The notes under the pieces: generated by a model
Seen by the model: only the letters and a program-made list of their open reading frames with translations
Database searches by the model: none
Told to the model about the DNA's origin: nothing
Part shown: in pieces, positions 1 to 64,000 of the stretch
Layout: every line of letters begins with the position of its first letter
Numbering within the stretch: position 1 is the stretch's first letter
DNA from: Zanthoxylum bungeanum
Lineage: Eukaryota; Streptophyta; Magnoliopsida; Sapindales; Rutaceae
Reading direction: 5' to 3'
Length of the DNA: 64,000 nt
Assembly: GCA_019454045.1 (NCBI GenBank)
Contig: SKCR01025359.1
Coordinates: 1 to 64,000 of the forward strand
Position numbers and translations under genes: made by a program

Positions 1-1039
1 AAAAAATATTTAATTACCAACCGACCAATCTGGCGGCATCCTTGCTTAGTCGGGTTTAAACAATTTTAAAATGAATTACCAACCGACCAATATAGCGGTA
101 TCCTCATTAAATCAAATTTTAAATAGTGAATATATTATATTTAAGGGATATTAATCTAAATAGCAGTAATAAAAGTTTTACCTTTCACCTTAGCAGGGGG
201 AAGTTACCTCCTCATTTTGAATAGTGAAAACTGAAAAAGTAAAGAAAGTAAATTAGTATTATTACAGAACGTAATTAAAATTAAATACAAAACTGAAATT
301 AAAATAAACTAGATATAAAACTCCCTATTTACATCAGAGAATTCAGAGAGGAAAGTACATCTAAAACTGAAACCTCGAACTGAATTTATAGGCCTAGGTA
401 GGCTTCACACGTCGCGACGCGACACATGTCAACTTCTGGTTGGTCCACCGAGAGTCTTATCCAATGATGTGGTGATGTGGATGATTAACTCAATAATTGA
501 GCTGACGTGGCAGTGACATGGCGATGATGTGGCAACATTGATTATCGGCACCGTAGGATTGCGACACGTGGCGCATTGTGATTAGCTGATGATGACGTGG
601 CAGTGATGTGGCACGTTGACTCGGTCAACTGGTGATGTGGATGATGATGTGGAGTGACACATGGTGACACTTGGCGATGGCGATTGTCGGCACCGTATGA
701 TGATGACATGTGGCACGGCGTACATTAGCAGACCGGCTGTGATGGTGACACGTGGCACGACGCACGTTAGCAAAGTCAAACTTCTCAAATTCTGACATGT
801 GGACCCGGTGCACGTTAGCATGGATCGAGGCACGTTAGGCGTCGCGATGCGCAAAATTATGAAAATGGCCTTTTGTCCGTTTTTCACTATTTTTGCCCCA
901 AATCACCTCCAGAGGGTCCAGAAACTTTATTTATCTACAAAATAAAACAAAACACATCAAAATATTCACAAAACTCAAGAAACTATACAAAATATTAGGT
1001 CAAATGAGTGGGAAATAATGATATATTTACCACTCATCA
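1..1039 (-). mobile_element. Athila-like LTR, partial, minus orientation
   Basis: Read on the minus strand, the segment starts at 1039 with TGATGAGTGGTAAATATATC, matching the start of the LTRs at 28395 and 34736. The following stretch (GTTTTGATGTG-like and TTTATTTTG-AGATAAA-like words) also matches. Positions 1-396 match the LTR part at about 63415-63830, including repeated ccgaccaat-tggcgg blocks. A minus-strand TATA-like word lies at about 388-394. The left end runs off the window. The U3 part (about 397-960) is rich in repeated gatgtgg and gacacgtgg words and differs from the other copies, so this is a diverged subfamily. Whether it is a solo LTR or part of a full element cannot be seen. 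Confidence 0.7.
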
Positions 1040-1514
1040 CAGCTCCCATAGCTGCTCCCTCCTCCAAGAATTTTTCCTCCAACCTTTTCCACTCATCTCC
1101 AACATTCGCTTGCATTTTCTGCTCCTCATGCCCTTCTGTACCATCTTTACTTTCCTCCATTTTTCTTTGATGATCTTCCTCATGTCCTTTTCTTTCTTCT
1201 GCCCGTACTAAATCAACCTTTAATTTATCCACAAGATATTCCCAATCAGATTTCTTTTTCCTTAACCTGATCTGTTCTACCCCTAGTGCCAGATCCATCA
1301 CGTCCTCTAAATAATTCACAATTTCCAAGTCGATCCCCATTACTATCTCCAGTTGAAGACCATTCAAAAAATAATTAATGTAGAAATCTTCAGTCGCGAG
1401 TGGTGTCTCCCTTAAACAACGTTCAAAATCAGCTATGTATTCATGGACCGATCCTTTATGTTTCAGAGATAAAAGTGTTGAGTAATCTTCCCAATACATT
1501 TTTCCCAAGCTCAT
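1040..1514 (-). pseudogene. Ty3/gypsy gag fragment interrupted by an LTR
   Basis: The minus-strand frame begins MSLGKMYWEDYSTLLSLKHK and continues with GSVHEYIADFERCL and YFLNGLQLEIVMGI. This is the usual run of a retrotransposon capsid domain, followed by a charged Lys/Glu-rich, probably coiled-coil tail. The frame reads on into the LTR (975-1039), so the natural C-terminus is lost at the junction. No zinc knuckle or pol follows. The sequence differs from both the Tat-like and Athila-like gags elsewhere in the window and may come from a third gypsy lineage, possibly a chromovirus. It is a relic and not a host gene. Confidence 0.55.
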
Positions 1515-1793
1515 AATATCTTTTGGATACTCATTTTTTTGGGCTTGATGATTACTACACTCTCAGTAAATGAATAAAAGATTTGAATTAGTTTTAAGCT
1601 ATTACATTAAGGTATTCTTCCACTCCCTTAGTCCAATTAGCAAAATGGATAGAAATTACAGGAACGGTACTGTAAATAAGAAAGAACAAACAAGCAAGGC
1701 TGCAAAGACCTCATCCTTTACAAATAAGAAAACAAAACGATTCTGATATTTCTTTCCTCATTTTCTACTCTTGTCTCCATTCTGGTGGATGTC
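1515..1793. other. Unassigned flank left of the big Tat-like element
   Basis: No convincing coding frame or repeat family is recognised. Its last five bases (ATGTC, 1789-1793) are the left target duplication of the element that starts at 1794. The segment is probably the 5' continuation of the gag relic or older intergenic DNA. Confidence 0.4.
1789..1793. repeat. Target site duplication ATGTC (left)
   Basis: ATGTC directly precedes the LTR terminus TGTAGG at 1794. It is identical to 43203-43207, which directly follows the LTR terminus CCTACA at 43202. Five base pairs is the usual gypsy duplication size. Confidence 0.85.
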
Positions 1794-4197
1794 TGTAGGC
1801 ACAACACAGAGATGCAGCGACGCTGTCCAGGCCTGTGGCCTATTGGGAGTATGGAGTAGCTCGCGGGGGACTAAACCGGAGAATAAAGGAGTCTCCACCC
1901 AGTGTGAATTGGGAAATGATTTAAGGCCGCACTTACCCCTCGCAAGGGAAGACCTTAAACCGTTGGGTTCAGAATGGTTCCTTACTTATGCCAGTTGTAA
2001 TGAACGGGTTTACACAATGATATAACCAAGTTTTATGCAGTACATGCAAGATAATTCAAATAAACACACGAATTGGCATACCATAAAAATGTATAGAATA
2101 ATGGAAGCATATTACATTAAAGAGCACAAGATGCAGAAATGAAAATAATAAATAATAAAAGGCGGAAAAGCATCAATGATTAAATAGCAAATAAAAGGAG
2201 GTTAATCAGGCTTATGTGAGTATTTCCCGAGTGGTACGTGGAGTTGTATCCCATGTACAAACCGCACTACCGTCCATTCTGATTCGGCTAAAAAATTTAC
2301 GTCTGTGTTTCCATCCGATATACCGCAAGGGATAACATATACAATCGTTAACATAATGTAAACGGACAGGAAAGTAAACAAAACATAAACAAAAATAAAG
2401 GCAGAACATTAAAATGGCAATAAAAGCGAATAAATAAATAAATAAAAAGATAAATAACGCTGAATATAAATGCGAAATAAAATAAAGATGGAATAAAAAT
2501 AAATAACACTGAATATAAATGTGAAATAAAATAACGATGAAATAAATAATGACATGAAATGTAAATATAAAATAACGATGAATTAAAAAGGATAAGCAAC
2601 GAAATAAATACGAAAAAAAAAAAAGTGTGACCAAAGAATTTGGTCGTTTTTAATGTAGGACTTCGCATACCCGGTTGGACGTATTTCACGTCCAACCAAT
2701 CATGCCGCGTCCAGAACGAAAAAATAAAATATAGTAAAGGGTGCCCTCAGGTCTTACCTTTCAAGTCGCTTCTCGGGAGTGCGTTGGGACGTCACCGGAA
2801 GGGTTAATGCTTCACTATTTTTTCTGGTTTGCTGATTCACCGTTTCTGCTGTTTTCTTAACTATTTTAGACTGTTTTTGGACTGCTATTTTTAGAGTTAT
2901 TTCGGGACTATTTTAGGAGTTTCAGGCTACTGTTTTTTGTGGTTCAAGGGCTGATTTTGTGTCGGTTTGAGTGTCCATTTTCTTCTCGGTAATGAGGTTG
3001 GTTGGCTCGTGTTTGCTTCTGGATTTTTTGTATCTTCGGACTATTTTCTGGACTCGGTTTAGGGCTATTTTTGTTACTAGTTTTGGCGTTGGTTGAAAGG
3101 TTCACGGCTTAGGGGTTGTTGCTGTGTCGGTTATTATTTTGGCTGGTTTCATGTTGATGTCGTGTGTCTATTTATGGGGTTATGTTGTGGCTTTGTTGCT
3201 TGTGTTGTGTCGGCAATGTGTGTGTTACTGTGTGTGTGTGTCTTAGTGGCGTGAGAAGCGAAAGATAATGGTTTGTTGTCAGTTTGGTGACTTAGTTCAT
3301 GTCCAGGTGGCTGCTTTGTTGTTGTTGAAGGGTCGATGAGGGTTGCTTGCTTTGGTCGGTTTGTGTGTGACTTTTGTTGGCTGTGTCGGCGAGTGAAGAG
3401 TTTATTGTTGTTTGCCGTGAGTGAAAGGTTGTTGGCTTGTTTTTGTCTTCGTTTAAGGGGGCTTTGATTTGTTGCTTTTGTTTAATCGGTGGGGGCTTTG
3501 TTTGCTGTTGTTTATTAGGTTATTAGGTGGCTGTCGGTTATGATTGTTTCACGGCAGGTGAGAAGAAGAAGAACGAGAGGAGAGTCAGAGAGGAGAGAGG
3601 TCGTGAGTCTATGGTTTATTTTCTTTTATGTTTGCTGCTGCCGCCGATTGTATGCCGATTGAGTGGTGAGAGAAAGGGATGACGAGAGAAGCCGTGAAGG
3701 TTCAGTTTGTTGTTTTGAGTGTATGGAGAGTGAGAGGCCGATAGTTCATAGGTTTTTTGTTATTTAGTTTTGAGGCCGAGTGTGGAGAGAAGATGAGAGA
3801 GGAGAGAAGATGAGGGAAGAGAGAGACAAGAGGCTAGTGTTTTGTTTCTGGTTGTTGCTGCCGTGTCTTCAAGGAAAAATGGAGAGATAGGGCATGAAGA
3901 TAGAAGATAGGGTTTGGTTTTGTGTTCTTTTTATAGTTGCAAGCTAGGGTTTTGGTTTGTTGTATTTTGCCAGGGTTTCTTTGGATGGGTTGTGAGGGTT
4001 TTGGGCCGAGGAAAATATTTAAAACAAAAATCCACTAAGCGAAACCGAGGCTAAACTAGTGACTTTAAATCCAACGAGGTATTAATTTTTAGAGTTTTCC
4101 CTTCCGACATTCATTTCCCGCGACTTCCGCGACTTATTTGGTAGTGCCTCCATATGAGGCTCATCTTCGGGGTTTATGTAAAAATACAATGCCTACA
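1794..4197 (-). mobile_element. LTR A (3' LTR of the outer Tat-like element)
   Basis: This 2.4-kb LTR is in minus orientation. Its rightmost end reads on the minus strand TGTAGGCATTGTATTTTTAC and its leftmost end gives CCTACA. Shared landmarks are the ggccgcac-tacccctcgcaaggg block (about 1930), the ccgtccattctgattcggc block (about 2270), a G/T-rich middle, and a minus-strand TATAAAAA at 3928-3935. Short frames inside it are not genes. Confidence 0.8.
3928..3935 (-). promoter_or_regulatory. TATA box of Tat-like LTR A
   Basis: TATAAAAA on the minus strand. The word recurs at the same relative place in the other Tat-like LTRs, for example near 14309, 39354 and 42951. It is the likely core promoter of the LTR. 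Confidence 0.5.
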
Positions 4198-4367
4198 TTC
4201 GTCCCCACTTTGCTGGGACTTGTGCAGTGTGCGACAGTGACAATCCTATCAAAGTCATGCATGCATTTTTACTTACTTGGTTCGCCAGCTGTCGCCGAAC
4301 TTACCTATTGTTTTGCGAGATGCTTCGAACTGATTTGATTTCGTGAGGAGGTTCTTTGACCCCTGGT
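4198..4367 (-). other. 3' internal end of the outer Tat-like element
   Basis: This is non-coding sequence just inside the 3' LTR. The same words (gtc-ccactttg-tgggact-gtgcagtgtg, then atgcatttttacttac) recur at 14802-14930 beside LTR C, which marks them as the conserved end of the internal region. On the minus strand the last bases before the LTR are purine-rich, as expected for a polypurine tract. Confidence 0.6.
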
Positions 4368-4790
4368 TCATTCCCGAACCGTTACTGATGAGAGATGATG
4401 GCGAGGTGCTTTGACCCATGGGTCTTGTTCTTGAACCACCGAGTGGGTTTTATTCCAGAATTGAGTTGAGTTGATGGCGAGGCGCTTTGTCCCCTGTGCC
4501 TTATTCCCGAACCACCGGGTTGAGGTATTGTTCCCGAATTGAGTTGAGGGTTTTGTTCTCAAATTGAGTTGAGTTGAGGGTCTTGTTCCCGAATTGAGTT
4601 GAGTGTCTTGTTCCTAAATTAAGTTGAGGGTTTTATTCCCGAATTGAGATGAGATGAGGGTTTTGTTCTCCAATTGAGATGAGTTAAAGGTTTTTTTCCC
4701 GGATTGAGTTGAGGGTATTGTTCCCGAATTGAGTTGAGGGTCTTGTTCCCGAATTGAGTTGAGGGTCTTGTTCCCGATTTGAGTTACTCA
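4368..4790. repeat. Minisatellite, about 25-35 bp unit
   Basis: Degenerate tandem copies of ttgagttgagggtcttgttcccgaa, about ten of them between roughly 4505 and 4785. The left units (4368-4505) are longer and contain gaggcgctttg-cccctg. The array lies in the 3' non-coding tail of the outer Tat-like element. Frames reading through it are artefacts. Confidence 0.75.
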
Positions 4791-4863
4791 TCTTTGCCGC
4801 TTTTTTTTTTCTTCAAAAACCTGCGAACACAAAACAAAAATTACGTGTATGTGACGTGTATAC
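4791..4863 (-). other. Tat-like 3' spacer remnant
   Basis: Matches 8770-8880 (ctttgccgctttttttt, gaacacaaaacaaaa, acgtgtatgcatg). It then switches abruptly to the body of LTR B, which lacks its own 3' end. Confidence 0.55.
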
Positions 4864-6721
4864 ATGTATGCATGTATAGATGTCCCTCAAGTGGTACTTG
4901 GAGTTGTTTCCCAAGTAAAAACCGCATTACCGTCCATTCGGATTCGGCTACGGAATTTATGTCTGGGTTTCCATCCGATATACCACAAGAGAGAACACAT
5001 ATTCCATTCATCCCAAAGTCATATCACATACCAATCCACAATACTCATGCGAAATAAAGTAAAAAATAAATAAAAATAAATGAGGATAAGTAAGAGGGGT
5101 GCCCTCAGGTCTAACCTCTTAAGTCATCTCTCGGAAGTGCATTACACGGCCGTCGAAAGAGTTGATGCTCCGCAACTCCTCCGGTTCACTGATTCAACAT
5201 TTTCCTTCACTGTTTCGCAGTTTGAGCTACTGTTTTTCTGTTGTTTTTTTGTCACTATTTTCACTGTGTTAAGGGACTTTTTTGGTGGTCAGGGGCTGTC
5301 TCAGGGGCTATTTCATGGATTGTTTCAGGGGCAATTTTAGGGGTATTTTCGGTGGTTACAGGGGCTGTCTCAGGAGCTGTTGGGAGTGTTCTGGGGTTGT
5401 GTTTCAGGCAGTGTTTCAGGCGTGTTCAGGGGCTGACTTCAGGGGCTGTTGGGCGTATTCAGGAGCTGACTTTAGGGACTATCTGGGCGTGTTCAGGGGC
5501 TGACTTCAGGGGCTGTTGGGCGTGTTCAGTGGCTGACTTCGGTGGTCAAGGGCTGTTTTTCAGGGGATGTGTTCGATGGTCAGAGGCTGTGTTTCAGGGG
5601 GTGTTTTTAGTGGTCAGAGGCTTTGTATTAGGGGTTAGTTTCGGTGGTCAGGGGCTGTGTTTCAGGGCCATTTTTTGGTGGTCAGGGGCTGAGTGGGGCG
5701 TATGCTACTTCGGACGTTATTTGTGAGGCCTTAAGTGGTTTTCTTTGTTTGTAAATGGCGTGATGAGAGAGTGGCGTGAGTGAAGGGCTGGCCTTCCTTA
5801 GCGATGTGGGATGTAGGTCTGGCTTATTAGTGTGTTTTTGTTGGCTGATGGGATGTGCAAGGTGTCTTTGTTTAGTGGGTTGTGTATTTTTGTTTGGGCT
5901 GACTCGTTGCGTGTTCGATGAGGTGAGGGCTGGTCGATGTGGGAGCCTGGCCTCATGTGGTTATTATTTCACGTGTGCATGGTTGAAGCATCCTATGGAA
6001 GCACACCATATTCACAATCGATGTGGGATCCTTCAAAGGCTGCTTGGTTGATTTTGTGCGATGAATATGGTGTGAATGGAGGCTATTTCGTACAGATTAG
6101 GGATGTGAATGAGGGCTGTCTCTGGGCAGTGTTTTGGGCGTGAATGAAGGCTCTCTCTGGGCACTGTTTTGGGTGTGAATGAGGGCAGTTCACTGATGCG
6201 TGAAGATGGAGTGAGCTTTTGACATATAGGTAATGTGCTGAGGGGAATGATGGTTGGATTTTTGGGTATTTTTATAGGAAATATTGGTGCATTTATGGGG
6301 TGGGCTATTTTTGGTGGAGGCTATTAATTGGGAGGCCATTTAATGGCTTAATTTCTTTGTAGTTTGGTGAAGGATTAATGTTGAAAGTGAGATGTGAGAT
6401 GGTTTGTCAATGGGCGTGGGGTTGGTTTGGTGGAGGATGGATGTGTTGTGTTTGACTTGGAGGGAGGAGGCTATTTATTGAGAGGCTTTTGGTGGAGGCT
6501 ATTAAATGGGCATGGGGTAGGTCTCTTTAGTGGGCTTGGTGTGTGATTTGGTTGGGTTTTGTGGCCTTATGGGCGTTTTGGGCCAAGGAAGATTTTGAAA
6601 CAGAAGTCCAACGAGCAAACCCAAAGCTAAGAAAACGAATTAAATCCAACAAGGTATCAATTTCTGACTCTTTCCTTCCGACGTCCGTTTCTCGCGACTT
6701 AAAAGGTAGTGCCTCCGCACG
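4864..6721 (-). mobile_element. LTR B, truncated Tat-like LTR
   Basis: Minus orientation. It matches LTR D from the tgtccctcaagtggtacttgg block (4879) through the ggtcaggggctg-rich middle, then the ggttggatttttgggtatttttatagg block and gactctttccttccgacgtc. About 500 bp of the LTR 3' end and about 50 bp of its 5' end are missing, and the right edge passes straight into the 91-bp array. It serves as the 3' LTR of the internal region 6722-12348. The 161-residue Gly/Val-rich frame at 5241-5726 is a product of the GGGGCTG repeats. Confidence 0.75.
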
Positions 6722-7652
6722 AGGTCTCCATAACCAGAGTGTCGCAGTAGTGTCTCCATACCCGGAGTGCCATACCCGAGGCGTCGCGGTTGCGTCTCCA
6801 TACCCAGAGTGTCGCAGTAGTGTCTCCATACCCGGAGTGCCATACCCGGCATTCTAAACCCCATACCCGAGGCGTTGTGGTTGCGTTTCCATAACGAGAG
6901 TGTCGCTGTAGTGTCTCCATACCCGGTGTGCCATACCCGGCATGCTAAACCCCATACCCAAGGGGTCGCGGTTGCGTTTCCATACTTAGAGTGTCGCAGT
7001 AGTGTCTACATACTCGGAGTGCCATACTCGGCATGCTAAAACCCATACTCAAGGTGTCGCAGTTGCATCTCCATACCTAGAGTATCGCAGTAGTGTCTCC
7101 ATACCAGAAGTGCCATACCCGGCATGCTAAACCCCATACCCGAGGCGTCGTGGTTGCATCTCCATACCCAGAGTGTCGCAGTAGTGTCTCCATACCCGGC
7201 ATGCTAAACCCCGTACCCAAGGTTTCGCGGTTGCGTCTCCATACCCAGAGTGTCGCATTAGTGTCTCCATACCTGGTGTGCCATACCCGGCATGCTAAAC
7301 CCCATACCCAAGGTGTCGCAGTTGCATCTCCATACCCAGAGTGTTGCAGTAGTGTCTCCATACCCGGAGTGTCATACCGGGCATGCTAAACCCCATACCT
7401 GAGCGTCGCGGTTGCGTCTCTATAACCAGAGTGTCACAGTAGTGTCTTCATACCCGGAGTGCCATATCCGGCATGCTAAACCCCATTTCCAAGTTGTCAC
7501 GGTTGCGTCTCAATACCCAGAGTGTCGCATTAGTGTCTCCATACCCGGAGTGTCATACCCAGCATGCTAAACCCCATACCCGAGGTGTCGCGGTTGCGTC
7601 TTCATACCTAGAGTGTCGCAGTAGTGTCTTCATACCCGGAGTGCCATACCCA
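6722..7652. repeat. 91-bp minisatellite array 1
   Basis: About ten units with catgctaaacccc landmarks at roughly 6850, 6939, 7030, 7122, 7200, 7290, 7381, 7472 and 7563. The step is 90-92 bp apart from one shortened unit. Each unit holds four ccataccc words, so it is itself built from shorter repeats. The array belongs to the 3' region of the Tat-like element between LTRs B and C and matches the array at 14941-15885. Confidence 0.9.
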
Positions 7653-8947
7653 GTAAAATTGATACTGATGTTGATGTGGGCCTCGCCTCCGGACTTATCC
7701 CCAAAACTGATATTGTTGTTGATGTGGACCTCGCCCCCGGGACTCATCCCCAAAACTGATAATGTGATGGTTCATTTCAACATATTATACTGCCTCTCAC
7801 GAGATAATCCTGATAGTTAAACCTATTTTCGTCCTTAACGGATGCTTCGTGTCAAAACCAGAGAACCTTCAAAGTACTCAATACACTCAAATCTGATTGT
7901 CTGAATCAGTGATCTGAACTAGACTCCTAGTGTGTGTGAGCCAAGGCTCTTTCACATCTTAATCCTTAAGTAAGCCAACTTGATGATTTTGTCTCGGAGA
8001 ATCGGATCAGTGGGTTTAACCAATCTAGATGTCTTGATCATACTCTATGATTACTTCCTCGTAATCAACATGATATGGTTTTCTTTTCTTTTTCTATTGT
8101 TTCTTTCTTTTTAAACTTTTTTTTCTTTTTCTCTTTCATTCTTTTTCTTTCTTTTATTTCTTTTTTTTTTCGACACACCTACCCTTTAAGGTAGCATTTC
8201 TCCTCCTGCTGGTCCTAATACTCGCCCATGGGTAGCTTTACGCTTATCGATTATAGGTGGTCTATTTTTTCCTTTTCTTTTCAGAGACTTCTTCTTTGTT
8301 TCCAATCATGTAGCATAAGTAAACCAGGATGGACATCTAGGCAAACGGTCATTCATTGATCTGTCATCTCTTCAACTAGTCATCTCGCCGACCACTCAGG
8401 CTTCTACTGCTAAGCTTCCGTAATCAAGTGCTCGCGAGTCTAGCCGAGATCAATCACTCAGAATACCGGATGAGAGCACATCTCGCACTTATCGTTTCTA
8501 AGGTTTCCCCTTACAGCAAACATGTCATCACCGGACATATGCCTAACCATCAAAGACTTCTCTCTCTCTACTTTTTTTTTCACTCACTCCATGGAATTCT
8601 TCCTTTCAATCCGCTGATAATATTGGCTTCGCCCCCTGTGATCCATTCCCGAAACTCATGCTGATATGGGCCTCAACCCTAGGATTCATTTCCGAAACTA
8701 ACACCGATATGGGCCTCAACCCTGGGATTCCTACCCAAAATTGATACTGTATTGTTACTGCTTCTGATTGGCTTGCCTTTGCCGCTTTCTTTTTTTCGTC
8801 TTTGAAACCGGTGAATACAAAACAAAACAAACAGAAAAAGAATGCAAAATACATTACGTGTATGCATGCATGCATGAATGAGTTTCCTATCCCGTTGGGT
8901 TAGGTCTTCCGCCAATTCCCTTGGTGACTGCTCGGTCTTCTCTTCCT
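7653..8947 (-). other. Tat-like 3' non-coding region with a third repeat type
   Basis: Two blocks of ccccaaaactgatattg-gatgtgggcctc repeats occur at 7655-7770 and 8625-8760. Between them lie a pyrimidine-rich stretch (8090-8180) and a segment (8200-8610) whose reverse complement appears at 48740-49030 after the gag of another copy. No protein is supported; frames here are short and unconserved. Confidence 0.6.
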
Positions 8948-9957
8948 TAGGCAAAGTATTACTTCAATCTTCTGGTATATCTGCATGTGATGTAATACTT
9001 CATTCTCTTCTCATCGAGCAATGCCAACTATTCGAATCTCTGTGAGGCCCATTCTTGTTCAGGTAACTCCGTTTCTGCTAATACCCGCATGGACTGTATC
9101 TCAACTTCCACTGGCAGTACTGCTTCCATTCTATAGACCAAAGAGTAAGGCATGGCTACCGTTGTTGTTCTCACCAAAGTCATGTAGCCCCACAGGGCAT
9201 ACGGTAGCTTATCGGCCCAATCTCTGTAATTCTCCGTCATTTTGGCTAACATCTTCTTTATTGTCTTATTGGCTGCCTCGACAGCCCCATTTGCCTGCGG
9301 TCTGTAAGGTGATGACTTGTGATGCCCTATCCCATAATTCTGTAGCATTGCATTTGTTTCTCCTTGAAACTGAATTCTGTTGTCTGTTTCTACATGATGC
9401 GGCATTCCATATCGGCATATGAGATTCTGAGCTATGAACTTCGCCATCTGCTTTGCTGTAACATTTCGAAATGACTCGGCTTCCACCCATTTTGAAAAGT
9501 AGTCCACTGCCACTACTATGAAATGATGTCCATTCGATGCGTGCGGTCGAATCTCTCCGATCATATCAATTCCCCATGCTGAGAAAGGCCATAGCTCTGA
9601 TAGCCCGTGTAACTCTGTGTGAGGCACATGGTTCAAATTACCGTGTGCTTGATAATCATGACAATGTTTTACCAGCTTTACACAGTCTATCTCCATGGTC
9701 AACCAATAGAATCATTGTCTTACAATCTTGCGAGACAAATTCAACCCATACATGTGCGGTCCACATACTCCGGCATGTACTTCTTCCATTACTTTCTGAG
9801 CCTCTTCTTTTCTTAAACATTTCAGCTGAATGCCATTTGCTTGCCTCTTGTAGAGTTCTCCTTTCAAAATCACATACTGAGAAGCCAACTTCTGAATGGG
9901 TATCCATCTTTTCTGCTTGCTTCTTCTGGGAGTTCTTTGTGTTCTAGGTATCCGCAT
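8948..9957 (-). pseudogene. Tat-like integrase (RH-INT linker plus INT)
   Basis: The minus strand reads from the linker (NTKNSQ/ASQYVILKGELYK) into integrase. Visible words are KHCHDYQAHGNLNH (part of the zinc-binding region), WGIDMIGEIRPHASNGHHF (first Asp), METDN-like VETDNRIQF (second Asp), PYRPQANGAVEAANKTIKKM (Glu) and VLPVEVEIQSMRVLAE. The three catalytic acids are therefore present. The frame shifts around 9700-9715 and stops at 9028, while homology continues to about 8960. The family's role is to insert retroelement cDNA in the nucleus. At 9957 the sequence jumps directly to the start of pol, so protease, RT and RNase H are gone. Confidence 0.85.
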
Positions 9958-11391
9958 TTTCTGTAACTAATCTTCCTTCTGTCAACACTAATTTACCCTT
10001 CTCAGCCATGTCACTTTAGAAACGCCCGCTGCGTGTCATTCCTCTCACCTCTTCTTTATCACTACTGGAGAAGTCCTCCTAGAAATTATTTCCCTTCTCT
10101 GTTTCATCCTCACTGTTGCTATCCCAAATCCCCAGGCAAAAGGCTTGGTGGTCAAAGGACTTGAGGACAAGGCTATTGGGTAGGCCAGAGTTGATCATAT
10201 AGGTGGGTGGTGGAACAGAGTGGTAATTTGGTAGGGGGTTTTTGTGTGTGTTGGGCAGTTCTTTTTCAGGGTCGGGTATTTTGTGGGAGTCTATGAGGTC
10301 CTGGATTTCATGCCGGAGGTGGGCACAACTGTCAGTGTCTTGGCCATTTTGCTGGTGAAAGTGACAATAACGGTTTAATATTAAGGTGTGGTTGGGGAGG
10401 ATTTGGGAGTGGTTTAGCCTCTAAGGGTTTTAGGAGTCCTTGCCTTGCCAACTTCTCAAGTACTTTGGACAGAGGTCTACCCAGGTTAGAGAAACGCCGG
10501 TTCTTGATAGCAACAACCTCAGTATAAATAGACTTGGCACCTGATGGTCCCCCGATAGTCATCTTGTTCAGGCTATAGAACTTTCTATTCTCAGCATCTT
10601 CTTCCCCAATATCCATGACAGTTTCCCTCAACTGTCGAAAATCAGTAATCATGGAGGTCATTCTCCTCATCTTACCATAAATGGAGGGCTTGGTGCCCTT
10701 GATGATCATCTTGATTTGATCCTTCCAGCGGTCTACATACTATTTGAAGCTCTCTTTCGGCTTCTGCTTGGTATTTTCCAAGTCGCGGAGCGACAAGTCG
10801 ATCTCCAAATCTGTGACATATTGACTCAGAAAAGCCTCTGCCAATGCTCTCCAATCATCCTTGACTTTCCTCTCAAGGCCATGATACCATACCATGAGTG
10901 CCCCCTCAAGCGACATCCTGAACATTTTCTGAACCTGACGCTTTGATAGACCCCCTGAACTCATAACTGAAACATATTGTCGAAGATGGACCCTCGGATC
11001 CCCATTCCCGTTGAACTTGGCTATGTCGGGCATCGTAAACTGAGCTGGTAGCTGCTCCTCAAAGTTCATCACCTCATAGTCCAATAAGTCCTCATGCTTA
11101 CCGTTTAGTTTATGGGTAACTCACTCTACTTGATCACGAAGTTCTGTATCTCAGCCTGAGATCCGGCTATCTTCCCAACGGCATACTCTGCCATATCATC
11201 ATCAAAGATAGAGATATCATCATCACCCTGTTCGGAGGCTCCTCATGCCTCTCACTCTGAGAGCTTCCCCCAGCATGGGGCACAACCATATTAGACACAG
11301 CGGCGGTCAAAGCTTGCAGTTGCTCAGTAACCTTGGTGAGATTGGCTTCAAGCTGATCCATACGAGACCCCTCGTTAACTGATTGACTCAT
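9958..11391 (-). pseudogene. Tat-like gag (copy C)
   Basis: The start MSQSVNEGSRMDQLEANLTK at 11391 is shared with copies D and E. The capsid part reads FEEQLPAQFTMPDIAKFNGN, VHLRQYVSVMSSGG and DWRALAEAFLSQYVTDLEID. A zinc-knuckle-like HCHFHQQNGQDTDSC motif follows near 10330. At least three frame breaks (near 11190, 10735 and 10380) separate the pieces, and about 40 bp seen in copy D near 17720 is missing. Gag would form the virus-like particle. The left end (9958-10090) is the start of pol, cut off by the deletion at 9957. Non-functional as it stands. Confidence 0.85.
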
Positions 11392-12328
11392 ATTTGTTGT
11401 CGGGCTTTTGATGAGTCTCCCCTCTTCCCTAACCCAACGGGAATCTATGGTGTCTTTTCGAACTGCATGTTAGTATGTACGTGTGTAATGCATGAAATAT
11501 ACAAGATCATTAAGATTTTTACACTAGTTGGCCCATTATCATTTTAAAGCATTTAATCATACTATTGCGCGGTGCAAACTTGTCCCAGTTGAAAAGGCCC
11601 AACAAGTTTATACTTTTGCGATAACATGGCTAAACAACTTCAAATAATAAAAGGCCTAAACACAAAATGGCCCATTGGCATTTTAGAAGCTTTTGGCCCA
11701 ATTGTCAAAGGACACGAACTCGTCCCAGTTTAAATGGCCCAATAAGTTCATATCTCTTGACAAGAGGTTCGATTGAATCCAAATGACGATGATCCCAAAT
11801 ACAAACATAAAGAAATAATTTTTATTAGTCATACAACTATGGTTCACATACAGGTTTACATGAGTGTAAACAAAGGCTCTCGCTGAGGAAGGATTGCCCA
11901 CAACTAGGACTCCCCACTCAAGGGTTTGAGCGACCAAGTGAGCGCACCTTGTTTATACCTTAAGGTACGTGCCAATAAGTTATGGTGTGTGACTAACTGT
12001 CAAATGTATTTCTTACTGTAGATTCCCCAGAGGGAGGGTGGAGCGAACTCTCTTAAATACCTAAGCCTCTTAGGCTCTTATCACTTTGGTGATGGGAATA
12101 AACAACAAGTCCTCCAAATTAGTCTGTCACAGCGAGCTACAGATAATGATTATCTAGGTGTCTTCACAGCTATTCCTTATAGAAAGGTAGTGAGTGAAGG
12201 AAGACACCAACCCATCACCTAGCCTTAACAATGCCTTTGATTAAACTCCATAAACCTACAATAGACATGGTTAATTTAAAGTAAAAATCACGAACATTAC
12301 AAGACATTATTTCGGGGCCGATTCTCTA
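11392..12328 (-). other. Untranslated leader of Tat-like copy C
   Basis: Non-coding sequence between PBS and gag, nearly the same as 18412-19348. It contains cccaacaagtttatacttttgcgataac and a repeat of it (about 11600 and 11730). It has no coding frame and is probably the RNA leader used for packaging. Confidence 0.65.
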
Positions 12329-12345
12329 TCCCAGTGGAGTCGCCA
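12329..12345 (-). promoter_or_regulatory. Primer binding site, copy C
   Basis: On the minus strand TGGCGACTCCACTGGGA, three bases inside the LTR end. It has one G fewer than copies D and F, which read TGGCGACTCCACTGGGGA. The tRNA it pairs with was not identified. Confidence 0.65.
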
Positions 12346-12348
12346 GAC

Positions 12349-14801
12349 TGTAGGATAAAGAAATCGGCGGCGCTGTTCTAGGCTCGCGGCCTAGTTGGGA
12401 GTACGGAGTATTCCCATGGGGGAACTAAACCGGAGAAATAACATGGAGTCACCATCCAGTGTGAACTGGGAAAATGATTTAAGGCCGCACTCACCCCTCG
12501 CAAGGGAAGACCTCAAACCGTTGGGTTTGGAATGGTCCCTTACTTATACAACTTGTAATGAAATAATTTGTGCAATAACTTAACTGAATCTACGCAACAT
12601 ACATGCTCAAGAGCAACCTATATCTAGTTTGCATGCTTTAACAGTCATTCGAAATACGGCTAACACACAATAATTTCATGAGTATATGGAATTATCAAGC
12701 ACGGAAAAATAAATAATAATTTAAACATAAACGTAAATTAATTCCTATTACGAAAAGAAAAAATCTAAATCATGCAAAAGAAATAACATACTAACGGCTA
12801 AATCATGCTCAAATACATGGTTGGATGAACGAAAATGTATGTCCCTCAAGTGGTACATGAAGTTGTTGTTGGGGTTGGTGCTCACAGCGTCAATTCCCGA
12901 TTGTATTTCTTTATGAATACTTCTGTAAAACATTATTATTTGAATAATATATGCAGTTTCTATTATAATGTATCTTTTAATATGGTAAAGACGTAATGAC
13001 CTTAGAATGACTAGTCATGGTACAGTTGCAAAAGTGTCGCAACTGACATTGAGTTGTATCATGACGTTGTCATTCTCAGACAGTTCCTGGTCAAGGTTTA
13101 CACTACTTGGTCAGTATAGTTAACCCGTTGAGACCGGTACATGTCGTATACTAGAATATATGATTCCAATGGTTTCTCAATGAACCATAAGTCTTGGAGA
13201 CTAGTATAGACGTGTAGGTGTTTATAGCGGATAAACACTGAATGGCTCACCGAAGATTCTTAATGGATGGTACACCAACGTCAATAAGAATCTTATCGGG
13301 TTGAGTAGCACTTGTGATTCTTAGACTTGAGATGCCAATGTGGGCACATGAGACATATTCTACACTTAGATGACAGTTACGTCACCGATCTATTTAGATT
13401 AGACCTCCGCATGTTCGTTGGGTGTAGATAGATCCTCAGGGTGTCCTGTGTGTATCAAGATAGGATATGTCAATTTTCTGTATCAGAGCATAGGTAGTCC
13501 ATATGATTAGCAATCAGATAAAATCCATGGGCCCGTGGTACAATTTAGAAGTTAGTTCTAAATGTTCTCTTTGAGATTGCTAATAGAATAGTCGACTGGA
13601 TAATCCCCATAGAGATTTGACGTTTACATCTATATCTCTGGGATATATCCGATACCTGTGACGGAGGAATTATACATTTGCCATGACCTCGACCTGTATG
13701 ATTTAGCGAGTTTATCCATGATCGTCATAATTTATGGGTGGATAAATTATGGACACGAAATTGGATTTCGTGACGGATATGCCTGAATCTAGAGAGTCTC
13801 AATAATGAAATATACTCGTAGAGCACTAGAGCAACATTTATAAATAATGTTGATTATTTATAAAGTCGTTTAAAGGTTAAACACAAAATACATGTTTAAG
13901 GACCCGATAGTCATTTCCTTAATTATTGTGTATTTACATTTAATACTTGATTAATTTAAATACACATTAATTAATAGTCAAATTGAGATATTTGACTAAT
14001 ATCATAAATGTATATATGTATTTAATATTTAATGTAAATATAATACATATATTTAATATATTTGTATTTAATTAATTAATTAATTATTTAATTGTTAAAT
14101 GATTAAATTAATTAAAATATAAATATCTTAAGATTTAGATATTTGTTTTAAATGGCTAAGTTGCCTTTGTTGACTTATTAGAAATATCTTTAAAGTGTTT
14201 ATTAGATATTTTAACAAGTTGATTAAATGAAAACCAAATGAAATTGAAATTAATTGTTTTGTAGATGCTTGTTGTAATATTCGGCCAAGGTAAAATTTTG
14301 GGTTCTTTTTATAGGCAAAGTTGGTGCATTTATGGGGTGGGCTATTGTTGGTGGAGGCTATTAATTGGGAGGCCATTTAATGGCTTAATTTCTTTGTAGT
14401 TTGGTGAAGGATTAATGTTGAAAGTGAGATGTGAGATGGTTTGTCAATGGGCATGGGGTTGGTTTGGTGGAGGATGGATGTGTTGTGTTTGACTTGGAGG
14501 GAGAAGGCTATTTATTGAGAGGCTATTGGTGGATGCTATTAAATGGGTGTGGAGTAGGTATCTTAGGTGGGCTTGGTGTGTGATTTGGTTGGGTTTTGTG
14601 GGCTTATGGGCGTTTTGGGCAAAGGAAGATTTTGAAACAGAGGTCCAACGAGCAAACCCGAAGCTAAGCAAATGATTTAAATCCAACAAGGTATCAATTT
14701 CTGACTCTTTCCTTCCGACGTCTGTTTCCCGCGACTTAAAAGGTAGTGCCTCCGTACGAGGCTAATCATCGGGACTTATAAGCAAAAATGCAGTGCCTAT
14801 A
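12349..14801 (-). mobile_element. LTR C, shared Tat-like LTR with a replaced middle
   Basis: Minus orientation. The left end TGTAGGATAAAG (12349) is followed by the ggccgcactcacccctcgcaaggg block. The right end is cagtgcctata (14801), which mutates the terminal inverted repeat. It is the 5' LTR of the interior to its left (6722-12348) and the 3' LTR of the interior to its right (14802-19369). Its centre (12867 to about 14298) is foreign copia-type sequence. LTR sequence resumes at the ttctttttataggcaaagttgg block. Confidence 0.8.
12867..14298 (+). mobile_element. Copia-type LTR fragment inside LTR C
   Basis: Starts TGTTGGGGTTGGTGCTCACA, a typical copia LTR opening, and becomes very AT-rich (13850-14120). 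No matching CCAACA end, PBS or coding region is seen. It replaces about 1.4 kb of the LTR instead of splitting it cleanly, so it is a truncated LTR or a recombination product. It differs from the Angela-like LTR at 20496. Confidence 0.55.
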
Positions 14802-14940
14802 GTCGCCCTCACTTTGATGGGACTCGTGCAGTGTGTGACAATGACAATCCTATCAAAGTTATGCGATGCATTTTTACTTACCTGGCTCGCCAGCTGCCAC
14901 TTGACTTGCATGTTGCCTTGAACTGAGTTGATCTGATTGT
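14802..14940 (-). other. 3' internal end of Tat-like copy D
   Basis: Matches 4198-4340 (cactttgatgggactcgtgcagtgtgtgac, atgcatttttacttacctgg), which places it just inside a 3' LTR. Non-coding. Confidence 0.65.
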
Positions 14941-15885
14941 GCCATACCCGGCATGCTAAACCTCATACCCGAGGTGTTGCGATTGCGTCTCGATACCCAG
15001 AGTGTCGCATCAGTGTCTCCAAACCCAGAGTGCCATACCTGGCATGCTAAACCCTATACCCGAGGCGTCGCGGTTGCGTCTCCATACCCAGAGTGTCGCA
15101 GTAGTGTCTCCACACCCGGAGTGTCATACCCGGCATACTAAACCCTATACCCGTGGCATCGCAGTTGCATCTCCATACCATGAGTGTCGCAGTAGTGTCT
15201 CCATACCCGGCATGCTAAACCCCATACTCGAGGCGTCACAGTTGTGCCTCCATACCCAGAGTGTCGCAGTAGTGTCTCCATACCCGGAGTGCCATACCTG
15301 GCATGCTAAACCCCATACCCAAGCCATCGCGGTTGCGTCTCCATACCCAGAGTGTCGTAGTAGTGTCTCCATACCCGGAGTGCCATACCCGGCATGCTAA
15401 ACCCCATACCCAAGGTGTCGCGGTTGCGTCTCCACGCCCAGAGTGTCACAGTAGTGTCTCCATACTCGGAGTGCCATACCTGGCATGCTAAACCCCATAC
15501 CCAAGCCATCGCGGTTGCGTCTCCATACCCAGAGTGTCGCAGTAGTGTCTCCATACCCGGAGTACCATACTCGGCATGCTAAACCCCATACCCAAGGAGT
15601 CGCGGTTGCGTCTCCATGCCCAGAGTGTCACAGTAGTGTCTCCATACCCGGAGTGCCATACCCAGCATGCTAAAACCAATAACCGAGGCATCGTGGTTGC
15701 GTCTCCATACCCAGAGTGTCGCAGTAGTGTCTCCATACCCGAAGTGTCATACCAGGCATGCTGAACCCCATACCCGAGGTGTCGCGGTTGCGTCTCCATA
15801 CCCAGAGTGTCGCAGTACTGTCTCCATACCCGGAGTGCCATACCTGGCATGCAAAACCCATACCCGAGGTGTCGCGGTTGTGTCT
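14941..15885. repeat. 91-bp minisatellite array 2
   Basis: Landmark catgctaaacccc recurs at about 14950, 15041, 15134, 15210, 15301, 15392, 15483, 15574, 15665, 15756 and 15848. Most steps are exactly 91 bp; the unit before 15210 is shortened. Because 91 is not a multiple of three, overlapping 62-residue frames appear in every unit. They have no coding value. The right end abuts integrase directly. Confidence 0.92.
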
Positions 15886-16595
15886 CCTATCCCATACTTA
15901 TGTAGCATTGCCTTTGTTTCTCCTTGAAACTGAATTCCATTGTTTGTTACTACATGATGCGGCATTCCATATCGGTATATGAGATTCCGAGCTATGAACT
16001 TCGCCATATGCTTGCTGTAACATTTCGAATTGACTCGGCTTCTACCCATTCGGAAAAGTAGTCCACTGCCACCACTATGAAACGATGTCCATTCGATGCA
16101 TGCGGTCGAATCACTTTGATCATATCAATTCCCCATGCTGAGAAAGGCCATGGCTCTGATAGCCCGTGTAACTCTGTGTGAGGTAGATGGTTCAAATTAC
16201 CGTGTGCTTGACAATCATGACAATGTTTTACCAGCTTTACACAGTCTGTCTCCATGGTCAACAATAGAATCCTTGTCTTACAATCTGGCGAGACAAATTC
16301 AACCCATTCATGTACGGTCCACATACTACGGCATGTACTTCTTCCATTACTTTCTGAGCCTCTTCTTTTCTTAAACATTTCAGCTGAATGCCATTTCTTT
16401 CCTCTTGTAGAGTTCTCCTTTCAAAATCACATACTGAGAAGTCAAATTCTGAATGGCTATCCTATCTTTTCTGCTTGCTTCTTCTGGGAGTTCTTTGTGT
16501 TCCAGGTATCGTTGAATATCATGGTACCAAGGTTTCCCATCGTCGACCTCCACTTCCAAAACTCTTTCTATCTCATAAACTGGTTCCCAATCTCG
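15886..16595 (-). pseudogene. Tat-like integrase, truncated (copy D)
   Basis: The minus strand reads KPWYHDIQRYLEHKELPEEA, YVILKGELYKR, KHCHDCQAHGNLNH, WGIDMIKVIRPHASNGHRF and YGMPHHVVTNNGIQF. Integrase then breaks off at KYGIG and runs into the minisatellite. The second catalytic Asp is replaced by Asn (TNN in place of TDN), and the third catalytic segment is lost. Frame breaks occur near 16380 and 16010. Inactive. Confidence 0.85.
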
Positions 16596-17095
16596 ATAGT
16601 ATCTTCAAATAGCACACATTGATGGATGAGCCATCATCCACCATTACACAGGATGTCTACCATCCTCTTACTTCAGCTCTGATGAATAGTGGCTTATTGT
16701 GATTTCTTCCCTCTGCCGGGAGTTCTTCCTCAGAAAAGGTTATTGCTTGCAAAGCTTCCTTCTGTACTGATCCCACAAACATTGTAGGATTAGTATCCTC
16801 TGGTATTATTATTTTGGTCAAGGCTTCAACCATAGCAAGCTTGTGCTCCTGTGATGAACACAACAATTCCCAGATGCTGACCTGTGCCCGTGTCTTCTGT
16901 AGCTGGCGCAGCACTGTACCCCCTTCAGTATTATCCGTATTTTCTGCTACTTCTCTTCCTTCTGTCAACACTTCTCTACCCTTCTCAGTCGTGTCACTGT
17001 AGAAACACCCGATGTGTGTCATTCCTCTCACCTCTTCTTCATCACTACTAGAGAAGTCCTCCCAGAAATTCTTTCCCTTCTCTGTTTCATCCTCA
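16575..17095 (-). pseudogene. Start of Tat-like pol with protease motif (copy D)
   Basis: The minus strand reads LRQLQKTRAQVSIWELLCSS, ITFSEEELPAEGRNHNKPLF and then, after a stop, VMVDDGSSINVC (about 16611-16647). The last is the aspartic-protease motif of this lineage, where VLVDNGS is usual. Homology ends around 16580-16600 and the next recognisable sequence is the RNase H-integrase linker, so RT and most of RNase H are deleted. Confidence 0.75.
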
Positions 17096-17106
17096 CTGTT
17101 ACTATC

Positions 17107-18411
17107 CTAAATCCCCTGGCAAAAGGCTTGGTGGTCAAAGGACTTGAGGACAAGGCTCTCGGGTAGGCCAGAGTTGATCATATAGGTGGGTGGTGGAACG
17201 GAGTGGAAGTTTGGTAGGGGGTTTTTGTGTGTGTTGGGCTGTTCTTTTTCAGGGTCGGGTATTTTGTGGGAGTCTATGAGGTCCTTGATTTCATGCCGGA
17301 GGTGGGCACAGCTGTCAGTGTCATGGCCATTTTGCTGGTGAAAGTGAGAATAACGGTGCATGTTAAGGTGTGGTGGGGGAGGATTTGGGAGTGGTTTAGC
17401 CTCTAAGGGTTTTAGGAGTCCTTGCCTTGCCAACTTCTCAAGTACTTTGGACAGAGGTCTACCCAGGTTGGAGAAACGCCGGTTCTTGATAGCAGCAACC
17501 TCAGTAGAAATAGGCTTGGCACATGATGGTCCCCCGATAGTCCTCATGTTCAGGCTATAGAACTTTCTATTCTCAGCCAATTCTTCCTCAATATCTATGA
17601 TAGTTTCCCTCAACTGTCAAAAATCAGTCATCATGGAGGTCATTCTCCTCATCTTGCCATAAATAGAGGGCTTGGTGCCCTTGATGATCATCTTGATTTG
17701 GTCATTCTCTGACGGCCGAGTGTGTATCTTTAAAAGCTGGCTCCTCCAGCGGTCTACATACTATTTGAAGCTATCTTTCAGCTTCTGCTTGGTATTTTCG
17801 AAGTCGCGGAGCGACAAGACGATCTCCAAATCTGTGACATATTGACTCAGAAAAGCCTATGCCAATGCTCTCAAATCATCCTTGACTTTCCCTTAAGGCC
17901 ATGATACCATACCACGAGTGCCCCCTGAAGCGACATCCGAACATTTTCTGAACTTGGCGCTTTGATAGACCCACTGAACTCATAACTGAAGCATACTATC
18001 GGAGATGGACCCTCGGATCCCCATTCCCATTGAACTTGGCTATGTCGGGCATCTTAAACTGAGCTGGTAGCTGCTCCTCAAAGGTCATCGCCTCATAGTC
18101 CAATAAGTCCTCATGCTTACCCTTTAGTTTACGGGTAACTGACTCCACTTGATCATAGAATTTCTATATCTCAGCCTGAGATCCGGCTATCTTCCCAGCT
18201 GCATACTCGGCCATATCATCATCAAAGATAGGGATATCATCATTCACCCTGTTCGGAGGCTCCTCACGCCTCTTATTCTCAGAGCTTCCCCAGCACGGGG
18301 CACAACCATATTAGACACAGCGGCGGTCAAAGCTTGCAGTTGCTCAGTAACCTTGGTGAGATTGGCTTCAAGCTGATCCATACGAGACCTCTCGTTAACT
18401 GATTCACTAAT
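17107..18411 (-). pseudogene. Tat-like gag (copy D)
   Basis: Same gag as copies C and E. The C-terminal half (17107-17613) is one open frame with SHFHQQNGHDTDSCAHLRHE, a zinc-knuckle-like motif in which the first Cys of the family is Ser, and PPPTYMINSGLPESLVLKSF. The N-terminal half is broken by several shifts and stops (near 17625, 17760, 17890 and 18250). The gag start at about 18411 aligns with 11391. Non-functional. Confidence 0.8.
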
Positions 18412-19348
18412 ATTTATTGACGGCCTTTTGATGTGTCTCCCCTCTTCCCTAACCCAACGGGAATCTATGGTGTCTTTTCGGACTGCATGTTAGTATGTAC
18501 GTGTGTAATGCATGAAATATACAAGATCATTAAGATTTTTACACCAGTTGGCCCACTATCATTTTAAAGCATTTAATCATACTATTGCGCGGTCCAAACT
18601 TGTCCCAGTTGAAAAGGCCCAACAAGTTTATACTTTTGCGATAACATGGCTAAACAACTTCAAATAATAAAAGGCCTAAACACAAAATGGCCCATCGGCA
18701 TTTTAGAAGCTTTTGGCCCAATTGTCAAAAGACACGAACTCCTCCCAGTTTAAATGGCCCAACAAGTTCATATCTCTTGACAACAGATCTGACTGAATCC
18801 AAATGACGATGATCCCAAACACAAACATAAATAAATAATTTTTATTGGTCATACAACTATGGTTCACATGCAGGTTTACATGAGTGTAAACAAAGGCTCT
18901 TGCTGATGAAGGATTGCCCACAACTAGGACTCCCCACACAAGGGTTCGAGCGACCAAGTGAGCGCACCTTTTTTATACCTTAAGGTACGTGCCAACGAGT
19001 TACGGTGTGTGACTAACTGTCAAATGGATTTCTTACTGTAGATTCCCCAAAGGGAGGGTGGAGCGAACTCTCTTAAATACCCAAGCCTCTTAGGCTCTTA
19101 TTGCCTTGGTGACAGGAATAAACAACAAGTCCTCCAAATTAGTCTATCACAGTGAGCTACAGATAATGATTATCTAGGTGCCTTCACAGCTTTTCCCTAT
19201 AGAAAGGTAGTGAGTGAAGGAAGACACCAAACCATCACCTAGGCTTAAAAATGCCTTTGATTAAACTCCCTAAACCTACAATAGACTTGTTTAATTTAAA
19301 GCACAAATCACGAACATTACAAGACATTATTTCGGGGCCGATTCTCTA
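18412..19348 (-). other. Untranslated leader of Tat-like copy D
   Basis: Non-coding, near-identical to 11392-12328. The 84-residue frame at 18703-18957 is shared with the other leader but has no recognisable domain, and its likeness simply follows from DNA identity. Confidence 0.6.
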
Positions 19349-19366
19349 TCCCCAGTGGAGTCGCCA
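19349..19366 (-). promoter_or_regulatory. Primer binding site, copy D
   Basis: TGGCGACTCCACTGGGGA on the minus strand, three bases from the LTR D end (TGTAGG at 19370). It is identical to the copy at 40864-40881. Confidence 0.75.
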
Positions 19367-19369
19367 GAC

Positions 19370-20495
19370 TGTAGGACACAAAAATCGGTGACGTTGTTCC
19401 AGGCTCGCGGCCTGGTTGGGAGTATGGAGTAGTCCCACGATGGAACTAAACCGGAGAAATAACAAGGAGTCGCCACCCAATGTGAACTGGGAAAATGATT
19501 TAAGGCCGCACTCACCCCTCGCAAGGGAAGACCTCAAATCGTTGGGTTCGGAATGGTCCCTTACTTATTCCACTTGTAATTAAATAATTTGTGCAATAAA
19601 TTAACTGAATCTACGCAACATACATGCTTAAGAGCAACCTATATCTAGTTTGCATCCTTTAACAGTAAGTCGAAATACGGCAAACACGCAATAACACACA
19701 ATAATTTCATGAGTATATGGAATTATCAAACACGAAAAAATAAATAATAATTTAAACATAAGCGTAAATTAATTTCCTAATACGAAAGAAAACAACTAAA
19801 TCATGCATAAAGAAATAACATACTAACAGCTAAATCATGCCCAAATACATGGTTAGATGACCGAAATATGTATCTCCCTCAAGTGGTACTTGGAGTTGTT
19901 TCCCAAGTACAAACCGCACTACCGTCCATTCGGATTCGGCTACAGAATTTACGTCTGGGTTTCCATCCGATATACCATAAGAGAGAACACATATTCCATT
20001 CATCCCAAAGTCATATCATATACCCATCCACAATACTAATGCGAAATAAAGTAAAAAATAAATAAAAATAAATGAGGATAAGTAAGAGGGGTGCCCTCAG
20101 GTCTAACCTCTTAAGTCGTCTCTCGGAAGTGCGTTACATGGCCGTCGGAATGGTTGATGCTCCGCAACTCCTCCGGTTCACTGGTTCAACGTTTTCTTTC
20201 GCTATTTCGCTGTTTGGGCTGCTGTTTTTCTGTTGTTTTTTGGTCACTGTTTTTTGCTGTGTTAAGGGACTATTTTCGGTGGTCAGGGGCTGTCTGGGAG
20301 TGGTCAGGGGCTGTTGGGCGTGTTCAGGGGCTGTCTGGGCGTGTTCAGGGGCTGACTTCAGGGGCTGTTGGGCGTGTTCAAGGGCTGACTTCGGTGGTCA
20401 GGGGCTGTTTTCGGTGGTCAGGGGCTGTGTTAGATGGTCAGAGGCTATGTTTTAGGGGGTGTTTTCAATGGTCAGGGGCTATTTTCGGTGGTCAT
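19370..20495 (-). mobile_element. LTR D, 3' part
   Basis: Begins TGTAGGACACAAAAATCGG, carries the ggccgcactcacccctcgc and ccgtccattcggattcggc blocks, and runs into the ggtggtcaggggctg array. It is cut at 20495 by a copia element and resumes at 38726 in the same repeat motif. Confidence 0.85.
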
Positions 20496-22426
20496 TGTTG
20501 GACAATTATGACCCATAGCATCACTATTTGTAAAAGACATTGTGTTTTTGCACAAAATAATTATGTAGCAAAGGAAATTGCCTTTTATCATTTCGTAATT
20601 AGACTACTTTAATGTGTGAATGATGAAAGTCCTTATGATTAGTTCCGGATTGAGATGATATGAGAAAATGTCAATCCACGACGGTTTAATCATTAAATAT
20701 CCCCAGTCGTAATATTATCGAGACTGAACATCGATAATGCTGAATAGACTAGTATGGCACTTGTGCGTGTTATGGAAGCGTAACGACATAGTTCTTATAT
20801 ATTTAAGTATTGGATACTTATGCAAGTGTGGTAGGAGGTTGTGTTTACCGATTCTACGGAAACAGCTTCGCTCTGGATAGACCCTTCGGAATCCCATTGG
20901 TAGTATGACTGTGTGTCTATTGGAGTCCGCATCAGGGTAGGTGTATTTGGTCTTAACCTGAGACTTGCATCGCTAGTACTTGCGACAATCAATACGCTTT
21001 GGTTTTGGTCATCCATGACTTTAACATGTTCTATATACTCCTCTTCTGGGTTTATTGAGAATCGTAGTGTATTGGGTGTGATGTCAAGACGGAAGTTTCA
21101 CTTCAGTCATATGGAGATGATGGTCACGCATGGATACAGAATAGTTCTCTAAAGGGTTTCAACCATCGGGATAATATGAATAGGTCATGATTATCTGATA
21201 ATAAAGAGACTAGTTGCTAGTGATCTGATATATGCTTCGTACAGGGCAGACACTACTCCAGCCCAGGCCTTGCATGTGACATCCGATACTGGATCGCAAT
21301 ACGCAATACTATGTATACTACGCCTAACATAGATTATATATTCCATTAAGAATATTTCTGGAGAATTGGGTAGGCATGGCCCTTTGCTAGAAGCCAACCT
21401 TGTCTCGTAAATCGGTAAGAACGTAGTACGAGGTACATACGTGTTTGGATAGTCCGACGACCGGATTTATTGCCAATATATCCAGGGATCTCTTGGGTCA
21501 CTTCCCGAAGATTCACCGATGACGTATGATTCGAACTTTATTAATCTTAGATTAATAGCGGAGAGACTTTATCTGGGATAAAGAACTATTTGAAGAGAGA
21601 GAACGATTAATTTGGAAATAATCGATAAAATAATATATTCAATATATTATACGAAATTGGATTTCGACGCAGAATTAAAATTGGATTTTAATTCGGGCTA
21701 ACGAATTGATTTAGAATTAATTCGCTAGCGACGTGAATAGTAATTTTGCTACGCATAATTATTTAATTGAATTTGATTTAATTACGTCGCAACGAAAAAT
21801 TCGTTAATTCAGAATTAACGAACCCGAGCCCGGAATGTGTTTACGGCCACACTTCGATTTTGAATTAAAGTGGGGCCCACAAGTCACTTCGCGAGTCACA
21901 TCACTTTTCTTTTAGTGATAGACGTCAAGTCACCTTTTTGGTGAGTGACATGCAGTCACTATTCATGATGTTGGTTGGTGTGGATATTTAATGCAATTTT
22001 GGAGCCAAAATTTTGGTTGACTTTTTGAAAGCATATACCGAATATTTGGTAATTAATTTTCATTATTGTTTTTAGAAAACAAAACACAAAAGAGAAAAAT
22101 TATCTCTCCCTCATTTGGTCATTGCCGTGAGCCTCTCCATAGGGTAAGAAAATTATTTTCTTTCTTCCATCTTGCTAGCACACTAAAAGGATCAATACAA
22201 GGTGATAGGGAAACCGAACTTAGAGCTTGGAATCATTTGGAAGCTTGGCTTATTCATCTTCTTTAACAAAACAAGCCTTAGGCCGAATACATCAAGCAAG
22301 GAGGAAATTTTTGTTGATCTTCGCATCCAAAAGCCGCTCTTTGTAGTATGATTCCGCCATACTTCTTATGAGTATTCATTCTTTTCATTGCTTATATTGA
22401 TCTTGGGACCACCATAGAAACCAACA
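20496..22426 (+). mobile_element. Angela-like 5' LTR
   Basis: Starts TGTTGGACAATTATGACCCA and ends GAAACCAACA, giving a 6-bp terminal inverted repeat. It is followed at once by the primer binding site. Short frames inside are not genes. Confidence 0.88.
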
Positions 22427-22427
22427 A

Positions 22428-22441
22428 TGGTATCATGGAGC
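22428..22441 (+). promoter_or_regulatory. Primer binding site, initiator-Met type
   Basis: TGGTATCATGGAGC follows the LTR end by one base. It resembles TGGTATCAGAGC, which pairs with plant initiator tRNA-Met, with a two-base insertion. The related element on the other strand keeps the exact form (52085-52096). Confidence 0.7.
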
Positions 22442-24623
22442 AAGGTTTAAACATGAAAAATATTTTGGTAAAATTTGGGTAAAAATGATTTGAGCATGAT
22501 TTGATAAAATTGATTGATTGGTATGCTTGAATGATGATAACATAGTGTTATGCATGATCAATTTCATGAATAATGAATCAGATTAATTTTTCCCCTTAAT
22601 CTTGGCTTGGCCGAGAGTTTGGTACCCTATAATGTCATGGTATTTTTTGTTCTTTTGATCATTGGATGAGTAAAAAGACTTGGGTGATGTTGATTTAAGA
22701 TTCAATCGGATTTAAAACGAAATTGGACAAATAAAACCCTAGAATACCGTGAGTTGATAAGCATGTAATGAGATGATTTTTGATTCAAAAATGTTGGACA
22801 TGAGTTGAACAAATTAATACATGATTAATGATTAAATTTGTATTTTGGAAATATTAATTTAGATAATCAATTAATGTAATACACTTGAATTAATTGAATT
22901 TTGAAATTCGGAATATTGAAATTTAATTAATTGGGCTTGATTTTGAATTAGGCTTATAATTGTTGTATTTGGGCATAATGGGCTTGGTTGGGCCAAGTTT
23001 GTTTAGGCAATTGGATTGGATCCAAATTGGCCTAAATCATTCCATTAAGTCCAAATTAACAAATGGGCTTTAAATGTTTAATTGGGCCTAATGGGCCTAA
23101 ATTGGTTTCTAGGCAAATGAGGGTGATTCCTTAATTGGGCTTTGGTATTTGGGTTTGACCCACATTGACCAAAGTCCATGCCTTATGAAATTAATTGAAA
23201 GCCCATTGGACTTTAATTAAATTACATTGGATGTTAATTGGGCTTTGAGACCTATTAAGATTAGATTTGGAATCTAAGTCGTTAAAGCATATTAAAAGTG
23301 TAGTTATTTAATTTAGAATTAAATATTGAATTAGTATTGAATACATATTAAATTGGATTTAATTAAGTAGTTCGATTTAATTCAAGAATTCGTACTTTGA
23401 GTACTTATTATAAATCGAGTTGGACTCGCGCAAATCAAATCATTGTTTGAACATTGGATGATCACTAATATTCAAAGATTATTAATTTGATTAGATTGAT
23501 TGAATAACATGCTTGAATGAATACATGGATGTGATGAATGAATAGCGTATATCAGATGGATATTAGAATGGAAAGGGCAATTTGGAAATTGTTGTAAATT
23601 TAGAATTTATAAATTGGATCTGCGTGTCCAGCCTTCTCTCTTTATTGATTATTTGTATTCTCTTCTCACCTAATTCCCCTCAATGTTAATGAGGTTTCTT
23701 TGATTGTATTACGTAATTGGGTAGAAGTTGGAATAGTGCTAGCCGGGGAGAGGAATGGAGTGATTTGTTAGGAACAATTTATTAAATATCCATCCGCATA
23801 TCGTTATTAATTTACTTTCCGCGCCTTATTATGCTTTTAGAATGCATGTTTAAGGGTGTATGATGAGACCTAACAAAGATAATAAATTGGTTGCCAATTT
23901 ACGCGAAAAACCCTCAAAACATATTAAGCGTTTTCCTTCCATTGAGTGATTCTTACTCAAGATCCAAGATTGGCACTGGTTTGTTGGCCAAAGTCAAGAC
24001 CTTTGTCAATTGCGGATGTGTTTGAATCATGAAAGCTTTGTTACATATCGGTGTCTTGTCCAAGTTGTGATTTTTTGGCCAAAATCAAGATCACTTCTTG
24101 TCCATCGACATTAATTACGAAGCTTTCCAAGGTCAATGGGTCCCGCTTAACTGGAATCATTAAGCTTGTTGTACCAAAGCCAAGACATAGTTGATTCAGA
24201 GGAAAATGTTAGGAAAATATATTGGATATATTGGCATATATATTGTATATATATATTTCGGACTTGTAGGTCCACCTACCGGATCTAGGAATTGGATGAG
24301 ATCTAATTGATCTTTGAGATCTACCTAGTTAAATATCATACAGCTTGTTGGCCAAAGTCAAGGTTGTGTGTTATTTAACAAAATCCTAGCCCACTAGGAA
24401 ACTAGGTTTCCCAAGTACTCCACAGAGGGTTAGAGGCTCGCCAAAAAATAGTGGGAGGCTAGTATTGAATTTGCAATTTCGTTCAAATACTTAGCTTTAC
24501 GCGCTTTCAAATTATTTCATCAAAATTATTTTATTAGTTGGACTAATATTGTGTTATTTTTCTTGTAATAGTTAGACTGTACCCAAACATCGTTAATCGA
24601 ATAGTTGGACTATTGCGGTTAAG
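22442..24623 (+). other. Long leader of the Angela-like element
   Basis: No coding frame is supported over 2.2 kb. It is rich in ttgggcttaattgggcc-type words (about 22920-23240) and holds four variants of TTGTTGGCCAAAGTCAAG (23981, 24071, about 24168 and 24345). The reverse complement appears at about 49690-52084. A long leader is usual for Angela/BARE-type elements. Confidence 0.65.
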
Positions 24624-25600
24624 ATGACTGGAAAATTGAGCATTAGGGATATTGTCATGGGCGGCAACGTCTTTAATGGCACCAACTTTCAAGACTGGGA
24701 CATGAATCTCAGAATAGTTCTGGGATCTGAGAAGTTACTCTATACTATAGAGTGACCTCTTGGGCCTAAGCCCCGACCTGATCAGTTGATAGAGCTAGAG
24801 CTTTGGAATACTCATAGCGATGACAATGCGATTGCTCAATCGGTAATGCTTGCCGCTATGAATCCGCAATTCCGTCGTCAAAACAAGAGGTTGGATCCCT
24901 ATGAGATGATGGAGAAATTGCACGATCTCCACCGATCTAATCTTAGATCGCAAAGATACGAGTTGCAGAAGAAGTTCTTTCGGGCTCGCATGTCAGAGGG
25001 TACGTCTGTTGAGCATCATGTCTCACAGATGATTGCTGATATTGAGAAGCTCGGTCAGATGGGCATAGTCTTCGAGGCTGAGACTTCAGTGGATTTGATC
25101 CTACAGTCTCTCCCCGACACTTGGAGTGGGTTCATCATGAAATACAACATGCTGAACCAAGACCAGACTCTTGGAGAGTTGATGTCCACTCTGCGAGAGG
25201 CAGAGAAAGAGCTCCTTAAGGGCAAGAAGCGTGAGGCGTACTATGCTTCAATATCTCAGACTCCATGGGCTGGGCCCAAGGCGACTGGAGGTGTTAAAAA
25301 GAAGAAGCATAGGAAGAAGAGCAAGGCCAAATCGTCAAAGGCTTCTAGGAAGCCCAAGGACAAATCCCAAGATGTTTGTCTTCAGTGTAGACAGCAGGGT
25401 CACTGGAAGCGTGACTGCCACGAGTACAAGGCACTCAGGAAGGAAATCAAGGCGGACAAGGCACCGGCCTCATGTATGTTTGTTATAGAAATAAACATGA
25501 CTACTTCTATTTTTAAAAATTGGATTTTTGATTCTGGTTGTGGTACTCACATTTGTACTGATGTGCAGGATCTACGGATTAGCATGAGACTGGCTTCATG
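24624..25600 (+). pseudogene. Angela-like gag and protease
   Basis: The start MTGKLSIRDIVMGGNVFNGT at 24624 is the natural N-terminus. A stop at 24753 ends it after 43 codons, and the same frame continues to 25601. Capsid words include LDPYEMMEKLHDLHRSN and VSQMIADIEKLGQMGI. The zinc knuckle CLQCRQQGHWKRDC (25377-25418) has spacing CX2CX4HX4C. The protease motif WIFDSGCGTHIC lies near 25525-25560. A stop at 25599 and more near 25660-25730 separate it from integrase. Gag forms the particle and the protease would cut the polyprotein. Both are now disabled. Confidence 0.85.
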
Positions 25601-26904
25601 AGAGATTGACCTCCGTGTTGGAAATGGGACTCCAGTCGCCGTTTTGGCCTTTGGAACTTTTTTTTAGAACTGCCCTCGAGGCATGTACTTGAACTTATAG
25701 ACTGTTATTATGTACCTAGTTTGATTAGGAATATTATTTATGTATCTATGTTAGCCCAATGTGGGTACACTTTTGTATTTAGAAACACTGGGTGTTTTAT
25801 GTATAAAAATGATATAGAAATTTGCACTGCTGTTGTAAATAATGGTCTTTATATTTTGAATATAAACCAATCTCAAAATGTAACAAACAAAAGGCTTAAA
25901 GTAAGTCATAAAGATGAAACTTATATGTGGCATTGTCGTCTGGGACACATAAACAAAACTCGCATATCCACACTTTCGAAGAGTGGGTACTTGGATGGAT
26001 TTGATCCAAATTCATATGACGTCTGCGAATCTTGCTTATTAGGTAAAATGCCTAAATCACCTTTTAGTGGTAAAGGTGTACGTGCCACCGAACTGTTAGC
26101 CCTTTTTCATAGTGACGTTTGTGGGCCCATGTCTAGCAAGGCTAGAGGTGGATATGAATACTTCGTAACCTTTACGGATGATGCATCGCGTTATGGTTAT
26201 GTGTATCTTATGAGACACAAGTCAGAAACTTTTGAGAAATTCAAAGAGTTTCGACACGAAGTTGAAAAACAGACCGGTAAAAGTATTAACACATTACGGT
26301 CGAACCTTGGCGAATACTTGAGCAATGAGTTTCTTGACTACTTGAAAGAATATGGTATTCTTTCACAGTGGACTCCTCACGGGACACCGCAATTAAACGG
26401 TATGTCCGAACGGAGAAACCAAACCTTGTTAGACATGGTAAGGTCTATGTTGAGTCGCACTGAGCTACCTATTTCCTTCTGGGGATATGCATTAAACAGT
26501 GCAATACTTATTTTGAATAAGGTTCCGTCAAAGTCTGTTCAAAAGACACCATATGAGATATGGACAGGAAAAAACCAGGTTTCTCATTCCTGAAGATTTA
26601 AGGTTGCTGGGCATACGTCAAACGTTTGGAAGGTACCAAACTAGAACCCAAATCGAATAAATGCCTATTTGTAGGATATCCTAGGGAAACCAAAGGATAT
26701 TACTTCTATCACCCACGAGAGAACAAAGTTTTTGTTGCTCTACATGCGGTTTTCCTTGAGAAGGAATTCCTAAATGCAGTGATAAGTGGGAGGAAAGTAG
26801 AACTCGATGAAAATCATAGTGATATTATTCCTGGCATACAATCCTCAACGGAACATGAACAGTTCATCAGGGATGAAGCTGTACCACAATCTTCGAATAC
26901 ATAA
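25601..26904 (+). pseudogene. Angela-like integrase
   Basis: The pre-integrase zinc motif is HCRLGH...CESC. The catalytic core shows FHSDVCGPM (first Asp) and NGMSERRNQTLLDMVRSM (Glu). At the second Asp the sequence reads LRSNLGEYLSNEF, with Asn and one residue short, so the DDE triad is broken. A frameshift at about 26588 moves the tail into another frame, KCLFVGYPRETKGYYFYHPR and VFLEKEFLNAVISGRKVELD, ending at a stop at 26902. The tail words are close to those of Angela/BARE-type elements. Confidence 0.85.
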
Positions 26905-28394
26905 GGACCACGTAAGTCGGAGAGAATCAGAAAACAACCTGAGGGGTATGGGTTTCTGATCTCACCTCATGTAGATATCAATCTCATTGAGGAAGACGAG
27001 CCGGCTACGTATGAGGAACCGATACAAGATATCGATTCCGATTTATGGCAAGATGCCATGAAGTCCGAAATGGATTCCATGTATACAAACCAAGTTTTGA
27101 CACTGGTTGATGCACCAGAAGGCATAAAGCCTATTTGTTGCAATTGGATCTTCAAGAGGAAGACTGACATGGATGGAAACGTACAAACGTACAAAGATAG
27201 GCTTGTAGCAAAGGGGTATCGTCAACGACATGGTGTCAATTATGACAAAACTTTCTCACCCGTTGCCATGATTAAATCCATTCGGATAATGATTGCTATT
27301 GCTGCATATTTCGATTACGAGATATGGCAGATGGATGTCAAAATCACTTTCCTTAACGGAAACCTGTTGGAGGATGTTTATATGCAACAACCTGACGGTT
27401 TTGTCATGCATAAACATGTAAACAAGGTTTACAAGTTAAATCGGTCCATTTATGGACTGAAGCAAGCGTCGCGTTCTTGGAACCAACGTTTTGATGAGAT
27501 CATAAAAGAATATGATTTCGTTCAAAACGAAGATGATCCTTGTGTATACAAGAAGGTTAGTGGGAGCGCACTGACTTTCATTGTCCTTTATGTTGACGAT
27601 GTATTGCTTATGGGCAATGACATTCCCATGTTAACATCGATGAAAGCTTGGCTTTCATTAAAATTCTCCATGAAAGATCTGAGAGAAGTAGCCTTTATTC
27701 TAAGAATAAAGATCTACCGGGATAGATCTAGAAAGCTGCTTGGACTCTCCCAGAGCACGTATATTGACAAAGTGTTGAAAAGATTCAACATGGATCAGTC
27801 CAAGAGGGGACTGTTGCCAGTGTCACATGGCCTCACTCTATCTAAGGACATGTGTCCTAAAACTCAAGATGAGAGAGACAACATGAGTCGGATACCGTTC
27901 GCCTCGGCAGTCGGATCGATCATTTATGTCATGATATGTACGTGACCTGATGTCTCTTATGCTTTGAGCATGTGTAGTCGCTATCAGGCCGATCCAGGTG
28001 AAGGTCACTGGATAGTGGTTAAGATTATCCTTAAATATCTTAGACGAACTAAGGATACTTTCTTAATCCATGAAGATGGAGAACTTGAGGTAACTGGGTA
28101 TACCGATGCAAGTTTCCAAACCGATAAAGACGACTGTAAGTCAGAATCTGGGTACGTGTTTTGTTTGAATAACGGAGCAGTGAGTTGGAAATCTTCCAAG
28201 TAAGAGATTGTTGCCGATTCAACAACAGAAGCGGAGTATATCGCTGCAACTGAAGCAGCAAAAAGAGGAGTTTGGATCCAAAAAGTCATAATTGGATTAG
28301 GAGTAGTTCCGTTAGCAGCTGAACCCGTTCCATTGTATTGTGACAATAACGGGGCTATAGCGTAGGCTAAGGAACCGCGGTCTCATCAACTATC
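26905..28394 (+). pseudogene. Angela-like reverse transcriptase and RNase H (5' part)
   Basis: One frame with stops at 27943, 28201 and 28363. RT words are CCNWIFKRKTDMDGN, LVAKGYRQRHGVNYDKTFSP, IWQMDVKITFLNG, YGLKQASRSWN and the catalytic LYVDDVLL. RNase H words are GYTDASFQTDKDD, STTEAEYIAATEAAK and CDNNGAIA. The frame is cut at 28394, in the conserved SHQ-RSKH stretch, by the Athila-like element. The last 43 codons follow at 36590. Confidence 0.9.
28390..28394. repeat. Target site duplication CTATC (left of Athila-like element)
   Basis: CTATC before TGATGAGCGG pairs with CGATC at 36590-36594 after the right LTR. Only the right copy restores the expected Arg-Ser codons, so the left copy has taken one substitution. 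Confidence 0.75.
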
Positions 28395-29006
28395 TGATGA
28401 GCGGAAAATATATCAATATTTACCGCCCCTTTAACTTATATTTTGTTTAGTTTCTCGGGTTTGATGAACGTTTTGATGTGTTTTAGTTTATTTTGCAGAT
28501 AAAATAATATCAGATCTCAATGAAATCATTTAGGACGAAATATGGGTCAAATAAGGGCAATTATTGGACTTGATATTTTAATTTTGGAGATTGGAAACTT
28601 GAAAGGGCGTTTTTGACGAAGTGCAATTTTGGAAATTCCAATTTTGCGCATCTGTCGTATTTGGGGCATACCATTTTACTCTGATATCGGATTGAGCTGA
28701 TTCAAGTTCCAAATTAAAGAAGACTGAAAGATCTACAGCTTTGAAAGACAAAATAATTTCGATTTCTTACGATTTCATGCCAGAAATTGATGAACCATCC
28801 AGAAGTGTGTTGTGTGTAATTATTAAAGTCACTATCAATCATTTTCAAAGCAAAAAAATAAATAATAAATAAATAATAAAAATTATCAATCATCACCAAA
28901 CATGATAAGAGATTAGTGAAGCAATTAATAATGGATTTGGTGGAGCAATTAGTGGAGCAATTAATAATTGATTTGGTGGATGATTTGATGGAGGCAAAAT
29001 TTTGCC

Positions 29007-29014
29007 TATAAATA
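29007..29014 (+). promoter_or_regulatory. TATA box of the Athila-like LTR
   Basis: TATAAATA, conserved at 35351-35358 and, on the minus strand, at 63831-63838. In each case it sits directly after a GGCAAA-TTTGCC palindrome. Confidence 0.6.
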
Positions 29015-29099
29015 CCAAGCCATTTCATTTGTAAAATTCATACTTTCTCCTAAGGAATTCCTTAAGAATACTAAGAAGATTGTATCTTGTTTGTTTATT

Positions 29100-29475
29100 T
29101 ACAGCTTTCAGTAATTAATTTCCGTTTTCGCACTTTCTTTTCTTTACTTTTCAGTTTTTACTTTCCGCAATTTACTTTTACGCACAATACTTTTCTTTCT
29201 TTAATTTTCAATTTTAATTTCAGCATTTACTTTTCAGCAATTTACTTTCAGCATTTAATTTTCAGCATTTAATTTTCAGTTTTTACTTTCAGCATTTACT
29301 TTTTAGTAATTTACTTTCAGCATTTACTTTTCAGTAATTTACTTTCAGCATTTACTTTTCAGCAATTTACTTTCAGCATTTAATTTTCAGAATTTAATTT
29401 TCAGTATTTAATTTCAGCATTTACTTTCCGTCATTACTTTTCAGCAATTTACTTTCAGCATTTTACTTTATGTCT
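29100..29475 (+). repeat. Tandem array in the LTR (ACTTTCAGCATTT/ACTTTTCAGCAATTT)
   Basis: About twenty alternating copies of a 13-15 bp pyrimidine-rich word. The same array lies at 35480-35820 in the 3' LTR, and a shorter complement lies near 63640-63720. It sits downstream of the TATA box, in the transcribed part of the LTR. Confidence 0.8.
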
Positions 29476-30250
29476 TTTATTTTATTTAAGTTTTTACTAC
29501 CGGTAAATATGTGTCGTAACTAAGCCAGTTATCTGGGGTTGTGATGAAATCCAATATCACCGGTTTATAAGGGGTTAGATTATAGCTTGGGTAATATAAA
29601 GATTTATTTACTGAGTCTTAATCTTAATGCTTTTTCATTAACTGGCCATTAATAAAAATTGAACTGGGAAACTTAAAATGAACTAGACATAGGGATTTTA
29701 AGTTTAAGACCTTATACTCAATAGTCCACGATCTTCCTTGAGGATAGATAACCCTTTAATAGATTTCCTTACATGATATACATATACCTGTCGGGCGGGG
29801 GTAGCCATAATTGGAACTTAAACTTAATGAATCTAGATAATTTGGTTGACATAGACATATGGTTCAATTGGGTTAAATTGGGTATTTGTGTCTGACTATC
29901 GACAGAGGCTTACACATAATTTAGTGTTCCAGGTTAATAAATCAATATATTACCCAACTTTAAGATAACCACTTCATCTTTAAAATGATATTGGAAGAAA
30001 TCACAACCCTAGATAGTTTTTAATATTGAATTTTCTTAAAACCTACTTTCGAACAATTTTATTTACTTGTTTTTAAATTTAGAATCGTCACCATTTCAAA
30101 TCAATCAAACAACCTGTTAGATACTAGTAATCATTTGACCTTATAAATTAATAGATTAGATATTAAGTCGTCGTGGGATCAATATTTTTATACTACTTGA
30201 ACGATACGTGCGCTTGCGTTATACGTGTGTGTTTACGCCGGTCAAGTTTT

Positions 30251-30268
30251 TGGCGCCGTTGCCGGGGA
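30251..30268 (+). promoter_or_regulatory. Primer binding site, tRNA-Asp type
   Basis: TGGCGCCGTTGCCGGGGA, six bases after the LTR, is complementary to the 3' end of plant tRNA-Asp (including CCA). This is typical of Athila elements. Confidence 0.85.
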
Positions 30269-30375
30269 ATTATTTATCTTTCACTATTAGTTTAGGGGTT
30301 AAATATGTTATTTGTATCTAATTTCTTTTTACTTATTGTTATTGTTTTCTTGTGTTTCAGGTTCTCAGAAACTTC

Positions 30376-31454
30376 ATGAGACGAACCAGAAGCTTTGAAC
30401 TTAGACCGCTTGACCCAGAAATTGAAAGAACCATCAGACAGTTGAGAAGGGAAAAACGAGAAGGCCAAGAAGCTTTAGTCAACATGGAACCTGAACCTTT
30501 GGAGGTTGCACCACCAATTCCCATTCGAGACAGAACCATTCCGGTGGTTGACATACTCATTTCCTGTATGTACATCCTCCCTTACAGCAAATGCGTGTGA
30601 CATCAAAACATGCATTCTGATGATTCAGCAGTCAGTTCAGTTCGAGGGGAATGCAACTGAAGATCCTAACGCCCACATCAGTAACTTCCTGGAAGTTTGC
30701 GGTACTTTCAACTACAACCGAGAATCAAAAGAAGCAATGAGATTGCGTGTTTTCCCATACTCCTTGAAAGACAGAGCTAAAGCTTGGCTAGATTCACTAC
30801 CAGCAGGTTCTAACACAACTTGGAACACTTTAGCCACCAAATTTCTTGCAAAGTACTTTTCACCAGCCAGAACTGGAAAGCTGAGGAATGACATCACATC
30901 CTTTGTGCAACAAGACTCAGAAACTCTCTACGAAGATTGGGAAAAGTACAAAGATTTGCTCCGGAAATGTCCTCACCATGAGATTCCAAAATGGCTTCAA
31001 GTCCAAACATTCTATAATGGGCTTTCTGGAATAATGAGAACCACAATCGATGCTGCTGCTGGAGGAGCCTTGATGGCAAAAGGAGAAGATCAAGCCTGGG
31101 ACCTAATCGAAGAAATGGCCAACAACAATTCCTTGTGGCCAACAGAAAGGAGCATGATCCAAAGAATTGCAGGAATTTATAAAAGTGGAGCCAATACAGC
31201 AGTCAACGCCAAGCTAGATCAGATATGAAAATTCATGGAGACTCTTACCACTGGATCCACAAGTTCACCATAGGGAGGAGCACTAGAGTCAAACTAATTT
31301 GAAGAGATGGTGAATTATGTCAATAATTTCAACAGACAGGGGAACAATCTATATTCCAACACCTACAACCCAGGGTGGAGGAATCATCCCAATTTTTCAT
31401 GGAGCAACAATTTAGGCCAACAGCAGAACTATCCACCACCTGAATTCCAGCAAC
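30376..31454 (+). pseudogene. Athila-like gag
   Basis: Starts MRRTRSFELRPLDPEIERTI at 30376. A frameshift between about 30545 and 30600 moves it into the frame of 30506-31228. That frame holds the capsid: DPNAHISNFLEVCGTFNYN, AKAWLDSLPAGSNTTWNTLA, KLRNDITSFVQQDSETLYED and LRKCPHHEIPKWLQVQTFYN. Further stops at 31226, 31271 and about 31298 precede a gag tail, NNFNRQGN.LYSNTYNPGWRNHP and a Gln-rich stretch. Gag forms the particle; this copy cannot make it intact. Confidence 0.85.
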
Positions 31455-31754
31455 AGAAGAGAAAAAGTTCCACCAGCTCAACGAATTGGAGGAATTTCAC
31501 ATACAACCTTTTGAGGATGCCAAATTGTACAAGGAAAAGACATGATGAGAAGTTAGTGCGCATACAACTAGAACCAGGGCAGAAGGTACTGTTAAACAAA
31601 TCAAGGGTGAAATTCTTCCTATGGAAGCCAAAATAACGGTGGTTAGGTCCATTTGTGATCACCAAGGTTTTACCAGATAGAGCCGTTGAGATACATGATC
31701 CTGACTCCAACAAAACTTTCAAGGTTAAAAACAAGCGTGGCAAGCACTACTAGG
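31455..31754 (+). pseudogene. Integrase C-terminus fused to gag
   Basis: After the Gln-rich gag tail the sequence reads FHQLNELEEFHIQPFEDAKL, then in another frame EPGQKVLLNKSRVKF, LGPFVITKVLPDRAVEI and KTFKVKNKRGKHY. This is the end of an Athila integrase; compare 61744-62094. About 3.5 kb of pol is missing between the two parts. The C-terminal domain alone has no catalytic role. Confidence 0.8.
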
Positions 31755-31946
31755 GAGAATCATTTGAGCGACAAAAAGAAAGTGTTACACTTTCAGATCC
31801 AGCTTAACGTTCGAGAAGTCATGTCTGGCTGACGACTCTAAACTTAGCGCTTGCAGGGAGGCAACCCATGCAATTTTTGTATATATTGTGATTTGGTGTG
31901 ATTTAAATTTTGTGTGTTTAGTTTTTGCAGATTAAGACATTTCCGG
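31755..31946 (+). other. Spacer with conserved post-integrase block and acceptor-like site
   Basis: GTCTGGCTGACGACTCTAAA followed by agcgcttgcagggaggcaaccc is a block often seen after pol in Athila-type elements. A T-rich run ends in tttttgcag at 31930, just before the next ORF. It could serve as a 3' splice site for a subgenomic mRNA. The second element has a similar ttatttcag before its copy of the ORF. Confidence 0.5.
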
Positions 31947-32411
31947 ATGGAAGAAGTTCTCGCAAATCTTCACAAGCAATTTTCGTCTCTCCCTCAAAAC
32001 TCTCTGATGAAAGTCTACAAAGCTCGCTAGAAACAGATGAGACTACTAACAATTTATGGTGTTCCTAATGACATTCGTTGGGTAATTGAAGCACGAGTTC
32101 GATTGGCAAGTGAGTCTTCTGACTCTTTTATTTCACATCTGCCTGGTTTTGGAAGAAGCAACTATGCAAAGAAACGTAGAGCTAAGAAAATTAGTGTTTG
32201 TTACAAATGTGCACGCTGGAATTGCAATACTTGTTGTCGTTCTTTAGGAATGGTGTTTGATAATCGCGAAGATAAAATTAAATTCATTATGGATGGATTG
32301 AGTAAGGAGTATTTAGATGATATATCTTTAACTCTTGAGACGCATCCAAGTGGATATGTTCACATAGCCATTCGCAAATTACATACACAATTCCAAAAAG
32401 AAAGACAATAA
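31947..32411 (+). pseudogene. Conserved cysteine-rich ORF of the LOG-carrying element (copy 1)
   Basis: 154 codons from ATG at 31947, with one stop at 32028. The N-terminus is MEEVLANLHKQFSSLPQN, then YGVPNDIRWVIEARVRLASE. A basic stretch YAKKRRAKK is followed by CYKCARWNCNTCC (CX2CX4CX3C) and NREDKIKFIMDGLSKEYLDD. The minus-strand copy at 61043-61564 keeps the start, IRWVI-ARVRLA-ES, RRAKK-VCYKCAR, CNT-CRSLGM and DDISLTLE-HPSGYVH, so it was a real gene of the family. The basic run before a Cys cluster recalls small nucleic-acid-binding proteins of some plant RNA viruses (carlavirus type). That likeness is by eye and unproven. No known retroelement domain is recognised. Confidence 0.6.
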
Positions 32412-32689
32412 TTAAGTCTTGGGAATCTGACTCAAAAAGACCATGTTTGCCAGTTTATAAGAAAATTGGATGGGAAGCTTGCCCCTGACGCATAGACGTT
32501 AATCAAGCCGTTACTTTTCTTGTAAATATTATATCTCTTTGTCTTTTCTTAATAATTGTGATTTGTTTTGTTGTTTTCTTTTATTTTCTCCGACATGATC
32601 GAGACCTTTTTGACTATCACGATATTATTTCGCTACTAATCGTCCTCTGGAAGATACTTGTGCTATTTTTACTCACCCTTTTCAGGTAC
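32412..32689 (+). other. Spacer between the cysteine-rich ORF and LOG
   Basis: AT-rich, with no coding frame. It ends in a T-rich run and ttttcag (32679-32685) just before a TATA box. Confidence 0.5.
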
Positions 32690-32696
32690 TATAAAT
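32690..32696 (+). promoter_or_regulatory. TATA box upstream of LOG copy 1
   Basis: TATAAAT within ctataaattcagc, 59 bp before the LOG ATG. The same ctataaattcagc and flanking cgtca are kept at the matching place in copy 2 (60805-60811, minus). It may be an internal promoter; splicing from the LTR to the preceding ttttcag is the alternative. Confidence 0.5.
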
Positions 32697-32754
32697 TCAG
32701 CCCGTCATTGCACTTTTGAAGGCATCCAGAGTTGAGAAAGAAATACATATAAAA

Positions 32755-33406
32755 ATGGAAGCCACTTCAAGAAGACAAATTGAGAACATCTGTGTGTTTT
32801 GCGGTAGTAGTGTTGGTGTTAAGCCACAATACGTAGAAGCAGCACAAGAATTGGGTCGAGTCTTAGCTGCAAGGAATATGCACTTAGTATATGGCAGATG
32901 CAATCTTGGACTTATGGGGATCGTTTCAAAAGCTGTACAGGAAGAAGGCAGTCATGTTTTGGAATCATCCCAAAACCATTGGCAGAAGCAAATCTTATTG
33001 AACCATCAAACGGAGAGGAACTGATCTTGCCAGGTATGTCTGAACGTTTGGTAGAAATGATTAACCGTGCTGATGCTTTTATTGCTTTGCCTGGTGGCTT
33101 GGGTACATTGGAGGAAATTTTTATTGTGCTATCTTGGGCGAACCTGAACATACACCAGAAACCAATTGGGCTTTACAACGTTGATGGATTTTATGATTTT
33201 CTTTGTGTGTTTCTTGATGATGCCCGGAGAATGGGTTCGTGTCAAAACCTTTGAAAGAACTTCTATTTACTGCCAGAAATGCTTCGGATCTAATAGAGCA
33301 ACTCATAGCCTATGAACCACGAGTTGACCCTATCCTTTCAAAGATAAATTGGTACGAGGACGATCGTGGTAAGAGGCGTAGGATTAATCTGGATCTTAAC
33401 CTCTAA
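32755..33406 (+). pseudogene. LOG: LOG-family cytokinin riboside 5'-monophosphate phosphoribohydrolase (copy 1)
   Basis: LOG enzymes release active cytokinin base and ribose 5-phosphate from the nucleotide, in cytosol and nucleus. About 217 codons, a full-length match, with no introns. Visible: ENICVFCGSSVGVKP (residues about 10-24), MSERLVEM (Arg, about 95-102), PGGLGTLEE (about 113-121, the phosphoribosyl-binding/catalytic motif), SWANLNIHQKPIGL and DGFYDF. Two single-base deletions, near 32960 and 33237, put it in three frames. The glycine-rich loop reads GRCNLGLMG where GGGxxGLMG is expected. The start at 32755 is chosen from copy 2 and from the family N-terminus. The tail has DDRGKRRRINLDLNL. 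It lies between integrase remains and the 3' LTR, on the element's coding strand. Confidence 0.88.
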
Positions 33407-34720
33407 TTTCCTGTAGAATTTCAGCTAACCAGATATTATTTTCTAAACTCTTCTTCTACTTTTTAAGACATTTGGGACAATGTCTCATTTAGGTTTGGGG
33501 GAGCGAATTAGTTGATCAGTACCTTGTTTTTAGTTTGTGTGTTGTTTTTATTTTTAGTCCAAAATTTTTCGAAAAATACAAAAAAAAAATGAAATTTTTT
33601 CAAAAAATACAAAAATATTTTTCATTTTCTGTTTTTATTTTGACTAAAAAGGTGAAATTGGTAAGAGATAGCTGAGTAAGGAGTTTCCACTCCTGAGACG
33701 TATCTCAAACCATTTTTGAAACAAGTTAATTTTTGTTTATTTCATTTTGAATTATTTAATTTGTGAATTCTCCTTAACACTGACTAAAATGAATCTTCAT
33801 ATGCTCAGTTGACATATATTATCAACATATATAGTAACATACGGACATGAGCTAAAATTGAAAAGTTTGTAATATTAAGTGCTCAAGTTTAATTGGAGGA
33901 AGCATCTCGAAAAGCAATGGAGTAACAAAAAAAAACGTCTGAGATCCGAGTTATTAAGTCTGTAAGGGTGTTTTAACACTTAGTGCCCTAGAACCAACTG
34001 GTTTGGGAGTCACTGGCCCAAAGCTCGTTACATGGATCAAAGATGCTGCAAAAATATATATATTTGAAGTCTGAGTAATTAAGTTTGTAGGGGTGTCTTA
34101 ACACCTGGTGCCCTAAAGCCAACTGGTTTGGGAGCCACCGACCCAACACTCGCTACATAGATGGAAGATATTGTATATAAATAAAAAAAATAGAGAAAAA
34201 TCAAAGAAAAAATCAGAAAAATCAGAAAAATTATTTCATTGCTACAAAAAGGTGTGAAATCTGATAGAACTTTAGGACAAAAATATTACTCTCTTATCAA
34301 CTGCACTTATGACTGTTGTGGGCAAAAATGAGTTGATTAATATTTTGTCGACTGTGTATATAGAGAATGGTAAAAATAATCGGAGAATTTACTTATTCGG
34401 TAATTTAGAATGAAACAAAACAACTATTGATTTGGAGTAGAAGTTTCACCTGATTAGTCACTAACTTCTTTATTCTCTTTTCTCTTGTCTTTTGATTTTT
34501 TATGCATTAGTTTCACTACCTTTTTACTTTTGTAAAACGTTTGTGGGTATCGTTGATGTAAGCCTTCACGAGACTATAACTCGTCCACTAGGGACACCTA
34601 GGGGTTAAAGGCTTGTTGCATATGCTAAATGCAACCGTGATCCCTACGAAAGTGGCTTAATTTAATTTTAATTGTTTCTTGTATTTTATTTTATTGTTTT
34701 GCTCGAGGACTAGCAAAATG
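33407..34720 (+). other. 3' non-coding region of the Athila-like element
   Basis: No coding frame. A gtttgggggag purine run occurs at 33495. Two copies of an about 130-bp repeat (33939-34165) share gtgccctagaaccaactggtttgggag. T- and A-rich stretches follow. The reverse complement of much of it is at 59067-60090 in copy 2. Confidence 0.6.
33939..34165 (+). repeat. Two-copy tandem repeat, about 130 bp
   Basis: Both copies run gtctgag...taagt-tgta-gggtgt-ttaacac...gccaactggtttgggag-cac. Copy 2 of the element has three units (59165-59530, minus). Confidence 0.7.
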
Positions 34721-34735
34721 TTAGGTTTGGGGGTG
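34721..34735 (+). promoter_or_regulatory. Polypurine tract of the Athila-like element
   Basis: TTAGGTTTGGGGGTG directly precedes the 3' LTR. The G-run fits the plus-strand primer site. Confidence 0.65.
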
Positions 34736-36589
34736 TGATGAGCGGAAAATATATCAATATTTACCGCCCCTTTAACTTAATATTTTGTTTAGTTTCTCGG
34801 GTTTGATGAAAGTTTTGATGTGTTTTAGTTTATTTTGCAGATAAAATAATATCGGATCTCAATGAAATCATTTAGGACAAAATATGGGTCAAATAAGGGC
34901 AATTATTGGACTTGATATTTTAATTTTGGAGATTGGAAACTTGAAAGGGCGTTTTTGACGAAGTGCAGTTTTGGAAATTCCAGTTTTGCGCATCTGTCAT
35001 ATTTTGGGCATACCTTTTTACTCCGATATCGGATTGAGCTGATTCAAGTTCCAGATTAAATAAGACTTAAAGATCTACAGCTTTGAAAGACAAAATAATT
35101 TCGAATTCTGAGGATTTCATGCCCGAAATTGATGAACCATCCAGAAGTGTGTTGTGTGTAATTATTAAAGTCACTTTCAATGATTTTCAAAGCAAAACAA
35201 TAAATTAATAAATAAATAATAAAAATTATCAAATCATCACCAAACATGATAATAGATTAGTGGAGCAATTAATAATGGATTTGGTGGAGCAATTAGTGGA
35301 GCAATTAATAATTGATTTGGTGGATGATTTGATGGAGGCAAAATTTTGCCTATAAATACCAAGCCATTTCATTTGTAAAATTCATACTTTCTTCTAAGGA
35401 ATTCCTTAAGAATACTAAGAAGATTTTATCTTGTTTGTTTATTTACAGCTTTCAGTAATTAATTTTCGTTTTCGCAATTTCTTTTCTTTACTTTTCAGTT
35501 TTTACTTTCCGCAATTTACTTTTACGCACAATACTTTTCCTCTTTAATTTTCAATTTTTACTTTCAGCATTTACTTTTCAGCAATTTACTTTCAGCATTT
35601 AATTTCAGCATTTAATTTTCAGTTTTTACTTTCAGCATTACTTTTCCGTAATTTACTTTCAGCATTTACTTTTCAGTAATTTACTTTCAGCATTTACTTT
35701 TCAGCAATTTACTTTCAGCATTTAATTTTCAGCATTTAATTTTCAGTATTTAATTTCAGCATTTACTTTCCATCATTTACTTTTCAGCAATTTACTTTCA
35801 GCATTTTACTTTATGTCTTTTATTTTATTTAAGTTTTTACTACCCGTAAATATGTGTCGTAACTAAGCCAGTTATATGGGGTTGTGATGAAATCCAATAT
35901 CATCGATTTATAAGGGGTTAGATGATAGCTTGGGTAATATAAAGATTTATTTATTGAGTCTTAATCTTAATTCTTTTTCATTGACTGGCCATTAATAAAA
36001 ATTGAACTGGGAAACTTAATATGAACTAGACATATGGATTTTAAGTTTAAGACCTTAGACTCAATAGTCCACGATCTTCCTTGAGGATAGATAACCCTTT
36101 AATAGATTTCCTTACATGATAGACATATACCTGTCGGGCGGGGGGTAGCCATAATTGGAACTTAAACTTAATGAATCCAGATAATTTGGTTGACATAGAC
36201 ATATGGTTCAATTGGGTTAAACTGGGTATTTGTGTCTGACCATCGACAGAGGCTTACACATAATTTAGTGTTCCAGGTTAATAAATCAATATATTACCCA
36301 ACTTTAAGATAACCACTTCATCTTTAAAATGATATTGGAAGAAATCACAACCCTAGATAGTTTTTAATATTGAATTTTCTTAAAACCTACTTTCGAACAA
36401 TTTTATTTACTTGTTTTTAAATTTAGAATCGTCACCATTTCAAATCAATCAAACAACCTGTTAGATACTAGTAATCATTTGACCTCATAAAATTAATAGA
36501 TTAGATATTAAGTCCTCGTGGGATCGATATTTTTATACTACTTGAACGATACGTACGCTTGCGTTATACATGTGTGTTTACGCCGGTCA
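34736..36589 (+). mobile_element. Athila-like 3' LTR
   Basis: TGATGAGCGG...CGCCGGTCA, 1854 bp, nearly identical to 28395-30244 and carrying the same TATA box, palindrome and repeat array. It is followed by CGATC, the right target duplication. Confidence 0.88.
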
Positions 36590-36718
36590 CGATCCAAGCA
36601 TGTTCTTCAAAGTTTCCATCTGATTCGTGAGATCATACATCGTGGTGATGTGAAGATCGAGAAGGTCGCATCATATGACAAAAGTGCAGATCCGCTGACG
36701 AAAGTTATTCCTCAGTAA
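36590..36718 (+). pseudogene. Angela-like RNase H, C-terminal end
   Basis: Resumes the reading frame cut at 28394: RSKHVLQSFHLIREIIHRGD, VASYDKSADPLTKVIPQ and a stop at 36716. It includes the terminal ADPLTK motif of copia polyproteins. Confidence 0.88.
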
Positions 36719-36778
36719 AAGTTTGAGCGACATGTACATAGTTCAGGTGTTTGATGCTTGAGTGACTGGCTATAGGCC

Positions 36779-36789
36779 AAGTGGAAGAT
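36779..36789 (+). promoter_or_regulatory. Polypurine tract of the Angela-like element
   Basis: AAGTGGAAGAT directly before TGTTGG. The related element reads AAGTGGGAGAT at 57001-57011. Confidence 0.7.
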
Positions 36790-38725
36790 TGTTGGACAAT
36801 TATGACCCATAGCGTCACTATTTGTATAAGACATTGTATTTTTGTACAAATTAATTATGTAGCAAAGGAAATTTCCTTTTATCATTTCGTAATTAGATTA
36901 CTTAAATGTGTGAATGATGAAAGTCCTTATGATTAGTTATGGATTGAGATGATATGAGACAGCATCAATCCATGACGGTTTAATCATTAAATATCCCTAG
37001 TCGTAGTATTATCGAGACTGGACATCGATAATGCGGAATAGACTAGTATCGTACTTGTGCGTGTTATGGAAGCGTAACAGCATAGTTCTCATATATTTAA
37101 GTATTGGATACTTATGCAAGTGTGTGAGGAGGTTGTGTTTACCGATGGTACGGAAACAACTTCGCTCTGGATAGACCCATCGGAATACCATTGGTAGTAT
37201 GACTATGTGTCTATGGGAGTCCGCATCAGGGTAGGTGTATTTGGTCTTAACCTGAGACTTGCATCGCTAGTACTTGCGACAATTAATACGCTTTGGTTTT
37301 GGTCGTCCAGGACTTTAACAGGTTCTGTGTACGCCTCTTCTGGGTTTATTGAGAATTGTAGTGTATTGGGTGTGATGTCAAAACGGAAGTATCACTTCAG
37401 TCATATGGAGATGATGGTCACGCATGGATATAGAACTGGTTCTCTAAAGGGTTGCAACCATCGGGATAATATGACTAGGTCATTATTATCCGATAATAAA
37501 GAGACTAGTTGCTAGTGATCTGATATATGCTTCGTACGGGGCAGACACTACAACAGCCCCAGGCCTTGCATGTGACATCCGATACTGGATCGTAATACGC
37601 AATACTATGTATACTACGCCTGCCATAGATATATATTCTATTAAGAATATTTCTGGAGAATTGGGTAGGCATGGCCCTTTGCTAGAAGCCAACCTTGTCT
37701 CGTAAATTGATAAGAACATAGTACGAGGTACGTACGTGTTTAGATAGTCCGACGACCGGATTTACAGCCAACATATCCAGGGATCTCTTGGGTCGCTTCC
37801 TGAAGATTCACCGATGATGTATGATTCAAACTTTATTAATCTGGGATTAATAGAGGAGAGACTTTATCTGGGATAAATTACTATTTGAAGATAGAGAACG
37901 ATTAATTTGGAATTAATCAATAAAAAAATATATTCGATATATTATACGAAATCAGATTTCCAAGCAGAATTAAAATTGGATTTTAATTCGGGCTAACGAA
38001 TTGATTTAGAATTAATTCGCTAGCGACGTGAATAATAATTTTGCTAGGCATAATTATTTAATTGAATTTGATTTAATTACGTCGCAACGAAAAATTCGTT
38101 AATTCAGAATTAACGAACCCGAGCCCGGAATGTGTTTGCGGGCCCACTTAGATTTTGAATTAAAGTGGGGCCCATAAGTCACTTCGGGAGTCACATCACT
38201 TGTCATTTTAGTGATAGACGTCAAGTCACCTTTTTGGTGAGTGACATGCAGTCACTATTTATGATGTTGGTTGGTGTGGACATTTAATGCAATTTTGGAG
38301 CCAAAATTTTGGTTGACTTTCTGAAAGCATATACCAAATATTTGGTAATTGATTTTCATTATTGTTTTTAGAAAACAAAACACAAAAGGAGAAAAACTCT
38401 CTCTCCCTCATTTGGTCATTGTCGTGAGCCTCTCCCTAGGGTAAGAAAATTATTTTATTTCTTCCATCTTGCTAGCACACTAAAAGGATCGATACAAGGT
38501 GATAGGGAAACCGAACTTAGAGCTTTGATTCCTTTAGAAGCTTGGAGCTTGTTCATCTTCTTCAACAAAACAAGCCTTGGACGAATACATCAATCAAGGA
38601 GGAAATTTTTATTGATCTTCGCATCCAAAAGCCGTTCTTTGTAAGTATGATTCTGCCATACTTCTTATTAGTATTCATTCTTTTCATTGCTTATATTGAT
38701 CTTGGGACCACCTTAGAAACCAATA
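36790..38725 (+). mobile_element. Angela-like 3' LTR
   Basis: Starts TGTTGGACAATTATGACCCA and ends GAAACCAATA, followed by GTCAG. It is about 92-93% like the 5' LTR in its first 255 bp by hand count. Confidence 0.88.
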
Positions 38726-39834
38726 GTCAGGGGCTATTTTTCGGTGGTCAGAGGCTGTGTTCGGTGGTCAGGGCCTGAGTGGGGGGCATGCTGCTTCGGA
38801 CGTTATTTGTGAGGCCTTAAGTGGTTTTCTTTGTTTGTAAATGGCGTGATGAGAGAGTGGCGTGAGTGAAAGGCTGGCCTTCCTTAGCGATGTGGGATGT
38901 AAGTCTGGCTTGTTAGTGTGTTTTGTTGGATGAGGGGACGTGCAAGGTGTCTTTGTTGAGTGGGTTGTGTATTTTTGTTTGGGCTGACTTGTTGCGTGTT
39001 CGTTGAGGTGAGGGCTGGTCGATGTGGGAGCCTGGCCTCATATGGCTATTATGTCACGTGTGTATGGTTGAAGCATCGCATGGAAGCACACCATATTCAC
39101 AATCGATGTGGGATCCTTCAAAGGCTGTTTGGTTGATTTTGTGCGGTGAATATGGTGTGAATGGAGGCTATTTCGTGCAGCTTGGGGACGTGAATAAGGG
39201 CTGTGTCTGGGCAGTGTTTTGGGCGTGAATGAGGGCTGTCTCTGGGCACTCTTTTGGGCGTGAATGAGGGCAGTTCACTGATGCGTGAAGAGGGAGTGAG
39301 CTTTGGACGTGTAGGTAATGTTCTGAGGGGAATGATGGTTGGATTTTTCGATTCTTTTTATAGGCAAAGTTGGTGCATCTATGGGGTGGGCTATTGTTGG
39401 TGGAGGCTATTAATTGGGAGGCCATTTAATGGCTTAATTTCTTTGTAGTTTGGTGAAGGATTAATGTGGAAAGTTAGATGTGAGATGGTTTGTCAATGGG
39501 CGTGGGGGTTGTTTGGTGGAGGATGGATGTGTTGTGCTTGACTTGGAGGGAGAAGGATATTTATTGGGAGGCTATTGGTGGAGGCTATTAAATTGGCGTG
39601 GGGTAGGTCTCTTTGGTGGGCTTGGTGTGTGATTTGGTTGGGTTTTGTGGGCTTATAGGCGTTTTGGGCCAAGGAAGATTTTGAAACAGATGTCCAACGA
39701 GTTAAATCCAACAAGGTATCAATTTCTGACTCTTTCCTTCCGACGTCTGTTTCTCGCGACTTCCGCGGCTTAAAAGGTATTGCCTCCGCACGAGGCTCAT
39801 CATCAGGACTTATATGCAAAAATGCAGTGCTACA
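38726..39834 (-). mobile_element. LTR D, 5' part
   Basis: Continues LTR D after the copia insertion: gtcaggggctattttt, gtttgggctgacttgttgcgtg, a minus-strand TATAAAAA near 39354, and the terminal block ending gcagtgctaca (39834). Its counterpart in LTR B is 5680-6721. Confidence 0.85.
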
Positions 39835-40863
39835 CACATCAAGAACTTATCGTTTCTAAGATTTCACCCTAAAGCAAGCGATTTCATCATTGGACTTATG
39901 CCTAACTATTAATGACTAAAAACAAACCTTTTTTTTTTCTTTTTTTTGAAGGCCCCTCAATGGTCTTTCTATTCTGGCCGTAAAATTTTCGGTTTCTCGG
40001 ATTCCCCTTCCTCGATATTTACAGTATTGACTAAGCCTATTATGGGATCGTGTCATTGTTTAGAAACGACAAATTGAGCCTTCGGTAATCACAGTTGTGG
40101 GGATGGACTTGGAGATATCGAAAAGTATACAAATATGCTCTAACAAGGCGTATCCTTCTTGGATGAAAGCCAGTGCAGATATCAGACTCATGTGTCCGGT
40201 ATATTCGGATCATGTTTGGACTTTCTAAGCTTATCAAGGTTTTCATACAAGTTGGTCCATTATCATTTTAGAGCATTCAACCAGATTATCGCGAGGTGCA
40301 AACTTGTCCTAGTTGAAAAAGGCCCAACATGTTTACACTTTTGCGATAAAGTGGCTAAACAACATCAAATGACAGGGGGCCCAAACATAAAGTGGCCCAT
40401 TATCATTTTGAAAGCTTTTGGCCCAATCCTTATAAGATATAAACTTGTCACAGTTTAAATGGTCCAACAAGTTCGTATCCTATGATGAGAAGTCCAAATG
40501 GATCCAAATGATAATGGTCCCAAACACAAACATAAAAGGGGTGGCTTCGATAGGACATACAACTATGGCTCACATGTGTGTTTATAAGGGTATGGATAAA
40601 GGCTCCCGCCGGTGAAGGATTGCCCACAACTAGGTCTCCCCACTCAAGGGTTCGAGCGACCAAGTGAGCATACCTTTTTTATACCCCAAGGTATGTGCCA
40701 ACGAGTGATGATGCCATATAAAAATCAACCGCTCTGAGGGAAAGCGACTTCACGATACAAGACGCCATCGGGATAAAAAGAGGTATGTAAAATATATGAG
40801 ACTTGGGAAACTAAAGCAAAAACCACATACATTACAAGGCATTATTTCGGGGCTGATTCTCTA
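39835..40863 (-). other. 5' internal region of the outer Tat-like element
   Basis: 39835-39990 resembles 8470-8620. 39990-40230 is unassigned. 40230-40863 matches the leader of copies C and D (ttggtccattatcatttta, cccaacatgtttacacttttgcgata). No gag is present, so this element had lost its coding region or had it replaced. Confidence 0.55.
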
Positions 40864-40881
40864 TCCCCAGTGGAGTCGCCA
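40864..40881 (-). promoter_or_regulatory. Primer binding site of the outer Tat-like element
   Basis: TGGCGACTCCACTGGGGA on the minus strand, beside LTR F. Confidence 0.75.
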
Positions 40882-40884
40882 AAC

Positions 40885-43202
40885 TGTAGGCATAACACAG
40901 AGATGCGACGATGCTGTCCTGGATTGCGGCCCGTTGGGAGTACGGAGTAGCCCGCGGGGGACTAAACCGGAGAATAAAGAAGTCGCCACCCAGTGTGAAC
41001 TTGGAAATGATTTAAGGTCGCACTCACCCCTCGCAAGGGAGACTTCAAACCATTGGGTTCGAAATGGTCCCTTACTTATGCCAGTTGTAATGAACGGGTT
41101 TACACAATGTTATAACCAAGTCTTATGCAGTACATGCAAGATAATTCAAATAAACACATGAATTGGCATACCCATAAACATATATAGAAACAATGGAAGC
41201 ATATTACATTAAAGAGCACAAGATGCGGAAATGAAAATAAAAAATAATCAAAGGCGGAAAAGCGTCAATGAATAAATAGCAAATAAAAGGATGTTAATCA
41301 GGCTTATGCGAGTATTTCTCGAGTGGTACGTGTAGTTGTATCCCAAGTATAGACCGCACTACCGTCCATTCTGATTCGGCTACTGAATTTACGTCTGGGT
41401 TTCCATCCGATATACCGCAAGGGATAACACACACAATCATTAACATAATGTAAACGGACAGGAAAATAAACAAAACATAAACAAAAATAAAGGCAGAACA
41501 TTAAAATGACAATAAAATCGAATAAATAAATAAAAAGATAAATAACGCTGAATATAAATGTGAAATAAAATAACGATGAAATAAATAACGACATAAAGTG
41601 CAAATAATAAAATAACGATGAATTAAAAAGGATAAGCAACGAAATAAATACGAAATAAAGAAAATGGTGATCAAAAACTTTGGTCGTTTTTAATGTATGA
41701 CTTCGCATACCCGGTTGGACGTATTTCACGTCCAACCAAGCATGCCACGTCCAGAACGACAAAATAAAATATAGTAAAGGGTGCCCTCAGGAGTGAGTTG
41801 GGACGTCGTTAGAAAGGTTAATGCTTCACGGTTTTTTCTGGTTTGCTGATTCACCATTTCTGCTGTTTTCTTCACTATTTTGGACTGTTTTTGGACTGCT
41901 GTTTTCAGGGTTATTTCGGGACTGTTTTAGGAGTTTCAGGCTATTGTTTTTTGTTGTTCAAGGGCTGATTTTTGTGTCGGTTTAAGGGACCGTTTTCTTC
42001 TCGGTAATGAGGTTGGTTGGCGCGTGTTTACTTCTGGTTTTGGGGTATCTTTGGACTGTTTTTGGACTCGGTTTAGGGCTATTTTTATTACTGGTTTTGG
42101 CGTTGGTTGAAAGGTTCACGGCTTAGGGGTTGTTGTTGTGTCAGTTATTATTTTGGCTGGTTTCACATTGATGTCGTGTGTCTATTTATGGGGTTATGTT
42201 GTGGCTTTGTTGCTTGTGTTGTGTCGGCAATGTGTGTGTGTTACTGTGTGTGTGTGTCTTAGTGGCGTGAGAAGCGAAAGATAATGGTTTGTTGTCAGTT
42301 TAGTGACTTAGTTCATGTCCAGGTGGCTGCTTTGTTGTTGTTGAAGGGTCGATGAGGGTTGCTTGCTTTGGTCGGTTTGTGTGTGACTTTTGTTGGCTGT
42401 GTCGGCGAGTGAAGAGTTTATTGTTGTTTGCCGTGAGTGAAAGGTTGTTGGCTTGTTTTTGTCTTCGTTTAATGGGGCTTTGATTTGTTGCTTTTGTTTA
42501 ATCGGTGGGGGCTTTGTTTGTTGTTGTTTAATAGGTTATTGGGTGGCTGTCGGTTATGATTGTTTCACGGCAGGTGAGAAGAAGAAGAACGAGATGAGAG
42601 TCAAATAGGAGAGAGCCCGTGAGTCTAGGGTTTATTTTCTTTTGTGTTTGCTGTTGCCGCCGATTGTATGCCGATTGAGTGGTGAGAGAATGGGATGACG
42701 AGGAAGCCGTGAAGGTTCAGTTTGTTATTTTGAGTGTATAGAGAGTGAGAGGCCTAGAGTTCATTAGGGTTTTTTGTTATTTGGTTTTGAGGCTGAGTGT
42801 TGAGAGAAGATGAGAGAGGAGAGAAGATGAGGGAAGACAGAGAGAAGAGGCTAGGGTTTTTTTTTCTGGTTGTTGCTGCCGTGTCTTCAAGGAAAAATGG
42901 AGAGAGAGGGCGTGAAGAGAGAAGATAGGGTTTGGTTTTTTGTTCTTTTTATAGTTGCATGCTAGGGTTTTGGTTTGTTATATTTTTCTAGGGTTTCTTT
43001 GGATGGGTTGTGAGGGTTTTGGGCCGAGGGAAATATTTAAAACAAAAATCGACTAAGCGAACCCGAGGCTAAACTAGTGACTTTAAATCCAACGAGGTAT
43101 TAATTTTTAGAGTTTTCGTTTCCCGTGACTTCTGCGACTTATCAGGTATTGCCTCCATACGAGGCTCATCATTGGGCTTTATGCAAAAATACAGTGCCTA
43201 CA
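40885..43202 (-). mobile_element. LTR F (5' LTR of the outer Tat-like element)
   Basis: Minus orientation, TGTAGG...CCTACA, 2.3 kb. It closely matches LTR A over long stretches, for example 42100-42560 against 3090-3540, with a few small indels. It is followed by ATGTC, the right target duplication. Confidence 0.82.
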
Positions 43203-43207
43203 ATGTC
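43203..43207. repeat. Target site duplication ATGTC (right)
   Basis: Identical to 1789-1793. It proves that LTRs A and F are the two ends of one insertion. Confidence 0.85.
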
Positions 43208-43651
43208 ATATTGGACAATTATGACCCATAGCATCACTATTTATACAGAACATGGTGTTCTTGTACAAATTAACTATGTGACAAATGATAAAAGTCCATA
43301 TGATTAGTTCCGTATTGATAAGATATGAGACAGTATCAATCCATGAAGGTTTAATCATTAAAACATCCATAGTCGGAGTATTATCGAGATTGGACATCGA
43401 TAATGCGGAATATAGACTAGTATTGCACTTGTGCGTGTTATGGGAGCATAACGACATAGTTCTCATTTATTTGTGTATTGGATACTCATGCAAGTGTAAT
43501 AGAAGATTGTTTTTACCGATGGTACGGGAACAGCTTCGCTCTGGATAGACCTCTCGGAATTCCATTGGTAGTATGACTATGTGTCTATGGAAGTCCGAAT
43601 CAGGGTAGGTGTATTTGGTCTTAACCTTAGACTTGTACCGCTAATACTTGT
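43208..43651 (+). mobile_element. Angela-like LTR fragment
   Basis: ttggacaattatgacccatagcatc matches the start of the LTR at 20496, and the match runs on for about 440 bp. It is then cut by LTR E. A relic of an older copia copy. Confidence 0.8.
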
Positions 43652-46382
43652 TGTAGGCACTGTATTTTTTCATATAAGTCCCGATGATGAGCCTCGTTCG
43701 GAGGAACTACCTTTTATGTTGCGGAAGTTGCGGAAAACGGACGTCGGAAGGGAAGAGTCAGGAATTGGTACCATGTTGGATTAAATTCGCTTGCTTAGCT
43801 TCGGGTTTGCTCGTTAAGCCTATGTTTTAAAATTTATCCCCGGCCCAAAACCCTAAACAAACAAAACCACTCAAACCACCCATGCACTCCACGAGAACAA
43901 CCCTCTCCCATTCAACAAAAAAAACAAAACACACATAAAGAAACAAACTACCCATTATTCCCCTAACACCCATGCAATACCCATATCTCACCCATGCATC
44001 CCCACGTGAATCACAAACAAACACAAAACAACAAAGCAATAAAGACCAAGCAAACAACCCTCAACACTTATGAACCACCCATGCATAACCATACAACACT
44101 CCCCTATAAAAACAACCAAAACCCTAGGCTCTCTGCTCCCGGACACTATCATTTTCTCACGGCAGTAACAAGGACGCCTTAGCCTCCCTAACGTCCCACA
44201 AACCCTAAGCTCACAAATATACTTGGCTCCCTCCTCACTCACACAGGCCACGGCAACAAGACTTCAACAAACAGCACAACACACGCCCCTTACACCAAAA
44301 CTCAACAACAACCCTCATCCCCACGGCAAACCCTAAAACACATAACAACCACTAACCCTAAACACTCTCCACCTTCACACCTCACCTCACAAATCAGCCC
44401 CTTCAACACGCCATTACTCTTCACAATACAGCTCACCATTCACGGCCTCCCTCTAAAAGAAACCTAAACTGCTCACGCCCTTCCTTCTCTCTCTCAACCT
44501 TAACAGCCTTATCCCTCTCACCCCAACTCCCCCTCAGCAGCCACTCACCGACATCAACAGCCCTAATCGCCCCTAAAGCTACAAACCCTAGCATATCCCC
44601 CCTCAATCTCACGTAACAACAAATAGACCCCACAAAGCAGTCCAAACCCATGCACAGAAGCCTCTCACGACATAATAAACCTTAATCACGCACGTCTCTT
44701 CTTCAAAAGCCACCATTTACACATAAAAGGCCATCCTCTCCTATTCCTTCATCTCTTGGCAGCCACTAAAACCCAAAGGCCCTTCTTTTAGATCTCTATT
44801 CTCTTAACACTCGACAGCACCCCCCTAAAAGACCAAAAGCCAAGACACTCACACTCACCAAACACTCACCGAGTATAAAAGCAATGAACAACAAAGCAAC
44901 CTTCCTCACCAAACCGCATGAAAGTCGCGCCAGCCCCATGCACATGTGAAGCCAACCAAAAAACCTATCCCTACTAGCCGAATAAACCAGCCCCAACGAA
45001 CACACACCCTTCACAAACCTAAACATACTCACACTTAAGCAAACATTCACACCGACTGAAATAAGCAACAAGTTGCCCTCCATATCACCAACCAAACCAA
45101 GGAAATAGACGAACCTACTAGCCACGAATCGAAACCAAAATAAGACAAAACAGTTCCTAAAACACTCCCCAAACCGTGAGCCTAACTCCCCTTAAAAGAA
45201 CCAGAACGAGTCCCAAAACACACCTCAAAACAGCTCCATAACTGAAGAATAATCGGTACCAAAACTGTCCCTCAATAATCGACCCAAACAGCAGCCCATT
45301 ACCGAGAAACATCCCCTAACCGAGACAAAACAGCCCTCAAACTGCCCCGAAACAGTCCCCGAAACCTGCACTAAAAAACCCCAAAACCAGCCCCAGTAAA
45401 GCTGCCTTAAACCACCAAAATTCTACCCTAAAACACTGCCCAAATACCGCAGAAATAGTGAGCAAACAACAGCCCGAAACAATGAAGCAACGAAGGAAAA
45501 CAACGAACCATTAAATCGGAAAAGTCGCGGAGCATCAACCCTTCTGACAACCGCGTAACGCACTTCCAAGAGACGACTTAAGAGGTTAGACCTGAGGGCA
45601 CCCCTTTTATTTATTCTCTTTTTATTTTTATTTATTATCTTATTTCACTTCGCATGAGTATTGTTGATTGGTGCATGATGTGAATTCTGGATGAACGGAA
45701 TATGTGTTCTCTCTTGCGGTATATCGGATGGAAACCCGGACATAAATTTCGTAGCCGAATCTGAATGGACGTATTGTGGTTCGCACTCGAGATACAATGC
45801 ACCGTACCACTTGAGAGACACACGTATTTTGTTTCATCCAACCTTGTATTCGAGCATGATTAGGTTGCTAGTATGTTATTTATTCCTTAATGATGATTTA
45901 GCCATTTGTACGTTGTTTCTTTATGAATGTTATAGTTATTTTCTTTCACAATAGGAATTTAATTTATGTTTATGTTGATGTTATTTTTTCTTTATATTTG
46001 ATAATTCAACATGCCCATTGTGTGATATCGTATGTTTTCCGTTATGATAACTTACTTTCAAAGCATGCAAACTTAGACGTAGGATTTACTTTCATGAATG
46101 CAAACTAGATCTAGGTTATTCTTGGATATATATGTTGCGTAGATTCGGTTAAGTTATTGCACAAATCATTTTACTACAAGTGGCATAAGTAAAGGACCAT
46201 TCTGAACCCAACGATTTGAGGTCTTCTCTTACGAGGGGTGAGTGCGGCCTTAAATCATTTTCCCGGTTCACACCGGGTGGAGACTCCATGTTATTTCTCC
46301 GGTTTAGTTCCCCAGCGGGCTATTCCGTACTCCCAACTAGGCCGCGAGCCTAGAACAGCGTCTCCAATTTTTGTGTCCTATA
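43652..46382 (+). mobile_element. LTR E, Tat-like, plus orientation
   Basis: Starts TGTAGGCACTGTATTTTTTC and ends GTGTCCTATA, about 2.7 kb. It holds the complement of the blocks seen in the minus-strand LTRs (cctcgcaaggg, ccgtccattc). The middle (43850-45500) is C/A-rich. Frames inside are not genes. Confidence 0.8.
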
Positions 46383-46385
46383 GTC

Positions 46386-46403
46386 TAGCGACTTCACTGG
46401 GGA
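46386..46403 (+). promoter_or_regulatory. Primer binding site, copy E
   Basis: TAGCGACTTCACTGGGGA, two differences from the other Tat-like copies, three bases after the LTR end. Confidence 0.65.
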
Positions 46404-47303
46404 TGGAGAATCAGCCTCGAAATAATGTCTTGTAATGTTTGTGATTTATTTTTTAAATTAACCATGTCTACTGTGGGTTTAAGGAGTTAATCAAAGGCGT
46501 TATTAAAGTTATGTGATGGTTTAATGTCTTCCTTCATTCACTATCTTTCTATAAGGAAAAGCTGCGAAGGCATCTAGATAATCATTACCCCGTATCTCAT
46601 TGTGACAGAATAATTTGGAGGACTTATTGTTTATTCCTGTCACCAAAGTGATAAGAGCCTAAGATGCTTGGGTATTTAAGAGAGCTTGCTCCACCCTCCA
46701 TCTGGGGAATCTGCAATAAGAAATCCATTTGACAGTTAATCACATACCGTAAGGTATAAAAAAGGTGCGCTCACTTGGTCGCTTGAACCCTTGAGTAGGG
46801 AGTCCTAGTTGTGGGCAATTCTTCGTCGGCGGGAGACTTTGTTTACATTCCTTTAAACCTACATGTGAACCATAGTTGCACGACCCATAGAAATCATTTC
46901 TTTATGCTTGTGTTTAGGACCATCATCATTTGGATTCAATTAGACTTTTTGTCAAGAGATATGAACTTGTTGGGCCATTTAAATTGGGATGAGTTCGTGT
47001 CCTTTGACAATTGGGTCAAAAGTTTCTAAAATTTCAATGGGCCGTTTTTTATTTGGGCCTCTTATCATTTAAAGTTGTTTAGCCATGTTATCACAAAAGT
47101 ATAAACTTGTTGGGCCTTTTCAACTGGGACAAGTTTGCACCAAGCGATAGTATGATTGAATGTTTTAAAATGATAATGGGCCAACTTGTATAAACATTTT
47201 GATAGACTTGTGTATTTCATGCATTACATGCAGTTTTAAGAGACATCATAGATACCCGTTGGGTTAGGAAAGAGGAAGACTTGTCAAGTGGCCAATAACA
47301 AGC
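46404..47303 (+). other. Untranslated leader of Tat-like copy E
   Basis: Complement of the leaders at 11392-12328 and 18412-19348, for example gttgggccattt-aattgggatgagttcgtg near 46970. No gene. Confidence 0.65.
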
Positions 47304-48586
47304 ATGAGTGAATCAGTTAACGAAGAATCCTGTATGAATCAGTTGGAAGCTAATCTCGCCAAGGTTACCGAGCAACTGCAAGCTCTGACTACTACTATGA
47401 CAAATCTGGTTGTGCCCCGTGCCGCGGGAGGTTCTGAAAATGAGAGGCGTGAGGAGCCTCCGAATAGATTGAATGATGATATCCCTATCTTTGATGATGA
47501 CATGGCTAATTATGCCGCAGGAAGGACAACCGGGTCTCAAGCTGAATTACAGAAACTCTGTGACCAGGTAGAATCGGTTACCCGTAAGCTGAAGGGTAAG
47601 CATGAAGATTTGCTAGACTATGAAGCAATGACATTTGAGGAGCAGCTGCCGGCTCAGTTTAAGATGCCCAACATAGCCAAATTCACTAGGAACGGGGACC
47701 TGAGGGTCCATCTCCGACAATATGTCTTGGTAATGAGTTCAGTGGGGATGTCACAACACCAAATTCAGAAGATGTTTGGGATGTCGCTTGAGGGGGCACC
47801 CGTAGTGTGGTACCATAGTCTTGAGAGAAATGTTAAGGATGATTGGAGGATATTGGCAGATGCCTTTCTAAAACAGTACGTCACATATTTGGAGATCGAC
47901 TTCTCGCTTCGTGACATGGAGAATACCAAACAGAAACCGGAGGAAAGTTTCAAAGAGTATGTAGATCGCTGGAGGAGCCAGCTTCTAAAGATGCAGACTC
48001 GGCATTCGGAGAAGGACCAGATCAAAATGATCATCAAGGGCACCAAGCCCTCTATTTATGGTAAGCTGAGGAAGATAAACTCGATGATTGCTGATTTCCG
48101 ACAGCTGAGGGAGACTGTTATTGATATTGAGGAGAAAGAGGCCAGAATAGAAGGAATATTGGATGGCCTTCAGGGACCATGCCCGCTACCGCTGAGGTCA
48201 CTGCCATAAAAAACATGCGATTTTCCAACCATGGAAAGCCTCTTTCAAGGGTGTTTAAAAAGCTGAAGGCGCAGGTACTTCTAGAACCCTTAGAGCCAAA
48301 ACCAATTCCAAACCTTGTGCCACCCAACCTTGACCTAAACCTGTATTGTCACTTCCATCGGAGAAGAGGCCATGAAACTGACAACTACACCCGCCTTAGG
48401 CATGAGATCCAAAACCTCATTGACTCCCATAAAATACCCGACCTAGAAAGAGAACAACCAAACACGCACAGAACTCCTTTACCTGATTACCACTCTGTTC
48501 CACCACCCACCTACATGATCAACTCCGCCCTACCCGAAACCTTTGTCCTCCAAACTCTCAACCACCAAGCTTCTTGTATGGGATAG
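47304..48586 (+). pseudogene. Tat-like gag (copy E), best preserved
   Basis: Starts MSESVNEESCMNQLEANLAK. Open for 293 codons to about 48182, and then a frameshift leads into 48179-48586. Capsid words are FEEQLPAQFKMPNIAKFTRN, WRILADAFLKQYVTYLEIDF and KMIIKGTKPSIYGKLRKINS. The second part has NLYCHFHRRRGHETDNYTRL, where the last zinc-binding Cys of the CHFH-GH-C motif is replaced, and PPPTYMINSALPETFVLQTL. One shift and the lost Cys suggest recent decay. No pol follows. Confidence 0.88.
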
Positions 48587-49048
48587 GGGATGGCAGTAGT
48601 GAAGATTCATAGGCTGAGGAAGAAGGCAATGCCGCAGACGATGAAGATGTTTTCCCTAGTCTATTTAATTGTAATCCTGCATTTTTAATAAGAAATACAT
48701 TGATTTTTCTTACATGTTGGAATCTTTTCCTCAATAGTTAAGCATGAGTCCGGTGATGACATTGTTTGCTGTAGGGAGAAACCTTAGAAATGATAAGTGC
48801 GAGATGTGCTCTCATCCGGTACTCTGAATGGATTGATCTCAGCTAGACTTACGAGCACTTGATTACAGGATCTAGCAGTAGAAGCCTGAGTAGTCAACGA
48901 GATGACTAATTGAAGAGATGGCGGGATAGTGAATGACTGTTTGCCTACATGTCCATCCTGGTTTACTTATGCTACGATATATGATATGGTTGGAAACAAA
49001 GAGAACGTCTCTGAAAAGAAAAGGAAAAAATAGACCACATATAACCGA
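48587..49048 (+). other. 3' spacer of Tat-like copy E, pol deleted
   Basis: Directly after gag comes sequence whose complement lies at 8200-8600 in copy C (gataagtgcgagatgtgctctcatccgg). Protease, RT, RNase H and integrase are therefore all absent. It ends near the junction with the copia composite, where the word gtttgcctacatgtccatc occurs on both sides (48951 and 49070). Confidence 0.65.
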
Positions 49049-52000
49049 TAAGCGTGAAAAAATATAACCGTTTGCCTACATGTCCATCTTGGTTGCCTTC
49101 ATATCTGCTTTGTCCAAACGGCAGTCACGCTTCCGTGATCCGTTTGCCACATTTAGGCAGACATTTTGGGATATGTCCTTTTTCTTCCCAAAAACAATAT
49201 AATGTTGCCTTTGCCCTTTTCAATACTCCAGAAGCCTTTTGACCAATCCACGGGTTTCTAGAATATCGAAGTATGGTGCGCCTTGCGCTACTTGCCAAAT
49301 TGTAAATTTTGACTTTATCTCCTTGAGAATAGTCATTAACTCTCCAAGAGTTATTTATTGCAATTTAGTACTTCTAAAATTTTAAAGATATATTTATGAA
49401 GATCCTTTAATTTCTTTATCATACTTTAAAGATCTAATCCTTAGTTCTGATTCAGAAATTAAGGAGTCTACTGCGACAAGCTTAATGGATTAAGCACTTA
49501 AGTTATCATCACATGATCTTCCAAAGATTATGCTCTACTGTTTGCTTAACTCCGGGCTTAGGCTTAATACGTTATTTTATCAAATAATGTAACTTATTAT
49601 TTTTAAGGACCATCCTGAAATATTATTCCCAATTTGAAAATTAAACCATTTAAATACATTTTCCCTATGATTATGTTTCAAATGTTAATCTTTCAATTTA
49701 TCTTGATTCTAATAGTCCAACTATTTAATCAACGATTTGTGGTACTATTTATTATATTGATTATTATAGTCCAACTATACAATAAAATATAATTTAAATT
49801 AATTAACCTCAATTATATTGATTTCTATAGTCCAACTATAAAATCAACTATTGATTGAAATTAATTAATCCAAATATATTGATTACTATAATCCAATTAT
49901 ATAATCAACTATAATACAGTCCAACTGTTTAATTAAAACAACAATTTAAATATTAGTCCAACTAACATTTAATTTATAACGACGAATGATATTTGTTTGA
50001 GCGCGTATGGCAAGTAATTAAACGAATATTGCAAATTCAATTCTTGCCTCCCACTATTTTTCGGCGAGCCTCTAACCCTCTGTCGAGTACTCGGGAAATC
50101 GTGTTTCCTAGTGGGCTAGGATCCCGTTAAATATCACACAATCTTGACTTTGGCCAACAAATTGTATGATAATTAACTAGGTAGATCTCTAAGATCGATT
50201 GGATCCAATCCAATTCCTAGATCCGGTAGGAGGACATCCAAGTCCGGAACATATATCTTATATATGCCAATACATCCAATGTATTACCTAACCTTTTTCC
50301 TCTGAATCAACTAAGCCTTGGCTTTGGCACAACAAACTTAGTGATCCCAGTCAAGCGCGACCCATTGACCATGGAAAGCTTCGTAATCAATGTCGATGGA
50401 CAAGAAGTGGTCTTGACTTTGGCCAACAAACCACAACTTGGACAAGACACTGACATGGAACAAAGCTCTCGTGATTCAAACACATCCTCGACGGACAAAG
50501 GCCTTTACTTTGGCCAACAAGCCAATGCCAGTCTCAGACTTGAGTGAGAATCACTCAATGGAAGGAAAGACACTTAATATTGTGCGAGGGTTTTTTGAGT
50601 GCAAATTGGCAACCAATTTATTATCTTTGTTAAGGTCTCATCATCATACACCTTTAAACATGCATTCTAAATACATAATAAAGCGCGTATAATGATATAC
50701 AGATGGATACTTTACCCATTGATCCTAGATCAAATATCTCCCTTTCTCTCTCCCGCTAGCACAAGTATCACACAAGTATCACTTCTACCCGTTACACTAC
50801 ACTTCTAAAGAAACCTCATTTACATTGAGAGGAATAGGTGAGAAGAGAATACAAAGAAATGAGAGGTAATAAGGCTAGACACGCAGGTCCAATTAATAAA
50901 TCAAATTTATTACAACAATTTCTAAAATTGTCCCACCCATCTAATATCCATCTGATATACATTATGCATGCATCGCAACCATGTATTCACACAAGCATGT
51001 TATCAATCAATTTAATCAAATTAATTAATATGATAATTAGTGATCATCCAATGTTCAAACTACGATTTGATTTTGTTCGAGTCAAACTCGTTATTGCGAA
51101 TAAGTACTCAAAGTACATATTCTCGAATTAAATTAAACTACATCATTAAATCCAATTTAATATGCATTCAATTCTAATTCACTATTTAATTCCAAATTAA
51201 ATACTACACTTTATTAATGAACTTTTACGACTTAAATTCCAAATTTAATCGCAACGGGTCTCAAAACCCGATTAACGTCCAACGTCAATTTAATTAAAGT
51301 CCAATGGGCTTTTAATTAATTTCTTAAGGCGTGGACTTTTGGTCAACTCGGGTCAAATCGATAACCAAAGTCCAATATGGGAATTACCTCATGAGCCTAG
51401 AAATCAATCTTGGCCCATTAGGCCCAATTAAACTTTAAAGGTCCATTAAGTCGCATTTGGGCTTTATGGAAGCGGTTTTGGGCCCAATTGGATCCAACCA
51501 ATTTTTCCTAAACCCAACTTTGTACAACAAAGCCCAACAAGCCCAATTACAACACAAAAGCCCAAATCCAATTTTAAGGCCAATTAATTCAACACAAAAA
51601 ATTCCAATTTCACATTTAATTAACCAAAGTGCATTAACATAATTAATCACCCAAATCATTATTTCCAAAACACAAATTAGGCTAATTAATCATGCTCATC
51701 TACATCCATTAGTGTCCAACACAAATTGATTAAAATCAAACCCATTACATGCTCATCATGTCTCGGCCAAGGGGAAATTATTTTGTCCAAATCAAATTCA
51801 ATCCAATTAAATTCAATTCAACACAAATCAATATTCCCAACACATTTCTAACTCATCCAATGAATCAAAAAATCAAAATCCCAAGACATTAAAATAGGGC
51901 ATCAAATTCGGCCATGCCAAATTTTTGGGGCAAATTTGTTCCAAACCAAATTTGATCAAATTGATCCAATCAATCTCAAATTAAAACATATCTAAGCATA

Positions 52001-52097
52001 CTAATTCATCCAATTTCATTAAACATGCTCAAATACAATTTTACCCAAATTTTTAACCCTAACCAATTTCATGCTCAACCTTTAGCTCTGATACCAT
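49049..52097 (-). pseudogene. Decayed Angela-like gag and leader, minus arm
   Basis: On the minus strand, PBS (52096-52085), a leader of about 2.4 kb, then gag remnants from about 49690 to 49060 with many stops. The gag end matches the plus arm at 54114-54370 (tacttcgatattctagaaaccc, gacatatcccaaaatgt, gaagcgtgactgccgt). The leader contains the GGCCAAAGTC words seen in the intact copy (50150, 50410 and 50510, complement) and an expanded run of tagtccaactat repeats (49700-49960). No pol follows. Confidence 0.75.
52085..52096 (-). promoter_or_regulatory. Primer binding site, initiator-Met type
   Basis: TGGTATCAGAGC on the minus strand, an exact initiator tRNA-Met complement, one base from the LTR end. 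Confidence 0.8.
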
Positions 52098-54113
52098 TGT
52101 TGGAATCTATTAAGGTCCCAAGATCAATTATAAGCATGATTCAAGTGAGAATACATATCGAAGAAGTTGCGGAATACTCACATCGATCGGTTGAGCGACG
52201 CAGAGACAACAAAAATCAAATTTCTGCCCATCTTCACTGTCACTGCAGTAGCAGTTTTTCTTCAGTGGTTTTGGATCGGTTTTGGTCCTTCGTCAAGCTC
52301 CAAGCTTTGTCGAACGGTTCCCGGCTCATGGGTGGACTTCCCTATCACCTTCGCATGTCTCGTAAGTGTGCTAGCACTTGAGAGTTTGCCATTAAATCCC
52401 ACTCTAGCTTCCCTTCTTGTTCGGCATTTTCACAAAATGCAGAGAAGAAAATAACCCACTGGTTTGGGCGTGAAGAGTATAGAGAAATGGAGAGAGAGAA
52501 TGTGTTTGGTTTGAGAAATTTGTGTATCTTATACACACATGTGAATTTCACATGCATTTCACTTGAATTTGGCTTTCAAAAAGCAAACCATTAAAGCCAT
52601 AAATGGCACCAACCACACACATCACTTCCATCAATCTTCAATAGTGACTTGCGTCAATCACTCAAAGTGAAAGACATCCATCACTTGATTGAGGAATGAT
52701 GTGATGCTAGATGCGACTAGCGATTTGATGCTTGATTTGATTTGCGTGCCGCACTCGAATTCGAAATGCGAATATGCTCGTAAATAATCTCGGGCTCAGG
52801 TTCGTTAATTCCAAATTAACGAATTTTCCGTTGCGTCGTAATTAAATGATTACGCCTAACGAAATCACTATTCATGTCGCTAATGAATTAATTCGAAATT
52901 AATTCGTTCGCCCGAATTAAAATCTAATTTTAATTCCGCGTCGAAATCCAATTTATGTTTAATATAGCAAATATATTAATTTCTCGATTAATTCCAAATT
53001 AATTGTTATCTCTCTTTTAATAGATATTTTATCCCAGATAAAATATGTCAGCAATTAATCCCAGATTAATTTTATCTCTTCTAATTAATCCCAGATTAAT
53101 ATAGAGCGTGAGTGATACGTCATCGGTGAATCTTTGGGAAGCGACCCATGAGATCCCCGGATATGTTGGCAGTAAATTCGGTCGTCGAACTATCCGAACA
53201 CGTAAGAACCAAGTACTACGTTTTACTGATTTACAAGACAAGGTTGGCCTCTAGCAAAGCGCCATGACTCCCAATTCTTCGGAAACATCCTTACAGGAAT
53301 AAAGGATCTGTATCAAGCGTAGTATACCGTAATATTGCGTATTTCTATCCAGTATCGGATCATCATGTGCTAAGCCTGGGGCTGGAATTGTGTCTGCCCC
53401 GTATGAAGCACATGTCGGATGTCTGGTGACTAGTCTCTATAATCTGATAAACATGACCTTGTCATTTTATCCCGATAGCTGCAGCATTTAAGATAACCAG
53501 TCACATATCCTACATGACCATCATCTCCATTTGACTGGAGTGACACTTCCATCTTGACATCACACCCAACACACTACGATTCTCAATATACCCAGCATTG
53601 GCGTACACAGAACCTGTTAAAGCCCTGGACGACCTCAACCAAAGTATATTGATTGTCGCAAGTATTAGTGGTGCAAGTCTCAGGTTAAGACCAAATGTAC
53701 CTACCCTGATTTCGGACTTCCATAGACACATAGTCATACTACCAATGGAATTCCGGTGAAACACAACCTCATATTACACTTGCATGAGTATCCTAAACCC
53801 AAATATATGAGAACTATGTCGTTGTGCCCTCACAACGCGCACAAGTGTAATACTAGTCTTTTACGTATTTATCGATGTCCAATCTCGATAATACTATGAC
53901 TAGGGATATTTAATGATTTATCCTTCGTGGACTGATACTGTCTCATATCATTCTCCGTCCAGGAACAAATCATAGGGACCTCTCATCATTTATACATCTA
54001 GGTGATCTAATCACAAATGATAAGAGTGCAATCTCCTTTGTCACATAGTTAATTTGTACAACAACACCATGATCTGTACAAATAGTGACGCTATGGGTCA
54101 TAATTGTCCAACA
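52098..54113 (-). mobile_element. Angela-like LTR, minus orientation
   Basis: On the minus strand it starts TGTTGGACAATTATGACCCA and ends with ccttaatagattccaaca. About 2.0 kb. It is the 5' LTR of the minus arm and abuts plus-strand copia gag at 54114. Confidence 0.85.
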
Positions 54114-57011
54114 AATGACTAATCTCAATGAGATAAAAGTCAAACTTTGCAATTAGGCAAGTAGCGCTAGTCGCACCTTACTTCGATATTCTAGAAACCC
54201 GAGGCTTGGCCAAAGGCTACCGGAATATGGAAAAGGGCAAATGCAATATCATTATAATCTTCTGGGAAGATAAATGACATATCCCAAAATGTATGCCTTA
54301 AATGTGGGAAACGGGATCAAGGAAGCGTGACTGCCGTTAGGACAAAGCAGACATGAAGGAATAGAAGACGAGCAAGGCTCTGAATTCAAATGTGATTGTC
54401 ATAAATATATTCATCACTAGTATTTAAAATTGGATTTTAGATACTTAGTGTGATATATATATATATATTGATGTTCAGAATCTGTTATGAATAGGATACT
54501 GACTTCAATAGAGATTAATCTGCGAATTGGAAACGGGACGACTGTCGCTGTTTTAACCGTAGAAACCTAATTTTAGGAACTACCCTCGGGTGTGTATCTA
54601 AATTAGGAAACTATTATAATGTAACTAGTTTGACTAGAAACATTATCTTTATATCAGTGTATAACCCGCTGCGGGTGAACCATTATATTCTAGAACACTA
54701 AAGTGTTTTATTATATAAAGATGATATTGAGATAAACACATTAGATGTAAATAACAGAATTTATATTTTGAATATAAATAAATCTCAAACATATAACATG
54801 ACAAACAAATAGCTCAAACTGATTTGATCAGGAGAAACTTAAAAGTGGCATTGTTGTCTGGGACACAATCAAACAAGAATTGTATATCCACACTTTTGAA
54901 GAGTGGGTACTCAGACTGATTTGATTCCAATCAAATAAAGTCAACGAATCTAGTTTATTGGGCAAAGTGCCTAAAATACTATTTACTTGGTAAAAGTGTA
55001 AATGCCACCAATCTGTTAGCCCTAGTTCATAGTGAAGCAAGTAGGCCCATATCTAGCTAGGCTAGATGTGGATATGAATATTACATGACCTTTACGGATG
55101 TGGCATCGCGTTATGGTTATGTGTTTCTTTTGAAGAACACAAATCGGAAACTTTTAGAGTTTCGACGCGAAATAGACAAACAGATCGACTAAAGTATTAA
55201 ACCGTCACGGTTAGACCGTAATGGAAAATACTTAAGAATAAGTTTCTCGTATACTTGAAAGAGTATAGGATTCTTTCAATGAGGACTCCTTCCGGAACAC
55301 GTCAAAGCGACGGTGTGTCCGAACCGGATAAACCGAATTTTGTTGGACTTGATAAGGTTAATCAACGGATAAGCTTTAAACAGTGCAAGAACTTATTTAG
55401 AATAAGGTTCCATAATAATCTGTTTGACAGACTTCATATTAAATATGAACAGGAAAGAAACCAGGTTTCTCATTCCTGATAATTTGGGTATGCTAGGCAT
55501 ATGTTTGGATGATACCAAACTAGATCTCAAATTGGATAAGGGCCAATTGTATGTTATCCTAGGGATTCCATAAGTATAATACTTATACAACTCACTAGAG
55601 AACAATTATATTGTTTCTCACCATGCGGTTTTCCTAAGAGGAATACCGATATGCAGTGGTAAGTGGGAGGATAGTAAAACTCGATGAAAATCGGAGTAAT
55701 ACTATTCAAGGCACATATTCCTTAATGGAACACAAATAGTTCATCAAGGATGAAACTATTACCAATAATCTTCGAATACACAAGAACCGCGTATGTCGGA
55801 GAGATTTAGAAAACAACCTGGGGTATGGGTTTCTGATCTCACCTCATGAAGATGTCAATCTTATTGAGGTATACCAACTGACTACATATGAGGAAGTGAT
55901 ACAAGGTATCGACTCCCTATTATGACAAAGTGTCATGAGTCTGGAATGGATTCCATGTATATCAACCAGTTTGGATACTAGTTGATGTACCGTAAGGCAT
56001 TATGGCTATTGGTACAGTATAAGTCTTCAAGGAAGACATACATTGATGGCAACATACCAACGTATAAAGCTAGGATTTTAGCGGAAAGGTATCGTTATCA
56101 ACATTGTGTTGATTACGATTCAACCTTTTACCTGTTGCCACGTTAAATCCATTTGGATAATGCAAGCATTAGGTTCTTGGAATTGTCGTTTTGATGTAAT
56201 CATAATAGTTTATGATTTAATTCAAAATGAAATGATTCTTGTGTATATAAGAGGGTTAGTGGGAGCGCACTGACAGTGGTTATCCTACAAATGATGATAA
56301 TATGTCATTTCTTGGAAATGATATTCCCATAAAATAACTATCGGCGAAAGCTTGGCTTTCGAAAACTCTCAGTGGAATCGTACATTGGAAAATGTACGCT
56401 ACCTAGTGTCTCATACGCTTTGAGCATACGAAGTCACTAACAGGCCAATCCGAGTGATAGTCACTGGATTGATGTTAAGAACATCCGTTAGTATCTTAGA
56501 GATCTAAAGATGCTGTCTTAATCTATGGAGAATGAGAACTTGAAGTGACTGGGATCACTGTAGCAAGTTTCCTAAACCGATAAAACGACTATAAGTTGTA
56601 AACGGTACTACAAAGTTTAAATAACATAACAGTGAGCTGGAAATCTTCCAAGCAAGATACTGTTACCGAATAAACAACAAATGCGGGTTATTGCTGCAGC
56701 TGAGGCGGCAAATGAAGCCATTTGGGTCGATAACAAATCTAATTAGATTAGATATAGTTCTGTTAGCAGCTGAGCTAGGCTCGAGCACATGCTAAAGAAT
56801 TAATAGTCTCATCAACGATCCAGATACATACTTCGATATTCATCTGATTCGTTCAGATCATACATCGTGGCGATGTGATGATCGTATAAATCACATCAGA
56901 CGATAATCATAGAAATCCGCTGACGAAAGTCCTTTCTCAGCAGTTTGAGCCAACCGTACATAGTTCGGGTGTCAGACACTCGAGTGACTGGCTATAGGCC
57001 AAGTGGGAGAT
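54114..57011 (+). pseudogene. Decayed Angela-like pol, plus arm
   Basis: Gag end with CLKCGK (about 54290-54340), a protease remnant, integrase pieces (GTRQSDGVSEPDK at 55300, KNQVSHS at 55460), RT pieces with internal deletions (55990-56350) and RNase H pieces (56400-56900), all full of stops. It ends with the polypurine tract AAGTGGGAGAT at 57001-57011. Old and inactive. Confidence 0.8.
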
Positions 57012-59066
57012 TGTTGGACAATTATGACCTATAGCGTCACTATTTGTACAGATCATGGTGTTTTTGTACAAATTAACTATATGACAAAGGAGATTGCACT
57101 CTTATCATTTATGATTAGATCACCTAGATGTATAAATGATGAGAGGTCCCTATGATTTGTTCATGGACAAAGAATGATATGAGACAATATCAGTCCACGA
57201 AGGATAAATCATTAAATATCCCTAGTCAGAGTATTATCGAGATTGGACATCGATAAATACATAAAAGACTAGTATTACACTTGTGCGCATTGTGAGGGCA
57301 CAACAACATAGTTCTCATATATTTGGGTATAGGATACTCATGCAAGTGTAATCGGAGGTTGTGTTTTACCGACGGTACGTGAAACAACTTCACTCTGGAT
57401 AGACCCCTCAGAATTCCATTGGTAGTATGACTATGTGTCTATGGAAGTCCGAAATCAGGGTAGGTGTATTGGTCTTAACCTGAGACTTGCACCGGTAATA
57501 CTTGTGACAATCAATATACTTTGGTTGAGGTCGTCCAGGGCTTTAATAGGTTCTGTGTACGCCAATACTGGGTATATTGAGAATCGTAGTGTGTTGGGTG
57601 TGATGTCAAGACGGAAGTGTCACTCCAGTCATATGGAGATGATGGTCACGTAGGATACGGTACTAGTACTCTTAAGTACTGCAGTCATCGGGATAAAGTG
57701 ACAAGGTCATGTTTATCCGATTATAGAGACTAGTTACCAGACATCCGACATATGTTTCGTACGGGGCAGACACAATTCCAGCCCCAGGCCTAGCACGTGA
57801 TCATCCGATACTGGATCGAAATACGCAATACCACGTCTACTACGCCTGATATAGATTGCTTATTCCTGTAAGCATGTTTCTGGAGAATTGGGTAGGCATG
57901 GCGCTTTGTTATAAGCCAACCTTGTCTTGTGAATCGGTGTAAACGTAGTACTAGGTACTTACGTGTTCGGATAGTCCGATGACCCGATTTACTGCCAACA
58001 TATCTTGGGATCTCATGGGTCGCTTCCCGAAGATTCACCGATGACGTATGACTCGCACTTTAATTAATCTGGGATTAATTTAATGAGAGAGAAAATTAAT
58101 CTTGGATTAATTGCGGAGATATTTTATCTGGGATAAAATATCAATTAAAGAGAAAAAATGATTAATTTGGAATTAATCGATAAAATAATAGATTTGATAT
58201 ATTTAACGAAATTGGATTTCGACGTGGAATTAAAATTAGATTTTAATTCGGGCGAACGAGTTAATTTAGAATTAATTCGTTAGCGACGTGAATAGTGATT
58301 TCGCTAGGCGTAATCGTTTAATTGCGTCACAACGGAAAATTCGTTAATTTGGAATTAGCGAACCCGAGCCCAGGATTGTTTGCGAGCGCATTCACATTTT
58401 GAATTCGAGTGCGGCACGTAAGTCAAATCAAGCGTCAAATCGCAAATCACATCAAGCGTCAAATCACATGTCACTTTGAGTGATGTGACAATTGATTGAT
58501 TGATGTGAGTTGATGTGAGATAATTGAAAGCATTTAATGCTTTGCTTTTTGGAAAAAGTCTTTGCTAAATGGTTAATTAATTTTGGAAATTAAATAAACC
58601 TATTACATTTTATTTCCCTCTCTCTCTCTCTCCTGGTTCACGGTTTTCACCCTTTTGGAGCCAAAAACCTTCTTCTCTCTCACGCCTCTTCTCCTCTCTG
58701 TTTTCTGGTTTGACCGAGTGATGAAGGAGAAGCTAATGAAATTTGTGGCAAGTTTCTTGGGTGCTAGCACACATAGGAGGCATACCAATGTGATAGGGCA
58801 GTGAGTTCGTGAGCATGGAAGTTTATCACAAAGCTTGGAGCTTCAAATGACATCTATGGCCGATTATTGGAGGAGGAAGACCACCCATTACCGAACAGTC
58901 CACTGTTGAGCCCACTGCCGAATGACTTATTGGAGAGGGCAGTTCGTTTTTCTTCTTCGACGCATCTCAACCGATCCTTGTGAGTTTTTTCCGCTCCTCC
59001 TTTGATTGTATTTAAACATGTTTCATGCTTTATTAATGATCTTGGGAAGCTTAGAGTTGACCAACA
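57012..59066 (+). mobile_element. Angela-like 3' LTR, plus arm
   Basis: TGTTGGACAATTATGACCTA...GTTGACCAACA, about 2.05 kb. At 59067 the sequence passes into the 3' region of the second Athila-like element. Confidence 0.82.
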
Positions 59067-59164
59067 CCCACAATATCATAAGTATTTGTTAAAAAGAGAG
59101 TAATATTTTTGTCCTAAAATTATATTAGAGTTTACACATTTTGGCAGTGAAAGTTTATTTATAA

Positions 59165-59530
59165 ACATATCTTCAATCCATGTATCGAACTTTGGGCCAG
59201 TGACTCCCAAACCAGCTAGTTTTAGGGCACTAGGTTTTAAGACACCCTTATGGACTTAATTGCTCGGATCTCAGATAAAAAATCTCCAAAACAAATCTTC
59301 AATCCATGTATCGAACTTTAGGCCAGTGACTCCCAAACCAGTTGGTTTTAGGACACTAGGTGTTAAGACACCCATACGAACTTAATTGCTCGTATCTCAG
59401 AGAAAAAGTGTCTGATTCCCTTAAGCTTTCTTTTTAACCCTTGTAGCGAGCTTTGGGCCATTAATTCTCAGACTAGTTGGCCTTAAGTTACTAAGTGTTA
59501 AGACACCCCTACGGACTTAATTGCTTGAGT
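59165..59530 (-). repeat. Three-copy tandem repeat in the 3' region
   Basis: Units share atgtatcgaacttt-ggccagtgactcccaaaccag and aagacaccc-ta-ggacttaattgctc, at about 59175, 59305 and 59440. It is the complement of 33939-34165. Confidence 0.7.
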
Positions 59531-60091
59531 TAAAAAGGCTACGAAAATGAACTTTATTCAAACATCAACAAATTTTTTTTTTTTGCAATAATAAATTTCA
59601 ATTCCTTTATGTGTTACCTCCAACACATTAGAAAACTGAATATTACAGAATTTTCACTTACCACCCATGATCTTACTTACCATGTTGTTGATAATATCTG
59701 TCAGATGAGTATATAAAGATCAAATTTAATCAATGTTATGGAGAATTCACAAATTTAAATGATTCAAAGAGAAAGGAACAACAAAGAACTTGTTACGAAT
59801 TATACTGAGATGTATCTCAATAGTGAAAACTTCTTACACAGCCACCTCAGAAAAACATTTCCACTTGGTTTAGAAAATAAATTTATTGTTAGTTTGTGTG
59901 TATATATATAGATATATATTCTTACACACAAAATAACAACAAAGTAAAATTTTTGTGAAAAAAACATCAATTAAACATGAAAATTACCTCCCCCAACCAA
60001 AATGAAACATTGTCCCCAATGTTTAAATAAATAGAAGTATAGTTTAGAAGATATCACCTAGTTATTGGAATTGACAGTACAACTACAACTA
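59531..60091 (-). other. Non-coding 3' region of copy 2
   Basis: AT-rich, with the complement of the gtttgggggag-like run (ctcccccaacc near 59990). No gene seen. Confidence 0.5.
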
Positions 60092-60749
60092 AATATTACA
60101 GATTAAGGTCCAGGTTTACTTTGCGCTTTTGCCACGATCGTTACCAGACTAGTTTTACTTGGAAAGAATAAGGTCGATTCTTGGTTTAAAAGCTAAGAGT
60201 TGGTCAATTAAATCATCAGCTTTTCTTGCAGATACGAAAATATCTCTTACCAGTTTTGAAATAAATCCATTTCTTTTGGCATCTTCAAGAAATACAAAAA
60301 GTAAATCGAAAAATCCATTAACATTAAACAACCCAATGGGTTTTTGGTGAATATTCAAGTTTGCCCATGACGCAACTGTGAATATTTCTTCCAACTTTCC
60401 TAGCCCACCTGGTAAAGCAATGAAAACATCAGCATGATTGATCATTTCAGTGAGTCTTTCAAACATACATTGGACAATAAATTCTTCTCCATTTGATTTT
60501 TCTATGATGTTGTCCTCTGTTAAGGGTTTTGGGATGATCCCCAAAACTTGACTGCCACCTTTTTGTACAGCTTTTGAAATACACCCCACCAATCCAAGAT
60601 TACCACCGCCATATACTTAGTGAATGATTCTGTTTGCCATAACTCTACCCAATTCTCTTGCACCCTCAACAAATTCTGGTTTAGTTCCGGAGCTGGTTCC
60701 ATAAGAACACACAAATATTAGTGAAACGTCATTTCGAAGTTGTCTCCAT
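60092..60749 (-). pseudogene. LOG: LOG-family cytokinin riboside 5'-monophosphate phosphoribohydrolase (copy 2)
   Basis: Minus strand, ATG at 60749. The first 50 codons contain stops and a small indel. From about 60620 the frame is open to 60155 and encodes the glycine-rich loop GGGNLGLVG, GIIPKPLTEDN, FERLTEM (Arg kept), PGGLGKLEE (Thr of the family replaced by Lys), SWANLNIHQKPIGL and KRNGFISKLVRDIFVSARKA. A stop after ILSK precedes a degraded tail that still ends in NLDLNL after a one-base deletion. About 69% of residues match copy 1 over some 127 positions. Intronless like copy 1, and also broken. Confidence 0.86.
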
Positions 60750-60804
60750 TTATGTTATCTCCCTTAGCTAGATGTGTTGAAGATAGAGAGAAGTGACGAG
60801 CTGA

Positions 60805-60811
60805 ATTTATA
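60805..60811 (-). promoter_or_regulatory. TATA box upstream of LOG copy 2
   Basis: TATAAAT on the minus strand in ctataaattcagct, 56 bp before the ATG, with the preceding tttttcag as in copy 1. Confidence 0.5.
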
Positions 60812-61042
60812 GATCCTGAAAAAGGTGAGTGATAAATGCACTAATACCTGCAAAATGACAATTATTAGGATAATAGATCGTGAACAAAAAGGTTAGATAC
60901 TGTCGGCAAAAAGTAAATCAAAATAGAAATTTAAAGTAAAGGAAATCAAAGCAATAATATATATTGGTAGTTGTGATTGTGGCTCACATCTTCCTCTGGT
61001 TTTACGTCTAGTAACGCCCTCTATGGGTCGGGGGTAGGCCTC

Positions 61043-61564
61043 TCATCTAACTTTCTTATAAATTGGCAAACAGGGTCTTTTAAAGTCAGATTCCCGAGAC
61101 TGTAATGTTGTTTTTCTTTTGGAAATTGTGTGTAATCTGTGAATTTCACGATGAACATATCCACTAGGATGCATCTCAAGAGTCAATGATATATCATCAA
61201 AAGGCTCCGTACTCAGTCCATCTCTAATTAATTGAATTTTATCTTCTCGATTATTAGACATCATTCCTAAAGAACGACAACGAGTGTTGCACGTACAACG
61301 TGCACACTTATAACAAACACCTAATTTTTTAGCTCTTCGTTTTTAGAATAGGTGTTTTTCCTTGAACCATACATGTAAGGAATGAGGAGTCAGGTGACTC
61401 ACCTGCCAAGCGAACTCTTGCTTTAATTACCCAACGAATATCACAAGGAATACCATGAATCATAAGAAGTCTCATCCTTTCTGTGCGTGCTTTTAAATGT
61501 TTGTCCGAGCATTTTGGGGAAGAGAAGGAAAATGTTTGCGGAGGTTTGTGAGAGTTTCTTCCAT
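61043..61564 (-). pseudogene. Conserved cysteine-rich ORF (copy 2)
   Basis: Starts MEETLTNLRKHFPSLPQN at 61564. Stops and shifts follow near 61500 and 61345, then an open part from about 61345 to 61043 with RRAKKLGVCYKCARCTCNTR and DDISLTLEMHPSGYVHREIH. The Cys pattern is CYKC...CNTxC, shared with copy 1. The same position between integrase and LOG supports a family gene of unknown role. Confidence 0.6.
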
Positions 61565-61743
61565 GCCTTGGTTTGTAGGGTATAAGTAATTTTAGGAAAC
61601 TGAAATAACCGACTTTAAGTCACGGAGTACCGTTATCCGCTGTTTTACTAGGGTGTTAGATAAATAAAAAACAAAAACCAATTCGGCAAAACTAAGAGAA
61701 ATGGAAATTAGAGATATATTAACAGAAAATAAAATAAACTAGA

Positions 61744-62364
61744 TCAATCAAGACATACTGGGTTTGACAGGAAAAAGGTTTCTTGAAATTTTGAGCACTC
61801 TAAAAAAGGTTTTAGACGCTGTCCATTAACTTTAAATATATCACCATCTGTAGGATTCTCAATGTCAATTGCCTCATATGGATAAACGTGTTTCACAATA
61901 AATGAGCCACTCCATTTGGATTTTAATTTTCCAGGAAATAAATAAAGACGAGAATTATAAAGAAAATTTTTTTGATCAACTTCAAATATTTTTCGTGAAA
62001 TTTGACTATCATGAAAGGCTTTAGTATTAGCTTTAAGAATTTTCGTATTCTCATATGAATCATTCCTTAACTCTTCAAGTTCATTTAGTTGCAATTTCGT
62101 TCATGACCAGCATTTTCAAGGTTTTAATTAAATGCATTAATAGCCCAAAATGCTTTATGCTCAAGTTCTCCAAGCAAATGACAAGGTTTTCCATAAACTA
62201 GACGATAAGGGGGAATTCCCCAAGATGTTTTGAAAGCTGTTCGATATGCCCAGAGTGCATCAGTTAGTCGAAGAGACCAATCTTTACGATTTGGGTTAAC
62301 CGTTTTTCTAAAATTTTTTTAATTTCCCTTTGCTAATTCAACTTGTCCGTTTGTCTGGGGGTGA
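61744..62364 (-). pseudogene. Athila-like integrase, core end and C-terminus
   Basis: The minus strand starts abruptly at HHPQTNGQVELAKGN, the catalytic Glu region. It continues with [20 protein letters not shown] and [20 protein letters not shown], then in one open frame (62094-61744) LNELEELRNDSYENTKI, YNSRLYLFPGKLKSKWSGSF and FKVNGQRLKPFL. Stops occur near 62320 and 62120. Everything before the Glu is replaced by an LTR at 62365. Confidence 0.85.
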
Positions 62365-64000
62365 TGACCGGCGTAATCACACACGTATAACGCAAGCGAA
62401 CGTATCGTTCAAGTAGTATAAAAAGTATCGATCCCACGAGGACTTAAAACCTTTTTGTTATTAATTTATGGGGCCAACTGATTACCAGTATCTAACAGGT
62501 TGTTTGATTGATTGATTTGAAATGACGATGATTCTAAATTTAAACAAGTAAATATAATTGCTTAAGAGTAGGTTGAGAAAAATCCAAATTTATAAACTAT
62601 CCAGGGTTGTGATTAATTCCAATATTATTTAGAAGATGAAGTGGTTATCTTAAAGTTGGGTAATATATTGATTTATTAACCTGGAACACTAATTTATGTA
62701 AAAGCCTCTTCCGATGGTCAATTTCAAATACCTAGTATAATCCAATTGAACCATATGTCTATGTCAACCAAATTACCTAGATTCATTAAGATTAAGTTCC
62801 AATTATGGCTACCCCCGCCCGACAGGTATATCCTATCCTGTAAGGAAATCTATTAAAAGGGTTATCTATCCTCAAGGAAGATCGTGGGTTATTGAGTCTA
62901 AGGTCTTAAACTTAAAATCCCTATGTCTAGTTCTTTTAAGTTTACCTAATCAATTTTATTAATGGCCAGTTAATAAAAAGCATTAAGATTAAGACTCAAT
63001 AAATAAATCTTTAAATTACCCAACCTATAATCTAACCCCTTATAAACCGGTTATATTGAAATTCATCACAACCCTAGATACTAACTTAGTTACAATACAT
63101 AGCTATGGCTAATGAAAACTTAAAAGACATAAAATATAAATGCTAAAAAGTAACTGCGAGAAAGTAAAAGCGGGAAAGTAAATGAAAATAAACTGCCAAG
63201 ATAAAAGGAATTACTTTTACTAATTACTAACTTAGATATCTCCCTTAGTATAACATAATCACTTGTGAGATTAAAACCAACCGACCATATAGGCGGTACC
63301 CTGATTAAGTCAAGTTAAGTCCGACCAGCCATAAAGGCGGTAAAATTTGTCCATGAACCTGCCATGTAGGCGATAAAGAAATAACCAGCCATAAAGGCGG
63401 AACCAAAATTAAATTACTAACCGACCAATCTGGCGGTATCCTTGCTTAGTCAGGTTTAACAGTTTAAATTAAATAGCCCACCGACCAATATAGCGGTATT
63501 CCTTTTTAAGTCAAATTTTAGAATAGTGAATATGTTGTGTCTAAGGGAGATTAATCTAAGATAGTAACAGTAAAAGAATTACCTTTCACCTCGACAGAGG
63601 GAAGTTACCTCCTCATGGTTGAAAAATAAAAACCGAAAAAGTAAAGAAAGGAAAGTGTTATGCGTAAAAGTAAATTACGGAAAGTAAAACTGAAAAGTAA
63701 AGAAAAGAAAGTGCGAAATTGAAAATTAATTACTGAAAACTAAAAATAAACAAACTAGATACAATCTTTTTATTTTTTCATTAAGGATTTCAAAGAAGAA
63801 AGTATGAATTTTACAAATGAAATGGCTTGGTATTTATAGGCAAAGTTTTGCCACCATCAAATCATCAATCAATTTCTCCACCAAATCCATTATTAATTTC
63901 TCCACTAATTACTCCACCAAATCCATAATTGCTCCAATAATTTCTTATCTTGTTTGGTGGTGATTTGATAATTTTTATTAATTATTTATTAATTAATATT
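62365..64000 (-). mobile_element. Athila-like LTR, minus orientation, runs off the window
   Basis: The minus strand ends GATTACGCCGGTCA at 62365, like copy 1. It shares the cctgtcgggcgggggtagccataattgg block (62805-62830, complement), the TATA box (63831-63838) and the palindrome, but has extra ccgacca-ataggcgg repeats (63280-63500). No primer binding site separates it from integrase, so it may be an insertion into integrase or a deletion product. Confidence 0.8.

What the first reader, a model, noticed from the sequence alone, without database searches (positions are those of the whole stretch)
32755..33406. A cytokinin-activation gene (LOG) carried by an Athila-like retrotransposon family
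Seen: a full-length intronless LOG gene lies between integrase remains and the 3' LTR of a bounded element, and again in the same place and orientation in a second, diverged copy (60092-60749). The two copies share about 69% of residues. Many codons differ only at the third base, and replacements are mostly conservative (Val/Ile, Asp/Glu, Tyr/Phe, Arg/Lys). Inference: the gene was under purifying selection while being carried, so it served the element or was tolerated as an active enzyme. A mobile element able to raise active cytokinin in its host cell would favour dividing, meristematic cells, which is where transposition pays.
Basis: partly seen in the sequence, partly recalled or inferred. 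Interest (0 to 1): 0.9.

Follow-up and report, generated by a model that had tools for sequence, protein, structure and literature searches.

The report
Jumping gene carrying cytokinin-activating enzyme
An abundant plant retrotransposon family carries its own copy of a plant-hormone-activating enzyme (LOG), often next to a gene resembling a plant-virus protein, and the pattern of mutations shows that the enzyme's sequence was protected by selection while the element spread, which suggests the element uses it to influence its host cell.

Summary
Both window copies are dead (A: two frame shifts; B: stops and a changed catalytic motif), so "full-length" holds for extent only. The same 3.96 Gb genome holds many copies: 150 of 150 scored hits pass the Pfam cut-off; 19 of 20 fetched loci have a related LTR 0.9-1.6 kb after LOG; 8 of 40 flank-chosen copies are intact. 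A versus B dN/dS is 0.14. In flank-chosen copies, private variants look nearly neutral (N/S per site 0.65-0.69), those in four or more copies constrained (0.18-0.21, no stops). The element LOGs sampled form one clade beside the plant LOGs sampled. Apparently new: a C-terminal basic patch plus LxLxL tail (143 of 177 relatives, 0 of 113 LOG1/3-type host LOGs) and a neighbouring ORF matching carlavirus nucleic-acid-binding families (15 of 15 open frames). LOG in such elements is in print (PMC9289625; Steinbauerova 2011, recalled). Cytokinin action and benefit to the element are inferred.

The parts
28395..30244 (+). 5' LTR of element A (TG...CA)
   Evidence: 96.7% identical to 34736-36589 over 1857 columns; K2P 0.028
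30251..30267 (+). primer-binding-site-like motif TGGCGCCGTTGCCGGGG just after the 5' LTR
   Evidence: same 17-mer in 10 of 20 fetched loci. That it is an Athila/Tat-type PBS is recalled
30620..31228 (+). gag fragment
   Evidence: ORF, PF03732 2.8e-20
31536..31760 (+). integrase tail remains close behind gag remains (RT, RNase H and integrase core missing)
   Evidence: read by eye; same arrangement in L109 and L121; fuller order in L124
32037..32411 (+). accessory ORF 1: carlavirus-type C4 zinc-finger nucleic-acid-binding protein (NABP/CRP-like)
   Evidence: PF01623 28.3 bits (cut-off 20.9), PF05515 28.2 (cut-off 23); 15 of 15 open frames picked match both at E<=0.01
32755..33406 (+). accessory ORF 2: LOG copy A, broken by two frame shifts, no stop among the mapped codons
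33407..34735 (+). non-coding stretch between LOG and 3' LTR, with sub-repeats about 33938-34157
   Evidence: 33420-34180 used as flank probe
34736..36589 (+). 3' LTR of element A
62365..64000 (-). 5' LTR of copy B (cut by window end), followed at once by integrase-like coding
   Evidence: 85-86% to A's LTRs; sequence read
61127..61475 (-). NABP-like ORF of copy B, broken
   Evidence: tblastn pieces 61475-61386 and 61342-61127
60092..60749 (-). LOG copy B, broken (stops, T to K in PGGxGTxxE)

Best explanation
This is an accessory gene of a large Athila-like Ty3/gypsy family. Probably one ancient capture of a plant LOG gene (intronless here; that plant LOG genes have introns is recalled) gained a C-terminal basic patch plus LxLxL tail and has been kept under purifying selection in the active element lineages, in the place where many Athila elements carry an env-like ORF. 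Most likely mechanism: the element expresses LOG, which releases active cytokinin bases from nucleotide precursors in the host cell; the tail probably sends it to the nucleus and may bind a co-repressor; in many copies a CRP-like zinc-finger protein acts alongside, and the pair pushes the cell towards division or weakens silencing, so more cells carrying new insertions reach the germ line. Shown: element location, one clade, selection at protein level, LOG fold and catalytic residues, tail, NABP-like neighbour. Inferred: enzyme activity, nuclear targeting, cytokinin effect, benefit to the element.
For: Location: 19 of 20 loci have a related LTR after LOG (median 1322 bases, range 927-1636); chosen by flank, 39 of 40 copies hold some LOG codons and 33 at least 180; chosen by LTR, 6 of 19 stretches hold LOG at the expected place. 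Selection: A-B dN/dS 0.137; 0.233 among 21 LOG copies in the Pfam-chosen loci, with gag 0.288 and NABP 0.308 in the same loci, against 0.63-0.74 for non-coding flank and 0.81 for an out-of-frame read; private to shared gradient in flank-chosen copies 0.69, 0.43, 0.21 (0.65, 0.45, 0.18 without L149, L150). Mean dS 0.21 far exceeds LTR divergence (median K 0.024), so most change predates insertion. One clade 100/98. Arg98 kept in 162 and Glu121 in 171 of 177 relatives. AlphaFold model of the relative P0001 has pLDDT 84.8 and best match plant LOG 2a33. Tail 143 of 177 against 0 of 113. Viral CRPs suppress silencing, and one induces hyperplasia (passages of PMC12172455).
Against: No activity, expression, localisation or phenotype data. 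The Lys after the catalytic Arg is hydrophobic in 167 of 177 relatives, so substrate or rate may have changed. The NCBI equivalog model for the cytokinin phosphoribohydrolase scores below its cut-off (101.1 and 104.5 against 300). In the flank-chosen sample the plain pairwise ratio for LOG is 0.523 (bootstrap 0.416-0.600), above NABP's 0.399; 32 of 40 are not intact; 6 stop variants are shared by 2-3 copies, so broken copies can be copied. When both samples are pooled, variants in 2-3 copies (0.58) are no more constrained than private ones (0.54); only those in four or more are (0.16). None of the LTR-chosen copies is intact (0 of 19). NABP is missing from 8 of 20 loci. Cytokinin is diffusible, so the benefit would be shared with other copies.
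Confidence: 0.5

Rival explanations
1. The element LOG is a selected accessory protein but not (mainly) a cytokinin enzyme: the LOG fold serves as a nuclear scaffold whose LxLxL tail recruits TOPLESS-type co-repressors, or it hydrolyses other nucleotides useful in particles or against nucleotide-based host signals.
For: Tail in 143 of 177 relatives and in 0 of 113 LOG1/3-type host LOGs; Lys99 replaced by a hydrophobic residue in 167 of 177; tail disordered in the model; basic-patch-only forms in the first branch of the clade (P0036, P0057).
Against: PGGxGTxEE is kept in 147 of 177 and the catalytic Arg/Glu in 162 and 171, which a scaffold would not need. Tail function rests on motif resemblance (EAR recalled).
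Confidence: 0.25
2. A passenger gene: captured once, tolerated, no benefit; apparent constraint is a leftover of host selection before capture or of repeated re-capture.
For: 32 of 40 flank-chosen copies lack an intact ORF; 6 stops shared by 2-3 copies, and no private-to-2-3 drop in the pooled sample.
Against: dS 1.67 with dN/dS 0.137 between A and B, both inside the element clade; re-capture is argued against by that clade and by at most 51% identity of the 150 scored copies to a host LOG3; constraint in the Pfam-chosen loci is like gag's; out-of-frame and non-coding controls are much higher; private against shared Fisher p 0.002 (31 flank-chosen copies).
Confidence: 0.1
3. The clade is a real host LOG subfamily (LOGL10-like) that retrotransposons picked up repeatedly, not one element-borne lineage.
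For: Some members are annotated as host genes (Populus LOGL10); outside this genome element location was not tested here; LOG5/7-type host genes are not in the tree.
Against: 45 of 120 listed rows are Reevesia gene models with locus tags on 18 chromosome prefixes, a repeat-like spread; PMC9289625 found the domain in Gypsy consensuses of Populus; members share the tail.
Confidence: 0.15

Closest known systems
Athila-like elements with LOGL4-like extra ORF (Steinbauerova et al. 2011, Genetica; not held, abstract recalled) and YgdH/LOG domains in Gypsy consensuses of Citrus and Populus (PMC9289625, section 12 read, passages elsewhere)
   Same: LOG-type domain in Ty3/gypsy elements; Athila-like by the recalled abstract
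   Different: In what I saw they report presence. Not in the text seen: selection, a clade with host outgroup, C-terminal tail, NABP-like neighbour, pol-less carriers
AlkB/m6A demethylase domain in orchid Ty3/gypsy elements (PMC9289625)
   Same: Captured host-type enzyme kept in a plant Gypsy element
   Different: Different enzyme, acting on RNA methylation by that paper's title; found only in two Phalaenopsis species in that screen
Arabidopsis Athila elements (PMC2410132; abstract, section 8 and passages read)
   Same: Pol-less members keep ORFs under purifying selection; third ORF besides gag and pol; recombination between families
   Different: Third ORF there is env-like; a term search of that text for LOG and lysine decarboxylase found nothing
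Plant LOG1/3/8 cytokinin riboside monophosphate phosphoribohydrolases (2a33, 1ydh)
   Same: Fold, PGGxGTxxE, catalytic Arg and Glu
   Different: About 50% identity, intronless, Lys99 mostly replaced, added basic and LxLxL tail
Carlavirus cysteine-rich protein / NABP (PMC12172455 passages)
   Same: Pfam PF01623 and PF05515; basic run followed by four cysteines
   Different: In a retrotransposon, open frame from ATG of about 180-190 aa in the longer copies; no silencing or nuclear data here
Cytokinin genes of gall-formers (Agrobacterium ipt, Rhodococcus fas operon; recalled)
   Same: A parasite carries cytokinin-making genes
   Different: Here a transposon, with LOG only, relying on host precursors

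Membership tests
LOG (TIGR00730, PF03641) protein family | Profile score over curated cut-off | tested here: met
   Copies A and B, read with X at breaks, 154.6 and 147.1 bits against 96.35; 150 of 150 scored genome hits over PF03641 cut-off
LOG (TIGR00730, PF03641) protein family | PGGxGTxxE and catalytic Arg/Glu | tested here: met
   Copy A intact, copy B changed; relatives 147/177 PGGxGTxEE, 162/177 Arg98, 171/177 Glu121
LOG (TIGR00730, PF03641) protein family | LOG fold | tested here: met
   Model of relative P0001 (85% to copy A) matches 2a33, E 6.3e-21, TM 0.93 by target
Cytokinin-activating LOG enzyme (NF058542 equivalog) | Score over equivalog cut-off 300 bits | tested here: not met
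   101.1 and 104.5 bits; host plant LOGs were not run as a yardstick
Cytokinin-activating LOG enzyme (NF058542 equivalog) | Releases free cytokinin base from riboside monophosphate | not testable with these tools
   needs an enzyme assay
LTR retrotransposon, Ty3/gypsy order | Paired LTRs, TG...CA, TSD, PBS, gag, and RNase H then integrase | tested here: met
   RNase H then integrase core in L124, not in element A itself; TSD 4 of 5 bases
Athila lineage | RT/INT phylogeny places it in Athila | not tested
   Named from gag and integrase motifs and PBS recalled from memory; no RT tree was made
Athila lineage | Athila ORF-1 domain PF03078 (16% of Athila elements, PMC6317226 passage) | tested here: not met
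   No hit among the 14 proteins scanned; not a required feature
Carlavirus-type NABP/CRP | PF01623/PF05515 over cut-off and four cysteines | tested here: met
   Window copy over both cut-offs; of 4 genome copies three over both, one (L124) below both; 15 of 15 at E<=0.01; C58, C63, C67 invariant, C55 nearly
Carlavirus-type NABP/CRP | Suppresses RNA silencing, acts in nucleus | not testable with these tools
   described for viral CRPs only (passages)

The most novel reading that the evidence does not exclude
An endogenous retrotransposon lineage of rosids and asterids evolved a two-gene host-control cassette: a nuclear, co-repressor-binding cytokinin-activating LOG and a zinc-finger protein related to plant-virus silencing suppressors that also act as transcription factors. 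It would be the transposon counterpart of gall-forming bacteria's cytokinin genes, selected because it enlarges the pool of dividing, less-silenced cells in which new insertions are passed on.
Probability: 0.22. Interest if true: 0.92.

Novelty: new variant of a known kind. Interest (0 to 1): 0.72.

Why it matters
It is unusual for a transposon to keep a hormone-activating enzyme of its host under purifying selection, here at a level like gag's in the loci compared, across divergent sublineages. If the enzyme is active, a noticeable part of this plant genome consists of elements able to alter a master hormone of cell division, and the old question whether transposons manipulate host development to spread becomes directly testable with one enzyme assay and one localisation test. 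The virus-like neighbour gene points to traffic of accessory genes between plant RNA viruses and retrotransposons.

Tried and rejected
Rejected or argued against: two separate host-gene insertions (both copies fall in one clade); bacterial donor (the 16 bacterial LOGs in the tree fall outside; the 80 bacterial loci kept are 36-50% identical, no closer than plant LOG); passenger drift; artefact of choosing intact copies (repeated with flank-chosen copies, and LTR-chosen; for the latter I asked for 20 of the 39 other hits and got 19 stretches).

Led nowhere: viral contigs for LOG (18 distant relatives) and NABP (none); finding host LOG exons in this genome (the 150 scored rows of each are only 47-51% and 60-69% identical to the LOG3 queries; a third piece did not complete). 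Literature beyond PMC9289625: searches showed no further paper on LOG or NABP in retrotransposons, judged by titles, abstract starts and term counts (one search lists 20 of 253, 20 of 46, 10 of 248); PMC7264820, a review of additional ORFs, has no LOG or cytokinin term. NABP presence is scattered on the LOG tree (12 changes; starred branches force at least 7; shuffled mean 17.8), but the 1.44 kb stretches end close to the expected NABP start, so some 'no NABP' labels may be wrong. The host species was not identified.

The 177 'element-clade' relatives are the full-length ones among 204 best hits of two searches; 34 of the 204 were placed in the tree, all inside the clade, the rest are assumed. 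The 113 host LOGs are close hits of a LOG3 query, so LOG5/7/8-type tails were not compared.

Full report
What is there. The stretch 32755-33406 reads as a complete LOG-type protein (TIGR00730; PF03641; plant structure 2a33 E 1.3e-51), but over three frames, so this copy is dead. It sits in a bounded element: LTRs 28395-30244 and 34736-36589, 96.7% identical, K2P 0.028, a PBS-like motif, gag, then integrase-tail remains (by eye), a small ORF, LOG, and 1.3 kb of non-coding DNA before the 3' LTR. RT, RNase H and the integrase core are missing. Copy B (60749-60092, minus) has the same order after a 5' LTR, is also dead, and loses homology to A at about 59067; no LTR of this family follows in 52000-59067. 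A and B share 65% of 195 residues.

How common. The window lies in a 3.96 Gb assembly. A search with PF03641 gave 47,331 unverified first-look candidates, of which 150 were scored; 150 of 150 pass the curated cut-off and 147 have no stop inside (best scorers, so biased towards intact). Of 20 fetched loci, 15 have a LOG ORF of at least 212 aa, 19 have a related LTR downstream (median 1322 bases, range 927-1636), and 11 have paired LTRs longer than 1.1 kb around LOG within the stretch (window A is the twelfth row there). LTR K2P runs from 0.006 to 0.041, median 0.024, so some insertions are young. To avoid choosing by LOG, I probed with the non-coding flank (40 scored of 4,404 candidates): 39 of 40 copies (window included) hold LOG codons, some only 20-60, 33 at least 180, and 8 of 40 have an intact ORF. 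Probed by LTR (40 scored of 5,349), 19 stretches were obtained; 6 hold LOG on the right strand at the expected distance, none intact. 5' and solo LTRs are expected among the other 13, but I did not sort them.

Element types. L124 holds gag, RNase H, integrase core, NABP-like ORF (below both Pfam cut-offs) and LOG in order (its gag-pol is broken by stops; RT was seen as a motif, not scored by Pfam). Window A, L109 and L121 are gag/protease-type elements without pol core (by eye). L108, L119 and L125 have a 3.9-4.3 kb internal part with an acidic ORF and LOG; the L108 ORF has no Pfam match. So LOG is kept in element types that have lost pol. NABP-like sequence is present in 12 of 20 loci and 21 of 40 flank-chosen copies, and is scattered on the LOG tree, as expected if modules are swapped or lost repeatedly. 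PMC2410132 (abstract, section 8, passages) describes pol-less Arabidopsis Athila elements with selected ORFs and recombination between families.

Selection. A against B: dS 1.67, dN 0.228, ratio 0.137. Among 21 LOG copies in the Pfam-chosen loci the ratio is 0.233; in the same loci gag gives 0.288 (10 copies) and NABP 0.308 (12 copies), each with window A included; controls are 0.63-0.74 (non-coding flank, three frames) and 0.81 (out of frame). That sample is biased to good LOGs, so the likeness to gag is only a rough one, and I repeated LOG on flank-chosen copies. There the plain pairwise ratio is 0.523 (bootstrap 0.416-0.600; NABP 0.399), as expected if many copies are decayed. Splitting variants by sharing helps: N/S per site is 0.69 for variants in one copy, 0.43 in two or three, 0.21 in four or more (0.65, 0.45, 0.18 without the two most decayed, L149 and L150; private against shared Fisher p 0.002 in that set); stops are 4, 6 and 0. 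NABP shows 0.90, 0.36, 0.08; the Pfam-chosen LOGs 0.37, 0.24, 0.09. With both LOG samples pooled the middle class does not fit: 0.54, 0.58, 0.16. Private variants are near the non-coding level; those that spread widely with the element are constrained. The six stops shared by 2-3 copies show that broken copies can be copied too. Synonymous distance (mean 0.21) is much larger than LTR distance (0.024), so most divergence arose between active lineages.

Origin. In a tree of 75 proteins, 42 element-clade LOGs (34 public relatives, 6 genome copies and both window copies) form one group (100/98); 17 plant LOGs form another (99/96); with the 16 bacterial LOGs as outgroup these two are sisters. Named members outside this genome come from Malvales, Sapindales, Malpighiales and Lamiales (taxonomy checked for Reevesia, Xanthoceras and Rehmannia, the rest recalled). 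That those are element-borne was not tested here; 45 of 120 rows are Reevesia gene models with tags on 18 chromosome prefixes, and PMC9289625 reports the domain in Gypsy consensuses of Citrus and Populus. Host LOG genes of this genome were not found; only the best 150 candidates are scored. Host sampling is LOG1/3-type plus one LOG8, so the exact donor is open.

What changed in the protein. Among 177 full-length relatives, catalytic Arg98 is kept in 162 and Glu121 in 171, but the next Lys is hydrophobic in 167 (that these are the catalytic residues is recalled). A C-terminal LxLxL occurs in 148 (0 of 113 host LOGs, LOG1/3-type), a basic patch in 164 (1 of 113), both in 143. The first branch of the clade (P0036, P0057) has the basic patch only. 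LxLxL resembles the EAR motif (recalled). The model of P0001 is LOG-like with a disordered tail.

The neighbour. The small ORF before LOG matches Carla_C4 and Viral_NABP over both cut-offs in the window copy and in three of four genome copies, and at E<=0.01 in the 15 open frames picked; its basic run and cysteines are conserved. Viral CRPs of this kind suppress RNA silencing, and CVB p12 acts as a transcription factor causing hyperplasia (passages of PMC12172455). That both accessory genes could act on cell proliferation is suggestive, not evidence of function. A search for these Pfam names found three papers; by listing (titles and abstract starts), two are on methylglyoxal genes and one on a carlavirus.

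Verdict. The inference of selection holds. The mechanism (cytokinin, meristems) remains a good hypothesis. LOG in such elements is known; the selection evidence, clade, tail and NABP partner were not met in the searches, whose library lacks most subscription papers, Steinbauerova 2011 among them.

Noticed in passing
window 32037-32411 and 61475-61127: ORF upstream of LOG matches carlavirus NABP/CRP families; similar sequence lies upstream of LOG in both window copies and 12 of 20 fetched loci
   Followed up: yes
L108 4704-5960 (minus), L119 4094-4567, L123 2783-3970: Compact LOG-carrying elements with an acidic ORF bearing a zinc-knuckle-like CxxCxxxHxxxxC; the L108 ORF has no Pfam match. May be a remnant or replacement of gag
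   Followed up: partly
L112 1-8811 (reverse complement): Two LOG units about 3.5 kb apart within a 98.6% direct repeat, as in tandem LTR-internal-LTR-internal-LTR arrays
   Followed up: no
window 6654-7757 and 14847-15951: 91-base tandem repeat arrays at two places, next to gag- and integrase-like ORFs
   Followed up: no
window 62365-62388: In copy B the LTR end is followed at once by integrase-like coding, without PBS or gag, so a large internal deletion (read)
   Followed up: partly
window 24846-27945: Copia-like polyprotein remains just upstream of element A (ORFs, judged by eye)
   Followed up: no
window 33938-34157 and 59525-59155: Diverged sub-repeats of about 85-125 bases between LOG and the 3' end, at least two copies in A and three in B
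   Followed up: no
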